Shown here: piece by piece, positions 1 to 53,358 of the stretch | Numbering within the stretch: the stretch's first letter is position 1 | Layout of the letters: each line of letters starts with the position of its first letter | NCBI RefSeq assembly: GCF_001907295.1 | Contig: NZ_MQVR01000009.1 | Span: forward strand, 1-53,358 | DNA length: 53,358 bases | Origin: Bowdeniella nasicola | GTDB taxonomy: Bacteria; Actinomycetota; Actinomycetes; Actinomycetales; Actinomycetaceae | Direction of reading: 5' to 3' | Notes under the pieces: generated by a model | The model's input: the letters and a program-made list of their open reading frames with translations, nothing else | Told to the model about the DNA's origin: nothing | Databases searched by the model: none | Translations under genes and position numbers: made by a program

Positions 1-60
1 AAACAAGCACTCGCCCAACTCGCAGCCGCCTACCCAGACCGTATCAACCCCTACTTGTAA
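1..60 (+). CDS. Transposase, C-terminal fragment
   Basis: The frame beginning at base 1 reads 19 codons to a TAA at 58-60 and ends AAAYPDRINPYL. Only the extreme C-terminus is in the window, so the catalytic residues cannot be seen. The tail is compatible with IS256-type transposases, and the assignment rests partly on the adjoining terminal repeat. An IS3-type transposase tail is the main alternative. Confidence 0.5.
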   Translation, partial: KQALAQLAAAYPDRINPYL

Positions 61-92
61 CCAATCAACTTACACAAAAAACTTGACAGGCC
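1..92 (+). mobile_element. Right end of an insertion sequence, probably IS256 family (partial)
   Basis: The window opens inside a mobile element. A transposase reading frame ends at base 60 and is followed by about 30 bases of terminal sequence. Read on the opposite strand, that terminus contains TGTCA, then AGTTTTTTGTGT, which resembles the IS end at the right edge of the window (TGTCA, GGA, AGTTTGTGTGT). The boundary near 92 is where a broken flavoprotein gene becomes readable. The two termini are related but not identical, so they probably belong to different elements of one family. The target-site duplication cannot be checked because the left end lies outside the window. Confidence 0.6.
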
Positions 93-401
93 CGGCCGAA
101 GCGGTCGCTGCGGGCGTGGGACGATCGCACGCTGATCTACAACGAGAACACCGCCGGGCGGCACCTGGCGAACATTCGAGCTGGCTCGCCCGCCGCAGTC
201 GCGGTAATCGACCGGGAAACCCTCGACGGCTACCGGTTCGTGGGAACACCCCAGGTGCATGACGCAGGCGAGGTGTTCGACGCGGCAGTCGCCTTCGCCG
301 CCGAGCGCGGCATGCAAACCCCGACCGCAGCCGTCCTCATCCACCTCCAAGAGGTCCACGCGCTCGCCCCGGGCGGCACTGCCGGAACGAGGATCGCATG
401 A
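93..401 (+). pseudogene. PNPOx-like flavin-binding protein, 5' end lost at IS junction
   Basis: The frame is open from the IS boundary to a TGA at 399-401, about 102 codons, with no start codon before the homologous part. It reads WDDRTLIYNENTAGRH, then a VAVIDRETLDGYRFVGTPQV segment and HLQEVHALAPGG near the end. This is the pattern of the split-barrel pyridoxamine-phosphate-oxidase-like flavoproteins of actinobacteria, in which the strand after the nucleotide site carries the VxGxxxV-type motif. Full-length members run about 130-150 residues, so the first third is missing, consistent with IS-mediated deletion. The last bases overlap the next ATG as ATGA, which suggests it was once translationally coupled to a downstream gene. 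The substrate is unknown. Confidence 0.55.
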
Positions 402-690
402 GTGCCGCAACCGACACCGTCTTGGACGATGCCGGGGTGAGCAACGATCACCACCCGGAACGGGTGCAGGTCGTCTCCACCGACGACGATGGCCGCAGCT
501 GGCAAGGTCGCCCCGGTCAGTACCATCCCCGACCCTGCCGAGCTCAATCTCGACGAACTCGACCTCCCGTAGGACGACCCCGACCGACTCTGAGCATCGA
601 CACGGCCCGGTGGCAGCAGGAGATGGCACACCGTGACAAGCATCTCGCGCAGTTCCCCGGCCTGCCCGGTGCGATCCGTGCCGTCCACGA
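398..690 (+). other. Mosaic stretch with gene debris, no recognisable product
   Basis: An ATG at 398 overlaps the stop of the truncated flavoprotein and opens a frame to 724, but the later part looks like unrelated fragments joined together. A second short frame from 489 reads DPAELNLDELDLP before a TAG at 570-572. A third piece around 623-690 reads MAHRDKHLAQFPGLPGAI before running out of frame into the metal-binding protein. None of these matches a family I know. I read the stretch as remains of one or two genes left after deletions. Confidence 0.3.
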
Positions 691-1491
691 CCGGTCGCGA
701 ACATCGCCCACGACGCGGAAGTGACCACGATGGTCGGCCCCGGCGGCGACCCGCACACCTGCCAGCCCTCCACCAAGGACATCGAGACGATCCAGAACGC
801 CGACGTGGTGCTGTGGAACGGCCTCCACCTGGAGGCGCAGATGATCGATCAGCTCGAAAGCCTCGGCGACAAGCAGCTTGCCTTGGGCGACGCGCTCCCC
901 GAGGATCTGCTGCTGTCCTGGCCGGAGACCGATGACGAGGGCAACCCGCTGCACGACCCGCACGTGTGGAACAGTCCCGAGGCGTGGTCGCTCGTGGTCG
1001 GCTACGTCGCCGACAAGCTGGGCGAGATCGACCCCGGGAACGCCGAGGAGTACTAGGCGAACGCCGACGCGTATCTCGGGGAGATCGAGGCGGCCGCCGC
1101 CGAGGCCGAGGAACTGCTGGCCAGCGTCCCGGCCCCGCGCATCCTGATCACCGGACACGACGCGTTCAACTACTTCGGCGACACCTATGATCTGGACGTC
1201 TACGCCACCGCCTTCGTCTCCACCGAGGCGGCCCTCAGCGCCGAAGAGTTTTCGGAGCTCGCGAAGCTGATTGCGGACAATCAGGTGCCGGTGATCTTCC
1301 AGGACAACCAGGCCAACCCGCAGGCGATCACCAGCCTGCGCGAAGCCATCCGCGCGCTCGGCTGGGAGGTCGAGATCTCCGACCAAGAGCTCTACGCCGA
1401 CTCCCTCGGCGCAGATGCCGGCGTGGATACCTACCTCGGCGTGTTCACCCACAACGCGAAGGCCGTCGCCGACGCCCTCGGAACGGAGTAG
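691..1491 (+). pseudogene. Mn/Zn ABC transporter substrate-binding protein (TroA/MntA type), broken
   Basis: This is the remains of a periplasmic-binding-type lipoprotein that delivers Mn or Zn to an ABC importer. The recognisable frame begins PVANIAHDAEVTTMVGPGG and holds the cluster-9 binding-protein landmarks: His in GGDPHT, VVLWNGLHLEAQM, His in DPHVWNSP, GHDAFNYFG, and Asp in YADSLGADAG, which supply the metal ligands in TroA/PsaA relatives. The N-terminal 45-60 residues, including the signal peptide and lipobox, are missing. A TAG at 1054-1056 interrupts the frame; homology continues in the same frame on both sides, so it is a point nonsense change. The ATPase gene starts two bases after its stop, in operon order. 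It is almost certainly non-functional as assembled, unless the stop is an assembly error. Confidence 0.85.
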
Positions 1492-1493
1492 GC

Positions 1494-2283
1494 ATGACCG
1501 CGCCCGTAACCGACCGCGCCACCGTGATCGACCCGAACGCCGCGCTCGCGTGCGCCACCGAGAACCTCTCGGTGGCGTACCGGGCAGAGCCCGTGCTGCG
1601 CGGGGTGAACTTCCGGGTGCCGAAAGGCGTCGTGATGGGGATCGTCGGCCCGAACGGGGCCGGCAAGTCCACCCTCATCAAAGCGATGCTCGGCCTCGTG
1701 AAACCCCTCACCGGAACGAGCACCTTCTTCGGACAGTCCCTCGCCAAGGAGCGCAAGCGAGTGGGGTACATGCCGCAGTCCACCAGCGTGGACTGGGACT
1801 TCCCGACCACGGTTCTGGACGTGGTCACGATGGGCACCTACGGCGCACTCGGCTGGGTACGCCGGCCCGGGAAGACCGAGCGCGCCCGCGCCCCTCGCGG
1901 CGCTGGAGCAGACTGGCATCCCCGATCTCGCCGACCGGCAGATCGGGGAGCTCTCCGGTGGGCAGCGGAAGCGGGTGTTCCTTGCCCGCACCCTCGTGCA
2001 AGCGCCCGAGCTGTACTTCATGGATGAGCCGTTCCAGGGTATCGACGCGAAGAGCCAGCAGGCGATCGTCACCGTTCTGCACGCTCTCCGTCAGCATGGC
2101 AAGACCGTCGTCATCGTGCACCACGACCTTGCGACCGTGCGGGACTACTGCGACCACGTCACGCTGCTGAACCGCCGCATCGTCGCCTCCGGCCCCGCGG
2201 AGGAGTCGTTCACGAAGGACAATATCCGCACCGCGTACGAGGTCACCGCGGACGACGACGCGTTCCTCGAGTTCGCGTCATGA
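1494..2283 (+). pseudogene. Mn/Zn ABC transporter ATP-binding protein, frameshifted
   Basis: This would be the nucleotide-binding subunit of the metal importer. The first part, in frame from ATG 1494, holds Walker A GPNGAGKST, the Q-loop in YMPQST, and the helical domain to GKTERARA. The second part, one frame over, carries the signature LSGGQRKR, Walker B LYFMDEP and the switch His in IVHHD, ending at 2283. The frames fit together if one C is removed from the CCCC run at 1891-1894, restoring ARALAALEQTG. Total length would be about 262 residues, normal for the family. The stop overlaps the start of the first permease. Either the gene is dead or the homopolymer was miscalled. Confidence 0.85.
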
Positions 2284-3215
2284 GCCTGATCGAGTTTTTC
2301 GGCAACCACACCTATCGGATGGTGTTCTTCGGCGCCATGACCATCGGGCTGGTCGCCGGCGCGCTGGGGAGTTTCGCGTATCTGCGCAAGCAGTCCCTCA
2401 TCAGCGACGTCATCTCCCACGCTGCCCTACCTGGCACGTTGCTGGCGTTCCTCACCGCCGCCGTCGTGCTCGGCACCGATGGACGCAACATGATCGGGCT
2501 CATCATCGGCGCGGTCGTCGTCGGCACGATCGCGGTGCTGTTTGCCAACGGCGTCACCCGTACCTCGAAGATCCGCATCGACACGGCGATGGCCGTCTCA
2601 CTCGCGATTTTCTTCGGCGCTGGGATGCTGCTCATGCGGATCATCGCCAACGGTGCGTTCCCCGGCAAGGGCGGCATCCAGGACTACCTGTTCGGCAACG
2701 CCTCCGTGATCACGATCGCCGACCTGACCACAAGCATCACCGTTGGCGCTCTCGCGCTAGTGCTGATGCTGGTGTTCTGGAAGGAGTTCGCGCTGCGCAC
2801 CTTCGACCCTGACCACTCCACCGTGCTCGGGTTCCGGGCGCGCACCATCGACACGCTCATGTTCACCGCGATCGTGATCGCCACCGTGATCGGCGTGAAG
2901 GCCGTGGGTCTGGTCCTCATGGTCACGTTCGTCGTCACCCCGCCCGCGGCCGCCCGCCAGTGGACGCGCACGCTTCCCGGCATGGTGGCCCTCTCGGCGG
3001 TGTTCGGAGCGGCGGGTAGCGGTACCGGCGCCTACCTGTCGATCGTGCTCGGCAAGGTGCCCACCGGACCGCTGATCGTGCTTACCCTGTTCGCGATCTT
3101 CCTGGTCTCGCTGCTGGCCTCGCCCAGGCGCAGCGTCATCACCCGCATCGTCACTCGCAGCCGTGCCCGGGCCGCACTGAAACGCGAGCTCATCCTGGAA
3201 GGAGCGGCCAGATGA
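2280..3215 (+). CDS. Mn/Zn ABC transporter permease 1 (ABC-3 family)
   Basis: This 311-residue integral membrane protein forms part of the metal channel. It starts MSLIEFFGNHTYRMVFFG and keeps the family pattern of 8-9 hydrophobic helices, the early FAYLRKQSLISDVISHA segment that contacts the ATPase, and the late GVKAVGLVLMVTFVVTPPAAA motif typical of ZnuB/TroC/MntB permeases. Its ATG overlaps the ATPase stop by four bases, and its own stop overlaps the second permease in the same way, so the genes form one transcription unit. The frame is intact and normal in length although the ATPase and binding protein beside it are broken. The metal could be Mn, Zn or Fe; the linked DtxR-type regulator favours Mn or Fe. 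Confidence 0.9.
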   Translation: MSLIEFFGNHTYRMVFFGAMTIGLVAGALGSFAYLRKQSLISDVISHAALPGTLLAFLTAAVVLGTDGRNMIGLIIGAVVVGTIAVLFANGVTRTSKIRIDTAMAVSLAIFFGAGMLLMRIIANGAFPGKGGIQDYLFGNASVITIADLTTSITVGALALVLMLVFWKEFALRTFDPDHSTVLGFRARTIDTLMFTAIVIATVIGVKAVGLVLMVTFVVTPPAAARQWTRTLPGMVALSAVFGAAGSGTGAYLSIVLGKVPTGPLIVLTLFAIFLVSLLASPRRSVITRIVTRSRARAALKRELILEGAAR

Positions 3216-4099
3216 GCTTCGTGCTCGGCACTACCCTCCTCGCCGTCGTCACCGCCCTGGCCTGCGCCCTGCCGGGCACCTTCGTCGTGCTGCGGAAGAA
3301 CTCGATGCTCGTCGACGCGATCAGCCACGCTGTGCTCCCCGGCATCGTCGTCGGCTACTTCTTCACCCACAACCTCGACTCGCCTCTGCTGATCATCGGC
3401 GCCGCCCTCGCCGGCCTTGTCGTCGTGCTCGGCAGCGAATGGCTCACCCGCACCGGCCTGCTCACCGGCGACGCCCCCCAAGGGCTGATCTTCCCCGCAC
3501 TGTTCAGCGCCGGGGTGATCCTGGTGACCCTGAACTTCGCCAACGTCCACCTCGACACCCACGCCGTCCTCGTCGGCGGCCTCAACCTCGCCGCCTGGGA
3601 TCAACTCGTCATCGGCGGCACCTCCTGGGGGCCGTCCTACCTGTATGTGATGCTCGCCGTGCTCGCCCTGAACGTCGTCTTCCTCGGCCTGTTCTACTCC
3701 AAGCTCAAGGTCACCACCTTCGACGCCCAGTTCGCCACCAGCCTTGGCATCCGCACCGGCCTGGTGAACACCGCGTTCATGTTCCTCGTCTCGGTCACCG
3801 TCACTGCCGCGTTCAACGCCGCCGGCGCGATCCTCGTCATCGCGCTGATGATCGTGCCGCCCGCCACCGCGTACCTGCTCAGCAGGTCTCTGCCGGTCAT
3901 GATCGCCCTCACCGCGATTATCGCCGTTGCCGGCGCACTGGCAGGGTTCTGGATCGCGTATGTGCTCAACGCTGCGACCAGCGCGGGCATGGCCGTGTTC
4001 TACGGGCTCGTATTTGTAACCGTGCTCGCCGCCACCCGGCTGACACAACGTGCACGGCAACGAGAGAAGCGACGCACCCCGGCGGTGGCGCCCGCCTGA
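3212..4099 (+). CDS. Mn/Zn ABC transporter permease 2 (ABC-3 family)
   Basis: This second channel subunit has 295 residues. It starts MSFVLGTTLLAVVTAL and has the same fold as the upstream permease: PGTFVVLRKNSMLVDAISHA near the N-terminus and FNAAGAILVIALMIVPPATA in the C-terminal half. Two different permeases with one ATPase and one binding protein is the TroABCD / MntABCD arrangement, and the following regulator completes the comparison with TroR or MntR. It overlaps the previous gene by four bases, and 26 bases separate it from the regulator. The reading frame is intact. Confidence 0.9.
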   Translation: MSFVLGTTLLAVVTALACALPGTFVVLRKNSMLVDAISHAVLPGIVVGYFFTHNLDSPLLIIGAALAGLVVVLGSEWLTRTGLLTGDAPQGLIFPALFSAGVILVTLNFANVHLDTHAVLVGGLNLAAWDQLVIGGTSWGPSYLYVMLAVLALNVVFLGLFYSKLKVTTFDAQFATSLGIRTGLVNTAFMFLVSVTVTAAFNAAGAILVIALMIVPPATAYLLSRSLPVMIALTAIIAVAGALAGFWIAYVLNAATSAGMAVFYGLVFVTVLAATRLTQRARQREKRRTPAVAPA

Positions 4100-4125
4100 C
4101 CGGGGCCCGGGCGGGAGGGAAGCGC

Positions 4126-4801
4126 ATGCGCGAGACGACGGCGACGCAGTACCTCAAGACGATCTGGTGCCTCGAAGAACGCGGATTTACCCGCGTGGGC
4201 GTCACGACTCTCACGGAACGCCTCCGCAAGTCACCAGCGACCGTCTCGCAAGCCGTCCAATCCCTTGTCGCGACAGGCCCTGATCACCCACGAACGCTAC
4301 GGTCCCATAGCCCTCACCCCTCCTGGACGCAGGGGCGCGGTCGCCGCGATCCGTCAGGAGCGCATCGCCCGCGCGTTCCTCCACCAGGTGCTCTCCTGGC
4401 CGTGGCCGAACGTCGGCGAGGAAGCCGCAACGCTCAGCCCCGCTCTCAACGACGAGCTCGCCGAACGGATGCACCGCACCGCAGGAGCATCGGGCGCAGA
4501 CCCGTATGGGCACCCCATCCCCGACCAGCAGGGAAACATCGCACGGATCAGTGACCGTCCACTCAGCAGCTTCGCTGCGCCCATAAACGTCAGGGTCACT
4601 CGCGTCGATGACCACGACACGCGCATCCTCGAACGGCTCCATACGCTCGGGCTCATCCCTCACGCAGCGGTTCAGATCAGCAGCCTCGACAAAGCCACCG
4701 GCGTCATCACCCTGACCACACTGTGCGGTCCCACGAGCATCGGACTGGGCAGCGCCGAACACATCGCCGCGATCGCCGCACCCTCGACGCGTACGCCCTG
4801 A
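4126..4801 (+). pseudogene. DtxR/MntR-family metalloregulator, frameshifted
   Basis: It would repress the metal transporter when loaded with Mn or Fe. From ATG 4126, behind a GGAGGGAAG ribosome site, the first frame gives the winged-helix part (TATQYLKTIW, then SPATVSQAVQSLV). Around base 4270 homology jumps to another frame (RQALITHERYGPIALTPPGR), which continues through the dimerisation and metal region (GEEAATLSPALNDELAERM, then DPYGHPIPD) and an SH3-like C-terminal domain to 4801. Removing one base restores about 224 codons, the usual length. It is linked to the transporter and converges with a second DtxR-type gene three bases away. It is the third broken frame in this cluster. Confidence 0.8.
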
Positions 4802-4804
4802 CGG

Positions 4805-5482
4805 CTACGAGACCGGCGTCACCCACACCGCATCTGTCGCCGACCGACCCAACGACAACGGTGCCTCACCCTCCTCGGTCACCACCTCGATGGTGTCCGA
4901 ATAGGGGGCGGCCGGTCGCGTCTCCAGCACAGTCCCGTACCCGACACCATGATCCGCGAAGAACTGCAGCAACTGCGAGTCCTCGTCCGAGATCCGCTCG
5001 ACACGAACCCGCCGCCCTGCCTCCAGCCCCGTCAACAACACCGCATCAGGCCTGGAGACCGTGCCGTCCGCGCCGGGGATCGGATCCCCATGCGGGTCGC
5101 GGTCAGGATGCCCGAGATGCTCATCGATTCGGTCGATCATGAAGTCCGACACCGCGTGCTCCAGCGTCTCCGCCTCATCGTGCACCTGATCCCATCGGTA
5201 CCCAAGCACCTCCACCAGAAACGCCTCGATCAGCCGGTGCCGACGCACCATCGCGACCGCGTGCGCCCGCCCAGTCTCGGTCAACGTCACTGCGCCATAC
5301 GGGGTGTGCTCCAACAAGCCCTGATCGGTCAGCTTCCTGACCGCGTCCGACGCCGTCGACAGCTTCACCCCCGTCCTCGCAGCTACTGTCGACGCTGTCA
5401 CTGGCTCATCAGACCACTCCCCAAGGCTCCACACCGCCTTGAGGTAGTTTTGACTACTCGCTGAAAGAGCTGAAACCGTCAC
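4805..5482 (-). CDS. DtxR/MntR/IdeR-family metal-dependent transcriptional repressor
   Basis: This intact 225-residue regulator has three parts: an N-terminal winged helix (residues about 5-70, SQNYLKAVWSLGEW and STASDAVRKLTDQGLL), a dimerisation and metal-binding domain (HRLIEAFLVEVLGYRWDQVH, EAETLEHAVSDFMIDRID, HPDRDPHGDPIPG), and a C-terminal FeoA/SH3-like domain (residues about 145-225). Such proteins bind Fe(II) or Mn(II) and repress metal-uptake genes. The GTG start sits six bases after a TACTCT hexamer, so the mRNA is probably leaderless. It is convergent with the broken regulator of the transporter cluster and may still control the remaining permeases or genes elsewhere. Whether it senses Fe or Mn cannot be decided from sequence alone. 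Confidence 0.9.
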   Translation of the reverse strand: MTVSALSASSQNYLKAVWSLGEWSDEPVTASTVAARTGVKLSTASDAVRKLTDQGLLEHTPYGAVTLTETGRAHAVAMVRRHRLIEAFLVEVLGYRWDQVHDEAETLEHAVSDFMIDRIDEHLGHPDRDPHGDPIPGADGTVSRPDAVLLTGLEAGRRVRVERISDEDSQLLQFFADHGVGYGTVLETRPAAPYSDTIEVVTEEGEAPLSLGRSATDAVWVTPVS

Positions 5483-5488
5483 GCGAAG

Positions 5489-5494
5489 AGAGTA
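5489..5494 (-). promoter_or_regulatory. -10 hexamer for the DtxR-type gene, leaderless start
   Basis: On the minus strand TACTCT is followed by six bases and then the GTG start at 5482, the spacing expected if transcription begins at the first base of the start codon. No convincing -35 is seen. No clear DtxR-box palindrome is visible, only a short CATC ... GATG pair just upstream. Confidence 0.45.
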
Positions 5495-5635
5495 CCAAAC
5501 ATCAAAATACGATGCGCCGAACTTTCGGTCCGCTCCGGAGATTCCTTTGGCAGCCGTGACTGGCCCGAGAGCTCATTATCTCCTCCACACGTCTGGCAAT
5601 AAGAGCGCGGGCCGCGCGCTGCGCGCGCACCTGAC

Positions 5636-5675
5636 CCCCGAGATCGCCCCTCCCGTGACGGTCTCGGGGAGGGGC
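5636..5675. repeat. Two overlapping inverted repeats, possible oriT or attenuator
   Basis: CCCCGAGA at 5636-5643 pairs with TCTCGGGG at 5662-5669. GCCCCTCCC at 5646-5654 pairs with GGGAGGGGC at 5667-5675. The right arms share bases, so the two hairpins exclude each other. The structure ends 10 bases before the relaxase start codon. No T-tract follows, so an ordinary terminator is unlikely. Function is inferred from position only. Confidence 0.55.
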
Positions 5676-5685
5676 CGTCGTGGTG

Positions 5686-5802
5686 ATGACCATCCGGGTC
5701 ATGTCGTCCGGCAAGGGCTATGAGTACCTTCTGAAATCGGTCGTCGTTGGTGACGGCGACTGGGAGACGAGTAGCCCGCTGACCCGCTGGGGGAGTAGGT
5801 GA
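5686..5802 (+). pseudogene. MobF-type conjugative relaxase, N-terminal remnant
   Basis: The frame from ATG 5686 reads MTIRVMSSGKGYEYLLKSVV then GDGD and SPLTR, and ends at a TGA after 38 codons. Actinobacterial TraA/MobF relaxases, which nick and pilot plasmid DNA during conjugation, start almost exactly this way (GKGYEYLLRSV, then GDGD and PLTRYY). Full proteins exceed 1000 residues. Homology stops after SPLTR at about base 5787, where the sequence passes straight into the 3' end of the ArsR-type gene, so a deletion or recombination joint lies there. Two GTG codons at 5680 and 5683 are alternative starts. The fragment marks this island as derived from a plasmid or integrated conjugative element. 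Confidence 0.75.
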
Positions 5803-6102
5803 TTAGATCGCGGGGAGGAACCGCGTGACCATCGCCGCGATGTTGGGTGCGGCCGAGTAATAGATCCAGTTGCCACGACGCTCACGGTTCACGAGCTTTG
5901 CCTCATGCAAAACCTTGAGGTGGTGGCTCACCGTGGGCTGTGTGAGATCAAAATGTGCGGCGACTTCGTTGACGCACGACTCTTGATTCTCCGCGGCAAG
6001 GATCACCGACAAGATACGCAGGCGCACGGGATCGCCGAGGGCCCGATGGCACGCTGCAAGGTCAGCGGCTTTGGCAGCGCTAAGGGGAAAAGTGTCTGGC
6101 AT
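5803..6102 (-). CDS. ArsR/SmtB-family transcriptional regulator
   Basis: This 99-residue winged-helix repressor keeps the family landmarks: LGDPVRLRILSVIL, the metal-loop position ESCVNEVAAHF, the recognition helix TQPTVSHHLKVLHEAKLV and the wing RRGNWIYYS. The loop has one Cys instead of the CxC of ArsR or the CVC of CadC, so the classical As(III)/Cd site is incomplete. The sensed ligand is unknown and may not be a metal. Its 3' end abuts the relaxase remnant. No resistance gene is next to it, so its partner was probably lost or lies elsewhere. Confidence 0.85.
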   Translation of the reverse strand: MPDTFPLSAAKAADLAACHRALGDPVRLRILSVILAAENQESCVNEVAAHFDLTQPTVSHHLKVLHEAKLVNRERRGNWIYYSAAPNIAAMVTRFLPAI

Positions 6103-6323
6103 TTATATAGCTTGGTAGCTTTGGAAAAACCGCACAACCGCAGAGATTTGAGTGATATGCGACAAAATACATAGATGTCTATATTGGCGAAGGTCACAGA
6201 GTTCTGGCAGGGTGATTGTGGCGGTTGACCATTGAGCTGTTCTGGCAAGCTTTTGGCTCTGGTATCAATACCGCCGCGGTCCATCCTGGGGACTCCAGAA
6301 CCTCAGGACAACATGGCCCGCGG

Positions 6324-6348
6324 CCCGACGCACCCCGAGTGCGTCGGG
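6324..6348. terminator. Perfect 10-bp stem hairpin, terminator-like
   Basis: CCCGACGCAC at 6324-6333 and GTGCGTCGGG at 6339-6348 form a perfect stem with a 5-base loop (CCCGA). The bases after it (CATCTTGC) are only weakly T-rich, so it is an imperfect intrinsic terminator in the + direction. It lies 21 bases before the -10 of the CBS gene and may insulate that gene from the island. Confidence 0.5.
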
Positions 6349-6369
6349 CATCTTGCTCGATATCCGTGT

Positions 6370-6375
6370 TAGGTT
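6370..6375 (+). promoter_or_regulatory. -10 hexamer for the CBS-domain gene, leaderless start
   Basis: TAGGTT is followed by six bases and ATG at 6382, leaving no room for a ribosome-binding site. This suggests transcription from the start codon. Confidence 0.5.
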
Positions 6376-6381
6376 CGACAC

Positions 6382-6801
6382 ATGCGAGTTGACAACATCA
6401 TCCAGAAGAAGGGCACCGAGGTCGTTACCCTGTCGTCCGAGTCTTCGATCTCCACGCTGCTCGCCACGCTGGCTAAGCATTCGATCGGCGCTGTCGTCGT
6501 CGTCGACGGCGATAAAGTCGTGGGAATCGTCTCCGAACGCGATGTCGTTCGACACCTGGCCGACACCGAAAGTGTCGAGGGCCAGATCTCATCCATCATG
6601 AGCCGCGACCTTCAGACCTGCGGACGCGACGATGACATCCGGCATCTCGCCGCGAAGATGACCGAACGGCGGATCCGTCACCTGCCGGTCATGGACGGCG
6701 ATGAGCTCGTCGCCATCGTCTCCATCGGAGACGTCGTGAAGTCCCGGCTCGATGACCTCGAGGCCGAACGCGATCACCTGCACGACTACGTGCACGGATA
6801 A
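6382..6801 (+). CDS. CBS-domain pair protein
   Basis: The protein has 139 residues and consists of little more than two CBS motifs, about residues 8-60 and 72-125, each closing with the family pattern (VGIVSERDVV and VAIVSIGDVV). Stand-alone CBS pairs bind adenine nucleotides in the cleft between the repeats and act as energy or redox sensors. The closest-looking group is the small CBS proteins such as the mycobacterial hypoxia-induced Hrp1 type. A short charged C-terminal helix (DDLEAERDHLHDY) follows. It is convergent with the 64-residue gene, three bases away. The ligand and partner are unknown. Confidence 0.85.
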   Translation: MRVDNIIQKKGTEVVTLSSESSISTLLATLAKHSIGAVVVVDGDKVVGIVSERDVVRHLADTESVEGQISSIMSRDLQTCGRDDDIRHLAAKMTERRIRHLPVMDGDELVAIVSIGDVVKSRLDDLEAERDHLHDYVHG

Positions 6802-6804
6802 GTC

Positions 6805-6999
6805 TTAGTAGACGATCTCGGCGCGCTGCCCGACAAGACAGACGTGGTAGCGCGACGCGTCATCATAGTGCGCGTTCGCTTTATCTAGCGCGGCGTACGC
6901 CTCGAAATCATTCGTCCCACAATGATGCTCGACGACGGTGCACTCTTCGTCCTTGTTGTAGACGAACAGGACCTGGGAGCGGAGAGTAAACAGGTCCAC
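6805..6999 (-). CDS. Small conserved-looking hypothetical protein, 64 residues
   Basis: The ATG at 6999 lies two bases beyond the stop of the DUF1846 gene, and the frame ends three bases before the CBS gene's stop, so it fits tightly at the end of a leftward operon. The sequence (MDLFTLRSQVLFVYNKDEE, then CTVVEHHCG and YHVCLVGQRAEIVY) is rich in beta-prone and aromatic residues, with three Cys and three His. I do not recognise a family. The spacing and ordinary composition argue that it is a real gene rather than a chance frame. Confidence 0.6.
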   Translation of the reverse strand: MDLFTLRSQVLFVYNKDEECTVVEHHCGTNDFEAYAALDKANAHYDDASRYHVCLVGQRAEIVY

Positions 7000-7001
7000 G
7001 G

Positions 7002-8498
7002 CTAGCGTTTTCGGTACAGGCTCTTGACCTGGAAGACGGGCTCGCTCGTGACATTGACTCCGAGGTTACGGAAAATGCCTTCATCGACCGACCCCAAGAT
7101 GGTCGTCGTGTGCACCTCGCATCCGCGCAGGTTCTTCAGCTCCGCCAGAGCGCGGCTCGCATAGGGGGAGGAATCCGCCGAGACCGACAGGGCGATGAGG
7201 ACCTCATCGGTATGCAACCGCGGGTTCCGGCTGCCCAGGTGCTCCGTCTTGAGCGTCTGGATCGGCTTGATCGACTCTGGCGCGAGCAACTGGACTTCAT
7301 CATCGATGCCAGCGAGGACCTTCAACGCGTTAAGCAGCATCGCTGCGGAGCATCCGAGAAGCGGCGTCGTCTTTCCCGTGACGATCGTGCCATCGGCGAG
7401 TTGCGCGGCGGAGGCCGGGCCCTTCGTGCGCCGAGCAACCTCGAGGGCGGGCGGTACGACGGCACGATCCGTGCCCGATACGCCCACCTTGCTCATCAGG
7501 AGGGCGATCCTGTCCGAGATCGTCGAGTCGAGTTCGTCGCGGCGTTCGGCAACGAGCGCCTTGTAGTAGCGTCGGATGATCTCCTGCGTCGCGGCCTCAC
7601 GGCAGACGACATCGTCGCTAATGCAACTGCCGACCATGTTGACGCCCATGTCCGTCGGGGACTGGTAGGGGCAGGAGCCGGAAATCTCATCGAGCAGGAC
7701 CTTCAGCAGGGGGAAGACCTCGGCGTCGCGGTTGTAGGAGACTGCCTGCACGCCGTAGGCGGCCAGGTGGAAGGGGTCGATCAGGCTGACGTCGTCGAGA
7801 TCGGCGGTGGCCGCCTCATAGGCGAGATTGACGGGATGGTTGATCGGCAGGTCCCAGATCGGGAAGGTTTCGAATTTGGCGTACCCGGACTGAATGCCGC
7901 GTTGGTGGTCGTGGTAGATCTGCGACAGGCACGTGGCGAGCTTGCCGGAGCCGGCGCCGGGTGCGGTAACGATGACGAGGTCGCGGCTGGTCTCGATATT
8001 GTCGTTGCGGCCAAAGCCCGCTTTCGACACGACCGTTCGGGTGTCGGCCGGATACCCCTTGATCGTGCGGTGCCGCGAGACCTTCAGACCGAGCCGTTCC
8101 AGGCGTGTGCGGAAAGCGCGCGCCACGGGATTGTTTTCATCGAGCTGGGTCAGCACGACGTTTTCGACGAGGAAACCGCGTTCGCGAAAGACGTCGATCA
8201 GCCGCAGCGCTTCGTCTTCGTAGGGGATACCAAGGTCGGAGCGGAACTTCTTCGCCTGCAGGTTCTTCGCGTTGATGACGACGACGATCTCGATCTCGTC
8301 TACGAGCTGCTGGAGCATCGCGATCTTGTTATCCGGGGTGAAGCCCGGCAGCACCCGCGAGGCGTGCATATCGTCGAAGAGTTTGCCGCCCATCTCGAGG
8401 TAGAGTTTGCCGCCGATCGTTTGGCGGCGAGCGGCGATTTGCTGAGACTGGAGTTCGATATAGCGGGCTCGGTCAAAACCAATGGCATGGGGCGGCAC
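7002..8498 (-). CDS. DUF1846 family protein
   Basis: This 498-residue cytosolic protein belongs to the DUF1846 family, whose biochemical role I do not know to be established. The family start is evident: [16 protein letters not shown], then [15 protein letters not shown] and [14 protein letters not shown]. Later blocks include [20 protein letters not shown] and [15 protein letters not shown], a nucleotide- or phosphate-binding-like glycine segment. I chose GTG 8498 (VPPHAIGFD) because family members begin just before IGFD; the open frame extends further upstream without homology. It lies 29 bases after the 199-residue gene and two bases before the 64-residue gene, so the three are probably co-transcribed. 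Confidence 0.8.
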
Positions 8499-8527
8499 GG
8501 CTAAGAGTCTAGTGGATAGTCTCCGGC

Positions 8528-9127
8528 TCAGTGGGGAAGTTCTGGAGGCGAGGCTGGCCCCGCGAGGCTTTCCGGCAACTGGGGGTGGTGCGGGGCGCGC
8601 ACGATCGCCCACAGGTAAAAGATCAGTTCGGCGAGCTCGGAGGTCAGCTGCCAGCGGATGCTGCCCTGAGTGGAGCGTCCGACGATCTCGATGACCTGGT
8701 CGGCAACGACGGAGCAGTAGTCGATCGCTCCCCAGGCCCAATAGTGGATACCGCTGGGGGAAGCGAGGTAGAAGCCGAGCGGGGAAATCGCGAGGGCGCC
8801 GCCTTCGCCGCGAACCCAGCGTGGCTGCATCGCCCGTTCGGCGGCCTTTTTCCGCCGGGCGTTACACACCGCCTGACCCGCCATGACGCCTGCGGTCAGG
8901 GCGAGGCCAATCTTGCCCGTGCCAAGGAACAGCCCCCGGCTCTTCGCGTAGCTGCCATCGGAGGTGGCGACGAAGGCGCGCAGCTCATAGGACGACATCG
9001 CGATGATCCGCTCGGTCGCGGGGTCGCCCTGCATGGCGAAGGGGACTCGCACCATCGGCAGTTCCTCACCCGCCATGACCCGGCCGACGAGGGCGCGAAG
9101 CGCGGCAAGGCGTGGCGTCTCGTCCAT
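8528..9127 (-). CDS. Hypothetical protein, 199 residues
   Basis: The start is ATG 9127, behind a good AAAGGAG ribosome site. The protein has a hydrophobic stretch around residues 68-85 ([19 protein letters not shown]) followed by a basic NARRKK segment. The second half is rich in aromatic residues ([20 protein letters not shown], then [20 protein letters not shown]). That half resembles a single-domain soluble or membrane-peripheral fold, but I cannot name the family. It is the first gene of a probable operon with DUF1846. It is divergent from the SDR gene, with an 89-base gap for both promoters. Confidence 0.65.
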
Positions 9128-9216
9128 CGCGGCTCCTTTCTGGTCGGCTGCATCTTTCCTATCATCCGTGATCGGGCCGACGCGCGCGCCTGCTCGGTCC
9201 GTGTTTGGGTAGACGT

Positions 9217-10116
9217 ATGAGCACCCACGACCAGTTGACGTTCCAAAATCCTGTGACCCGCTACGAAAGCATTACACCGCCGAAGCAGCATCAAGAAGAA
9301 CCCGGGCTCGACGCGGAGCTCACACCGACAGCCGACCGCGGCGAGGAGACCTACCGGGGGACCGGCCGCCTGCAGGGGCGCAAGGCCCTCATCACGGGCG
9401 GGGATTCCGGGATCGGTGCCGCCGTCGCGATCGCGTTCGCGCGCGAAGGCGCCGACGTGGCCATCGGGTACCTCCCGGCCGAAGAGGTCGATGCGCACCG
9501 GGTCAAGGAACTCATCGAGGCGGAGGGCCGCACCTGCGTTCTCATCCCCGAGGATCTGTCGACCAAGGAGGCGTGCGAACGCCTCGTCGCCGCAGCGGTC
9601 GAGGGACTCGGCGGCCTGGATGCCCTGGTGAACAATGCCGGCAAGCAGATCGCCATCGAGGACTTCGCCGACCTGAGTGACGAGCAGGTCACACAGACCT
9701 TCGACGTCAACATCATCGCGATGTTCCGGACCTGCCGGGCCGCACTTCCGCACCTGGCGCCGGGCTCGACGATCGTGAACTCGACGTCGATTCAGGCCTA
9801 TTCGCCCTCCGACCACCTGCTCGACTATGCCGCGACCAAGGCCGCGATCAACAACTTCACGAAGGGCCTATCGCAGTCGCTCGCGCCGAAGGGCATCCGC
9901 GTGAATGCGGTCGCCCCGGGGCCGGTGTGGACGCCGCTGCAGGTTTCCGATGGGCAGCCGAAGGACGCGCTTCCCGAGTTCGGGAAGAACACGCCCCTCG
10001 GCCGCGCCGGTCAGCCGACCGAGATGGCGCCGTGCTATGTCTTTTTGACGTCGCCGGAGTCCAGCTACGTCGTCGGGGAGACCCTCAACGCGAACGGCGG
10101 GCAGGTCTCGCCTTAG
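9217..10116 (+). CDS. SDR-family NAD(P)-dependent oxidoreductase (YghA-like)
   Basis: This 299-residue short-chain dehydrogenase has the cofactor motif TGGDSGIG at residues 60-67, NNAG in the central sheet, and the catalytic pair Tyr204 and Lys208 in DYAATKAA with the preceding Ser segment STSIQAY. The 50-residue N-terminal extension (QNPVTRYESITPPKQHQEEP) is characteristic of the YghA / general-stress subgroup, which acts on small aldehydes or alcohols with NAD(P)H. ATG 9217 is preferred; an in-frame TTG 12 bases upstream is possible. Its 3' end overlaps the FMN reductase gene by four bases on the opposite strand. The substrate is unknown. Confidence 0.9.
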   Translation: MSTHDQLTFQNPVTRYESITPPKQHQEEPGLDAELTPTADRGEETYRGTGRLQGRKALITGGDSGIGAAVAIAFAREGADVAIGYLPAEEVDAHRVKELIEAEGRTCVLIPEDLSTKEACERLVAAAVEGLGGLDALVNNAGKQIAIEDFADLSDEQVTQTFDVNIIAMFRTCRAALPHLAPGSTIVNSTSIQAYSPSDHLLDYAATKAAINNFTKGLSQSLAPKGIRVNAVAPGPVWTPLQVSDGQPKDALPEFGKNTPLGRAGQPTEMAPCYVFLTSPESSYVVGETLNANGGQVSP

Positions 10117-10679
10117 GCCTGGGTATCGGCCTCGAACGGGCCGATCGCATCGGCGAGCGCCGCGACGAGCGCGTCGGCGGTCTCGTCGAAGGACTCGGGG
10201 AGCTCGAGCGTGCCGTCCTTGACGTAGCGCATCGCGAACGGGATCGCGACGACCGGGTGCACCGTCTTCATGTTGAGGGCGAACATCACTGGGGTCAGGG
10301 CATTGACCGCGCGCAGGCCGCCGGAGGCGCCGCCGTAGGAGACGAACCCGACGGGCTTGTCGTTCCACTCCTTAAACAGGTAGTCGATCGCGTTCTTCAG
10401 CGGAGCGGTGAACGCGAAGTTGTACTCCGGCATGACGAAGACGACGGCGTCCGCGCCCACCACGGTCGCGGCCCAGTTCTTCGTGTGCTCGTGCTGGTAG
10501 TCGCCGAAGCGCGGGTGGCGCGGCTCGTCAATGAGCGGGAGGTTGAGCTCCCGCAGGTCGACGGACTGCACCTCGAACGCCTCATGGTTTCCCGCGCGCT
10601 GCGCGAACCACTCCGCATAGTGGTGGCCAATCCGCGTGGGACGGGTGGAGGCGGCCACGATAAGAATCTTTTTTGTCAT
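10113..10679 (-). CDS. NADPH-dependent FMN reductase family protein
   Basis: This 188-residue flavodoxin-fold protein begins with the phosphate-binding loop in VAASTRPTRIG and has the family hallmark MPEYNFAFTAPLKNAIDYL around residues 80-98, followed by KPVGFVSYGGASGG, which closes the FMN site. Relatives (ArsH, azoreductase and chromate reductase types) reduce flavins, quinones or azo compounds with NADPH. It is convergent with the SDR gene (four-base overlap) and divergent from the rhomboid gene. The physiological substrate cannot be inferred. Confidence 0.9.
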   Translation of the reverse strand: MTKKILIVAASTRPTRIGHHYAEWFAQRAGNHEAFEVQSVDLRELNLPLIDEPRHPRFGDYQHEHTKNWAATVVGADAVVFVMPEYNFAFTAPLKNAIDYLFKEWNDKPVGFVSYGGASGGLRAVNALTPVMFALNMKTVHPVVAIPFAMRYVKDGTLELPESFDETADALVAALADAIGPFEADTQA

Positions 10680-10727
10680 GTCACCAACCTAGCGCCAAAT
10701 CGCCCGGTTACGCAGGAAGCGGGCACA

Positions 10728-11348
10728 ATGGCTGCCGTGACGTATTCATCGGATCCGTATCCCGCCACGCCGCGCACGCCGTGGGCCCGCCGCCTCATCG
10801 CGCCCGCCGCCATCATCGTCGCGATGTGGGTGGTCTATATCGTTCAGGTCATCGTCGGCCCGGCCGGGTGGCGACACCTCGGCCTGCCGGCAGGACAGTG
10901 GGATCACCTGTGGGCTGTCGTCACCTCGCCGTTCCTGCACGGCGGCATCCTGCACCTGATCAACAACACGATCGCGTTCTTGTGGCTCGGGATGCTCACC
11001 GCGGTGGAAGGTCCCCGCAGGTTCTGGCTCGTCACGGCCATCTCGGCACTCACCGCGGGTATCGGCGTGATCGCGCTCAGCGCGCCCGGCTCGGTGACGA
11101 TCGGGATGTCTGGCGTGATCTTCGGGTATTTCGGCTATCTGCTCGTGGCCGCGTTCGTCGAGCAAAACCGGCGACAAAAGGTCGCGCGGATCGCCGCCGT
11201 CACCGTGATTTTCCTGTGGTGGGGCACGTCGTTTTTCGCCGGACTCTTCCCGCGCGGCACGATGAGTTGGCAGGCGCATCTCTTCGGTGCCATCGGGGGA
11301 GCGATCGTCGCGGTTGTCGCGCAGCGGAAAGAAGCGCGCGGTGCCTAA
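10728..11348 (+). CDS. Rhomboid-family intramembrane serine protease
   Basis: This 206-residue polytopic protein has about six hydrophobic helices. Rhomboid landmarks are the HGGILHLINN loop after the first helix, the catalytic Ser in TIGMSGVIFG (residue 128) and the catalytic His in QAHLFGAIGG (residue 184), forming the Ser-His dyad that cuts substrates within the membrane. The GxSG motif has Met where many members have Ala. ATG 10728 follows an AGGAAG at a usable distance. GTG 10737 is an alternative, because CACAAT at 10725-10730 could be a -10 for a leaderless start there. Substrates are unknown. Confidence 0.9.
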   Translation: MAAVTYSSDPYPATPRTPWARRLIAPAAIIVAMWVVYIVQVIVGPAGWRHLGLPAGQWDHLWAVVTSPFLHGGILHLINNTIAFLWLGMLTAVEGPRRFWLVTAISALTAGIGVIALSAPGSVTIGMSGVIFGYFGYLLVAAFVEQNRRQKVARIAAVTVIFLWWGTSFFAGLFPRGTMSWQAHLFGAIGGAIVAVVAQRKEARGA

Positions 11349-11438
11349 GGTCTCGATTCGGCGACCATCTGGACAGATCGCCGGTTTTGCGCCATTCGTG
11401 GGCTAGAGTGTGACCAATCTGCCACGAAAGGACTTGCC

Positions 11439-12683
11439 ATGTCGAGTCACGATTCGACAGCCGAGAACACCGCGGCTGTCCGCACCCCTAAGGCCACTGG
11501 CTCCGGCACCCTCCTCGGCGCCATCTTCCTTATGGCTACGTCCGCTATCGGACCCGGTTTCATCACCCAAACCACGAACTTTACGATCACTATGGGCGCG
11601 GCCTTCGCGGCCGCGATCCTCATCTCGATCCTCGTCGATATCGCCGTCCAGTTGAACGTCTGGCGCGTCATCGGCGTCTCCGCGAAGCGTTCGAACACCC
11701 TCGGCAACGAGGTCCTGCCGGGTCTTGGCTGGGCGATCGGCGGAATGGTCGCCCTCGGCGGCCTGGTCTTTAACGTCGGCAATATCGCCGGCGGCGGACT
11801 CGGCCTGAACGCACTGTTCGGGCTGGACGCGAAGATCGGTGGCCTCATCACCGCCGCGATCGCCATCGGCGTCTTCCTCTGGAAGGCCGCGGGCAAGGCC
11901 CTCGATACTCTCGTCATCGTTCTCGGCTTCATCATGATCATCCTCATGATCTACGTGACGGCCGTTTCCAGCCCGCCCTACGGCGAGGCCCTGAAGCAGA
12001 CGGTGATTCCCGATCAGTGGAGCTTCGTCGCGGTCACCACCCTCATCGGCGGCACCGTCGGCGGCTACATCACCTACTCCGGTGCCCACCGCATGATCGA
12101 CACGGGCATCACGGGCCCGGAGAATATCTCCCGCATTTCCCGCTCGTCCATAGTCTCGATCCTCGTCACAGGCGTCATGCGCTTCCTGCTCTTCCTCGCG
12201 ATCCTCGGCGTCGTCTCCACCGGCGTGGACCTCACGAACGAGGAAAACCAGGCGGCCTCCGCCTTCCAGCACGCTGCCGGCACCCTCGGCCTGCGACTGT
12301 TCGGCATGATCCTGTGGGGCGCGGCGATCACGTCGGTCGTGGGCGCGGCGTTCACCTCCGTGTCGTTCCTGACGAAGCAGGGCGCCTCGGTGTGGACCCG
12401 CAATATCGTCACGGTCGCCTTCATCGTCGTCTCGTCGATAGTCTTCACGTTCCTCGGCAAGGCCCCGACGACGCTGCTCATCATCGCGGGCTCCGTCAAC
12501 GGCCTCATCCTGCCCGTCGGTTTCGCGCTGATCCTATGGGTCGGCTGGCGCCGCCGCGACCTCATGAACGGCTACGTCTACCCGGTCTGGCTGCTCGTCA
12601 TCGGAACCGTGACGTGGCTGCTGACGATCTACCTCGGCTGGCAGGCCCTCGGCGGCATCGCCAAGCTCTGGCAGGGCGGATAG
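11439..12683 (+). CDS. Nramp-fold membrane transporter (YcsG-like), probably lactam/oxoproline linked
   Basis: This 414-residue protein has about 11 transmembrane segments in the Nramp/LeuT-like pattern. It is not a typical manganese transporter: the first-helix motif DPGN is replaced by GPGF (residues 38-41, in [13 protein letters not shown]), and I find no MPH-type motif in the sixth helix, where [16 protein letters not shown] appears. In Bacillus the Nramp-like ycsG lies between ycsF (pxpA) and ycsI, and here the gene directly precedes a ycsI homologue and faces pxpA. A role in uptake of 5-oxoproline or a related lactam is the likeliest inference. A GAAAGGAC ribosome site lies upstream, with TAGAGT at 11404-11409 as a possible -10. 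Confidence 0.8.
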
Positions 12684-12685
12684 TC

Positions 12686-13474
12686 ATGAGTACGGATGTT
12701 GCCGCCCTGACGCCGGCGGAGGCGCGCGCCCGCTTCCGGGACGGACTGCACGTCCCGACGAGCGGGTGGTGCGCCGGCTATGCGCAGGCGAATCTCATCA
12801 TCGTGCCGAAGGACTACGCCTTTGACACGTTGCTGTTCGCACAGCGCAACCCGAAGCCGTGCCCCATCCTCGGCGTGCTCGACGCCGGGGAAACGACGGG
12901 GCCGCTGCTGCGTGGCGGCGACATCCGCACCGACCTGCCCGCGTACACGGTCTACCGCGATGGCGAACTGGTCGAGACGGTCACGGACCTGAGCGAGCAT
13001 TGGCGCGATGACCTCGTGACGTTCATCGTCGGGTGTTCCTTCACGTTCGAAGCGCCCCTGTTGCAGGCGGGGATCCCGATCGCGCATATCGACCAGGGCT
13101 GCAACGTGCCGATGTATCGCACGTCGATCCGTTGCGAGAGTGCCGGCCGGATGGCCGGTCCGATGGTCGTCTCAATGCGTCCGATCCCCGCGACGCGGGT
13201 GTCCGATGCCGTGCGCATCACGTCGCGCTATCCGGCCGTCCACGGCGCGCCCGTGCACGTCGGGGATCCGAGCCGGATCGGTATTTCGGACCTTTCGCGG
13301 CCGAATTTCGGGGAGCCCGTCACGGTTCCCGATGGCACGATCCCGGTGTTTTGGGCGTGCGGCGTCACCCCGCAGGCGGCCGTGATGGAGTCACGCCCGC
13401 CGATCGCGTTCGGACACGCGCCCGGGTGCATGCTCATCACGGACGCGGCCGATACCGACTACCTCATTCCGTAG
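12686..13474 (+). CDS. DUF1445 / YcsI family protein (putative hydro-lyase, D-glutamate cyclase-like)
   Basis: This 262-residue protein has the YcsI family pattern: [12 protein letters not shown] and [14 protein letters not shown] at the start, [13 protein letters not shown] and [10 protein letters not shown] in the middle, and [14 protein letters not shown] plus [12 protein letters not shown] at the end. The conserved Cys and His residues are retained. Relatives are annotated as hydro-lyases, and the mammalian DUF1445 protein is a D-glutamate cyclase that interconverts D-glutamate and 5-oxo-D-proline, which suits a 5-oxoproline gene cluster. It starts two bases after the transporter stop and overlaps the biotin carboxylase 3' end by 11 bases on the other strand. 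Confidence 0.85.
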
Positions 13475-15215
13475 CGAATTGCGCGAGCAGGTCGTCGAGC
13501 GCGACCTTATCGCCGACGGCGACCTTGAGGGATTCGATGGTGCCTGCCCGGTGGGCGGGCACCGGGGTCTCGGTTTTCATCGCCTCGAGTACGACGATGG
13601 GATCGCCCTGCTCGACCTCCTCACCATCGGAGACGAGCACCTTCAGCACGCTGCCGGCCATGGGGGAGCGTAGCTCGTCCGGGTTTGCCGTCTCCTCTTG
13701 CGCGGTCCCTTGGAGCGCCTCGAGCCCTGCGCCCCCGCCCCCGGAGACGAGGGCCCGCATGAATGCGGCCGGGACACCGAGTTTGGCGTTCTTCCCGTCG
13801 ACCTCGATCATCATGCGGACGCGTTCTTGGCTCGGCACTGCCTGCCGGAAGGCCGGGTCGCCTTCGATGCGGGCGGCGAACTCGTTTTCGATCCAGGTCG
13901 TATAGACGCCAAGGCCCTCATCGCTCGTGAAGGCCTCTTCTTCCAAGACCGCGCGGTGGAACGGCAACACCGTCGTGATTCCGCGGATGCGCAGCTCTTT
14001 GAGGGCCCGACGGGCCCGCCGGATCGCGTGCTTGCGCGAGATGCCCGAAATGATGACTTTCGCGAGCATCGAGTCATAGCGGCCCGAGATGACCGAATCG
14101 GTGTGGACACCGGTATCGACGCGGATGCCAGGGCCCGTCGGTGGGTCGAACACGTCGACCGTGCCCGTCGCGGGTAGGAAGCCGCGGCCGACGTCCTCGG
14201 CGTTGATCCGGAATTCGAACGCGTGGCCGGTCGGCTCGACGTCGCCTGCCAGCGGGACGGGCTGGCCGTCGGCGATCTGCAACTGCGCGAGGACCATGTC
14301 GATGCCGGTGACCTCCTCGGTCACGGTATGTTCGACCTGGATGCGGGTGTTGACCTCCAAGAACGAGATCGTGCCGGAGGCACCGAGGAGGTATTCGACG
14401 GTGCCGACGCCGATATAGCCGGCCTCGCGGCAAATATCGCGCGCGGAGTTCACGATGAGGGACTTTTGTTCGTCCGTGAGGAACGGGGCGGGGGCCTCTT
14501 CGATGAGTTTTTGGTTGCGGCGCTGCAGCGAGCAATCGCGGGTGCCGAGCACGAACACGTTGCCGTGGCTGTCGGCGATGACCTGGGCTTCGACGTGGCG
14601 AGGCCGCTCGAGGAACTGTTCGAGATAGCACTCGCTACGTCCGAACGCGGCCTGGGATTCGCGCACCGCCGACTCGAAGGCCTCCTCGACATCGGCGAGC
14701 TTGTGCACGACGCGCATGCCGCGGCCGCCGCCGCCATAGGCTGCCTTGATCGCGATCGGGAAACCGAGCTCTTCGGCGATGGCGCGCGCCTCGCGCGAAT
14801 CCGAGACGTTGCCGTCGCTGCCTTTGACGAGCGGCGCGCCGACCTTCTGGGCGATCTTTCGGGCCGCGACCTTATCGCCGAGCAGCTCGATCGTCTCAGG
14901 GTTCGGCCCGATCCAGGTCAGGCCCGCGTCGATCACGGCCTGGGCAACCTCGGCACGTTCGGCGAGGAAACCATAACCGGGATGGATAGCGTCGGCGCCA
15001 CTGCGCTTCGCGATCGCGAGGATCTTGTCGACGTTGAGATAGGTGTCGGGGACCGCGTCGCCCTCGAGCGAATACGCTTCGTCGGCGACGCGCACATGCA
15101 GGGCCTCCGCGTCGGGGTCGGCGAAGATCGCGACGGAGGAAATCCCCGCCTCGGCGCAGGTGTGCGCGATGCGGACCGCGATCTCACCGCGGTTGGCGAT
15201 CAGAACCTTCTTCAT
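13464..15215 (-). CDS. Biotin carboxylase fused to biotin carrier domain (AccC/AccA-like)
   Basis: The protein has 583 residues. The biotin carboxylase part (about 1-445) starts [19 protein letters not shown] and has the ATP-grasp blocks [24 protein letters not shown] and [19 protein letters not shown] linker leads to a biotinyl domain with [14 protein letters not shown], where Lys547 is the biotin attachment site. The enzyme carboxylates biotin with ATP and bicarbonate. It is the last gene of the pxpA-pxpBC unit, overlapping the upstream stop by four bases, so it is probably used with them rather than in fatty-acid synthesis. No acyl-CoA carboxyltransferase gene is nearby. See the findings for the urea-carboxylase comparison. 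Confidence 0.92.
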
Positions 15216-16798
15216 GAGTGGTCTCCTATGGCGTCGTCAGCGACGGAGGGCAGGTGGTAGAGGCGGAACCGGATCTTGGAGCCGGGCGGCAGTTGGGCGA
15301 GCACGTCGAGATCGTGATGGGGGACGACCCCAATCACGGGATAGCCACCGGTCACGGGATGGTCGCGCATGAACACGACGGGTTTGCCCTCGCGCGGGAT
15401 CTGGATCGCGCCGGCAACGGTCCCTTCCGAGGGCAGTTCGCCGAGGTCGCGCGTCGTGAGGGGCTCGCCATCGAGCCGCAGCCCGATCCGGTTCGAAATA
15501 TCAGTGACGGTCCACTCCTGGGACAGCAGCAGGTCGATCTGGTCGGGATCGAACCACTCGTCGCGCGGCCCCAAAATCACCGAGACCGACACGAGGTCGC
15601 GCGGCAGCGTCGGCGCATGCTTCGGATCGGAGACGAACGACGGCCACTGCGGGGCCCCCACCCGCACGACGTCGCCCGCGGCAAGGGGCGCCGGCCCTTC
15701 GCCCGAGAGGAGGTCACTCGAGGTCGAGCCGAGGACCTCGTCGGCCTCGATACCGCCTCGCACGGCGAGGTAAGAGCGCAGCCCGCGGCGCGGCGCACCG
15801 ATCGCAAGGCGCTGGCCCGACAGCAGCGCGAACGGCCGGTTGATCTCCGGCGTGTACTCGCTGACGTCGCCGCCGAGCGGCTCGCCCGTGATCCGCAGCG
15901 GAACGTCAGCGCCCGCGACCCCGGCAACGAGGTCGCCGATCGCTTCAATCGTGAGGCCGCCCATGAGGTTTTCGATGACCGTGCCGCCCGTCGGATTCCC
16001 GACCAGGAGATTCGCGCGGCGCGCGCTACGCAAATCCATTGCGCCCGAAGCCGAGACCCCCAGGTCGGCAAAGCCGACGCGGCCCTGGTCCTGGAACAGC
16101 GACTGCAGGCCCGTTGCGACGACGCGAAACCCGTAGTCAACGGGCGGGGCCTCGCCTGTGGGGCGCTCGGCGAGCTGGATCAGTTCCGGCACCGCGCGAT
16201 AACGCACGATATCGCCGGGGGCGATGAGCGAGGGGCGCTCGCGGGCGGTATCCCACATCGGCTCGGCGGTGCGGCCCAGCAACTGCCAGCCGCCCGGCGT
16301 GGCACGGGGATAGACGGCCGAGAAGTTCCCGGCGATCGCGACTGCGCCGGCGGGCACGGCCGTACGTGGGGAGGAGCGACGCTCAACGTCCAGCGAGTCG
16401 TTCTCTCCGACGCAGTAGACGAATCCCGGCGCGAACCCGCCGAACGCGGCGGTCCAGGCCTGCGAGGTGTGCGCCTGGATGACGGCCTCGCGGCTCATCC
16501 CGACGAGGCGGGCGACATCGTCGAGGTCTTCGCCGTCGTAGCAGACGTCGAGGGTGATCTCTTCGGAGTCTCGCGTGACTGGCCCGGTGACCTGTAGTTC
16601 GCGGACATGGCGCGCGAGCTCGATCGCGGCGACCGGCGAGATCGCCCGCACGAGCACGGTGCGCGCGGCGGCGAGGCATTCGAGCATGCCCGTGGGCTTC
16701 GAGGTGACGAGCTCCTGGTGGAGGGCGAGGACATCCTCGAGCGAATCGAGTTCGACGAGGAAGGCCAAATCCCCGCAGGGAACGATCGTGCGGTTCAT
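15212..16798 (-). CDS. Fused 5-oxoprolinase subunits B and C (PxpB-PxpC; KipI-KipA, AHS1-AHS2)
   Basis: This 528-residue fusion has two domains. The N-terminal AHS1/KipI domain (about 1-215) has EEITLDVCYDGEDLDDVAR, AFGGFAPGFVYCVG, RTAVPAGAVAIAGN and YPRATPGGWQLLGRT. The C-terminal AHS2/KipA domain (about 225-520) has LQSLFQDQGRVGFADLGV, SGAMDLRSARRANLLVGN, SYLAVRGGIEADEVLGS and GGYPVIGVV. Separate PxpB and PxpC act with PxpA to open 5-oxoproline to glutamate at the cost of ATP; here B and C are one chain, as in several actinobacteria. ATG 16798 overlaps the pxpA stop by four bases, giving a PxpA-PxpBC stoichiometry. The open frame continues upstream of this start, but only as a shadow of pxpA. 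Confidence 0.9.
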   Translation of the reverse strand: MNRTIVPCGDLAFLVELDSLEDVLALHQELVTSKPTGMLECLAAARTVLVRAISPVAAIELARHVRELQVTGPVTRDSEEITLDVCYDGEDLDDVARLVGMSREAVIQAHTSQAWTAAFGGFAPGFVYCVGENDSLDVERRSSPRTAVPAGAVAIAGNFSAVYPRATPGGWQLLGRTAEPMWDTARERPSLIAPGDIVRYRAVPELIQLAERPTGEAPPVDYGFRVVATGLQSLFQDQGRVGFADLGVSASGAMDLRSARRANLLVGNPTGGTVIENLMGGLTIEAIGDLVAGVAGADVPLRITGEPLGGDVSEYTPEINRPFALLSGQRLAIGAPRRGLRSYLAVRGGIEADEVLGSTSSDLLSGEGPAPLAAGDVVRVGAPQWPSFVSDPKHAPTLPRDLVSVSVILGPRDEWFDPDQIDLLLSQEWTVTDISNRIGLRLDGEPLTTRDLGELPSEGTVAGAIQIPREGKPVVFMRDHPVTGGYPVIGVVPHHDLDVLAQLPPGSKIRFRLYHLPSVADDAIGDHS

Positions 16799-17550
16799 GC
16801 GAAGGCTTTCAACTCGATGCCGGCGGCGGTCAGGGCCTCGCGGACCTGCTGGGCGAGCGAAACCGCGCTGGGCGTGTCGCCGTGGACGCAGATCGATTCG
16901 GCTTCGAACCGCACATCGGACCCATCGATCGCCTCGATGACGCCGTCGGCGACAAGCCTCACCATGCGTTCGGCCGCGACGTCCGGATCGGTAATGACGG
17001 CGCCCGCTTCGCGTCGGGAAACGAGCGTGCCCTCCGGCGTATAGGCCCGGTCCGCGAAGGCCTCCACGACGGGCCGCAGCCCCGCGCGGTCGGCAGTATC
17101 GAAAATGACCGAGTTCGGCAGGCACAGGATCGGCAGCGAATCGTCGAACTCCTTAAGCGCCGCAACGACGGCTTTCGCGTGCGCCTCGTGGGAGATGATG
17201 GCGTTATAGAGCGCACCGTGTGGCTTGACGTAGCGGATTGAGGTGCCCGCCTTCGCGGCAATCGCCGAGAGGGCACCCAGCTGGTAGAGCACGATATTCG
17301 TGAGGTTATTGGCGGGCACGTCGTGGAATACCCGACCGAAGTTCGCAAGGTCCTGATACGACACGTGGGCGCCGACCGCGACGGAGTTCTCGGCGGCAAG
17401 GCCCGTCGTCGTCCGCATCACGGAGGCATCGCCCGCGTGAAAACCGCAGGCGACGTTCGCGGAGGTGACGATGCGCATCATCGTCGCGTCATCTCCCATA
17501 GGCCAGTTACCAAAGGACTCGCCGGAATCGGAATTCAAATCGATGGGCAT
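16795..17550 (-). CDS. pxpA: 5-oxoprolinase subunit A (LamB/YcsF family)
   Basis: This 251-residue protein is the LamB/YcsF-type subunit of ATP-dependent 5-oxoprolinase, which converts pyroglutamate to glutamate in the cytosol. Family landmarks are all present: the start IDLNSDSGESFGNWPMGDD, TSANVACGFHAGD, GAHVSYQDLANFGR, VKPHGALYN, EAFADRAYTPEGTLVSR and ESICVHGDTPSAV. Length is normal. It is the first gene of a leftward three-gene unit with pxpBC and the biotin carboxylase, joined by four-base overlaps. A GGAGAC ribosome site lies upstream. It is divergent from the flavin reductase gene, with 65 bases between them. Confidence 0.95.
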   Translation of the reverse strand: MPIDLNSDSGESFGNWPMGDDATMMRIVTSANVACGFHAGDASVMRTTTGLAAENSVAVGAHVSYQDLANFGRVFHDVPANNLTNIVLYQLGALSAIAAKAGTSIRYVKPHGALYNAIISHEAHAKAVVAALKEFDDSLPILCLPNSVIFDTADRAGLRPVVEAFADRAYTPEGTLVSRREAGAVITDPDVAAERMVRLVADGVIEAIDGSDVRFEAESICVHGDTPSAVSLAQQVREALTAAGIELKAFA

Positions 17551-17603
17551 GATCGTCTCCTTGCGGATTTCTCGCGGGTTGTTCCATCGTAATCGGGCGA
17601 TGA

Positions 17604-17609
17604 GACAAT
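17604..17609 (+). promoter_or_regulatory. -10 hexamer for the flavin reductase gene, leaderless start
   Basis: GACAAT is followed by six bases and ATG at 17616, the same geometry as other probable leaderless genes in this window. Confidence 0.4.
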
Positions 17610-17615
17610 CGAGCC

Positions 17616-18113
17616 ATGAGTGAGCTACGTGAGATTTTCCGAGCGATCTTCCGTCGACACGTTGCGGGCGTGAGCGTCATTACCTTCACGCTCGAAGGTG
17701 AACTGGGAGGCCTCACGGCAACATCGGTGATCTCGGTCGCTGCGGCTCCTCCGACGATCGCGTTCGCGGTCTCACGCCACTCCGGGGCCGGCCAGGCGAT
17801 CAAGCGCGTCGAGCGTGTTGTCGTGAACTTCCTCGACGACGGCCAATCCGAACTCGCTGGCCGCTTTGCCTCACGCGGCACGCCGCGCTTCGATGTCGAT
17901 TCCTATCACCTCACCGACGCTGGCCTACCGGTCCTGCAGGCCGCCTCCGGCTGGCTCGCCGCGCGCATCGTCGCGCGGCACGAGGTCGCGGATTCCTTCC
18001 TCGTTGTGGCCGAAGTCGAAAAGATCTGGGTCGATGAAGACGCCGAGGTACGGCCGCTGGTCTACCTCGACCGGCACTATCGCGAACTCGCGCCGATCAC
18101 CAAAGAGACATAA
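17616..18113 (+). CDS. Flavin reductase-like domain protein
   Basis: This 165-residue protein has the FMN-binding split-barrel fold of flavin:NADH reductases. Typical blocks are RRHVAGVSVITFTLEGE near the start, GLTATSVISVAAAPPTIAFA, and VVNFLDDGQSELAGRFAS, the last two lining the flavin site. Such proteins supply reduced FMN/FAD to two-component monooxygenases or act as stand-alone reductases. No monooxygenase gene is close by. It is divergent from pxpA and overlaps the next gene's 3' end by 17 bases on the opposite strand. Confidence 0.85.
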   Translation: MSELREIFRAIFRRHVAGVSVITFTLEGELGGLTATSVISVAAAPPTIAFAVSRHSGAGQAIKRVERVVVNFLDDGQSELAGRFASRGTPRFDVDSYHLTDAGLPVLQAASGWLAARIVARHEVADSFLVVAEVEKIWVDEDAEVRPLVYLDRHYRELAPITKET

Positions 18114-19053
18114 CCGCGCCGTCGGCGAGCCGCAGCCGCCACGCGCCGACCGCGCCCGAGTCGATCGCGCACATATCGCCCGCGATATTCCACTCCGCGT
18201 GGGCGGTCGCGCCCAGGCGCAAGCACGGGACGGAAAACAGTTCGTCGCCGTCGAGCGCCATCATGACGATGCGCCGCCCGGCGCGGTCGAAGGTGAGCAT
18301 GTGGGCGGCATCGGGGGAGAAGCACCCAGGCACGACGTCTCGACGCTGCGGGCACGCCGTAGGCCCGTCGATGCCGTACCAGCGCGCCACCTGGCTGCCA
18401 TCTGCCTGCTTGAAAGTCACCGCGACGCGGGTGCCGTCGGGTGTGAGGCGGGCGCTCGTCGGGGTATCGCTCGAGTCCAGGTCGATGGGCGTCGCTTCCT
18501 CGCTGTCGACGCGGTAGAACGCCGCGCGGCCCGTGCTCGGGGAGAATGCGAACACCGTTTGGCCGTCGGTCGCGGTCGTCGCCTGATAGTCGAGGGGAGC
18601 GGCCGCATCCAGGGGGTGCACGCCGGTCATCCAGTGCCGGAAATACAGCCCGCAGGTGCCGCGCCGCTCGTGGTGGGCGAGGTAGGTGACGCCGTCGTGG
18701 TGGACATGCAATAGGCGGTGGCTGATCCCGGCGCCGTGGGCGAGCAGGTGGAAGCCGTCGAGGCCCGCCGGAATCTGGGTCGCGACCATGTTGAGCAGCG
18801 AGAGCTGGCGCGCGGTCTTGGCGCCCCAGTCGTGTTCGACCACGATCGTGCGGTGGCCCGGGATATAGCGGCCCGTGCAATCCGATTCCAGCAGCGTGAG
18901 GATCCGGGGCTGGCCCTTGCGGCCGATCTCCAGGAGCTGGTGCGGGCTCGAGGGGGTGCGAAGGAGCACGCGCCCCTCCAAATCGATGTCGAGGACACGG
19001 GGAGTGCCGCCGACGGTCAGTGCCGCCATCGCTTCGGATGTGTCCTGCGTCAT
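18097..19053 (-). CDS. Hypothetical protein with TolB/beta-propeller-like repeats
   Basis: The protein has 318 residues and no signal peptide or membrane segment. Repeated blade-like segments (RVLDIDLEGRVLL, TVFAFSPSTGRAAFYRVDSE, SARLTPDGTRVAVTFKQ, HMLTFDRAGRRIVMMAL) suggest a six- or seven-bladed propeller of the WD40-like or oligogalacturonide-lyase type. The middle holds several His-rich strands (LLHVHHDGVTYLAHHERRG), which in the oligogalacturonate-lyase group bind a metal, but the assignment is uncertain. A long overlapping frame from 18077 is a shadow with Arg/Pro-rich composition. It is convergent with the flavin reductase gene. Confidence 0.65.
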   Translation of the reverse strand: MTQDTSEAMAALTVGGTPRVLDIDLEGRVLLRTPSSPHQLLEIGRKGQPRILTLLESDCTGRYIPGHRTIVVEHDWGAKTARQLSLLNMVATQIPAGLDGFHLLAHGAGISHRLLHVHHDGVTYLAHHERRGTCGLYFRHWMTGVHPLDAAAPLDYQATTATDGQTVFAFSPSTGRAAFYRVDSEEATPIDLDSSDTPTSARLTPDGTRVAVTFKQADGSQVARWYGIDGPTACPQRRDVVPGCFSPDAAHMLTFDRAGRRIVMMALDGDELFSVPCLRLGATAHAEWNIAGDMCAIDSGAVGAWRLRLADGAVMSLW

Positions 19054-19098
19054 AGGGTGATTGTGTCATGAATATCTGGGGGCGACTGGGACCAATGT

Positions 19099-19104
19099 TC
19101 TAAT
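19099..19104 (+). promoter_or_regulatory. -10 hexamer for trmL, probable leaderless start
   Basis: TCTAAT is followed by seven bases and the GTG at 19112 (TAATAG, two bases downstream, is an alternative with a gap of five). Confidence 0.4.
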
Positions 19105-19111
19105 AGGTCCC

Positions 19112-19576
19112 GTGTTCCACATCGTCTTTCACGAACCCCGGATTCCGGGAAACACCGGCGCCGCGATCCGCTTGGCCGCGTGTACGGGGGCGACGCTGCA
19201 CCTGATTAAGCCGCTCGGTTTCGATTTTTCCGACGCGCACTTAAAACGCGCGGGGCTCGACTACCACGACCTGGCGGACCTCGTCATTCACGAGGATCTC
19301 GACGCGATGTTTGCGGCGCTGCCGGGCGCGCGCGTCTGGGCGTTTTCGGGTAAGTCGGAGAGCTACTACGGTGACGTGTCCTATGAGGCCGGGGACGTGC
19401 TGCTCTTTGGTTGCGAACCCACGGGGCTACCCGAGCAGGTGCTTACCGACGCGCGGCTCGCCGACGTCGTGCGGATCCCAATGATGGCGGGCCGTCGCAG
19501 CCTCAACCTCGCGAACTCTGCGTCGATTGCGATCTACGAAGCCTGGCGCCAGCACGGGTTTACCGGCGGCGTCTAG
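19112..19576 (+). CDS. trmL: tRNA (cytidine/uridine-34-2'-O)-methyltransferase
   Basis: This is a minimal SPOUT methyltransferase of 154 residues that methylates the wobble ribose of certain tRNA-Leu species using SAM. All three SPOUT motifs are seen: EPRIPGNTGAAIRLAACTG near the start, LLFGCEPTGLP, and the C-terminal knot IPMMAGRRSLNLANSASIAI. GTG 19112 is chosen because VFHIVFHEPRIPGN is the usual TrmL start and a -10-like hexamer lies just upstream; the frame remains open to 19061 without homology. It is convergent with the other SPOUT gene, overlapping by four bases. Confidence 0.92.
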   Translation: MFHIVFHEPRIPGNTGAAIRLAACTGATLHLIKPLGFDFSDAHLKRAGLDYHDLADLVIHEDLDAMFAALPGARVWAFSGKSESYYGDVSYEAGDVLLFGCEPTGLPEQVLTDARLADVVRIPMMAGRRSLNLANSASIAIYEAWRQHGFTGGV

Positions 19577-20388
19577 CGAGCGCGCAGCGCGTAGAACGCG
19601 ACCGCGGCCGCGGCGGCCACGTTGAGGGAGTCCACGCCGTGAGCCATCGGGATTCGCACAACGTCATCGCACGCCGCGATCGTCGAGCGGGCGAGCCCAT
19701 CGCCCTCGGTCCCGAGGACGACCGCGAGCTTGTCGTCGCCGCGCGCGGCGAGCTCGTCAATCGTCAGCGAGTCATCCGCGAGGGCAAGCGCCACGACGCG
19801 AAAGCCGAGCTCCCGCAATTGCGTAATCGCGCCGGGCCACGGGGAAATCCTCGTGAACGGCACTTGGAAGACCGTCCCCATCGAGACGCGTACGCTGCGC
19901 CGGTACAGCGGGTCGGCGCAGGAGGGCGTGACGAGGACGGCATCGAAGCCGAGGGCAGCCGCGGATCGGAAGGCCGCGCCGACGTTCGTGTGGTCGACGA
20001 TGTCCTCGAGGATCGCGACGCGCCGCGCGCCCGCGAGCGTGTCCGCAAGTGAGGGGAGTCCCTGTCGGTGCATCGCGGCGAGCGCCCCGCGGTGGACGTG
20101 AAAGCCCGTGAGCGCGCGCAGCGCGTCGTCGCTGCCGAGGATCACCGGGATGTCTCCGCCATCGGGTGCGCCCGTCGCCGCCTCAATCGTCTCCGTCATC
20201 GACTCAAGCCAGCGGTCGGCCATGAGGAAGGAGCGCGGCCGGTAGCCGGCCGCGACGGCACGCTTGATGACCTGGGAAGACTCGGCCATGAACAGGCCGC
20301 GCTCGGTCTCGAGCTTCTTGCGCAGCGCAACGTCGGTCAGCCGCGTGTAGTCGGCGAGGTCGCCCGCCTCGCTGATCCGCAGCAGCAC
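19573..20388 (-). CDS. TrmH/SpoU-family RNA 2'-O-methyltransferase
   Basis: This 271-residue protein has an N-terminal substrate-binding domain (about 1-115, with LETERGLFMAESSQVIKRAV) and a C-terminal SPOUT domain with RRVAILEDIVDHTNVGAAFR, VVLGTEGDGLA and IPMAHGVDSLNVAAAAAV. It methylates a ribose in rRNA or tRNA using SAM; which site cannot be told. It starts at GTG 20388, and that base is shared with the deoD stop codon, so the two are translated as a coupled pair. Confidence 0.88.
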   Translation of the reverse strand: MLLRISEAGDLADYTRLTDVALRKKLETERGLFMAESSQVIKRAVAAGYRPRSFLMADRWLESMTETIEAATGAPDGGDIPVILGSDDALRALTGFHVHRGALAAMHRQGLPSLADTLAGARRVAILEDIVDHTNVGAAFRSAAALGFDAVLVTPSCADPLYRRSVRVSMGTVFQVPFTRISPWPGAITQLRELGFRVVALALADDSLTIDELAARGDDKLAVVLGTEGDGLARSTIAACDDVVRIPMAHGVDSLNVAAAAAVAFYALRAR

Positions 20389-21095
20389 TAGCTGTGAGCG
20401 GCGGCAATCGCGAGCTTCAGCGCGGTGCCGAAGTTGGACTCGCGCTCTTCGGCACTCATGTCCTTCGAGCCGTCGAGCAGGTGGTCGGAGACGGTGAGGA
20501 CCGTGAGGGCCTCGCGTCCGAACTCCGCGGCAATGCCGTACATTGCGGCGGCTTCCATGTCGACGCCGAGCACGCCGTAGTCGGCGAGCTTTTGGATCTG
20601 GCCCTCGATCGCGAGGTAGAAGTGGTCGCGCGAGATGATCGTGCCGACGTGAACGTTATCGGCGCCCTCGGCGGCGTCGACGGCTGCGCGGGCGAGGTTG
20701 AAGGAGGCGACGGCGGAGAAGTTCACGCCGGGGATGCGCTGCTGGTTCATGTTCGAATCCGTGTGGGCGCCCATCGCGACGATGACATCGCCGACGGAGA
20801 CGTCGCGGGAGATACCGCCCGTCGTGCCGACGCGGATGACACGCTCGACGCCGTAGAACTTGAACAGTTCGGTGACGTAGATCGAGGCCGACGGCTGGCC
20901 CATTCCCGAACCCATGACGGACAGCGGCTTGCCGTTCACCGTGCCGGTGTAGGCGAGCATGCCCCGCACCTCGTTGACCAGTCGCGCGTCGGGCATGATC
21001 TGCTCGGCGATGCGCTTGGCACGCAGCGGGTCTCCGGGCATAAGGACGGCGGGGGCGAAATCTCCTGCTTCGGCAGAAATATGCGGCGTTGCCAT
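20388..21095 (-). CDS. deoD: Purine-nucleoside phosphorylase, DeoD type
   Basis: This 235-residue enzyme of the hexameric PNP family cleaves purine (deoxy)nucleosides with phosphate to the base and (deoxy)ribose-1-phosphate in salvage. Landmarks are VLMPGDPLRAKRIAEQI (phosphate-binding loop), GSGMGQPSASIYVTEL, RVGTTGGISRDVSVGDV, GVDMEAAAMYGIA, which contacts the ribose, and TVSDHLL with the catalytic Asp. Length is normal. A clear AAGGAG site precedes ATG 21095. The downstream SpoU methyltransferase shares one base with its stop. Confidence 0.95.
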   Translation of the reverse strand: MATPHISAEAGDFAPAVLMPGDPLRAKRIAEQIMPDARLVNEVRGMLAYTGTVNGKPLSVMGSGMGQPSASIYVTELFKFYGVERVIRVGTTGGISRDVSVGDVIVAMGAHTDSNMNQQRIPGVNFSAVASFNLARAAVDAAEGADNVHVGTIISRDHFYLAIEGQIQKLADYGVLGVDMEAAAMYGIAAEFGREALTVLTVSDHLLDGSKDMSAEERESNFGTALKLAIAAAHS

Positions 21096-21129
21096 GGGAA
21101 TCTCCTTGTTGTGTCGGCTCCCGATAAGC

Positions 21130-22473
21130 CTACCGGTGCAACTGGTCCACCGTGACGAAGGTGAAGCCCCGCTCCTTCAGGCCCGTGATGACGCCCTCGA
21201 CGGCCTGCACCGACGTGGGATGGATGTCGTGCATCAAGATGATGCCACCGGGCTTCGAGCTCGCGAGGGCGCGTTTAATCGTCGTCGCAGGGTTGCGATG
21301 CTTCCAGTCGAGGGTGTCGACGCTCCACAGGATCGAGGACTCGCCGCGCGAGCGCAGGACGGAAAGGACGCGCGCATTCTGAGCGCCATAGGGCGGGCGG
21401 ACGAGCGTCGGGCGCTTGCCCGTCGCCTTCTCGATCTGGGCGGCGGCCCGGTCGAGCTCGCTTGCGATCTCGTCGTTCGATAATTTCGTCAGTTGCGGGT
21501 GCGTCATCGTGTGGTTACCGATGGCATGCCCGTCCTTAGCAACGGCCGCGGCGATATCGGGGTGGGCCGCAACGGAATTGCCGAGCATGAAGAACGTGGC
21601 ATGCACATGGTGCTTGCGCAGGATCGGCAGCAGCGTCGAGGTCGACGGTACGGGTCCGTCATCGAACGTGAGAGCGATGCACTTGGCCTTCGAGCAGTCG
21701 ACACCATCGCCATCCGGCTTCGGCTTCGGTTTCGGGGGAGCGGGCAGCGGCGCGAAATCTTCCTTGTCGGATACGGCCTTGGAGATTTTCAACCCGGCGG
21801 GCGTCAACGCTTCGTCGGAGGCCGGAAGCGGGTAGGCCCCTTCGTGGCCGACGACGAGCGGCTCGCCAGCATCCGAAAAGCGGACGTCTTCGGCGGCAGT
21901 GCCGAGGCGGTTCGTGGCGCGGTCGCGCGCGGCGTTGGTGAGCAGGCGCTGCCCCTCGACCGTCTCGCCCTTGACGGTGTCGACGAAGAAGCTCTTGGTT
22001 TCGGTGCGCGAGTGGTCCGCATCCGTCACGGTGGAGACATTCACCGTGATGCCGAGGTAGGGGCCCGTCGCGGTAATGACGTCCCACGCAACTTTGAGTT
22101 TCGCGCCGGTCGCACTCTTGGCGTGGGCTGCGAAATCGGAGCGCACCTTGGCGATGTACTGCGCGATCGGGTCGGTCAGTTGCGAAGCACCGGTCGCCTT
22201 CGGCTCGGAGATATCGATGCTCGCACCTTCCTCCGTCACGGAGTCGTGGACGTCGGTGAGGTTGTCGATGCTCGTCGTGCCACGCGTCGGCGGTGGGGAG
22301 ACTAGCGGTTCAGGTTCCGGGGTCGGGCTCGCGCTCGGAGTAGCAGTCACCGGCGGGGAGGCAGCCTCCGGACGGTGGGTGCGCACCCACCAGGCGTTGG
22401 TCAGCGCTAATCCCACGACAAAGACAATGGCTAGCGCGACAGCAGTAACTGCCCATCGACGCTCACGAGTCAT
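21130..22473 (-). CDS. Membrane-anchored polysaccharide deacetylase (NodB domain)
   Basis: The protein has 447 residues. Residues about 7-26 form an uncleaved signal anchor, followed by a Pro/Ser/Thr-rich linker (38-65), an extracellular domain at about 95-235 resembling DUF3298/RsiV-like regions, a second Pro/Lys linker (PPKPKPKPDG), and a NodB deacetylase domain from 265. Catalytic and metal residues are visible: TFDDGP at 269-274, His321 and His325 in GNHTMTHP, RPPYG at 359-363, and ILMHDIHP near the end. It probably removes N-acetyl groups from peptidoglycan or another surface glycan, as lysozyme-resistance deacetylases do. It is divergent from the HAD gene. Confidence 0.9.
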   Translation of the reverse strand: MTRERRWAVTAVALAIVFVVGLALTNAWWVRTHRPEAASPPVTATPSASPTPEPEPLVSPPPTRGTTSIDNLTDVHDSVTEEGASIDISEPKATGASQLTDPIAQYIAKVRSDFAAHAKSATGAKLKVAWDVITATGPYLGITVNVSTVTDADHSRTETKSFFVDTVKGETVEGQRLLTNAARDRATNRLGTAAEDVRFSDAGEPLVVGHEGAYPLPASDEALTPAGLKISKAVSDKEDFAPLPAPPKPKPKPDGDGVDCSKAKCIALTFDDGPVPSTSTLLPILRKHHVHATFFMLGNSVAAHPDIAAAVAKDGHAIGNHTMTHPQLTKLSNDEIASELDRAAAQIEKATGKRPTLVRPPYGAQNARVLSVLRSRGESSILWSVDTLDWKHRNPATTIKRALASSKPGGIILMHDIHPTSVQAVEGVITGLKERGFTFVTVDQLHR

Positions 22474-22581
22474 ATGAATACTCCTCCGCGAAATGATCTA
22501 CCGGTTTTCTACCCGAGCCACGTTAGTGGCCGTCGTGGGCGAAATCGTCCCCCACAAGTCTGAGGTGTCGTCCTTCTGGGA

Positions 22582-22587
22582 TAGCAT
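22582..22587 (+). promoter_or_regulatory. -10 hexamer for the HAD-phosphatase gene, leaderless start
   Basis: TAGCAT is followed by seven bases and GTG at 22595. It supports choosing this GTG over the longer upstream frame. Confidence 0.45.
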
Positions 22588-22594
22588 CGCCAGT

Positions 22595-23386
22595 GTGACT
22601 GACAAACGAGAACTTGCCACCCGGCCCGCGCCGAAGATCGTCGCATTCGACCTCGATGATACGCTGGCCCCGTCGAAATCGCCAGTTCCCCCTGAGGTCG
22701 CCGACGCGCTCAATGAATTGTTGCGTCGCGTCCCCGTTTGCGTGATCTCCGGCGGCCAATTCGGCCAATTCGAAACCCAGCTGCTGCCTGCCCTGCACCT
22801 GGGAGACGAGGCCGCCGACCGGCTGCATCTCATGCCGACCTGCGGGACGCGCTACCTACGCTGGGATGGCACGAAGTACGCCGAGATTTACGCGCGCAAC
22901 CTGTCCGATGAACAGCGCGCACGCGCGATCGAAGCGGTGGAAGCGACGGCTCGCGACCTCGGCCTGTGGGAAGCAGATCCCTGGGGCGACATCATCGAGG
23001 ACCGCGGCTCGCAGATCACGTTCTCTGCGCTCGGGCAGGAAGCGCCCCTGGAGGCGAAGGTCGCGTGGGATATGAGCGGCAGTAAGAAGAACCTGCTGCG
23101 CGATACCCTCGCCCCGCTACTGCCGGATCTCGAGGTCCGCTCCGGCGGTTCGACATCGGTCGACATCACCGCCCGTGGAATCGACAAGGCCTACGGGATC
23201 AAGGAGCTGGAAAAGGCGACGGGCATCGGCCTTGCGGACATGCTCTTCGTCGGCGACCGGCTCGACGAACACGGCAATGACTATCCGGTCAAGGCGCTCG
23301 GCGTCGCCTGCCACGAGGTCGCGAGCTGGCGGGATACCGCGAGCTACATCCACGACGTCGTTGCTCGCCTTGACGAGGACCACTAG
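22595..23386 (+). CDS. HAD-superfamily (IIB) hydrolase, phosphomannomutase/sucrose-phosphatase-like
   Basis: The chosen start gives 263 residues. The nucleophile motif is KIVAFDLDDTLAPSKS, motif II is VCVISGGQ, and the C-terminal acidic motif is MLFVGDRLDEHGNDYPVK, preceded by the substrate-specific cap (about 90-190) and KAYGIKEL. These features place it among the IIB sugar-phosphate phosphatases close to eukaryotic-type phosphomannomutase. The action on a hexose phosphate is inferred. The open frame extends to 22493 but has no homology before GTG 22595. It is followed 17 bases later by a small membrane protein gene. Confidence 0.85.
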   Translation: MTDKRELATRPAPKIVAFDLDDTLAPSKSPVPPEVADALNELLRRVPVCVISGGQFGQFETQLLPALHLGDEAADRLHLMPTCGTRYLRWDGTKYAEIYARNLSDEQRARAIEAVEATARDLGLWEADPWGDIIEDRGSQITFSALGQEAPLEAKVAWDMSGSKKNLLRDTLAPLLPDLEVRSGGSTSVDITARGIDKAYGIKELEKATGIGLADMLFVGDRLDEHGNDYPVKALGVACHEVASWRDTASYIHDVVARLDEDH

Positions 23387-23403
23387 CGTGCCAAACTTAA
23401 GGT

Positions 23404-23754
23404 ATGAAGGCCACCGATCCTGAGCCCAGTTCCGCTAAAAACCCGTTCAAGCTGCCCGGTGACTCGTGGCTGCCCTGGATCGCGCTGGCGCTCGCGCTGC
23501 TCGTCGTCCTCATTCAGGCGGCCTTCGCCTATTCGACGGGCCGATCGCTTGCCAGCGGTGACCAGACCGCGGCGTCGGTCCTGCTGTTCATCTCGCTGAT
23601 CGTCTCCCTCATCGTCGTGGTCGTCGCGGTCGTTGCGCTGGCGCAGCGGCGTGCCGCGACCTGGGCGTCCCTCATCGCGCTCGGGATTGGGAGTAACGTC
23701 CTCATCGTCTCGATTGCCTCGTGGCTCGGCTCGTTAGCATCCACGAGCCCGTAG
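23404..23754 (+). CDS. Small integral membrane protein, 116 residues
   Basis: Three hydrophobic helices are evident at about 22-44, 60-82 and 90-110 (PWIALALALLVVLIQAAFAY; SVLLFISLIVSLIVVVVAVV; LIALGIGSNVLIVSIASWL), separated by short polar loops, with a polar N-terminus. I do not recognise a family. Its 3' end overlaps the next gene by 34 bases, and it follows the HAD gene closely, so the four genes 22595-25969 are probably co-transcribed. Confidence 0.7.
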   Translation: MKATDPEPSSAKNPFKLPGDSWLPWIALALALLVVLIQAAFAYSTGRSLASGDQTAASVLLFISLIVSLIVVVVAVVALAQRRAATWASLIALGIGSNVLIVSIASWLGSLASTSP

Positions 23755-25367
23755 CGCCGGGTTCGCCCACTACCCGCTGGTGGTGGTCCCTGCCGGTCGC
23801 GGCGCGGCGGAGCATCCGCGCTGGCTTAGCGCTGCTCATTGTGCTCATCGTCTCGCTTGCCACCGGGTGGGCGACCGCGCGCGTTAACACCGAAATCGGC
23901 CCGCACAAGGCCGTCATCCACACGACGGCGAGCAACGATATTCGCGTCGGGCTCGGCCCCCTCGGCTCGGTCGTCCTCGACTCCCCGCTGCCGGCGCCGC
24001 TCGGGATCCAGATCGATATCCACGAAGTGCCAGCCGCCGATATCACCCAGGATCTGCAGACCCAGCTGTCGGCCAACCTCAACGCTTACCTGCAACTGGC
24101 GGAAAACCCGGAGGCTGCGATCCGCGGCCCGCGCGATGCCCTCATCCGCGATGTCCTGTCCAAAGCCGCGATCACATTCGGGTTCTCGGTCATGGGGATC
24201 GCCGCGCTGCGCCTCGCTACGGGTGGGCACGCGCGCCGCACCCTCGCCAACCTGCTGCGCCGCCCTGGCGTACGGCCGCTTGCCATCAGCGTCGCGGGGG
24301 TGAGCGCCCTGCTGCTCATCGTGCCGCTGCTGCGCGCCCCCGTCGAAGGCGCGCGACGGATTTCTGCCCTCGCCGACACCCCGTTTGCCGACGTCGGCGT
24401 CGTCGGCCAGCTCGGCCCGCTGCTCGAACTCGGCGCCGATGCCGCCGTCGGCCAGTACACCAAGACGATGGATTTTTACGCGCGGGCCGACGCCGCAATC
24501 GCGGCCCAGCTGCGCCCGGCACCCTCACATGTCGTCTACCGGCTGCTGAACGCCGATGGCACGCGCGGCAAGGCCGTCGAAGCGAGCGGCGACGATATCG
24601 TCACCGCCGTCTTCGCCACCGACCTGCACTGCAATATCGCGCTCGCGGGCTCGATCGCGCGGATCGCCGACGCGGCGGGCGCAGACCTCATCATCAACGG
24701 CGGCGATACGACGACGAACGGCACCTCAGCTGAGCGGTTCTGCGTCGACGCCTTCGCGACCGCGTGGAAGAACTATCCCGTCGTCGTATCCGATGGCAAC
24801 CACGATTCCACGACGACGACCGCCCAGGAGCGCGAGGTCGGCTGGCACGTCCTTGCGGGGGAGGCCCTCACCGTCGGGGGCCTGCGAATCCTCGGCGATA
24901 TCGCCCCGACGATCACGAAGCTGGGTCAGGGCACCTTCGCCAAGCGCGAGGAGTCAAAACCGGAGATGGCGCAGCGCCTTGCGACGCTCGCATGCCGCGC
25001 CCCGATCGATCTCATGGTCGTCCACGACCCGTATACGCAGCGCGTGCCCGAAAACACCGGCTGCGCGCCCATGTGGATTTCCGGCCACGTCCACCGCCGC
25101 GTCGGCCCCGAGATCGTGCCGGGCGCCGACGGCGCGCAAGTGCGCTATACGAACGCGTCGACCGGTCGCGGCCTGAAGGATGACACCGTCATGGGCGCGA
25201 TGGGCTCCGACGCCGAGATCACGATTTTGCGCTTCGATACCAAACATCGCTCGCCGATCGATTACCGCGTCGTCTCCATCCGGCCCGATGCGAGCGTGGG
25301 AATCACACCGCTGCGACCCTACTATCAGCTTCTGGCGTCCGAGGCGATCGCTAGAGTAGAAGAATGA
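23721..25367 (+). CDS. Membrane-anchored metallophosphoesterase
   Basis: The protein has 548 residues. Hydrophobic segments at about 33-53, 150-168 and 188-205 place the C-terminal half at the membrane, probably outside. The calcineurin-like domain from about 292 carries all metal-binding motifs: DLH 301-303, GGDT 327-330, GNHD 359-362, then VVHDPY and SGHVH. The region between the first and second helices (60-150) is of unknown fold. The substrate is unknown; cell-envelope or lipid-linked phosphates are likely given the location. GTG 23721 is the first usable start and overlaps the preceding gene. It ends with a four-base overlap to the VKOR gene. Confidence 0.85.
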   Translation: MARLVSIHEPVAPGSPTTRWWWSLPVAARRSIRAGLALLIVLIVSLATGWATARVNTEIGPHKAVIHTTASNDIRVGLGPLGSVVLDSPLPAPLGIQIDIHEVPAADITQDLQTQLSANLNAYLQLAENPEAAIRGPRDALIRDVLSKAAITFGFSVMGIAALRLATGGHARRTLANLLRRPGVRPLAISVAGVSALLLIVPLLRAPVEGARRISALADTPFADVGVVGQLGPLLELGADAAVGQYTKTMDFYARADAAIAAQLRPAPSHVVYRLLNADGTRGKAVEASGDDIVTAVFATDLHCNIALAGSIARIADAAGADLIINGGDTTTNGTSAERFCVDAFATAWKNYPVVVSDGNHDSTTTTAQEREVGWHVLAGEALTVGGLRILGDIAPTITKLGQGTFAKREESKPEMAQRLATLACRAPIDLMVVHDPYTQRVPENTGCAPMWISGHVHRRVGPEIVPGADGAQVRYTNASTGRGLKDDTVMGAMGSDAEITILRFDTKHRSPIDYRVVSIRPDASVGITPLRPYYQLLASEAIARVEE

Positions 25368-25969
25368 CCCGCAACCGTCGCGCCCGCCAGGTCTTCGGCG
25401 CCACCCAGTATGGACTCGTCCTCCTGCTGTGCGCCGTCGTCGGCCTCGGTGCGAGCCTCGCGCTCCTCAAGGCCGAGCTCACCCAGCTCAAAGACCCATT
25501 TTCGACCCCGACGTGCGACGTCAACTCGCTGATCGGTTGCGGCACCTCACTGCTCTCACCGCAGGCGCACCTGCTGTTCGGGTTCCCCAATTCCGCCGTC
25601 GGTGCGATCGCGTTCGGCGTCCTGATCCTGATCGCACTCCTGCAGCTGTCGAAACTCACGTTCCCGCGCTGGCTGTGGCTCGCTCTTGCTGCCGGCTCGC
25701 TCGGCGGCCTGGCCTTCATCGGCTATTTCGCCTACCAGTCGATCGCGGTCTTTGCGGCGCTCTGCCCCTATTGCATGGTGATTTGGGCGGCGACGATCCC
25801 GATCGCGGTCTTTACGATCGCCCGCGCCATGGCCCTTGGCCACCTTCCGGCCCGCAGCCTCGGCGCCAACCTGTGGACGTTCCGCTGGCTTTATACCCTC
25901 GCGCTGTACGCGATCATCGTCCTCGTGGTCGTGATCGGAATGCGCGACCAGATCGCGAGCGTCCTTTAA
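25364..25969 (+). CDS. Vitamin K epoxide reductase family protein
   Basis: This 201-residue four-to-five-helix membrane protein has the VKOR cysteine pairs: the loop pair Cys51 and Cys59 (CDVNSLIGCG) and the active-site CPYC at 134-137. In actinobacteria VKOR replaces DsbB: it reoxidises a DsbA-like thioredoxin-fold protein in the cell envelope and passes electrons to menaquinone. No DsbA partner is adjacent. It is translationally coupled to the metallophosphatase through an ATGA overlap. Confidence 0.92.
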   Translation: MTRNRRARQVFGATQYGLVLLLCAVVGLGASLALLKAELTQLKDPFSTPTCDVNSLIGCGTSLLSPQAHLLFGFPNSAVGAIAFGVLILIALLQLSKLTFPRWLWLALAAGSLGGLAFIGYFAYQSIAVFAALCPYCMVIWAATIPIAVFTIARAMALGHLPARSLGANLWTFRWLYTLALYAIIVLVVVIGMRDQIASVL

Positions 25970-26004
25970 GACGGACGTCCGCATTTCGAGTCCCACGCCA
26001 CCGT

Positions 26005-26010
26005 TAGAAT
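26005..26010 (+). promoter_or_regulatory. -10 hexamer for leuS, leaderless start
   Basis: TAGAAT is followed by seven bases and ATG at 26018. This argues for 26018 as the start rather than the in-frame ATG at 26009, which lies inside the hexamer. Confidence 0.55.
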
Positions 26011-26017
26011 GCGAATC

Positions 26018-28915
26018 ATGACATCCGAGACCATGCCTGACGTTAGCCTGCCCGCCCACCGTTACACCGCGGAGCTTGCTGGCGAACTCGAATCCGCCTG
26101 GCAGCGCACCTGGAGCGAGCGCGGAACGTTCCATGCCGATAATCCCGTCGGCGACCTCGCCGGTGAGGGCGCGCAGCGCGAGCCGTTCTTCCTGCTCGAC
26201 ATGTTCCCCTACCCCTCGGGCAAGGGCCTGCACGTGGGGCATCCTCTCGGATATATCGCTACGGATGTCGTCGCCCGCTACCAGCGGATGAAGGGCAAGA
26301 ACGTCGCCTACACCATGGGATACGACGCCTTCGGCCTGCCCGCCGAGCAGTACGCGGTCCAAACCGGCCAGCACCCGCGCATCACGACCGACGAGAACGT
26401 CGCGAACATGCGACGCCAGCTCGCCCGCATCGGGCTGTCGCACGACCTTCGTCGCTCGGTTGCGACGACGGATGAGGAATTCGTCCGCTGGACGCAGTGG
26501 ATCTTCCTGCAGGTCTACTCCTCCTGGTATGACCCCGAGGCGACGCGTCACGACGGCAAGCAGGGCAGCGCCCGCCCGATCAGCGACCTCATCAAAGAGT
26601 TCACCTCCGGAGAGCGCACCACGCCCGATGGCCGGCCGTTTACCGAATACACGGAGGCCGAGCGGGCCTCGCTCATCGACTCCTACCGCCTCGCCTACAT
26701 CGACTACGCGCCGGTGAACTGGTGTCCGGGCCTTGGCACGGTGCTGGCCAACGAAGAGGTCACGAGTGACGGCCGCTCTGAGCGCGGCAACTATCCCGTC
26801 TTCGCCTCGCGCCTGCGCCAGTGGATGATGCGGATCACCGCCTACGCCGACCGTCTGGCCGACGACCTCGATACGATCGATTGGCCGGAAAAGATCCGCT
26901 CGATGCAGCGCAACTGGATCGGCCGCTCCGACGGCGCGACCGTCGCCTTCACCGTGCCCGCCGGCGATGGGCGCGAGGCGAGCGATCTGCAGGTCTTCAC
27001 CACGCGCCCCGATACGCTGTTCGGCGCGACGTTCATGGTCATCGGCCCGGAGCATCCGCTGCTCGGCGAGGATAGCGACCACCCGCTCGTTCCGGCGCTC
27101 TGGCCCGCCGGCACCCGCGAGGCGTGGAAGGGCGGAGCCCTCGACCCCGCCGAGGCCGTGCGCGCCTACCGCGCCCAGGCCGCGAACCGGTCGGAGGCCG
27201 AACGCCAGGACGAGGAGCGCGTCAAGACCGGCGTCTTCACCGGCATCTTCGGCATCAACCCCGTCAACGGCAAGCAGGTCCCGATCTTCGTCGCCGACTA
27301 CGTCCTCATGGGATACGGCACCGGCGCCATCATGGCCGTGCCCGCCCACGACGAGCGCGACCACGCGTTCGCCAAGCGCTTCGACCTGCCGATCACCGCG
27401 ACGATCGACTCCCCGGACGGCGCCGAGGACGCCGCCTACACGGGCGATGGCATCATCATCAACTCGGCGAACGATGAGCTGAGCCTGAACGGCATGAATA
27501 AGGACGAGGCGAAGGCCGCGATGACGGCCTGGCTCGAAAAGAAGGGCCTAGGCAAGGCGACGACGACCTACCGTCTGCGCGACTGGCTCTTTAGCCGTCA
27601 GCGCTACTGGGGCGAGCCGTTCCCCGTCGTCTACGACGAGGTCGGCCGCGTCCACGCGCTGCCCGAGGACATGCTGCCCGTGACGCTGCCCGAAATGGAC
27701 GACTTCTCGCCGCGCACCTTCGACCCCGAGGACGCCACGAGCGCACCCGAGCCGCCGCTCGGCCGCGCGACCGACTGGCTGAACGTCGAGCTCGATCTCG
27801 GCGACGGGCCGAAGACCTACCGTCGCGACACGAACACGATGCCCCAGTGGGCCGGTTCGTGCTGGTACGAGATGCGCTACCTCGACCCGAACAACGACGA
27901 TGCGTTCATCGCGCCCGAGAACGAGGCCTACTGGATGGGCCCGCGCACGCCCGGCGGCGCCGGCGGAGCCGACCTGTACGTCGGCGGCGTCGAGCATGCC
28001 GTCTTGCACCTGCTCTACGCCCGCTTCTGGCATAAGGTCCTGTACGACCTCGGCTACGTCTCGAGCTTCGAGCCCTTCCACCGCCTGTTCAACCAGGGCT
28101 ACATCCAGGCCTATGCCTACACCGACGCGCGCGGCCAGTACGTGCCGGCCGACGAGGTCAAGGGCGATGAGACCACCGGATTTACCTGGCAGGGCGAGGT
28201 TGTCACGCGCGAATACGGCAAGATGGGCAAGTCCTTAAAGAACATCGTCACTCCTGACGACATGTGTGAGACCTACGGCGCCGACACCTTCCGCATCTAC
28301 GAGATGTCGATGGGCCCGCTGGACCTATCCCGCCCGTGGGAAACCCGCGCCGTCGTCGGCTCGCAGCGCTTCTTGCAGCGGCTGTGGCGCAATGTCATCG
28401 ACGAGAACACCGGCGAGGTCACCGTCACCGACGACCCCATGGACGAGGTAACCGAGCGCCTGCTCGCCCGCACGATCGCGGACGTCACCGAAGAGCTCGA
28501 CAACCTGCGCATGAACACCGCGATCGCGAAGATGATCGTGCTCAACAACCACCTCACGTCGCTTCCCGCCGTGCCGCGCGCGGCGATCGAGCCGCTCGTG
28601 CTCATGGTCTCGCCGCTCGCGCCGCATATCGCCGAAGAGCTGTGGCAGCGCCTCGGGCATGACGAGTCGCTCGCGCGCGAGCCGTTCCCGGTCGCCGACG
28701 AGTCCAAGCTCGTCGAAGAAACCGTGACCTGCGTCGTGCAGATCGCGGGCAAGGTGCGCGACCGTCTCGAGGTCCTGGTGGATATCGCCGACGACGAGCT
28801 CGCCGCGAAGGCGATCGCGTCGGCGGGCGCGCAGCGCTACCTGCAGGGCCGTGAGCCCATGAAGGTCATCGTGCGCGCCCCGAAGCTCGTGAACCTCGTG
28901 CCGCCGCGCGACTAG
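26018..28915 (+). CDS. leuS: Leucyl-tRNA synthetase
   Basis: This class I synthetase of 965 residues charges tRNA-Leu. The HIGH-type motif is HVGH at residues 72-75 in [17 protein letters not shown]. The long CP1 editing domain (about 260-480) includes [14 protein letters not shown] and [26 protein letters not shown] follows, and the KMSKS loop is KMGKS at 735-739, the form usual in actinobacteria. The C-terminal anticodon and tail regions are complete. The longer leucyl form (above 950 residues) is typical of the phylum. It is monocistronic and convergent with the HerA-like gene, with no spare bases between the stops. Confidence 0.97.
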
Positions 28916-30736
28916 CTACCGGCGGCGGGTGCCGAAGATCGAGCGGGTGATCTCCCGCGTGATCGTCCGACCCGCCGTGCGGAGCATGTCCTCCATGACG
29001 CGCGAGCGCTGAGCCGCCGCCTTCTCGGCCGCGCGCTGCTCAGCCTTGCGGGCCGCCTCGGCGTCCTTTTCGGCCTGACGGCGCATCCGCTCGTATTCCT
29101 TCGCGCGCGCCTTCGCCTCCTCGGCGGCGGCCTTCTCGGCCTCCTTGGCCGCGGCCTCGGCTTCCTTCGCCTGCTGCGCGGCCGCCGCTTCGGCGGCAAT
29201 CCGGGCATCGAGCAGTTCGAACGCCGACTCGGGGTCGACGGGATCGCGGTAGCGCGCGAGCTTCGCCGACGCGTCCACGTGCGCCTGCGTGGCGCCCGCC
29301 GATGCCTCACCCATATTCGCGGCCGGGGCATACAACCGCGTCGGCGCGACGGGCGTGGGGCGGCCCTGGCGGTCCAAGACGGTCACGACGGCCTCGCCGG
29401 TGCCGAGCGAGGTGAGAATTCCGCCCAGATCGTACGGCGAGGACGGGAACGTCGAGACCGTCTCCTTGAGCTTCTTCGCATCATCAGGCGTGAACGCGCG
29501 CAGCGAATGCTGCACGCGCGCACCGAGCTGCGCGAGCACGTCGGCGGGCACGTCCTTCGGCGTCTGGGTGACGAAGAAGATGCCGACGCCCTTGGAACGC
29601 ACGAGCCGCACCGTCTTCACGACCTCCGAAAGGAACGCCGACGTCGCGCCGTTAAACAGCAGGTGCGCCTCGTCGAAGAAGAACACGAGCTTCGGCTTTT
29701 CGGCGTCTCCCACCTCCGGCAGGTTCTGGAAGAGCGAGGCGAGCAGCCACATGACGAACGTCGAAAACAGCGTCGGCTGATCGTGCACCGACGGCAATTC
29801 CAGCACCGAAATCGTGCCGCCCTCGGGCGTCGTCGCGAGCAGGTCCGCGGTATCGAAGGCGGGCTCACCGAAGAACTCGGTGCCGCCCTCGGCCTCGAGA
29901 GCCGCGAGCTTACGCAGAATCACGCCCGCCGTCGCGGCGGAGACGCCGCCGATCGTCTTGAGCTTGTGCTTGCCCGCATCGCTCGTGAGGTAGGCGACGA
30001 CGGCGCGTAAGTCTTTCATGTCGATGAGCGCGAGCTGCTCGGAATCCGCCCAGTGGAAGATGAGCTGCAGCGCGCTTTCCTGCGTATCGTTCAGCTCGAG
30101 AACGCGCGAGAGCAGGAGCGGGCCGAAGTCCGTGATCGTCGTGCGGATCGGGATGCCCGTCCCCTTGTCACCGAGGCGGTACAGCTCGACGGGGAAGGAA
30201 CGTGGCTGCCAGTCCTGGCCGAGCGCCGCAGTGCGGGCGGCGAGCTTGTCGGAGGCCACCCCGGGCTCGAGCAGGCCGGTGAGGTCGCCCTTGATATCCA
30301 TGACGAAGGACGGCACGCCCGCGGCCGACAGGCCCTCGACCATGAGCTGGAGCGTGCGCGTCTTGCCCGTGCCGGTCGCGCCGGCGACGAGGCCATGCCG
30401 GTTCATCATCGCGAGCGGTAGGGAAATCTTCGCGTCGGGAACTACCTGATCGCCATCGAGCAGGACGCCGAGCGGCAGGACCTCGCCGTCGAACGTGTAG
30501 CCATCGCGAATGGCAGCGGACTGTTCGCTGAGGTCAGCGGGCGCAGGCGCAGCCTCAGGTTCCGGCGCGGCTTCGGGTTCGGGCGGGGGAGCGGCTTGGC
30601 CAGCACTAGCGGCTTCGAGGGCAGCCTGCGCGGCTGCGGCTCTCGCGGCGGCTGCTTTGGCTTCGGCTTCGGCGGCTTCGGCAGCGGCCTTGGCCGCGGT
30701 GGCCTTGAGTTCGGCGAGGTGATCAGCGTCGGTCAT
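28916..30736 (-). CDS. HerA/VirB4-like ATPase (DUF853, helicase HerA-like)
   Basis: The 606-residue protein opens with an Ala/Glu-rich coiled coil (about 5-45) and a Pro/Glu linker. The RecA-like core follows: VLLDGDQVV, Walker A GATGTGKT at 119-126, MDIKGDLTGL, Walker B VFFFDEAHLLF around 350, and FFVTQTPKDVPADVLAQLG. A long Ala/Lys/Glu/Arg coiled coil runs from about 505 to 585 and ends in a basic tail. Relatives are hexameric DNA translocases, but the function of this bacterial DUF853 branch is not well known. No nuclease (NurA-like) gene is adjacent. It is divergent from the DegV gene. Confidence 0.85.
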   Translation of the reverse strand: MTDADHLAELKATAAKAAAEAAEAEAKAAAARAAAAQAALEAASAGQAAPPPEPEAAPEPEAAPAPADLSEQSAAIRDGYTFDGEVLPLGVLLDGDQVVPDAKISLPLAMMNRHGLVAGATGTGKTRTLQLMVEGLSAAGVPSFVMDIKGDLTGLLEPGVASDKLAARTAALGQDWQPRSFPVELYRLGDKGTGIPIRTTITDFGPLLLSRVLELNDTQESALQLIFHWADSEQLALIDMKDLRAVVAYLTSDAGKHKLKTIGGVSAATAGVILRKLAALEAEGGTEFFGEPAFDTADLLATTPEGGTISVLELPSVHDQPTLFSTFVMWLLASLFQNLPEVGDAEKPKLVFFFDEAHLLFNGATSAFLSEVVKTVRLVRSKGVGIFFVTQTPKDVPADVLAQLGARVQHSLRAFTPDDAKKLKETVSTFPSSPYDLGGILTSLGTGEAVVTVLDRQGRPTPVAPTRLYAPAANMGEASAGATQAHVDASAKLARYRDPVDPESAFELLDARIAAEAAAAQQAKEAEAAAKEAEKAAAEEAKARAKEYERMRRQAEKDAEAARKAEQRAAEKAAAQRSRVMEDMLRTAGRTITREITRSIFGTRRR

Positions 30737-30746
30737 GAAACCATCC

Positions 30747-30752
30747 TAGGCT
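30747..30752 (+). promoter_or_regulatory. -10 hexamer for the DegV-family gene, leaderless start
   Basis: TAGGCT is followed by six bases and ATG at 30759; there is no ribosome-binding site. Confidence 0.5.
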
Positions 30753-30758
30753 TGTGGC

Positions 30759-31586
30759 ATGTCATTTTCGATCCTGACCGATTCCTCGTGCGCCCTACCG
30801 GCGACGCTCGGCCAGGGTTTTTCCGCTGGCGATACCCCCGTGTTCCAGGTCCCGCTCGAGGTGAGCGAGGTCGGCGAGCGCGTGACGACGTCCCAGCCGA
30901 GCCGTCAGGCGCTCATTGCCGCGCTCGATGCCGCTAGCGACGGTGGTGCCCGTCGCGTCATCGCGCCGGTGTTGTCCTCGCGCGTTTCCGGCACCGGCGC
31001 AGCGCTGAGCGCCATCGTCGCCGAGGGGGACTACCCTTGCGACATCATCGATACCCGCACGGTCGGGGGAGCGATCGGACTCGCGGTACTCGCGGCGACG
31101 CGACAATCCGATGCCGCCGGCGCCCTCGCCGTCATTCGAGAGCTCGTAGCCAAATCACGCACTGCGATCGTCGTTGCCGATCTCAAACCGCTCGTCGCGG
31201 GCGGACGGCTGCGCGCACCCACCGCGAGCATCGGAACCGCCCTCGGGATCGTTCCCGTCATCGAAATGCGCGACGGTGAGTTAAAGCTGGCCGACGCGGT
31301 GCGCGGTCAGGCGCGCGCCCGCAGCCAGATGATCAGCCGGGTCCTGGGGGCGCGCCAGCGCGGCGGGATGCTGGAGGAGATCGACGTCGTGTGCCACGAA
31401 GGCGCCGAACACCTGCTTGCCGACGAGTTCGAGCAGTCCTGTGCGGCCGCAGGCGTGCGGATCCGCCATCGCTACGACCTGCCCCTGCCCGCGGTCTTGG
31501 AAGCACACACAGGTGCGTGCTACTGGGGGCTGTGCGTCACGCCCGTGCTGGCCGGGGATATCCACCCGGTGGGCTCCGCTACCTAG
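30759..31586 (+). CDS. DegV family fatty-acid-binding protein
   Basis: This 275-residue protein of the DegV/EDD fold binds a single fatty acid and may present it to a fatty-acid kinase. Family points are the start ILTDSSCALP, the VLSSRVSGTGAAL motif, whose Ser residues bind the carboxylate, DTRTVGGAIGLAVLAA, and VADLKPLVAGGRLRAPTAS, the counterpart of the usual LxxLxxGGRI block. No FakA-type kinase is close by. The protein is slightly divergent, with Ala-rich helices. It is followed by the comEA-comEC unit after 62 bases. Confidence 0.88.
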   Translation: MSFSILTDSSCALPATLGQGFSAGDTPVFQVPLEVSEVGERVTTSQPSRQALIAALDAASDGGARRVIAPVLSSRVSGTGAALSAIVAEGDYPCDIIDTRTVGGAIGLAVLAATRQSDAAGALAVIRELVAKSRTAIVVADLKPLVAGGRLRAPTASIGTALGIVPVIEMRDGELKLADAVRGQARARSQMISRVLGARQRGGMLEEIDVVCHEGAEHLLADEFEQSCAAAGVRIRHRYDLPLPAVLEAHTGACYWGLCVTPVLAGDIHPVGSAT

Positions 31587-31636
31587 CTATCCCCACCCCG
31601 CGGTAGGCACCCTGCTTCCGCCATGCCGCGCCGCCC

Positions 31637-31642
31637 TACGGT
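31637..31642 (+). promoter_or_regulatory. -10 hexamer for comEA, leaderless start
   Basis: TACGGT is followed by six bases and ATG at 31649. Confidence 0.4.
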
Positions 31643-31648
31643 GGCCGC

Positions 31649-32299
31649 ATGGCTGGCTCATCCGATCGGGCAATCGAACGCCGTCGCATCCGCGTGCTGA
31701 TGGCGCCGCGCACCGTGCTCGCGCTGATCGTCGGCATCGTCATCGCGGCCCTGGCGGCGACGGCGTGGCACGTGATGAGCGGGACCGGCAGCGTCGTGAA
31801 AAAAGACCCGGCCGCGCCCTCACCACCCCCAATCGTGGCGGAGGAACCGAGCGGCGTGCCATCGCCAGATGCCACCGTCGTCGTCTACGTCACCGGTCAG
31901 GTCCAAGCGCCCGGGGTCTATACGTTGCCCGCCGGCGCCCGTGTCACCGACGCGATTGCCGCCGCGGGCGGGATGCTGCCCGACGCCGATGCCGCCGCCC
32001 AAAACCTCGCCCGGCATCTCGCCGACGGTGAGCACGTGCACGTTCCCACGCCGGGCGAGCCGCCCCCGTCAGATGCGCAGCCTGGGGGTGCGGCCAAGTC
32101 GAGCTCGGGCGTGAACGTCAATACCGCGAGCGCGACTGAGCTCCAGGAAATCCCAGGCATCGGCCCCGCGCTCGCGCAACGCATCGTCGACCATCGGGAG
32201 ACGAACGGACCGTTCGCTTCGATCGACGCCCTCGATGACGTCTCGGGCATCGGCCCGGCGCTCCTTTCCCGCATCCGAGATTCCGGTGCCACGACGTGA
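31649..32299 (+). CDS. comEA: ComEA-like DNA-binding protein
   Basis: This 216-residue membrane-anchored protein has one helix at about 22-44 after a basic N-terminus, a Pro/Ser linker, an SLBB domain (about 75-135, VYVTGQVQAPGVYTLPAGAR), a second linker, and a C-terminal double helix-hairpin-helix (VNVNTASATELQEIPGIGP and SIDALDDVSGIGPALLSRI) that binds DNA. In competent bacteria ComEA captures incoming DNA outside the membrane and hands it to ComEC. It overlaps comEC by four bases. Whether the organism is competent is not shown by this window. Confidence 0.93.
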   Translation: MAGSSDRAIERRRIRVLMAPRTVLALIVGIVIAALAATAWHVMSGTGSVVKKDPAAPSPPPIVAEEPSGVPSPDATVVVYVTGQVQAPGVYTLPAGARVTDAIAAAGGMLPDADAAAQNLARHLADGEHVHVPTPGEPPPSDAQPGGAAKSSSGVNVNTASATELQEIPGIGPALAQRIVDHRETNGPFASIDALDDVSGIGPALLSRIRDSGATT

Positions 32300-34656
32300 T
32301 CCGCACGCTCGACCTCCGCCTCGCGCCGATCGCACTCGGAGCGTGGGCTGGCGCCTGGCTCGCGCTCAGCGCGCCGGCACCGATCACCGGCGGCATCGTC
32401 CTCCTTACCGCCCTGGCAGCGTTCATCGCCGCGCGCCGCCGTCCCGCTCGCCACAGCCAGGGGCACCGCTTCGCGCTCGTCATGCTCCTTGCTCTCGGCC
32501 TCGCCTACGGCGCCGCGTGTGCCGCCGTCGCGACGAGCACGCGTGGCGCGGCATTGCAGCAGCTGACTAGCGAGGTTGATTCGCCCCTCATCGTCGAGAT
32601 CGAAGGGATCGCGCGCGTCGATCCCGTCGCCGTCGACGGACCGGAATGGGCAGAGGCGCGACACCGGATGATCGTCGAACTCACGCGAGTGTGCGCGCGC
32701 CAGCAATGCCACGCCAGCCGCGAGGTCGCGCTCGTCTACGGCGCGGCCCCCGACGTCCGCGCCGGCATGCGCCTGAGCGCCGTGGGTCGCCTTGCCGCCG
32801 CGCCACCGGGCGGAGAGGCCGTCGCACAGCTCACGGCCAAGCGCATCGAAGTAACGGCGCCGCCGCGTGGAATCGGGGCGGTGACCGACGCGATTCGTTC
32901 CTCGTTTCGCGACGTCAGTACGCAGCTTTCGCCGCAGGGCGCCGGGCTCGTACCGGGAATCTCGATCGGCGATCGCCGGGCGATCCCCTCCGACCTCGAC
33001 GACGCCATGAAGGCCGCGTCCCTCACCCATCTCACCGCCGTCTCGGGCGCCCATATCGCCGTCATCCTCGGCGCCGTCCTCGCGCTGACGATCGTGCTCC
33101 CGCGAGCCGCATCGCTCGCCTGCGGGGCGGCGACGCTCCTCGCCATGTTCCTGCTCGTGGGGCCGCTGCCGTCCGTCAAGCGGGCCATGGTCATGGGCCT
33201 CGTTGTCCTCCTGGCACGCCTGCGAGGCAGGACACCGGCGGGCGTGCCCGCGCTCGCCGTCGCGGTCATCGTCGTGATCGGGCTGTGGCCGCATTCCGCG
33301 CGTTCCTATGGCTTCGCGCTCTCCGTGACCGCGACCGCCGGGCTCATGCTGCTGACGCCCGTGCTCACCCGGGTCCTCGCACGCTATGTCCCGCGTCGAC
33401 TCGCTGCCGCCATCGCCGTACCCGTCGCCGCGCAACTCGCGTGCGCACCGATCCTCGCGCTGATGCTCGCCGAGTTCCAAAGCTACGGGGTCCTCGCCAA
33501 TATCATCGCGACCCCCGCCTTCGTGCCCGCACTCCTGTTCGCGCTGCCCGCGGCTCTCCTGTCTCCGTTCCTGCCCACCGCGGCCCTGGCGCTCGCGAAA
33601 GTCTCGGCGTTCTTCACCTCCTGGCTCGCCACCGTCGCGACCACCATCGCATCCGCACCGCGCGCTCGGCTGCCCCTGCCCGAAGGCGCTCTCGGCGCCG
33701 GGCTAGTCCTGGTTGTCTGCGTCCTCGTCATCGTCCTCGTACTCGCGCTCGACCGTCGCCACCCACCGGACCGCAAGCCGCGCACCCGCCGCGCCGTGGC
33801 GTTGCTCGCCGCCATGCTCCTAGTCATCTTCGCGCCGCGCTTCTGGCCGCGCGGCGCCGGACCTTGGGACCTGTGGCAGTGCGATGTCGGCCAGGGCTCC
33901 GCGTTTCTCGCACGCACCGGCGACGACGAGGCCCTGCTGATCGACACCGGCAAATCCGGGGCCGGTATCGCCCGCTGCCTGGCAGACGCCCGCATCAACA
34001 GGCTTTCCCACGTCTTCCTATCCCACCCCCACGCGGATCACGTGGGCGGCCTGCCCGATGTCGTCTCCGTCGCCGACGTCGCCTCGCTCATTACTGGGCC
34101 GGCCAGCCACCCGGCAGCCAACGTCGCCGCGACTAAGACCACGGCCAGGCAGGCAGGACTCACCCTGCATGACCCCATCCGCGACGCATCGCCCCGCTCC
34201 GGCGCCGTCGGCGCCGCGACGTGGCAGATCATCGGCCCAAGCGCCGCACTCCTCGCAGCTGGAGATACCGAGGCGAGCGCTAACGACCTTTCCCTCGTCG
34301 TGCTTATCGAAACCGCGGGGATCCGCGCCCTGGTCTTAGGTGACCTCGAGGCGGCCGGGCAGGAATCACTCCTTGCCACCCTCAAACGCACGTGCCCCAC
34401 GCCCGGCTGTCTCGCGATCGACGTTGTCATCGTCGCCCACCACGGCTCTGCCAGCCAGAGCCCCGAACTCGCGGCCTATCTCGCCGCACCCATTGCCCTC
34501 ATCTCGGTGGGGGAGAACGAGTACGGCCACCCGAGCACGCACGCGATCGACCTCTACGACACGCACGGCGAGGTCTACCGCACCGACCGCGACGGCCACC
34601 TCACCCTCGCTTCGACGCCCGAGGGAATCGTGCTCACGAAGCGACCCAGTTCATGA
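32296..34656 (+). CDS. comEC: ComEC/Rec2 family DNA-uptake channel
   Basis: This 786-residue protein begins with GTG overlapping the comEA stop. Two or three N-terminal helices frame a DUF4131-like segment, then the competence domain (from about 205) has HLTAVSGAHIAVILGAVLAL and KRAMVMGLVVLLARLRGR, followed by about eight helices. A C-terminal metallo-beta-lactamase-like domain has the metal motif HPHADH at 577-582 and HHGSASQSP near the end. ComEC forms the membrane pore that passes single-stranded DNA, and the C-terminal domain may be the nuclease. All key parts are intact. The holA gene follows. Confidence 0.95.
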   Translation: MIRTLDLRLAPIALGAWAGAWLALSAPAPITGGIVLLTALAAFIAARRRPARHSQGHRFALVMLLALGLAYGAACAAVATSTRGAALQQLTSEVDSPLIVEIEGIARVDPVAVDGPEWAEARHRMIVELTRVCARQQCHASREVALVYGAAPDVRAGMRLSAVGRLAAAPPGGEAVAQLTAKRIEVTAPPRGIGAVTDAIRSSFRDVSTQLSPQGAGLVPGISIGDRRAIPSDLDDAMKAASLTHLTAVSGAHIAVILGAVLALTIVLPRAASLACGAATLLAMFLLVGPLPSVKRAMVMGLVVLLARLRGRTPAGVPALAVAVIVVIGLWPHSARSYGFALSVTATAGLMLLTPVLTRVLARYVPRRLAAAIAVPVAAQLACAPILALMLAEFQSYGVLANIIATPAFVPALLFALPAALLSPFLPTAALALAKVSAFFTSWLATVATTIASAPRARLPLPEGALGAGLVLVVCVLVIVLVLALDRRHPPDRKPRTRRAVALLAAMLLVIFAPRFWPRGAGPWDLWQCDVGQGSAFLARTGDDEALLIDTGKSGAGIARCLADARINRLSHVFLSHPHADHVGGLPDVVSVADVASLITGPASHPAANVAATKTTARQAGLTLHDPIRDASPRSGAVGAATWQIIGPSAALLAAGDTEASANDLSLVVLIETAGIRALVLGDLEAAGQESLLATLKRTCPTPGCLAIDVVIVAHHGSASQSPELAAYLAAPIALISVGENEYGHPSTHAIDLYDTHGEVYRTDRDGHLTLASTPEGIVLTKRPSS

Positions 34657-34668
34657 GAAAGTGAGTAG

Positions 34669-35670
34669 GTGCCTCCACGTCGGAAAACTGCCAACCCGGG
34701 CCTTTCCTGGGACAAGGCCGAACTCGCCCCCATCGTCCTCATCAAGGGCCCCGAGACCGTCCTTGCTGACCGCGCGCGCCAGCGCCTGATCAGCCAGGCT
34801 CGCGAGGTCGACCCGGACACGGAAATCACCCAGGTCGATGCCGCCGCCTACGCGCCCGCACAGCTCGGAGTCCTGTCCTCCCCGTCCCTGTTCGGCGAGC
34901 GGCGCCTCATCCTCATCGACGGCGCCGAGCACATGAACGACGCCTTCTTAACCGACATGCTCGCCTACCTCTGGGCACCCGAAGACGAGTGCTGGGTCAT
35001 CGTGCACCACCGCTCGGGCCAGCGCGGCAAAAAACTCATTGACGCCATGACCAAGCAGGTGCCGGTCATCGCTTGCGACGAGATCAAGACCGACGGCGAT
35101 AAAGCCCATTTCCTCCAGCAGGATTTTAGGCGCGCCCGCCGACGCATCGAACCTGACGCCACCACCGCGATCGTCGAGGCGGTCGGCTCTGACGTCGCGG
35201 AACTCGCCGCGGCCGCCACCCAGCTCATTGCCGACACCGAGGGCACCATCACGATGGAGACGGTGCGCCGCTACTACGGCAGCCGGGTCGAGGCCTCCGG
35301 CTTCGCGGTTGCTGACGCGGCACTCGCGGGAGATGTGCCCAAGGCACTCGCCCTCGTACGCCACGCGATCGAAACCGGCACGTCTCCGGTCCCGCTGGTG
35401 GCGGCGCTCGCGATGAAACTGCGTACCCTCGCGAAGGTGGCAGGGATGCAGCCGCGCGGCCTCACGGCACGCGATCTCGGCCTGGCCCCCTGGCAGGTCG
35501 ACCGCGCCCGTCGCGAGTTGCGCGGCTGGCGCCCGGAGGGAATCGGTCAGGCGATCATCGCCGTCGCCGAGGCCGATGAAGGTGTGAAGGGCGCAGCGAA
35601 GGACCCCGTTTATGCGATCGAAAAAGCGATCCTGAGCATCGGCCGCGCGAGAAGCGGGCGGGGCAAGTAG
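34669..35670 (+). CDS. holA: DNA polymerase III delta subunit
   Basis: This 333-residue clamp-loader subunit opens the sliding clamp during replication. The N-terminal AAA-like domain has IVLIKGPETVLADRARQRLI and FGERRLILIDGAEHM; the middle has VAELAAAATQLIADTEGTIT; and the C-terminal collar carries LVAALAMKLRTLAKVAGM. The GTG at 34669 follows a GAGTAG-type weak ribosome site, 12 bases after the comEC stop. The comEA-comEC-holA-rpsT order is conserved in actinobacteria. A bidirectional terminator follows at once. Confidence 0.95.
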   Translation: MPPRRKTANPGLSWDKAELAPIVLIKGPETVLADRARQRLISQAREVDPDTEITQVDAAAYAPAQLGVLSSPSLFGERRLILIDGAEHMNDAFLTDMLAYLWAPEDECWVIVHHRSGQRGKKLIDAMTKQVPVIACDEIKTDGDKAHFLQQDFRRARRRIEPDATTAIVEAVGSDVAELAAAATQLIADTEGTITMETVRRYYGSRVEASGFAVADAALAGDVPKALALVRHAIETGTSPVPLVAALAMKLRTLAKVAGMQPRGLTARDLGLAPWQVDRARRELRGWRPEGIGQAIIAVAEADEGVKGAAKDPVYAIEKAILSIGRARSGRGK

Positions 35671-35675
35671 GGCAC

Positions 35676-35712
35676 AAAAAACCGCCGATGACGTGATGTC
35701 TCGGCGGTTTTT
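35676..35712. terminator. Bidirectional intrinsic terminator between holA and rpsT
   Basis: AAAAACCGCCGA (35677-35688) pairs with TCGGCGGTTTTT (35701-35712) around a 12-base loop. The A-run on one side and T-run on the other give a U-tract in both directions, serving the convergent holA and rpsT transcripts. Confidence 0.9.
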
Positions 35713-35743
35713 GATGTTCCGGGATGCTCCCGGCGCGAACCCC

Positions 35744-36004
35744 TTAGAGGGAGTTCACGGTGCGAGCGAGCCGGCTCTTGCGGTTCGCCGCCTGGTTCTT
35801 GTGAATGACGCCCTTGGAGTGCGCCTTGTCGAGCTTGCGGCCGGCGACGGCGAGCGCCTTCTCGGCAGCTTCCTTGTCGCCCGCTGCCACAGCCTCACGG
35901 ACACGACGGACGTACGTCTTGAGCTCGCTCTTCACAGCCTTGTTGCGCTGACGAGCCTTCTCGTTCGTCTTGTTGCGCTTGATCTGAGACTTGATGTTAG
36001 CCAC
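35744..36004 (-). CDS. rpsT: 30S ribosomal protein S20
   Basis: This 86-residue basic protein binds 16S rRNA in early 30S assembly. Nearly the whole sequence is diagnostic: the start [20 protein letters not shown], then [16 protein letters not shown] and the end [19 protein letters not shown]. It is monocistronic, and the shared terminator lies 31 bases beyond its stop. Its promoter must lie in the 36005-36130 stretch that it shares with the divergent repeat-protein gene. Confidence 0.98.
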
Positions 36005-36127
36005 TTGTGGTGAACTCTTTCGTTGTTCGCTTACGCGATCGGATTCGGTCAGTGAGGGAGTCGCCGGAACCGGGACTGGGCCGTGGGGATGGCACGTGGT
36101 TGGCTCCGACAGGTGCTCCGCACGACC

Positions 36128-37051
36128 ATGCGGTACACCGGGGATCTACACTACCACGCGCTCGGCGGTGTCCAGCGTGTGAATCCTGGCACGTCTGCGC
36201 GGTTTCTTCCCTGTGGGGGACGCCGCGCAGTTCTCGCGTTCGAGATTAAGTCCGAGGCCAAAAGCCGCATCAAGCGGGCGACCGTGGGCCTGTGGAACCG
36301 CTATAGCGCCGGCACCGGCCGCTCCATGCTCGTCACGCGTAATGGCGAGGTGCGCGGCCGTCTCGAGGACATGCAATCTCCGCGAGTCCCGCTCTTTATT
36401 AGCGACTACGACCCCGAGGAAGGGACCGACGAAGAAAAACCGGCGAGCAGTGGTAACCGGGCGGTGGAGCCCGCGCCGTTTATCGATATCGACGTGAACT
36501 TTTTTGGCGAGCCGCGCTCGGTGTTTTACCGCTGGCCGTCGAAGTCCGCGACGGCGCTGTTCGACGTGCCCGCTGGCTCGCCGGCAGCACGGCGATTCGC
36601 GGCGATGGAAGCCTCTCCCATCAAACGGCTCGTCTTTCCGATCATCGCAGGGATCGGGAAGGTCAGCTGGGCGCTGCTCGCCCCGATTCTCAAGGCATTC
36701 TTCTCCTGGCTGTTCAGCTTCCTGCCCGAAATCAATATCCCCTGGCCCCAGATCAATATTCCGTGGCCGGAGATCAACATCCCCTGGCCAGACATCAATA
36801 TCACGTGGCCCGAGATCAACATCCCTTGGTCGGAGCTGCCCGAATGGGTGGTGTGGCTCCTTGGGCACCCGAAACTGTGGATTCCGATTCTGGTCGGGAT
36901 CGTCGCCGGCATCATCGCGATGCGCCGGGCTCGCAAGTCGAAAAAGACTCGCGAGGCCTGGGAGGCCGCTAAGCGCGATGCAGCTCAATCAGAGCAGCAG
37001 TCACCGCATCAAACACGGGCTTATCAAGACGCCCGCCCTCGCGGCGAATAG
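36128..37051 (+). CDS. Hypothetical membrane protein with tandem Ile-Asn-Ile-Pro-Trp-Pro repeats
   Basis: This protein of about 307 residues has no family I recognise. The start is uncertain: ATG 36128, the upstream GTG 36083 and GTG 36179 (290 residues) are in frame; TACACT at 36147-36152 could be a -10 for the last. A basic first part ([19 protein letters not shown]) leads to an acidic stretch ([11 protein letters not shown]), a beta-rich middle ([18 protein letters not shown]), a hydrophobic segment ([17 protein letters not shown]), five tandem seven-residue repeats of consensus EINIPWP, a second hydrophobic segment ([17 protein letters not shown]) and a basic cytosolic tail. The last 83 bases overlap the MazF-like gene on the other strand. 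Confidence 0.65.
36728..36832 (+). repeat. Five tandem 21-bp coding repeats
   Basis: Five in-frame copies of 21 bases encode [28 protein letters not shown] and EINIPWS. The copies differ mainly at third codon positions and at the first residue of each unit, so the repeat is kept at protein level rather than being a recent DNA duplication. A sixth, degenerate unit (ELPEW) follows. Confidence 0.9.
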
Positions 37052-37490
37052 CCTCGGGAACCACCCAGAGCAGCCGGTCGAGCCGCACCTCCGAGGGGCG
37101 GCCGCGCTTATCCCACGCGCCCGATCCAATATCGAACCAGTAGCGCCCGTAGCGGGCTTCCTGTTCGGCGTCCCGATCGTGGTCCTTGCTCGTCAGCTGG
37201 GCGACGACGAACTGCCCTACCTGATGCGCAAGAACCAGGACCGGACGGTCCTTGCCCTTGCTCGGGTCCTCCTCGTAGGGAACCCAGGTCCGCACGACCT
37301 CGCCGGGATCGGCGTCGCCATCGGGATCCGGGGCGTACTGGAATGCGGGCAGGCCGCGTGTCAGGTCGTACTCGCCGATCGTCGCGGACTTTTCGGTTTG
37401 GGGAACCTGATAGCTCAGCGACTTGCTTTTGATGGCGTCGCGGGCGATGTACTTAACGAGGCGCAGGCTCCGAGAAAAAATATCGGACAC
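36969..37490 (-). CDS. MazF/PemK-like protein (type II toxin family), no antitoxin seen
   Basis: The protein has 173 residues and starts at GTG 37490. The C-terminal two thirds resemble the PemK/MazF endoribonuclease fold: VVRTWVPYEEDPSKGKDRPV, then LVLAHQVGQFVVAQLTSKDH and [12 protein letters not shown]. The N-terminal 60 residues (SRSLRLVKYIARDAIKSKSL) are an extension not found in classical toxins. No small antitoxin gene lies on either side. Actinobacteria carry such long solitary MazF-like proteins near lepA, so a housekeeping or stress role is as likely as a toxin role. It lies nine bases downstream of a membrane-protein gene and overlaps the repeat-protein gene at its 3' end. Confidence 0.7.
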   Translation of the reverse strand: MSDIFSRSLRLVKYIARDAIKSKSLSYQVPQTEKSATIGEYDLTRGLPAFQYAPDPDGDADPGEVVRTWVPYEEDPSKGKDRPVLVLAHQVGQFVVAQLTSKDHDRDAEQEARYGRYWFDIGSGAWDKRGRPSEVRLDRLLWVVPEAIRREGGRLDKPVFDAVTAALIELHRA

Positions 37491-37499
37491 GGCCCTACC

Positions 37500-38099
37500 C
37501 TACGAAATGAGCAGCGCGAGTGCGCACACCATGAACCCGGTCAGTGCGATCGGCAGGGCGAGCGCGGTGCCGAGGAAGGATCCGACGACGAGGCGCAGAT
37601 CGTGTTTGAGGTAGGGCGCATAGACGACGCCGCCAGCGGCGCGAATGAGGCCGCGCTGCGCCGCCTCGATGCGGGGGAAGTACTTCGCGGTGCGGAACGT
37701 CGTCTCGCGGTAGGCCTCGCCGAGGGCTTCGGACTCATCGTGCAGCGACGAGCGCAACTCGCTCGAGGAGCCGTCGGTGCGGGCAACCTCCGCGTCATGG
37801 GAGACGACATTGCCGTCGATCACGACCGCGCTGGAGCTCGCTTGCAGGGCAATATCGTTGACGTTACGGCGCAGGAAATCCCGAAAGTAGGTAAAGGCTC
37901 CGATGAAGATCCACAACAGGCCTGCGACGACCAGCGGCAGGTAGCGCATCGGGGAGGTGCCGGAAGCGATCACCGCGATCGACATCAACGTGAAGAGGGC
38001 GTTCGCTGCCGCACTGGCGGCAAGAAAGACGCCACCGGGCCGGTGCGCCATGCGCAACAGCGTCGGAAGGAGCCGCGATACTGCCTGGGATGCTGCCAT
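37500..38099 (-). CDS. Hypothetical membrane protein, 199 residues
   Basis: ATG 38099 gives 199 residues. Hydrophobic helices at about 25-50 (FLAASAAANALFTLMSIAVI) and 55-75 (YLPLVVAGLLWIFIGAFTYF) are followed by a charged cytosolic middle (NVVSHDAEVARTDGSSSEL) and two closing hydrophobic segments (VVGSFLGTALALPIALTGFM to the C-terminus). I do not recognise a family. The gene is not preceded by a ribosome site, and TAGAAA lies immediately before the ATG, so a start slightly downstream is possible. It is probably co-transcribed with the downstream MazF-like gene and divergent from lepA. Confidence 0.65.
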   Translation of the reverse strand: MAASQAVSRLLPTLLRMAHRPGGVFLAASAAANALFTLMSIAVIASGTSPMRYLPLVVAGLLWIFIGAFTYFRDFLRRNVNDIALQASSSAVVIDGNVVSHDAEVARTDGSSSELRSSLHDESEALGEAYRETTFRTAKYFPRIEAAQRGLIRAAGGVVYAPYLKHDLRLVVGSFLGTALALPIALTGFMVCALALLIS

Positions 38100-38233
38100 A
38101 TTTCTACTGTGACACCGCAACGCGGCAATGGCACTCGTGAACGTGTCTCGTTCGTCGTCGGCGCAACTGGGAAGCGGTGCTTTGATCGTGCGACAATGAC
38201 CGCTAGGACAAGCGTGAAACGAGGAAAAAGTTC

Positions 38234-40090
38234 GTGCCCATGAGCAATGAGTCGGCCATGAAGCGGATTCGGCCGGCAGCCACCGATCCGTCGCTGCTGC
38301 GCAATTTCTGCATCATCGCGCATATCGATCACGGTAAATCGACGCTGGCGGACCGGATGCTGCAGCTGACCGGGGTCGTCGACGAACGCGCGATGCGCGC
38401 GCAGTATCTCGACCGGATGGATATCGAACGCGAGCGCGGCATCACCATCAAGTCGCAGGCCGTTCGCATGCCCTGGATCGTCGGAGATCAGGCCTACGCC
38501 CTCAACATGATCGACACGCCCGGCCACGTCGACTTCTCCTACGAGGTCTCCCGCTCGCTCGCCGCATGTGAGGGAGCCGTCCTCCTCGTCGACGCCGCCC
38601 AGGGCATTGAGGCGCAGACCCTCGCGAACCTGTACATGGCGCTCGAAAACGACCTCACGATCATTCCGGTCCTGAACAAGATTGACCTGCCAGCCGCGCA
38701 GCCCGAGAAATACGCGGAAGAACTCGCCGGCCTCATCGGCGGTGAGCCCGAGGACTGCCTGCAGGTCTCCGGCAAGACCGGTGTCGGCGTCGCCGAACTG
38801 CTCGATCGGATCGTCGACGAAATCCCGGCGCCGCACGGGGACCCGAACGGTCCGACGCGCGCGATGATCTTCGACTCCGTTTACGACACCTATCGGGGCG
38901 TCGTCACCTACGTCCGCGTCGTCGACGGCCATATCGAGCCGCGCGACCGCATCGAAATGCTCTCGACGAAGGCCCGCCACGAACTGCTCGAAATCGGTGT
39001 CATCGCGCCCGAGCCGACCCCATCAAAGGGACTCGGTGTGGGCGAGGTCGGCTACCTCATCACGGGCGTGAAGGATGTCCGCCAGTCGCGCGTCGGCGAT
39101 ACGGTCACGACGACGGCCCGCGAGGCAACCGAGCCGCTGTCGGGCTACCGCGATCCGCAACCGATGGTGTTCTCGGGCCTGTATCCGATCGACGGCTCGG
39201 ACTATCCGGCCCTGCGTGAGGCGCTCGACAAGCTGAAACTCAACGACGCGGCGCTCGTCTACGAGCCGGAAACCTCCGCGGCGCTCGGCTTCGGCTACCG
39301 GTGTGGCTTCCTCGGACTGCTCCACCTCGAAATCGTCCGCGAACGCCTCGAGCGCGAGTTCAACCTCGACCTCATTTCGACGTCCCCGAACGTCGTGTAC
39401 ACCGTCGAGATGGAAGACGGCACGACCCTCACCGTGACGAATCCGTCAGAGTTTCCCGACGGCAAGATCCACGCCGTGCACGAACCGATGGTGAAGGCGA
39501 CGATCCTGCTGCCGAGCGACTTCGTCGGCGCCGTGATGGAACTGTGCCAGACCCGACGCGGCAACCTGCTCGGCATGGACTATCTCTCGCCGGAGCGCGT
39601 CGAGCTGCGCTACGAACTGCCCCTTGCCGAGATCGTCTTTGACTTCTTCGACCAGCTGAAATCGAAGACGAAGGGCTACGCCTCCCTCGACTACGACACG
39701 ACCGGCGACCAGGTCGCGAACCTCGTCAAGGTCGACATCCTTCTGCACGGCGATACCGTCGACGCCTTCTCCGCCATCGTCCACCGGGACAAGGCCTACG
39801 AATACGGCGTCGAGATGGCGGGCAAGCTGAAGAACCTTATCACGCGCCAGCAGTTCGAGGTGCCGATCCAGGCGGCGATCGGCTCGCGCGTCATCGCCCG
39901 CGAAACCATCCGCGCGCTTCGCAAGGACATGCTCGCCAAATGCTATGGCGGCGACATCTCGCGTAAGCGCAAGCTGCTGGAAAAGCAGAAGGAAGGCAAG
40001 AAGCGCATGAAGGCCATCGGACGCGTCGAGGTACCCCAGGAAGCGTTCGTTGCCGCGTTATCCTCGGATGCGCCGACGGGGAAGAAATGA
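38234..40090 (+). CDS. lepA: Elongation factor 4 (ribosome back-translocase)
   Basis: This 618-residue GTPase binds ribosomes and can reverse translocation. G motifs are visible: AHIDHGKST (G1), [12 protein letters not shown] (G2), DTPGHVDF (G3), NKIDLP (G4). The LepA-specific C-terminal domain follows ([57 protein letters not shown]). GTG 38234 sits eight bases after GAGGA; ATG 38240 is the alternative. The stop overlaps the MOSC gene by four bases. Confidence 0.97.
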
Positions 40091-40755
40091 CCGAACTTGG
40101 CTACCTTGAGACCGTCTGCCTCGCGCACCCCGTCCTGACGCTCGTTCCGGGTCCCGTTGGGATCTCCGCGATCGACAAGCGACCGACGTCCGAACCGGTC
40201 GCGATCGGCGAGCTTGGCCTGCGCGGCGATATCCAGTGCAACCGCAAGCACCACGGTGGCGTCGACAAGGCGGTTTACGTCATGGACTCCGCCGAGTTCA
40301 CGTACTGGGAGCGCGAACTCGATACCGAATTGCCGTATGGCCATTTTGGTGAGAACTTCCGGATCTCATCGCCTGCCCGCTGGGGCGCCGACGACGCCGA
40401 AATCGGGGAGCGCTGGCGCATTGGATCGACGGTGCTCGAGGTGACCGGGCCACGCAACCCGTGTGCGACATTCGGCTATCACATGGGGATCGACCGCTGG
40501 GCGCGTACCTTCCGCGACCACGGCCGCCCAGGCGTGTACTTGAAGGTCATCACGCCCGGCGAGGTCCGGACCGGAGATACGGTCGAACTCATCGACCGGC
40601 CCGGTCATGGCGTCTCGGTCGCCCGCTGGTTCCAGCACAACGACCCGGCGGACGCGCGCGCCATCCTCGCGATGCACGATCGCGGCGACATCACGGTCGC
40701 GCACTATACGCTGAAGTATCTGCTCGCGGCCGTCGCACGGGAGGAACACGCATGA
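40087..40755 (+). CDS. MOSC-domain protein (YiiM-like)
   Basis: This 222-residue protein has the MOSC fold of molybdenum-cofactor sulfurase C-terminal domains. Family features are [50 protein letters not shown] with the invariant Cys, and [18 protein letters not shown]. Relatives such as YiiM bind Mo cofactor and reduce N-hydroxylated purines. The gene is inserted between lepA and trmB, with four-base overlaps on both sides, so it is translated with them. No molybdenum genes are visible in the window. Confidence 0.9.
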
Positions 40756-41462
40756 CGGAAGCTCGCCACTTCGCCCGCACCACGTCCTTTGTGCGGCGCG
40801 GAGACAGGATGACGCGCAGCCAGGAGGCCGCCTGGGAACGCTACCGCGACGACTTCGTCCTCGAGATCGAACGCTCCGGCGGCATGACGAGCGTCGCGCC
40901 GGACCAGCTCATCGATCTCGACACCGCATTCGAGGGCGTGACCGGCGACCTCATCGTCGAAATCGGCACCGGCACCTCGGACCAGATCGTCCACGCAGCT
41001 AGCGAACGTCGCAACGACCGGTTCCTCGGGTTCGAGGTGTGGCGCCCCGGCATCGCGCAGGGCCTCATCAAGGCCAACCAGGCCGGCGTCAGCAATATTC
41101 GTTTCATTCAGGCCGACGCGGAACAGGGCCTCATCCAACTCATTGCTGAGGGAGCCGCGGCCGAGGTCTGGACGTTTTTCCCGGACCCGTGGCAAAAGGC
41201 CCGGCACCACAAGCGTCGCCTCGTCAAGGAGTCCTTCGCGACCGATGTCGCGCACGTGCTGCGCGACGGCGGCGTGTGGCGCCTCGCGACCGACTGGCGA
41301 GGATACGCCTCCCACATGATCCATGTGCTGAGCGAGCACCCGGACTTCGACGTGTTCAACGAGGGGCGTTATGAGGGCCGCACGATGACGAAATTCGAGT
41401 CGCGTGCCGAGGACGAGGGGCGATTCGCCTATGACCTCATCGCCTACCGGCACCCGCGTTAA
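40752..41462 (+). CDS. trmB: tRNA (guanine-46-N7)-methyltransferase
   Basis: This 236-residue SAM-dependent enzyme forms m7G46 in the tRNA variable loop. The SAM-binding loop is VEIGTGTSDQI, followed by FLGFEVWRPGI and FIQADAEQGLIQLI. The diagnostic block TFFPDPWQKARHHKRRLV carries the catalytic Asp. ATG 40752 overlaps the MOSC stop by four bases; the open frame extends upstream only as a shadow. The hemW start lies two bases beyond the stop. Confidence 0.96.
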   Translation: MTEARHFARTTSFVRRGDRMTRSQEAAWERYRDDFVLEIERSGGMTSVAPDQLIDLDTAFEGVTGDLIVEIGTGTSDQIVHAASERRNDRFLGFEVWRPGIAQGLIKANQAGVSNIRFIQADAEQGLIQLIAEGAAAEVWTFFPDPWQKARHHKRRLVKESFATDVAHVLRDGGVWRLATDWRGYASHMIHVLSEHPDFDVFNEGRYEGRTMTKFESRAEDEGRFAYDLIAYRHPR

Positions 41463-41464
41463 CG

Positions 41465-42676
41465 ATGCCTGCATTCCCCGACGGCGAGCCCGCACCCGAA
41501 ACCGGCGAGCTGCCAGCAGCGTCGAGTGACGGCGCCGCTGCACGCCCGTTCGCGGTCTACGTCCACGTCCCATTTTGTCGCGTCCGCTGCGGTTACTGCG
41601 ATTTCAATACCTACACCGCGAGCGAACTCGGGCCTGGCGCCGACCGGCAGGACTTCGCGGCCACACTCGGTCGCGAGATCGCGCTCGCGCAGCGCGTACT
41701 CGCCGGTTTCCCGGCACGCCCGCTCGATACCGTGTTCTTTGGTGGCGGCACGCCCACCCTCCTGCCTGCGCGCGATCTGGCCGGGATGCTCGCGACGCTG
41801 CGCGACGCGTTCGGCCTCGCTTCCGGCGCCGAGATCACGACGGAAGCCAATCCCGACACACTCACACCTGCCTACGCGCAGGCGCTCGCAGCAGCGTGCT
41901 TCACGCGGGTGTCGATCGGGATGCAGTCGGCCGATCCGCATGTGCTCGCCATCCTCGACCGCACCCACAATCCGGACAATGTCGCATCGGCCGTCGCCGC
42001 CGCAAAATCGGCGGGCCTCGCATGTTCCCTCGACCTGATCTACGGCACGCCTGGGGAGAGCGACGAGTCGTGGCGACACTCGCTCGAAACAGCCATCGGC
42101 CACGAGCCGGACCATATCTCCGCCTACGCCCTTGGTATCGAAGAGGGCACGAAGCTCGGGGCGCAGGTACGTCGGGGATTGATCGACGATGTAGATCCGG
42201 ACGTTCAAGCCGATCGTTATGAGATCGCCGACGCCGTCCTCGCCGCTGCCGGCTACGACTGGTACGAGGTTTCCAACTGGGCGCGCCCCGGCAAGGAATG
42301 CCGCCACAACGTGCACTATTGGAAAAATTCGGACTGGTGGGGTTTCGGCCCGGGAGCGCATTCCCATATCGGCGGCACGCGCTTTTGGAACGTCAAACAT
42401 CCCCGTGCCTATGCCGAACGCCTCATCCGTGGTGTCTCGCCCGCCCACGCCCGCGAGGTATTAAGCCCGGAAGCGCGCGAAGAAGAACGCATCATGCTCG
42501 GCATCCGGCTGCGCGAAGGCCTGTCAATCCCACCGACGGGCAAGGATGCCATCCCCACCCTCATCGCCGACGGACTGATCGACGGCGCCGCCGCCATCAA
42601 GGGCCGCGTCGTACTCACCCTGCGCGGACGCCTGCTCGCGGACCGCGTCACCTACGCGCTCCTGGGTGTTCGATAG
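41465..42676 (+). CDS. hemW: Radical SAM heme chaperone HemW
   Basis: This 403-residue radical SAM protein once annotated as oxygen-independent coproporphyrinogen oxidase is now regarded as a heme chaperone. The cluster motif CxxxCxxC is at Cys38, Cys42 and Cys45 (PFCRVRCGYCDFNTY). FFGGGTPTLL, GMQSADPHVLAILDRTHN and DLIYGTPGESDESW follow, and the C-terminal HemN-type region includes NWARPGKECRHN and GPGAHSHIGGTRFWN. HemW lacks the extra Cys of true HemN, as here. It closes the lepA-MOSC-trmB-hemW unit. Confidence 0.94.
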   Translation: MPAFPDGEPAPETGELPAASSDGAAARPFAVYVHVPFCRVRCGYCDFNTYTASELGPGADRQDFAATLGREIALAQRVLAGFPARPLDTVFFGGGTPTLLPARDLAGMLATLRDAFGLASGAEITTEANPDTLTPAYAQALAAACFTRVSIGMQSADPHVLAILDRTHNPDNVASAVAAAKSAGLACSLDLIYGTPGESDESWRHSLETAIGHEPDHISAYALGIEEGTKLGAQVRRGLIDDVDPDVQADRYEIADAVLAAAGYDWYEVSNWARPGKECRHNVHYWKNSDWWGFGPGAHSHIGGTRFWNVKHPRAYAERLIRGVSPAHAREVLSPEAREEERIMLGIRLREGLSIPPTGKDAIPTLIADGLIDGAAAIKGRVVLTLRGRLLADRVTYALLGVR

Positions 42677-42717
42677 CTCAAGACGTCAATGTCAGTGGTC
42701 GATGATCGAATGAATCT

Positions 42718-44148
42718 ATGACGGCCACGACGCACGACACCGAGCGTCTCGACCCGAAGGTCGAGGAGCAGCTTCGTGACGCCTGCCTCGGCTCCGCCAC
42801 CGTCATGAACCTCATGATGGACGCCGAGATGGAACTGCTCGATTCGGCAGTCTTCAACGAAACCACGCCCCAGACGAATCTCCTCGCGCTGCAAGAGGCC
42901 AACCGCCTGTCCAACCGCGCCGATGCGCGAAAGCTGCGGTACCTGTGGGGCTGTTTCGACGATCCAAGTTTTGCTCGGCAAGACGAACACGGTGACCTCG
43001 ACGTCAGGGCAGAAGCTATCGGCGCGGCCCTAGGAGCCACGCCCTTCATCGTCGCCCGGCTTCGGGAAAGTGCCGACGTGCTCTACTTCGGAATGCCTGC
43101 GACGATGGAGGCCTTCCACCGTGGCGACATCTCCCTGTCCCTGGTGCGGACGATTACGCAAAAACTCAAGGACCTGACGTCCGAGGTGTGGCTGGCGATT
43201 GACACTGCTCTCGCCCCTCAGCTTGCCCACCTGACTCCCACGGAGGCGACGCGTGAAGTCGATCGGCTCCTGGTCGAACTCAATCCTGACGGTTCTGATA
43301 CGTCGCAGGACAACAATGCTCAAAGCCGCGGCGTTTCTCGACCGCGCGCGACGAGCCCCGGCATGGGCAGGATCGTGCTCGATCTTCCGATCGAGCAGTG
43401 CGTCTCGATTGACGTCGCGCTCGACACCGCGGCGAAACGAGCGCTCGGCGCCGGGGACTGCCGGACCTACCAGCAGATTCGCGGAGACCTCTTAGCCGAG
43501 GCGTTCACCCGGGTATTGCGCGACGGCTTCGAATCGGAAACGGATTGCGGCAAGGCATTCATCGTGCCCCCGACGAAGATATCGGTGACAATCCCGCTGG
43601 AAGTCCTCATGCGGGCGCACGCCGATTTCGACGTCGCAGCCCAGATGGAACCGCTTCCCGACGGTACGCGGCCGCGCCTGGACGCCGCATGGATCGAGGG
43701 ATACGGCCCGATTGCTCCGTCCGTAGCGATCCTCATGGCTGCGGGCGGGACCTGGCAGCGGATCGTGACCGATACGCTGACTGGCGCCCCACTCGATGTG
43801 GGCCGCGAACGGTACCGACCGCCGGAAAACATCGTCTCAGCTGTCAAGAGGCGAGATAGATTCTGTCGAGCTCCCGGGTGCACCCGCCAAACAAACCTCG
43901 ACATTGACCACATTGTCGAATGGCAACACGGCGGAAGCACCTCACTCGATAACCTCCAGCTCCTGTGCCGGCGCTGTCACCGACTCAAATCCGTCGGGCT
44001 CACCCGCGTGGCCCGCGAGGAGGACAGTGGTGCGCGCCTATGGGAAATCGGCGGAGTGAAATCCTGGGAGATCCCACGGGAAGCGAGGCGATTTGGTTAC
44101 CTCACCGAAAAAGACATTCGGACTGACGACGGCCCGCCACCGTTCTAA
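42718..44148 (+). CDS. HNH endonuclease with DUF222 (13E12-repeat type)
   Basis: This 476-residue protein has an N-terminal DUF222 region (about 10-330, with LRESADVLYFGMPATMEAFH and SAVFNETTPQTNLLALQEAN) and a C-terminal HNH nuclease domain: RFCRAPGCTRQTNLDIDHIV, then WQHGGSTSLDNLQLLCRRCH and RLKS. The zinc-knuckle Cys pairs and the catalytic His are present. The family is abundant and multi-copy in actinobacterial genomes and is often mobile, although a biological role is not known. It sits alone between hemW and DUF3097, with no ribosome site before ATG 42718. Codon usage is slightly less GC-biased than in its neighbours. Confidence 0.9.
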   Translation: MTATTHDTERLDPKVEEQLRDACLGSATVMNLMMDAEMELLDSAVFNETTPQTNLLALQEANRLSNRADARKLRYLWGCFDDPSFARQDEHGDLDVRAEAIGAALGATPFIVARLRESADVLYFGMPATMEAFHRGDISLSLVRTITQKLKDLTSEVWLAIDTALAPQLAHLTPTEATREVDRLLVELNPDGSDTSQDNNAQSRGVSRPRATSPGMGRIVLDLPIEQCVSIDVALDTAAKRALGAGDCRTYQQIRGDLLAEAFTRVLRDGFESETDCGKAFIVPPTKISVTIPLEVLMRAHADFDVAAQMEPLPDGTRPRLDAAWIEGYGPIAPSVAILMAAGGTWQRIVTDTLTGAPLDVGRERYRPPENIVSAVKRRDRFCRAPGCTRQTNLDIDHIVEWQHGGSTSLDNLQLLCRRCHRLKSVGLTRVAREEDSGARLWEIGGVKSWEIPREARRFGYLTEKDIRTDDGPPPF

Positions 44149-44178
44149 ACCTTGCTCGCGCGCAGTCGTCACGGGCCA

Positions 44179-45048
44179 CTACTGGCCGTATTTATCGGCC
44201 AACACGAAATCGATGAGCTCTTCCATCCGTCCGATGAGCGAAGGCTCGAGGTCGGCATAGGTGCGCACCCGAGCGAGGATCGCCTGCCAGCCACGGGCGA
44301 TATCGGCTTGGTTAGCATGCGGCAGGCCCAGTGCCTGAAGCGAACCGACCTTGATGCCGATATGGCGGGGAATCTCGGGCCACGCCGAAAGTCCCACCCG
44401 CTCGGGCTTAATCGCCTGCCAGACGTCAACGTAGGGGTGGCCGAGGACGAGAACGTGGTCACGCCCCGGCAGCCCGCGAAGGGCCTCATCGACGAGGCGA
44501 GTCTCTTTCGAACCCGGCACGAAGTGATCGACGAGGACCCCGACGCGTTTGCCCTGCTGCGGCTGAAACTCACGCAGCATCTGCGCGAGATTATCAACGC
44601 CCTCGAGGAGCTCGATCGCGACGCCGTCGTAGGCGAGGTCCTCGCCCCACACCTTCATGATGAGGTCGGCGTCTTGTCGACCCTCGACCCAAATGCGCGA
44701 AGGCAGCGCCACCTTGGCCTTCGTCGGGCCGGTAGCGACCGATCCCGAGGCCGTACGCGTAGCGGCCGGGGCGGGTTTCGGACCCGAACGCGGGGGAGTG
44801 AGAATGACGGGCTGGCCATCGATGAGGAAGCCGGGACCGAGCGGGAAGGTCCGGATCCTTCCGCGACGATCCTCCAGCTCCACCACGTGGACGCCTCCGG
44901 ACTTCTCGACTCGAATCGCGGCGCCGACCCAGCCGGTCTCCACCTCTTCGACGACGTCCCCTAAGGAAAGCTCGTGAGAACGGGACGTCCGTTTCGCTCC
45001 GGCATGCGGGTCAGAGGCGAAAATATCAGTGCCATAGCGGTCAATCAC
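44179..45048 (-). CDS. DUF3097 family protein
   Basis: This 289-residue protein belongs to an actinobacterial family of unknown function. Recognisable blocks are the start DRYGTDIFA, ELSLGDVVEEVETGWVGAAI, VELEDRRGRIRTFPLGPGFL, IWVEGRQDADLIMKVWGEDL, VAIELLEGVDNLAQML, VGVLVDHFVPGSKE, and WPEIPRHIGIKVGSLQALGL. The central VEGRQDAD and LVDHFVPGSKE segments resemble a TOPRIM-like nucleotidyl fold, though this is tentative. GTG 45048 is chosen because family members begin with DRYG and a TAGCTT hexamer lies seven bases before it. It is divergent from hrcA, a conserved arrangement. Confidence 0.85.
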   Translation of the reverse strand: MIDRYGTDIFASDPHAGAKRTSRSHELSLGDVVEEVETGWVGAAIRVEKSGGVHVVELEDRRGRIRTFPLGPGFLIDGQPVILTPPRSGPKPAPAATRTASGSVATGPTKAKVALPSRIWVEGRQDADLIMKVWGEDLAYDGVAIELLEGVDNLAQMLREFQPQQGKRVGVLVDHFVPGSKETRLVDEALRGLPGRDHVLVLGHPYVDVWQAIKPERVGLSAWPEIPRHIGIKVGSLQALGLPHANQADIARGWQAILARVRTYADLEPSLIGRMEELIDFVLADKYGQ

Positions 45049-45055
45049 GCGGACT

Positions 45056-45061
45056 AAGCTA
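45056..45061 (-). promoter_or_regulatory. -10 hexamer for the DUF3097 gene, leaderless start
   Basis: On the minus strand TAGCTT is followed by seven bases and GTG at 45048. Confidence 0.45.
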
Positions 45062-45100
45062 CCCCAGTTCGCCCGTGACGAACCTGACCACACCCCGCGG

Positions 45101-45130
45101 CTGACCGAATCGGACATGAGCGGTAGACTT
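45101..45130 (+). promoter_or_regulatory. Promoter of hrcA
   Basis: CTGACC (45101-45106) and TAGACT (45125-45130), 18 bases apart, resemble -35 and -10 elements of a housekeeping sigma factor. The -10 touches the CIRCE operator. Confidence 0.55.
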
Positions 45131-45156
45131 GGCACTCGATAGGGGAGAGTGACAGG
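45130..45156. promoter_or_regulatory. CIRCE operator upstream of hrcA-dnaJ
   Basis: TTGGCACTC, nine bases, then GAGTGACAG match the HrcA operator TTAGCACTC-N9-GAGTGCTAA at 8 of 9 and 6 of 9 positions. It lies about 23 bases before the hrcA start and overlaps the start-point region of the promoter, so it should autorepress the hrcA-dnaJ operon. Confidence 0.8.
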
Positions 45157-45178
45157 CTAGCCGAGAGGAGGGCATCCG

Positions 45179-46204
45179 ATGGCGAGCGACCGCCGACTGC
45201 AGGTTCTGCAGGCAATTGTGCAGGACTACGTCAACACCAAGGAGCCCGTCGGCTCCCGCGTTCTTGTCGAGCGCCACCAGCTCGGCGTATCTCCCGCGAC
45301 CATCCGCAATGACATGGCCGCGCTGGAAGAAGCCGGCCTGATCACCCAGCCGCATACCTCGGCCGGTCGGATCCCGACGGACCTCGGCTACCGGGCGTTC
45401 GTCGACCAGATCTCGCGGCTGAAGCCACTATCACCGGCAGAGCGACGCGCGATCGAGACACTCCTGCACGACGCCGTCGACCTCGAAGACATCATCGACC
45501 GGTCCGTGCGGCTGCTCGCGACACTGACCCAGCAGGTCGCGATCGTCCAGTATCCGTCGCTGCATCGCGCCGCGATCCGTCATCTCGAGATCGTCCAGCT
45601 CACGCCGCGCCTGCTGCTCCTTGTCATCATCACGGACTCGGGCCGCGTCGAGCAGCGCACCGTCGGGTGCCTAAGCGAACTGACCGAAGACGAACTGCAT
45701 GCGCTCAAGACCGCGGTGAACGCCGCGATCGTCGGGAAGAAACTGCCCGAACTCGATAAGCCCCTCGGCGAGCTCGCGACGCTCGTTCCGCATGATCTCG
45801 AACCGCTGCTCGCGGCCATCAGCCAGGAACTCGTGCGAATCCTCGAAAGCGAATCGGTGGATCGCGTCGCACTCTCTGGTACGGCGAACCTCGCGCGTAC
45901 CCCGTCGGACTTCCCGCGTTCCATCGGCCCCGTTCTCGAAGCGCTTGAAGAGCAGGTCATCTTGCTCAAGCTGCTTTCCGAAATGACCGATGATGCGGCC
46001 GTCACCGTGCGGATCGGGTCGGAGACGCATCATGATTCGCTCGCCGAAACCTCTCTTGTGACCTCGACGTATGCGGCACCTGCGGAATCCCTTGCGGCCC
46101 TCGGTGTCATCGGGCCCACGCGGATGGACTATCCCGCCACCATGACCATCGTGCGGGCAGTCGCCCGTTACATTTCCCGAATCCTGTCTGGAGAAGACGA
46201 GTAG
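45179..46204 (+). CDS. hrcA: Heat-inducible transcription repressor HrcA
   Basis: This 341-residue repressor of chaperone genes binds CIRCE and loses activity on heat shock. The winged helix has RLQVLQAIVQDYVNTKEPVG, then SRVLVERHQLGVSPATIRND, MAALEEAGLI and HTSAGRIPTDLGYR. The GAF-like and dimerisation regions contain LTPRLLLLVIITDSGRVEQR and, late, SSxA-type segments ending in GVIGPTRMDYPATM. A strong GAGAGGAGGG site precedes ATG 45179. It is first in the operon with dnaJ, whose GTG shares a base with its stop. Confidence 0.97.
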   Translation: MASDRRLQVLQAIVQDYVNTKEPVGSRVLVERHQLGVSPATIRNDMAALEEAGLITQPHTSAGRIPTDLGYRAFVDQISRLKPLSPAERRAIETLLHDAVDLEDIIDRSVRLLATLTQQVAIVQYPSLHRAAIRHLEIVQLTPRLLLLVIITDSGRVEQRTVGCLSELTEDELHALKTAVNAAIVGKKLPELDKPLGELATLVPHDLEPLLAAISQELVRILESESVDRVALSGTANLARTPSDFPRSIGPVLEALEEQVILLKLLSEMTDDAAVTVRIGSETHHDSLAETSLVTSTYAAPAESLAALGVIGPTRMDYPATMTIVRAVARYISRILSGEDE

Positions 46205-47322
46205 TGAAGAATTACTACGACATCCTGGGCGTATCTCAAACGGCCAGCAGCGACGAGATCAAGCGTGCCTACCGCAAGCTCGCTCGTAAGCTTCACCCCG
46301 ATGTCGCCGGCCCGGGTTCCGAGGACGAGTTCAAAGACGTCCAGCGGGCCTACGAGGTGCTCTCCAACGCCGAGAAGCGCCAAATGTATGACCTCGGGGG
46401 CGAATCGGCCCTCGGTGGCGGCGGGATGCCCGGTGGCGGCTTCGGAGGCTTTTCCGACTTCTTCGACACGTTCTTCTCGGCCGCGACCGGTGGGGCGGGC
46501 AACGGTCCGACGCCGCGCGGACGCCGCGGCCAGGATGCGCTGGTGCGACTCGATATCAGCCTCGACGAGGCCGTATTCGGCACGCCGAAGGACATCCGCG
46601 TCGATACCGCGGTCGTGTGCTCCATGTGTGACGGGTCCTGCTGCACACCGGGCACGAGCCCGATGACCTGCCGCACCTGTGGCGGCCGCGGCAGTGTGCA
46701 GCGCGTCGCACGCTCCTTCCTCGGCCAGGTCATGACGACCGCGCCGTGCCCGGACTGCCGAGGCCACGGCACCGTCATCGAAACGCCGTGTACGGAATGC
46801 TCCGGCGACGGACGCGTGCGCACTCGCACGACGATCACCGTCGATATCCCGGCCGGCGTCGACTCCGGTACCCGGATCCGCATGACCGGGCGCGGCGAGG
46901 TCGGACCCGGAGGCGGTCCCGCCGGTGACCTATACGTGGAAACGCACGTCATGTCGCATCCCGTCTTCGCGCGTCAGGGCGACGATCTGCACTGCACGCT
47001 CACTATTCCGATGACCGCGGCAGCGCTCGGCACCGTCATCACGCTCGAGACGCTCGATGGCGAACGCGAGTTTACGGTGAAGGCCGGAACGCCCGGCGGA
47101 CACACCGAGGTCTTGCGCGGCCTCGGCGTCACTCACCTGCGGGCTGCGGGCCGCGGTGACCTCCTCGTCCACATCGACGTCGCGGTCCCCACGAGCCTGT
47201 CGAGTGAGCAGAAGGAACTGCTCGAGCGCCTCGCCGAACTGCGCGGCGAAGAGCGCGTCGAGCCGACGATCGCACCGGCGTCTTCCGTCTTTAGCAGGCT
47301 CCGCGAGAAGATCGGGCTGTGA
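46204..47322 (+). CDS. dnaJ: Chaperone DnaJ (second actinobacterial type)
   Basis: This 372-residue Hsp40 co-chaperone stimulates DnaK. The J domain (1-66) has HPD at 31-33 and starts KNYYDILGVSQTASSDEIKR; a Gly/Phe region follows (70-100). The zinc domain has four motifs at Cys139/142, 156/159, 182/185 and 196/199. The first reads CSMCDGSC rather than CxxCxGxG, with Cys146 and Cys147 in place of the usual Gly-Ala. Two substrate-binding beta domains and a dimerisation tail complete it. GTG 46204 overlaps the hrcA stop by one base. The hrcA-linked copy in actinobacteria is the heat-shock-regulated DnaJ2. Confidence 0.96.
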   Translation: MKNYYDILGVSQTASSDEIKRAYRKLARKLHPDVAGPGSEDEFKDVQRAYEVLSNAEKRQMYDLGGESALGGGGMPGGGFGGFSDFFDTFFSAATGGAGNGPTPRGRRGQDALVRLDISLDEAVFGTPKDIRVDTAVVCSMCDGSCCTPGTSPMTCRTCGGRGSVQRVARSFLGQVMTTAPCPDCRGHGTVIETPCTECSGDGRVRTRTTITVDIPAGVDSGTRIRMTGRGEVGPGGGPAGDLYVETHVMSHPVFARQGDDLHCTLTIPMTAAALGTVITLETLDGEREFTVKAGTPGGHTEVLRGLGVTHLRAAGRGDLLVHIDVAVPTSLSSEQKELLERLAELRGEERVEPTIAPASSVFSRLREKIGL

Positions 47323-48077
47323 CCGCTCCCGTCTTCGTCGACCCGCAGCTGTCTGCTGCGCGCGTGGGGGAGTCCGTCGCCCTCAGCGGCGACGAGGCGC
47401 GCCATGCGATCGCCGTGCGGCGGATTCGCGAAGGCGAGATCATCCACGTCGTCAATGGGCGTGGCCTTCGCGTCATCGGCGAAGTGACGGCGGCGAGTAA
47501 ACCCGACAGTCGACTCAAGCTGCGTGCGATCGAGGTCGTGACCGAGGCGGCCGCTGAGCCGCGTCTGACGCTGATCCAAGCCCTTGCGAAGGGTAGCCGC
47601 GATGAGGCTGCCGTTGAGATGGCGTGCGAAGTCGGCGTTGATGACGTCGTGCCGTGGCAGGCACAGCGCTCGGTCGTCACGTGGCCCGCGGCGAAGGCCG
47701 AACGGCGGCGGGAGCGTTGGGAGTCGATCGCGCTCGCAGCGGCAAAACAGTCGCGGCGTGCCTTCGTCCCGACCGTTTCCGCGATGGCGACCTCGCGTCA
47801 GCTGGCCGAACAGATCCGCTCCGGCGGCTGTTGGCTCATTTTGCACGAGAGCGCCACGCAGTCGATCCTCGATATCGACCTGCCCGAAACGGAGCAGATC
47901 GCGGTCATCGTCGGCCCCGAGGGCGGCATTAGCGACGAAGAGCTCGAGCTGTTCGCGAGCGCCGGGGCGACGCCGGTGATCGTCGGCCCACACGTCATGC
48001 GCTCCTCGACCGCCGGACCGGTCGCGATCGCTCACCTCGCCTCGCGGATCGGCCGCTGGAATAGCCGCGTAGACTGA
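47319..48077 (+). CDS. rsmE: 16S rRNA (uracil-1498-N3)-methyltransferase
   Basis: This 252-residue SPOUT methyltransferase modifies U1498 of 16S rRNA in the assembled 30S subunit. Its N-terminal PUA-like domain contains SGDEARHAIAVRRIREGEII, and the SPOUT domain has LIQALAKGSRDEAAVEMACE, WESIALAAAKQSRRAFVPTV, VIVGPEGGISDEELELF and GPHVMRSSTAGPVAI. The usual LRxETA knot reads MRSSTA. It starts with a four-base overlap to dnaJ and ends within a 14-base direct repeat that spans the phoH start. Confidence 0.95.
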   Translation: MTAPVFVDPQLSAARVGESVALSGDEARHAIAVRRIREGEIIHVVNGRGLRVIGEVTAASKPDSRLKLRAIEVVTEAAAEPRLTLIQALAKGSRDEAAVEMACEVGVDDVVPWQAQRSVVTWPAAKAERRRERWESIALAAAKQSRRAFVPTVSAMATSRQLAEQIRSGGCWLILHESATQSILDIDLPETEQIAVIVGPEGGISDEELELFASAGATPVIVGPHVMRSSTAGPVAIAHLASRIGRWNSRVD

Positions 48078-48101
48078 TACCAGCTATGACTGATACCAGC
48101 T
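48072..48101 (+). repeat. 14-bp direct repeat across the rsmE stop and phoH start
   Basis: GACTGATACCAGCT occurs at 48072-48085 and again at 48088-48101, a period of 16 bases separated by AT. The first copy contains the rsmE stop; the second begins inside the phoH ATG. It looks like a small tandem duplication. Confidence 0.85.
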
Positions 48102-49087
48102 TCCGGCAAGACACCATCACCATTCCCGACGACCTCGACCCCGTCGGCCTGTTCGGCATGCGCGATGAGGTCCTTTCCAGCCTCGAAAAGGGCTTCCCGC
48201 GCATCAGCCTGGGCGTGCGCGACCGCGTCGTCACGCTATCCGGACCCTCCGGCGACGTGACGACGGCGCTGCACCTGATGGAAGAACTCATCCAGATCGC
48301 GCGCACCGGAACGCCGCTCACCGCCGACGCGGTCGATCGCGCGATTTCGATGGTGCGCTCGCACGCGGGCCGTCCCTCTGAGGTCATGACCGAAGACATC
48401 GTCTCGGCGCGCGGCAAGACGATTCGACCGAAGACGCTGGGGCAAAAGAAGTACATCGACGCGATCGACCAGAACACGATCGTCTTCGGCATCGGCCCTG
48501 CGGGTACCGGCAAGACCTATCTCGCGATGGCCAAGGCCGTTGTGGCGCTGCAAATGCGCAAGGTTAACCGCATCGTCCTCACCCGGCCTGCCGTCGAAGC
48601 GGGCGAGTCTCTCGGCTACCTGCCCGGCTCGCTGACCGACAAAATCGATCCCTACCTGCGGCCGCTGTACGACGCGCTGCACGACATGGTCGACCCGGAT
48701 TCGATCCCGTCCCTCATGGCGGCGGGCACGATCGAGGTAGCACCGCTCGCGTATATGCGCGGCCGCACGCTCAATGACGCGTTCATCATCCTCGACGAGG
48801 CACAAAATACGTCGCCCCAGCAGATGAAGATGTTCCTCACGCGGCTCGGCTTTAACTCGACCGTGGTCGTCACGGGCGATATTTCGCAGGTCGACCTCCC
48901 GCGCGGGACTGCCTCGGGGCTGCGCGTCGTGCAGGAGATCCTCACCGGGGTCGATGACGTCGAGTTTTGCTACCTCACGTCGGCCGATGTGGTGCGACAT
49001 CGCCTCGTATCCGAGATTATCGATGCCTACGAACGGTGGGATGCCACGCGCCCGGCGGCGTCCCACCAGGGGAGGGATAAGCGATGA
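48086..49087 (+). CDS. phoH: PhoH-like ATPase
   Basis: This 333-residue P-loop protein of the PhoH/YbeZ family works with the RNase YbeY in rRNA processing. After a KH-like N-terminal domain (20-100) comes SARGKTIRPKTLGQKKYIDA, Walker A GPAGTGKT at 137-144, VLTRPAVEAGESLGYLPGSL, Walker B FIILDEAQNTSPQQMKMFLT, and GDISQVDLP. The start ATG 48086 lies inside a direct repeat, without a good ribosome site; TAGACT ten bases upstream could be a -10 for an internal promoter. The ybeY gene overlaps its stop by four bases, the usual pairing. Confidence 0.96.
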   Translation: MTDTSFRQDTITIPDDLDPVGLFGMRDEVLSSLEKGFPRISLGVRDRVVTLSGPSGDVTTALHLMEELIQIARTGTPLTADAVDRAISMVRSHAGRPSEVMTEDIVSARGKTIRPKTLGQKKYIDAIDQNTIVFGIGPAGTGKTYLAMAKAVVALQMRKVNRIVLTRPAVEAGESLGYLPGSLTDKIDPYLRPLYDALHDMVDPDSIPSLMAAGTIEVAPLAYMRGRTLNDAFIILDEAQNTSPQQMKMFLTRLGFNSTVVVTGDISQVDLPRGTASGLRVVQEILTGVDDVEFCYLTSADVVRHRLVSEIIDAYERWDATRPAASHQGRDKR

Positions 49088-49536
49088 GCGTTGAGGTAGC
49101 GAACGAAACCACGGCCGATATCGAGCTCACCGAGTTTGCCGCGCTAGCCCGGTTCGTGCTCGACGAAATGCACGTGCACCCGCAGGCAGAACTGTTCTTG
49201 CATTTCATCGACGAGGCCGAGATGGCTGAACTCCACCTCAAGTGGCTGGACCTTCCAGGTCCCACCGACGTCATGAGCTTCCCGATGGACGAGGTTCGTC
49301 CCGGCAAGGACAGTGAACAGCTGTCGGAAGGCTGCCTCGGCGATGTCGTGATCTGCCCATCGGTCGCGGCGGCGCAGGCGCGCGATGCCGGGCACAGCGC
49401 GACCGAAGAGATGCTGCTGCTCGCCACGCACGGTATCTTGCATCTGTTGGGATTTGACCACGTCGAGGAAAAAGACGAGAAGGTCATGTTCGACCTGCAG
49501 CGCAAACTCCTCTTGACGTTCCTCGCTGGCCGATGA
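49084..49536 (+). CDS. ybeY: Endoribonuclease YbeY, rRNA maturation factor
   Basis: This 150-residue single-domain zinc metalloprotein is required for 16S rRNA 3' end maturation and ribosome quality control. The zinc site HGILHLLGFDH shows the three His ligands, and LPGPTDVMSFPMDE and GDVVICPSVAAAQ are family blocks. It is translationally coupled to phoH upstream and the CNNM gene downstream by four-base overlaps. Confidence 0.97.
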   Translation: MSVEVANETTADIELTEFAALARFVLDEMHVHPQAELFLHFIDEAEMAELHLKWLDLPGPTDVMSFPMDEVRPGKDSEQLSEGCLGDVVICPSVAAAQARDAGHSATEEMLLLATHGILHLLGFDHVEEKDEKVMFDLQRKLLLTFLAGR

Positions 49537-50816
49537 ACGAGGTCCCGGTCCTTCCGCTCATCCTCCTCGCCGTCGTCGGCCTGATCATCGGCGCCATCCT
49601 CACGGCGGGGGAGGCCGCGCTCACCCGCGTGACCCGGGCGCACGCCGCCGACTTGATCGCCGAAGGCAAGCTCCGAGCCCGTAAGGTCGAGCGGCTCGTC
49701 GCCGACCGCCACAGTGCGATCCTCGGGACCGGATTTATCCGCGTCCTCGCGGAGATGACCGCCGCCGTCGCGATCACGCTCGTGCTCGCGACCCTCGTCA
49801 AAACGTGGTGGGCGGTGCTGGCCAGCGCGGTCGCGATTTCCGCCGTGCTGCTCCTACTCATCACCGGTGCCTCACCGCGCCGGCTCGGCCGTCGCCACCC
49901 CGCCAACGTCTCACACACGCTCGCCCCGATCCTTCTGGCCCTTGCGACCCTGGGCCGACCCATCTGGGCGCTGTCGCTGCGCTTTACGCCGAAGGCCGCC
50001 CGCACGCGGCGCGAGCAGAGCGCCGATACCGCCGAAGAGATGCGCGACATGGTCGACCTTGTCTCCGAATCGGAACACTTAGAGGACGACGAGCGCGAAA
50101 TGCTCCACTCCGTCTTCGAGCTCGGCCGCACCATTACGCGCGAAGTCATGGTGCCGCGCACCGAAATGGTGACGATCGATGCGGGAACGACGCTGAAGAG
50201 CGCGATGAAGCTATTCGTGCGCTCGGGATATTCGCGGATCCCCGTCGTCGGCGATGACGTCGAAGACCTGCGCGGCATCCTGTACTTGAAGGACCTCCTG
50301 CGCCGCCTCGAGGCGCCCCACGGCGATGCCGAACCGCCGCCCGTCGAGCACGTCGCCCGCACCGCGGAATTCGTCCCCGAGACGCTGTTGGTCGACGAAC
50401 TGCTCGAGCAGATGCAAACCCGCAGCTTCCATATGGCGATCGTCGTCGACGAATACGGCCTCATCGCTGGCCTCGTGACGCTCGAGGACCTCTTGGAAGA
50501 ACTCGTCGGAGAAATGACCGACGAACACGATCACGCCGAACCCGAAGTCGAAGACCTCGGCGATGGCACCTGGCGCGTGCCGGCGCGCCTGCCCGTCGAC
50601 GAGCTGGGCGAAATCTTTGACCTGCCCGTCGACGATGACGACGTCGATACCGTTGGCGGCCTGCTCACCAAGGCGATCGGCCGCGTCCCGATCGAAGGCG
50701 CCCGCGCCGAGGCCCAGGGACTGGAACTCATCGCGGAACGCGCCGGGGGACGGCGCCGTCAGATCGAGACGGTTCTCGCACGTAGACTATGGCAAGAAGA
50801 CGAAGAGGAGTCATGA
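49533..50816 (+). CDS. CNNM/CorC-family membrane protein (hemolysin C-like)
   Basis: The protein has 427 residues. The DUF21 transmembrane domain (about 1-150) has four hydrophobic segments and begins LPLILLAVVGLIIGAILTAG. TREVMVPRTEMVTIDAGTTL follows, then two CBS domains (about 200-320, with GYSRIPVVGDDVEDLRGILY and FHMAIVVDEYGLIAGLVTLE), and a C-terminal CorC/HlyC domain (about 340-420, WRVPARLPVDELGEIFDLPV). Such proteins export or sense Mg2+ or Co2+. The ybeY-CNNM-era order is standard in actinobacteria, and the stop overlaps the era start. Confidence 0.93.
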   Translation: MNEVPVLPLILLAVVGLIIGAILTAGEAALTRVTRAHAADLIAEGKLRARKVERLVADRHSAILGTGFIRVLAEMTAAVAITLVLATLVKTWWAVLASAVAISAVLLLLITGASPRRLGRRHPANVSHTLAPILLALATLGRPIWALSLRFTPKAARTRREQSADTAEEMRDMVDLVSESEHLEDDEREMLHSVFELGRTITREVMVPRTEMVTIDAGTTLKSAMKLFVRSGYSRIPVVGDDVEDLRGILYLKDLLRRLEAPHGDAEPPPVEHVARTAEFVPETLLVDELLEQMQTRSFHMAIVVDEYGLIAGLVTLEDLLEELVGEMTDEHDHAEPEVEDLGDGTWRVPARLPVDELGEIFDLPVDDDDVDTVGGLLTKAIGRVPIEGARAEAQGLELIAERAGGRRRQIETVLARRLWQEDEEES

Positions 50817-51781
50817 ACTTTCCCAGCGACGAGGAGCTGATGTCCGGCGAGGACGTCACACCAGAGCATCTGATTGCCGAATACCCCGAGGACTTCCGTG
50901 CCGGATTCGCGTGCATGGTGGGCCGACCGAACGTCGGTAAATCGACGCTGACCAACGCCATGGTCGGCCAGAAGATCGCTATCACGTCGCTGCGGCCGCA
51001 AACCACGCGCCACACCATCCGCGGCGTCATCCACCGCGACGACGCCCAGCTCGTCCTAGTCGACACGCCCGGCTTCCACCGGCCCCGCACGCTGCTCGGA
51101 AAGCGGCTGAACGACGTCGTGCGTGAAACGCTCACGCAGGTCGATGTCATCGTCGTGTGCCTGCCGGCGACCGACGAGATCGGCCCCGGTGACCGGTTCA
51201 TCGTCTCCGAGGCCGCGGCCACGAAGACGCCGATGGTCGCCGCGATCACCAAGACGGACCTGGCGGGCAAGGATCGCACCGCACGGGCACTGATCGAGGC
51301 TAGCCAGCTCGCGGACTTCGTCGACCTCGTCCCCGTCTCGGCCGTCTCCGGACACCAGGTCGACACGCTCACCGACGTCCTCATCTCGCACGTGCCGCTC
51401 AGCCCGCCGCTGTACCCCGCCGGGGACATCACCGACGAGCCGGAAAACGTCCTCATCGCCGAATTTGTGCGCGAAGCCGCGCTCGAAGGCGTGCGCGAGG
51501 AACTGCCGCACTCCCTGGCCGTCGTCGTCGAGGAGACGCGGCGCATGCCCGCGAAGAACGGCGGCGACATGCTCCACGTGTACTGCACGCTGTACGTCGA
51601 GCGCGACTCGCAAAAGGCGATCGTCATCGGCCGCGGCGGCTCGCGGCTGCGCGATGTCGGCGCGCGCGCCCGCCAGCAGATCCAGGCGCTGTTGGGCGAG
51701 ATGATTTACCTAGATTTGCACGTTAAAGTCGCAAAGGATTGGCAGCGTGACCCTAAACTCCTTGGACGCCTCGGCTTCTAA
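50813..51781 (+). CDS. era: GTPase Era
   Basis: This 322-residue essential GTPase checks 16S rRNA 3' end maturation. G1 is GRPNVGKS at 37-44, then G2 RPQTTRHTIRGV, G3 DTPGFHRP and G4 TKTDL. The C-terminal KH domain carries VIGRGGSRLRDVGARARQQI. ATG 50813 is preferred because it overlaps the CNNM stop; an in-frame start at 50789 adds only MARRRRGV. The N-terminal 28 residues before the G domain are acidic, as in other actinobacterial Era proteins. Confidence 0.97.
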   Translation: MNFPSDEELMSGEDVTPEHLIAEYPEDFRAGFACMVGRPNVGKSTLTNAMVGQKIAITSLRPQTTRHTIRGVIHRDDAQLVLVDTPGFHRPRTLLGKRLNDVVRETLTQVDVIVVCLPATDEIGPGDRFIVSEAAATKTPMVAAITKTDLAGKDRTARALIEASQLADFVDLVPVSAVSGHQVDTLTDVLISHVPLSPPLYPAGDITDEPENVLIAEFVREAALEGVREELPHSLAVVVEETRRMPAKNGGDMLHVYCTLYVERDSQKAIVIGRGGSRLRDVGARARQQIQALLGEMIYLDLHVKVAKDWQRDPKLLGRLGF

Positions 51782-53297
51782 GGACAAGGCGCGCACGCCC
51801 AAGAACGGGGCGATCATCGCGCTGATCCTGGTGGCCGTCATGGGCTTTACGCTGCTCGGGTCCATCTCCGGCCCCGGCTGGGCGCCCACGCCGCTGACGG
51901 CGAGCTTGACCGTCCAACGCGCCGATACCTCGATCGGCTCTCGCGCTCTGACGGCGCCCCAGGGCTCCTACGAGACGAGCGTCGAGGTCGTGACGATCAA
52001 ACTGACCGACGAGGTTAGCGTCCTTGCCAGTGTCTACCGTCCGATCGGTGCGCCGGGCAAACGGCCGGGCATGGTCTTCCTGCATGGCGCCGGGACTGCG
52101 ACGCACCGCCAGTTTGAGCCGCACGCGCGGGCGATCGCGTCGACGGGCATCGTCACGATCGTGCCCGATAAACGCCTCGATACCTACACGACGGCCGAGC
52201 GCGATTACGTCGCCATGGCGCGCGATTACCGCGCGTCTGGTGAATACCTGCAGTCGCTACCGGAGATCGACCGCACGAAGGTCGGGTACTACGGCGAATC
52301 TGAAGGCGCGTATATCGCGTCGATCATCGCCGGGAGCTACCCCGATAGCGCATTCCTCATCCTCGTCTCGGCGCCGGTCGTGCCGCCGCGCGAGCAGGCG
52401 ACCTATGCGACCGATAACTACCTGCGCAATACGCACGTGCCGGAGCCGCTTCTGACGATCATCCCGCGCGGGCTCGGCCCCCAGATGCCCGGCGGTGTCC
52501 TGTCATATGCCGACTTCGATGTGCGTCCCTATCTCGAACGCGTCAAAGCGCCCGTGTTCATGGCGTATGGCACGGGCGATACGTCGATGCCGATCGTCCA
52601 GGGCGCCCAGCAGGTCATCGCCGATATCGCGAAGAATGGGAATTCCGCCTACACGGTGCGCTACTACGCGAACGCGAACCACGGCATCAAGGTCAACCAG
52701 CAGATTGTGCCCGCCTTCCTGCGCGACGTGTCGCGCTGGACCGCCGGCCTGCCGGATACCGCGAAGGCCGAACCCCGCGTCGCAGGCGAGCAGCCGGTCC
52801 AGCAGTTCCTCGCCGAGCCGCCGCCGAAACCGAAGTGGTATGCCGACGGGGACATGATCGTCATCGGGCTGCTCGCCGGCCCCGCCATGGTCGTGGCACT
52901 CCCGCTCCTCGGGCTCGCTACCGGTGGCATCACGCGGCTCGTGCGGGGCCGACGTGGCGAGCGCGCCATGGGGGTCTCGCGTGCGGCGACGTGGACACTG
53001 CTACGTACCTCGAGCGCCGCAGCTCTGGCGGCGATTGGGGCGTGGGTGCTGTATATCGCCTATATCGTGACGGTCGCGAACCTCGCCGTGAACTACCGGA
53101 CGAACGCGCTTGCGGTCGATGGCGGCTGGGCGGTCACGCGCATGGCCGCGATCATCGCCGTGGCCGCGCTCATCTTTGCGGTGCGGGCCCTCATCCAAAC
53201 TCACCGCGACCCGGTGCGCCTGCCGGTGTGGCTCGCGATCACCCTGCTCGGTCTGCTCGGTGGCAGGGTGTCAGGAAGTTTGTGTGTGAGGCTCTGA
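51747..53297 (+). CDS. Membrane-anchored alpha/beta hydrolase, 3' end cut by insertion sequence
   Basis: A signal anchor (about 20-42) leads to an extracellular alpha/beta-hydrolase domain: FLHGAGTATHRQFEPHARAI (oxyanion region), nucleophile Ser185 in YYGESEGAYIA, Asp278 in GTGDTSMP and His312 in NANHGIK. After about residue 370 come three hydrophobic segments (GLLAGPAMVVALPLLGLATG; AAALAAIGAWVLYIAYIVTV; AAIIAVAALIFAVRALI). Near base 53266 the native frame passes into the IS terminus and reads VSGSLCVRL before a stop, so the original C-terminus is lost. GTG 51747 overlaps era by 35 bases. The catalytic domain is intact, so partial activity is possible. The substrate is unknown. Confidence 0.8.
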   Translation: MTLNSLDASASKDKARTPKNGAIIALILVAVMGFTLLGSISGPGWAPTPLTASLTVQRADTSIGSRALTAPQGSYETSVEVVTIKLTDEVSVLASVYRPIGAPGKRPGMVFLHGAGTATHRQFEPHARAIASTGIVTIVPDKRLDTYTTAERDYVAMARDYRASGEYLQSLPEIDRTKVGYYGESEGAYIASIIAGSYPDSAFLILVSAPVVPPREQATYATDNYLRNTHVPEPLLTIIPRGLGPQMPGGVLSYADFDVRPYLERVKAPVFMAYGTGDTSMPIVQGAQQVIADIAKNGNSAYTVRYYANANHGIKVNQQIVPAFLRDVSRWTAGLPDTAKAEPRVAGEQPVQQFLAEPPPKPKWYADGDMIVIGLLAGPAMVVALPLLGLATGGITRLVRGRRGERAMGVSRAATWTLLRTSSAAALAAIGAWVLYIAYIVTVANLAVNYRTNALAVDGGWAVTRMAAIIAVAALIFAVRALIQTHRDPVRLPVWLAITLLGLLGGRVSGSLCVRL

Positions 53298-53358
53298 TCT
53301 AGAAGGAGTTTCACCGATAATGACTACGGTGTCACCGAAGAAAAGCCACGACCCGGCG
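53266..53358 (+). mobile_element. Left end of an IS256-family-like insertion sequence (partial)
   Basis: From about 53266 the sequence GGGTGTCAGGAAGTTTGTGT reads as an IS terminal repeat, similar to the terminus at the window's left edge (on the opposite strand). It is followed by AGAAGGAG (53301-53308) and a new ATG at 53320. The exact first base and the target duplication cannot be fixed because the other end is outside the window. Confidence 0.65.
53320..53358 (+). CDS. Transposase, N-terminal fragment
   Basis: Thirteen codons (MTTVSPKKSHDPA) are visible before the window ends. The frame follows a good ribosome site and lies about 55 bases inside the terminal repeat, the usual position for an IS256-type transposase start. 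No domain can be seen in so short a piece. Confidence 0.55.
   Translation, partial: MTTVSPKKSHDPA

Follow-up and report, generated by a model that had tools for sequence, protein, structure and literature searches.

The window analysed here, a stretch of 53,358 nucleotides from Bowdeniella nasicola (contig NZ_MQVR01000009.1), contains three genes that, on a narrow balance of probability, encode a lactam carboxylase that depends on biotin, is split between two chains and works together with a hydrolase, with 5-oxoproline as the substrate. The gene products are PxpA, a fused PxpB-PxpC protein (PxpBC) and a protein that joins a biotin carboxylase (BC) to a biotin carrier domain (BCCP). The partnership of PxpBC with a BC-BCCP is well supported. 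For the chemistry, we infer that the lactam is N-carboxylated and that its ring is then opened by PxpA. The features are listed in Table 1.

Table 1. Genes of the proposed lactam carboxylase operon and their plus-strand neighbours (positions in the window).
Feature	Position	Strand	Basis
NRAMP/APC-type transporter, PxpT/YcsG-like	11439..12683	+	PF01566 E 2.5e-23
D-glutamate cyclase family protein ("putative hydro-lyase")	12686..13474	+	PF07286 E 7.6e-67
BC-BCCP protein (AccC-like), biotinyl Lys547	13464..15215	-	583 aa; Pfam; AccC alignment; one-clade tree placement
Fused pxpB-pxpC (CT_C_D + CT_A_B), proposed carboxyltransferase	15212..16798	-	528 aa; Pfam; AlphaFold2 model
pxpA (LamB/YcsF family), proposed ring-opening hydrolase	16795..17550	-	251 aa; PF03746 E 2.1e-97; PxpA subfamily NF003814

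The minus-strand operon spans 13464-17550 and both of its junctions are ATGA overlaps, with the start of pxpBC inside the stop of pxpA and the start of the BC-BCCP gene inside the stop of pxpBC. The coordinates and Pfam matches confirm the initial annotation, which had described PxpA, a one-chain PxpB-PxpC and a BC with biotinyl Lys547 joined by four-base overlaps. The arrangement recurs in many named genomes and is therefore not due to chance. PxpA scores 352 bits against the NCBIfam PxpA subfamily NF003814 (cut-off 226). The single PxpBC chain holds both CT_C_D (3e-53) and CT_A_B (2e-78), so that PF02682 and PF02626 are far over cut-off at the family level, and it scores 252.3 bits against TIGR00724 (cut-off 230.2). 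Its halves fall below the NCBIfam equivalog cut-offs, the PxpB half with 121.9 bits against 145.55 for TIGR00370 and the PxpC half with 167.8 bits against 500 for NF045499. The AlphaFold2 model of PxpBC has a mean pLDDT of 90.2 and matches TTHA0988 with a Z of 39.7 across 469 residues.

The BC-BCCP protein has the Pfam domains Biotin_carb_N, CPSase_L_D2, Biotin_carb_C and Biotin_lipoyl. Its BC domain is identical to E. coli AccC at 15 of the 17 positions compared; the differences are His236 to Asn and Ile287 to Leu. Lys116, Lys159, Lys238, Glu276, Glu288, Asn290, Arg292, Glu296 and Arg338 (E. coli AccC numbering) are kept, and among the positions that we take to be catalytic His236 is the only known BC residue that is lost. 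The biotinyl lysine is also kept, in the motif AMKT. The corresponding motif is AMKM in 66 of 69 relatives, which counts against a biotin-dependent function. The genome has two candidate biotin protein ligases, on contigs C129 (4e-12) and C90 (7e-7), as matches over cut-off to PF03099, a family that also takes in lipoate ligases. The presence of a biotin-loading protein of the cluster's own suggests that CO2 may be attached to the substrate, by analogy with urea carboxylase.

The BC gene adjoins PxpBC in 71 of the 80 nearest named loci (37/37 in Pseudomonadota and 34/43 in Actinomycetota). It also does so in all 15 loci that a random set of 299 Pseudomonadota genomes yielded at E<=1e-45; at least one of these loci, that of G213, is among the named loci too. 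In L050 the BC lies on another contig (C115, L213), hence this locus was not taken as lacking a BC. The linkage is not universal. In the order sample, 31 of the 41 fetched pxp loci have no BC gene beside them, and neither does pxpBCA of E. coli. Close relatives of the window PxpBC (L110, L121, L037 and L117) also lack the gene; both these relatives and E. coli count against the biotin reading. The strict co-occurrence that the initial annotation proposed to look for therefore holds in one direction only: the members of the BC clade that were seen all adjoin PxpBC, but many PxpBC loci have no BC. The idea that BC linkage defines a clade within PxpBC was rejected, as the BC-linked fused PxpBC interleave with the others (9 changes).

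Genomes in which PxpBC has no adjoining BC gene contain only an AccA3-type BC-BCCP (6/6), whereas those with a linked BC have two BC-BCCPs each (4/4). No copy from the linked BC clade was found elsewhere in the six BC-less genomes searched, a set to which L121 and L172 do not belong. Of the 25 genomes with PxpC in the phylum sample, 21 contain a BC-BCCP that matches at E<=1e-135; in the remaining four, BC and BCCP genes adjoin PxpBC. Actinomycetota that have PxpBC and no adjoining BC gene probably use AccA3 itself. The association between PxpBC and a strong BC-BCCP match in the order sample gave a Fisher value of 3e-7 from hand-entered lists and a threshold chosen after seeing the data. The value became 4e-6 once G032, which has only a urea carboxylase, was no longer counted as PxpBC and G016, whose gene is apparently split over contigs, was moved. 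This test is not leaned on because the genomes are related.

All 40 linked BC-BCCPs used in the phylogeny fall in one clade (SH-aLRT 97), and none of the 36 rows not linked to pxp is inside it. The 40 comprise every third named locus plus chosen ones, with L079, L080, L081 and L106 omitted as copies. A more careful tree of 57 rows, with the linked group thinned to 18 and L207, L190, L056 and L145 omitted as long or odd rows, also recovers the linked proteins as one clade (bootstrap 100, SH-aLRT 99). The neighbouring group is actinobacterial AccA3; the joint branch has support of 96/93 and the AccA3 group itself 67/84. The BC-BCCP of the linked loci is a dedicated offshoot of this AccA3 line. 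The alternative raised in the initial annotation, that the BC would group with the BC domains of urea carboxylase, was rejected with three urea carboxylases (AU p=0.002), and the protein sits instead beside this acyl-CoA carboxylase alpha subunit. Other BC lineages, together with a BCCP gene, adjoin split pxpB-pxpC in other gene orders; therefore, the link arose repeatedly. Mapped on the BC tree, linkage to pxp requires 5 changes, and, as far as the first five split-type BCs are concerned, a common clade and thus a single origin of all pxp-linked BC was rejected (p=2e-5).

The operon shares features with several known systems. PxpA and both PxpBC domains are common to the window and the PxpABC 5-oxoprolinase of B. 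subtilis, C. glutamicum and E. coli, and an NRAMP-type transporter is nearby, as in C. glutamicum pxpTABC and with B. subtilis YcsG (PMC13274462). The window differs from this 5-oxoprolinase in the one-chain PxpB-PxpC, the dedicated BC-BCCP in the operon and the sub-equivalog scores of the two halves. Urea carboxylase/urea amidolyase (K. lactis, PDB 3va7 and 5i8i) likewise combines BC and BCCP with members of both carboxyltransferase families. The PxpC half (model residues 216-526) matches 5i8i with a Z of 34.6 and an rmsd of 2.5 over 299 residues; for the PxpB half, the comparison with urea carboxylase was of sequences alone. In contrast to the single chain of urea carboxylase, the window divides these parts over two chains, its carboxyltransferase halves are in reverse order and its BC is of another lineage; the downstream hydrolase is PxpA, whereas that of urea amidolyase is allophanate hydrolase. 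The urea carboxylase model TIGR02712 gives 510.1 and 139 bits on the two window chains against a cut-off of 1303.85. The general base of urea carboxylase, Lys1605 in K. lactis, aligns with Arg140 of the window PxpB. All the PxpB sequences compared, 82 of them BC-linked and fused and 51 BC-less, have an Arg at this position, which counts against the biotin reading.

According to its title, the deposited structure PDB 9yx5 shows the long-chain acyl-CoA carboxylase of M. smegmatis "with MSMEG_0435-MSMEG_0436 bound". These two proteins are homologues of PxpC-PxpB and are 44-46% identical to those of the window (through 3mml). The entry contains the alpha3 subunit (AccA3), the two chains that resemble PxpC and PxpB, and two AccD-type chains, which a sister entry names D4 and D5. 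The title does not say which subunit the pair touches, and this counts against the biotin reading. The pair in 9yx5 is with a shared acyl-CoA carboxylase, whereas the BC-BCCP of the window is dedicated and encoded in the operon. BC and BCCP also adjoin pxpABC in the split operon pxpB-pxpC-BCCP-BC-cyclase-pxpA (L. plantarum plasmid L190; actinobacterial family f40), but as separate genes from BC lineages other than that of the window. The six-gene operon of S. aureus likewise includes pxpB, pxpC, pxpA, accB and accC, with BC and BCCP as separate genes, and PMC11315280 describes accB and accC as genes for the acetyl-CoA carboxylase that serves fatty acid synthesis. Linkage in two phyla, the single BC clade, the recruitment of other BC/BCCP lineages and 9yx5 together support PxpBC and BC-BCCP as real partners, as first suggested from the operon. 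In the literature searched, outside of which most subscription journals lie, there was no paper on 9yx5 and none recognised as describing a biotin-dependent 5-oxoprolinase.

In the proposed mechanism, the BC domain would use ATP and bicarbonate to form carboxybiotin on Lys547 of the BCCP domain. PxpBC, with halves from the same carboxyltransferase families as urea carboxylase, is the candidate carboxyltransferase and would carry the carboxyl group over to 5-oxoproline (L or D form), at its ring nitrogen. PxpA would then open the activated ring by hydrolysis, turning N-carboxy-5-oxoproline into N-carboxyglutamate, and loss of CO2 would give glutamate. The lactam that PxpA opens would be N-carboxylated and is probably 5-oxoproline. 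The neighbouring PxpT-like transporter and D-glutamate cyclase are a hint to this substrate. The transporter is a probable 5-oxoproline uptake protein, the PxpT role being taken from the C. glutamicum paper (PMC13274462). Both plus-strand genes, which are additions to the initial annotation, are convergent with the operon, and the cyclase-family gene overlaps the 3' end of the BC gene by 11 bases.

An ordinary 5-oxoprolinase, in which the lactam is phosphorylated on PxpBC and the BC-BCCP is a dispensable accessory such as a regulator or a nitrogen/lipid link, is unlikely, yet it draws on several results. ATP hydrolysis by PxpB and PxpC alone has a secondary mention in PMC8453981, and pxpTABC lets C. 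glutamicum grow on 5-oxoproline, with no BC gene named and the word carboxylase absent from PMC13274462. The many order-sample loci without BC and the Arg in place of the general-base Lys also fit phosphorylation. However, a passenger would not be expected to be kept in every one of the Pseudomonadota loci of the two overlapping sets, or to be joined by further BC/BCCP lineages with different gene orders. The biotinyl Lys and all known BC catalytic residues except His236 are retained. The AccA3-containing complex that binds the PxpC-PxpB pair also speaks against an accessory, although alone it would fit regulation too. It is improbable that the second alternative holds, the same biotin chemistry on another substrate, either 5-oxo-D-proline from the neighbouring D-glutamate cyclase or another lactam or amide. 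The failure of both halves to reach the 5-oxoprolinase equivalog cut-offs agrees with it, as does the distribution of the cyclase family in the order sample, where the fetched stretches show it at 7 of 8 type-1-BC loci and at 0 of 31 pxp loci without BC (Fisher 5e-7, which ignores kinship). Among the 80 named loci the link is not significant (32/71 BC-linked against 2/9 BC-less; Fisher 0.29), and the cyclase is also in the BC-less loci L187, L193 and L255. In B. subtilis, too, we take a cyclase-family gene to lie in a BC-less pxp cluster. Forming 5-oxo-D-proline from D-glutamate only to reopen it would be futile cycling, unless there is a further step in between.

It is very improbable that the BC-BCCP serves a distant AccD as a second alpha subunit and owes its place in the pxp operon to history alone. 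In favour of this, AccA3-type alpha subunits are its closest relatives beyond the clade, and the genome encodes a single carboxyltransferase of the AccD type. However, this sole PF01039 match is on contig C129, where another BC-BCCP, its own, lies about 3.5 kb away, and no link to the window protein was found. No acyl-CoA carboxyltransferase occurs among the nine window proteins scanned with Pfam, in line with the initial observation that no other carboxyltransferase gene is nearby. The exclusion of unlinked rows from the BC clade also argues against a role with AccD, and in five Pseudomonadota genomes the best match is 58-59% and the next ones are 47% or less (5/5).

The lactam carboxylase reading can be extended, though less probably than not, to PxpABC in general. 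Systems with and without an adjoining BC might all be biotin-dependent lactam carboxylase-hydrolases that borrow a housekeeping BC-BCCP (AccA3, or AccB + AccC) and N-carboxylate 5-oxoproline rather than phosphorylate it, with the BC-BCCP of the window as a specialised copy of the shared subunit.

Carboxybiotin is a specific, testable answer to how PxpABC uses ATP to activate a stable lactam, because a phylogenetically distinct BC-BCCP is recurrently linked to PxpBC and a structure of PxpC-PxpB with an AccA3-containing carboxylase has been deposited. If true, lactams would be added to the scope of biotin carboxylation, and "acetyl-CoA carboxylase" genes beside pxp genes, such as those of the S. 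aureus operon (PMC11315280), may be misnamed. Mycobacteria and their relatives would then have one subunit common to lipid and nitrogen metabolism.

The gene calls and Pfam domains bear out the initial annotation, which had described pxpA, fused pxpBC (PxpB and PxpC in one chain) and a gene for a biotin carboxylase with its own biotinyl domain (BC-BCCP) joined by overlaps. The pxpA/pxpBC and pxpBC/BC-BCCP junctions are both ATGA overlaps, and Lys547 is the predicted biotinyl site. The nearest named locus among the matches listed belongs to a MAG of Bowdeniella nasicola (L109; PxpBC 66%, BC domain 84%), which has all five window genes in an identical layout. The BC-BCCPs of the window and L109 have the biotin motif AMKT, not AMKM, a feature common to Bowdeniella only among the 69 relatives compared.

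Genes of the pxp cluster and its facing neighbours in the window
Feature	Position	Strand	Remarks
pxpA	16795-17550	-	LamB_YcsF (Pfam)
fused pxpBC	15212-16798	-	CT_C_D + CT_A_B (Pfam)
BC-BCCP gene	13464-15215	-	three biotin-carboxylase domains + Biotin_lipoyl (Pfam)
NRAMP-type transporter	11439-12683	+	faces pxp operon
D-glutamate-cyclase-family gene	12686-13474	+	faces pxp operon

The genome (2.64 Mb, 204 contigs; the window is contig C194) has two PF02785 BC proteins, the window's and one on contig C129. Its sole PF01039 carboxyltransferase is also on C129, so no acyl-CoA carboxyltransferase is spare for the window's BC alone, in line with the earlier remark that no other carboxyltransferase is nearby. 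Two PF03099 matches are candidate biotin protein ligases.

The strict co-occurrence of BC with PxpBC that was to be surveyed holds in the Pseudomonadota loci covered but not in the window's own order. A BC gene adjoins PxpBC in 71 of 80 named loci, the best 80 of at least 593 confirmed (79/80 fused): 37/37 in Pseudomonadota and 34/43 in Actinomycetota. Among the nine BC-less loci, L158 breaks off 46 bases from the gene, and L172 (Nesterenkonia natronophila, 1-9683) carries two pxp sets in a single stretch, only one of which has a BC-BCCP gene. Of 299 Pseudomonadota genomes drawn, a set that overlaps the named one (G213 is the genome of L153), 14 have PxpBC at E <= 1e-45, at 15 loci (two with split genes), all 15 with BC adjacent. 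This threshold leaves out more distant PxpB-PxpC pairs, including the E. coli pair, whose locus has no BC beside it. PxpBC is matched in 42/59 genomes of the window's order, including G032 via urea carboxylase only. The 41 loci taken from 40 of these genomes comprise eight with a BC of the window's kind (one on another contig), two with a different BC type and 31 where no BC lies within reach, a few of the 31 being close to contig ends. The BC link is therefore a minority state in this order. Fused-pxpBC and BC-BCCP clusters also occur on Klebsiella plasmids (L191, L195), one flanked by IS1 copies.

The D-glutamate-cyclase family is near 7/8 loci with the window's kind of BC versus 0/31 BC-less loci in the order sample. 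It is near only 32/71 BC-linked named loci (from the best 80 of at least 593), and some BC-less pxp loci elsewhere also have such a gene.

The BC tree places the window's protein beside the acyl-CoA carboxylase alpha subunit AccA3, while the alternative grouping with urea-carboxylase BC is rejected (AU p=0.002). An 81-row tree unites the 40 BC-BCCPs of fused-PxpBC loci in a single clade (SH-aLRT 97), with actinobacterial AccA3-type proteins next to it and 36/36 rows without a pxp link outside it. A careful 57-row tree gives a clade of 18 pxp-linked BC-BCCPs (bootstrap 100, SH-aLRT 99) and a joint branch with AccA3 (96/93). The Pseudomonadota members have a subclade of their own in the BC tree (14 rows, 97) and likewise in the PxpBC tree (13 rows, 99), a pattern that transfer of the cassette between phyla in one piece would give. 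AccA3-type proteins of the window's family and family f3 (L204, L205, L207, L208) are strongly diverged; the four other genomes sampled in the window's family are without PxpBC.

Other BC and BCCP lineages adjoin split pxpB-pxpC, and 5 changes of the pxp-linked label are required on a BC tree of 74 rows. The order pxpB-pxpC-BCCP-BC-cyclase-pxpA occurs whole on an L. plantarum plasmid (L190) and in family f40 (L241-L243); its first five genes lie within the stretch of L244 (f40). Other orders are BCCP-BC-BCCP-like-pxpB-pxpC-pxpA in Rhizobium (L192), pxpA-BCCP-BC-pxpB-pxpC (L073, L074, L194) and pxpB-pxpC-pxpA-BCCP with a divergent BC (L249, L250). The second BCCP-like protein of the Rhizobium brockwellii operon (L192, 5258-5695) is without the AMK-type biotinyl motif. 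Fifteen phylum-sample loci have BC and BCCP at six, BCCP only at one (L246, contig end) and neither at eight. A six-gene S. aureus operon including pxpB, pxpC, pxpA, accB and accC is already described in PMC11315280.

BC-less PxpBC may be served by a shared BC-BCCP. Ten genomes were compared: all six BC-less ones have an AccA3-type BC-BCCP, which the tree places with AccA3, and lack members of the BC clade, and all four BC-linked ones have two BC-BCCPs, the second probably of AccA3 type judging by identity. In five Pseudomonadota genomes the best BC-BCCP match is 58-59% and all others are <=47%. PxpC reaches E <= 1e-30 in 25 of the 149 genomes of the phylum sample. A BC-BCCP match at E <= 1e-135 accompanies it in 21, and in the remaining four the neighbours of PxpBC include BC and BCCP genes. 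Since BC is near universal (13/14 control genomes), this co-occurrence is weak on its own. The strongest single item is PDB entry 9yx5, known here by its title, 'Structure of the long chain acyl-CoA carboxylase complex from Mycobacterium smegmatis with MSMEG_0435-MSMEG_0436 bound', and by its chain names: the alpha3 subunit AccA3, AccD-type chains, and PxpC-like and PxpB-like chains. MSMEG_0435-0436 are upregulated when nitrogen is limiting, according to PMC4617892.

The AlphaFold2 model of the window PxpBC (pLDDT 90.2, from a 20-sequence alignment) resembles TTHA0988 (Z 39.7), M. smegmatis 3mml (Z 39.9) and E. coli YbgK (Z 35.6), and its modelled PxpC half matches K. lactis urea amidolyase (Z 34.6). 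Sequence mapping places Arg140 at the position of Lys1605, the general base of urea carboxylase (PMC5770610). The position is Arg in 82/82 BC-linked fused and 51/51 BC-less PxpB. Contact of Arg140 with the 5-oxoproline carboxylate would fit, as a guess, and another general base would then be needed. Where BC and/or BCCP adjoin split genes (12 loci), the residue is Arg in six and Lys in six. Lys is retained (PKY..PRT) in a divergent split PxpB class with BC and/or BCCP adjoining (L073, L074, L194, L246, L249, L250), possibly with a different substrate.

The window has a BC with the known catalytic residues except His236 (Asn here), a biotinyl Lys, a carboxyltransferase family and fold, and an operon. 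In the proposed mechanism, 5-oxoproline would be N-carboxylated, PxpA would hydrolyse the product to N-carboxyglutamate, and this would then shed CO2. Against a biotin mechanism, ATPase is reported for PxpB-PxpC (a secondary mention in PMC8453981), C. glutamicum uses pxpTABC to grow on 5-oxoproline with no BC gene named (PMC13274462), the E. coli pair is without a linked BC, and close PxpBC relatives are BC-less. A shared housekeeping BC-BCCP would reconcile all of these except the ATPase. Comparison and 9yx5 support PxpBC working with a BC-BCCP. This pairing is real and widespread, with N-carboxylation of 5-oxoproline as its putative chemistry.
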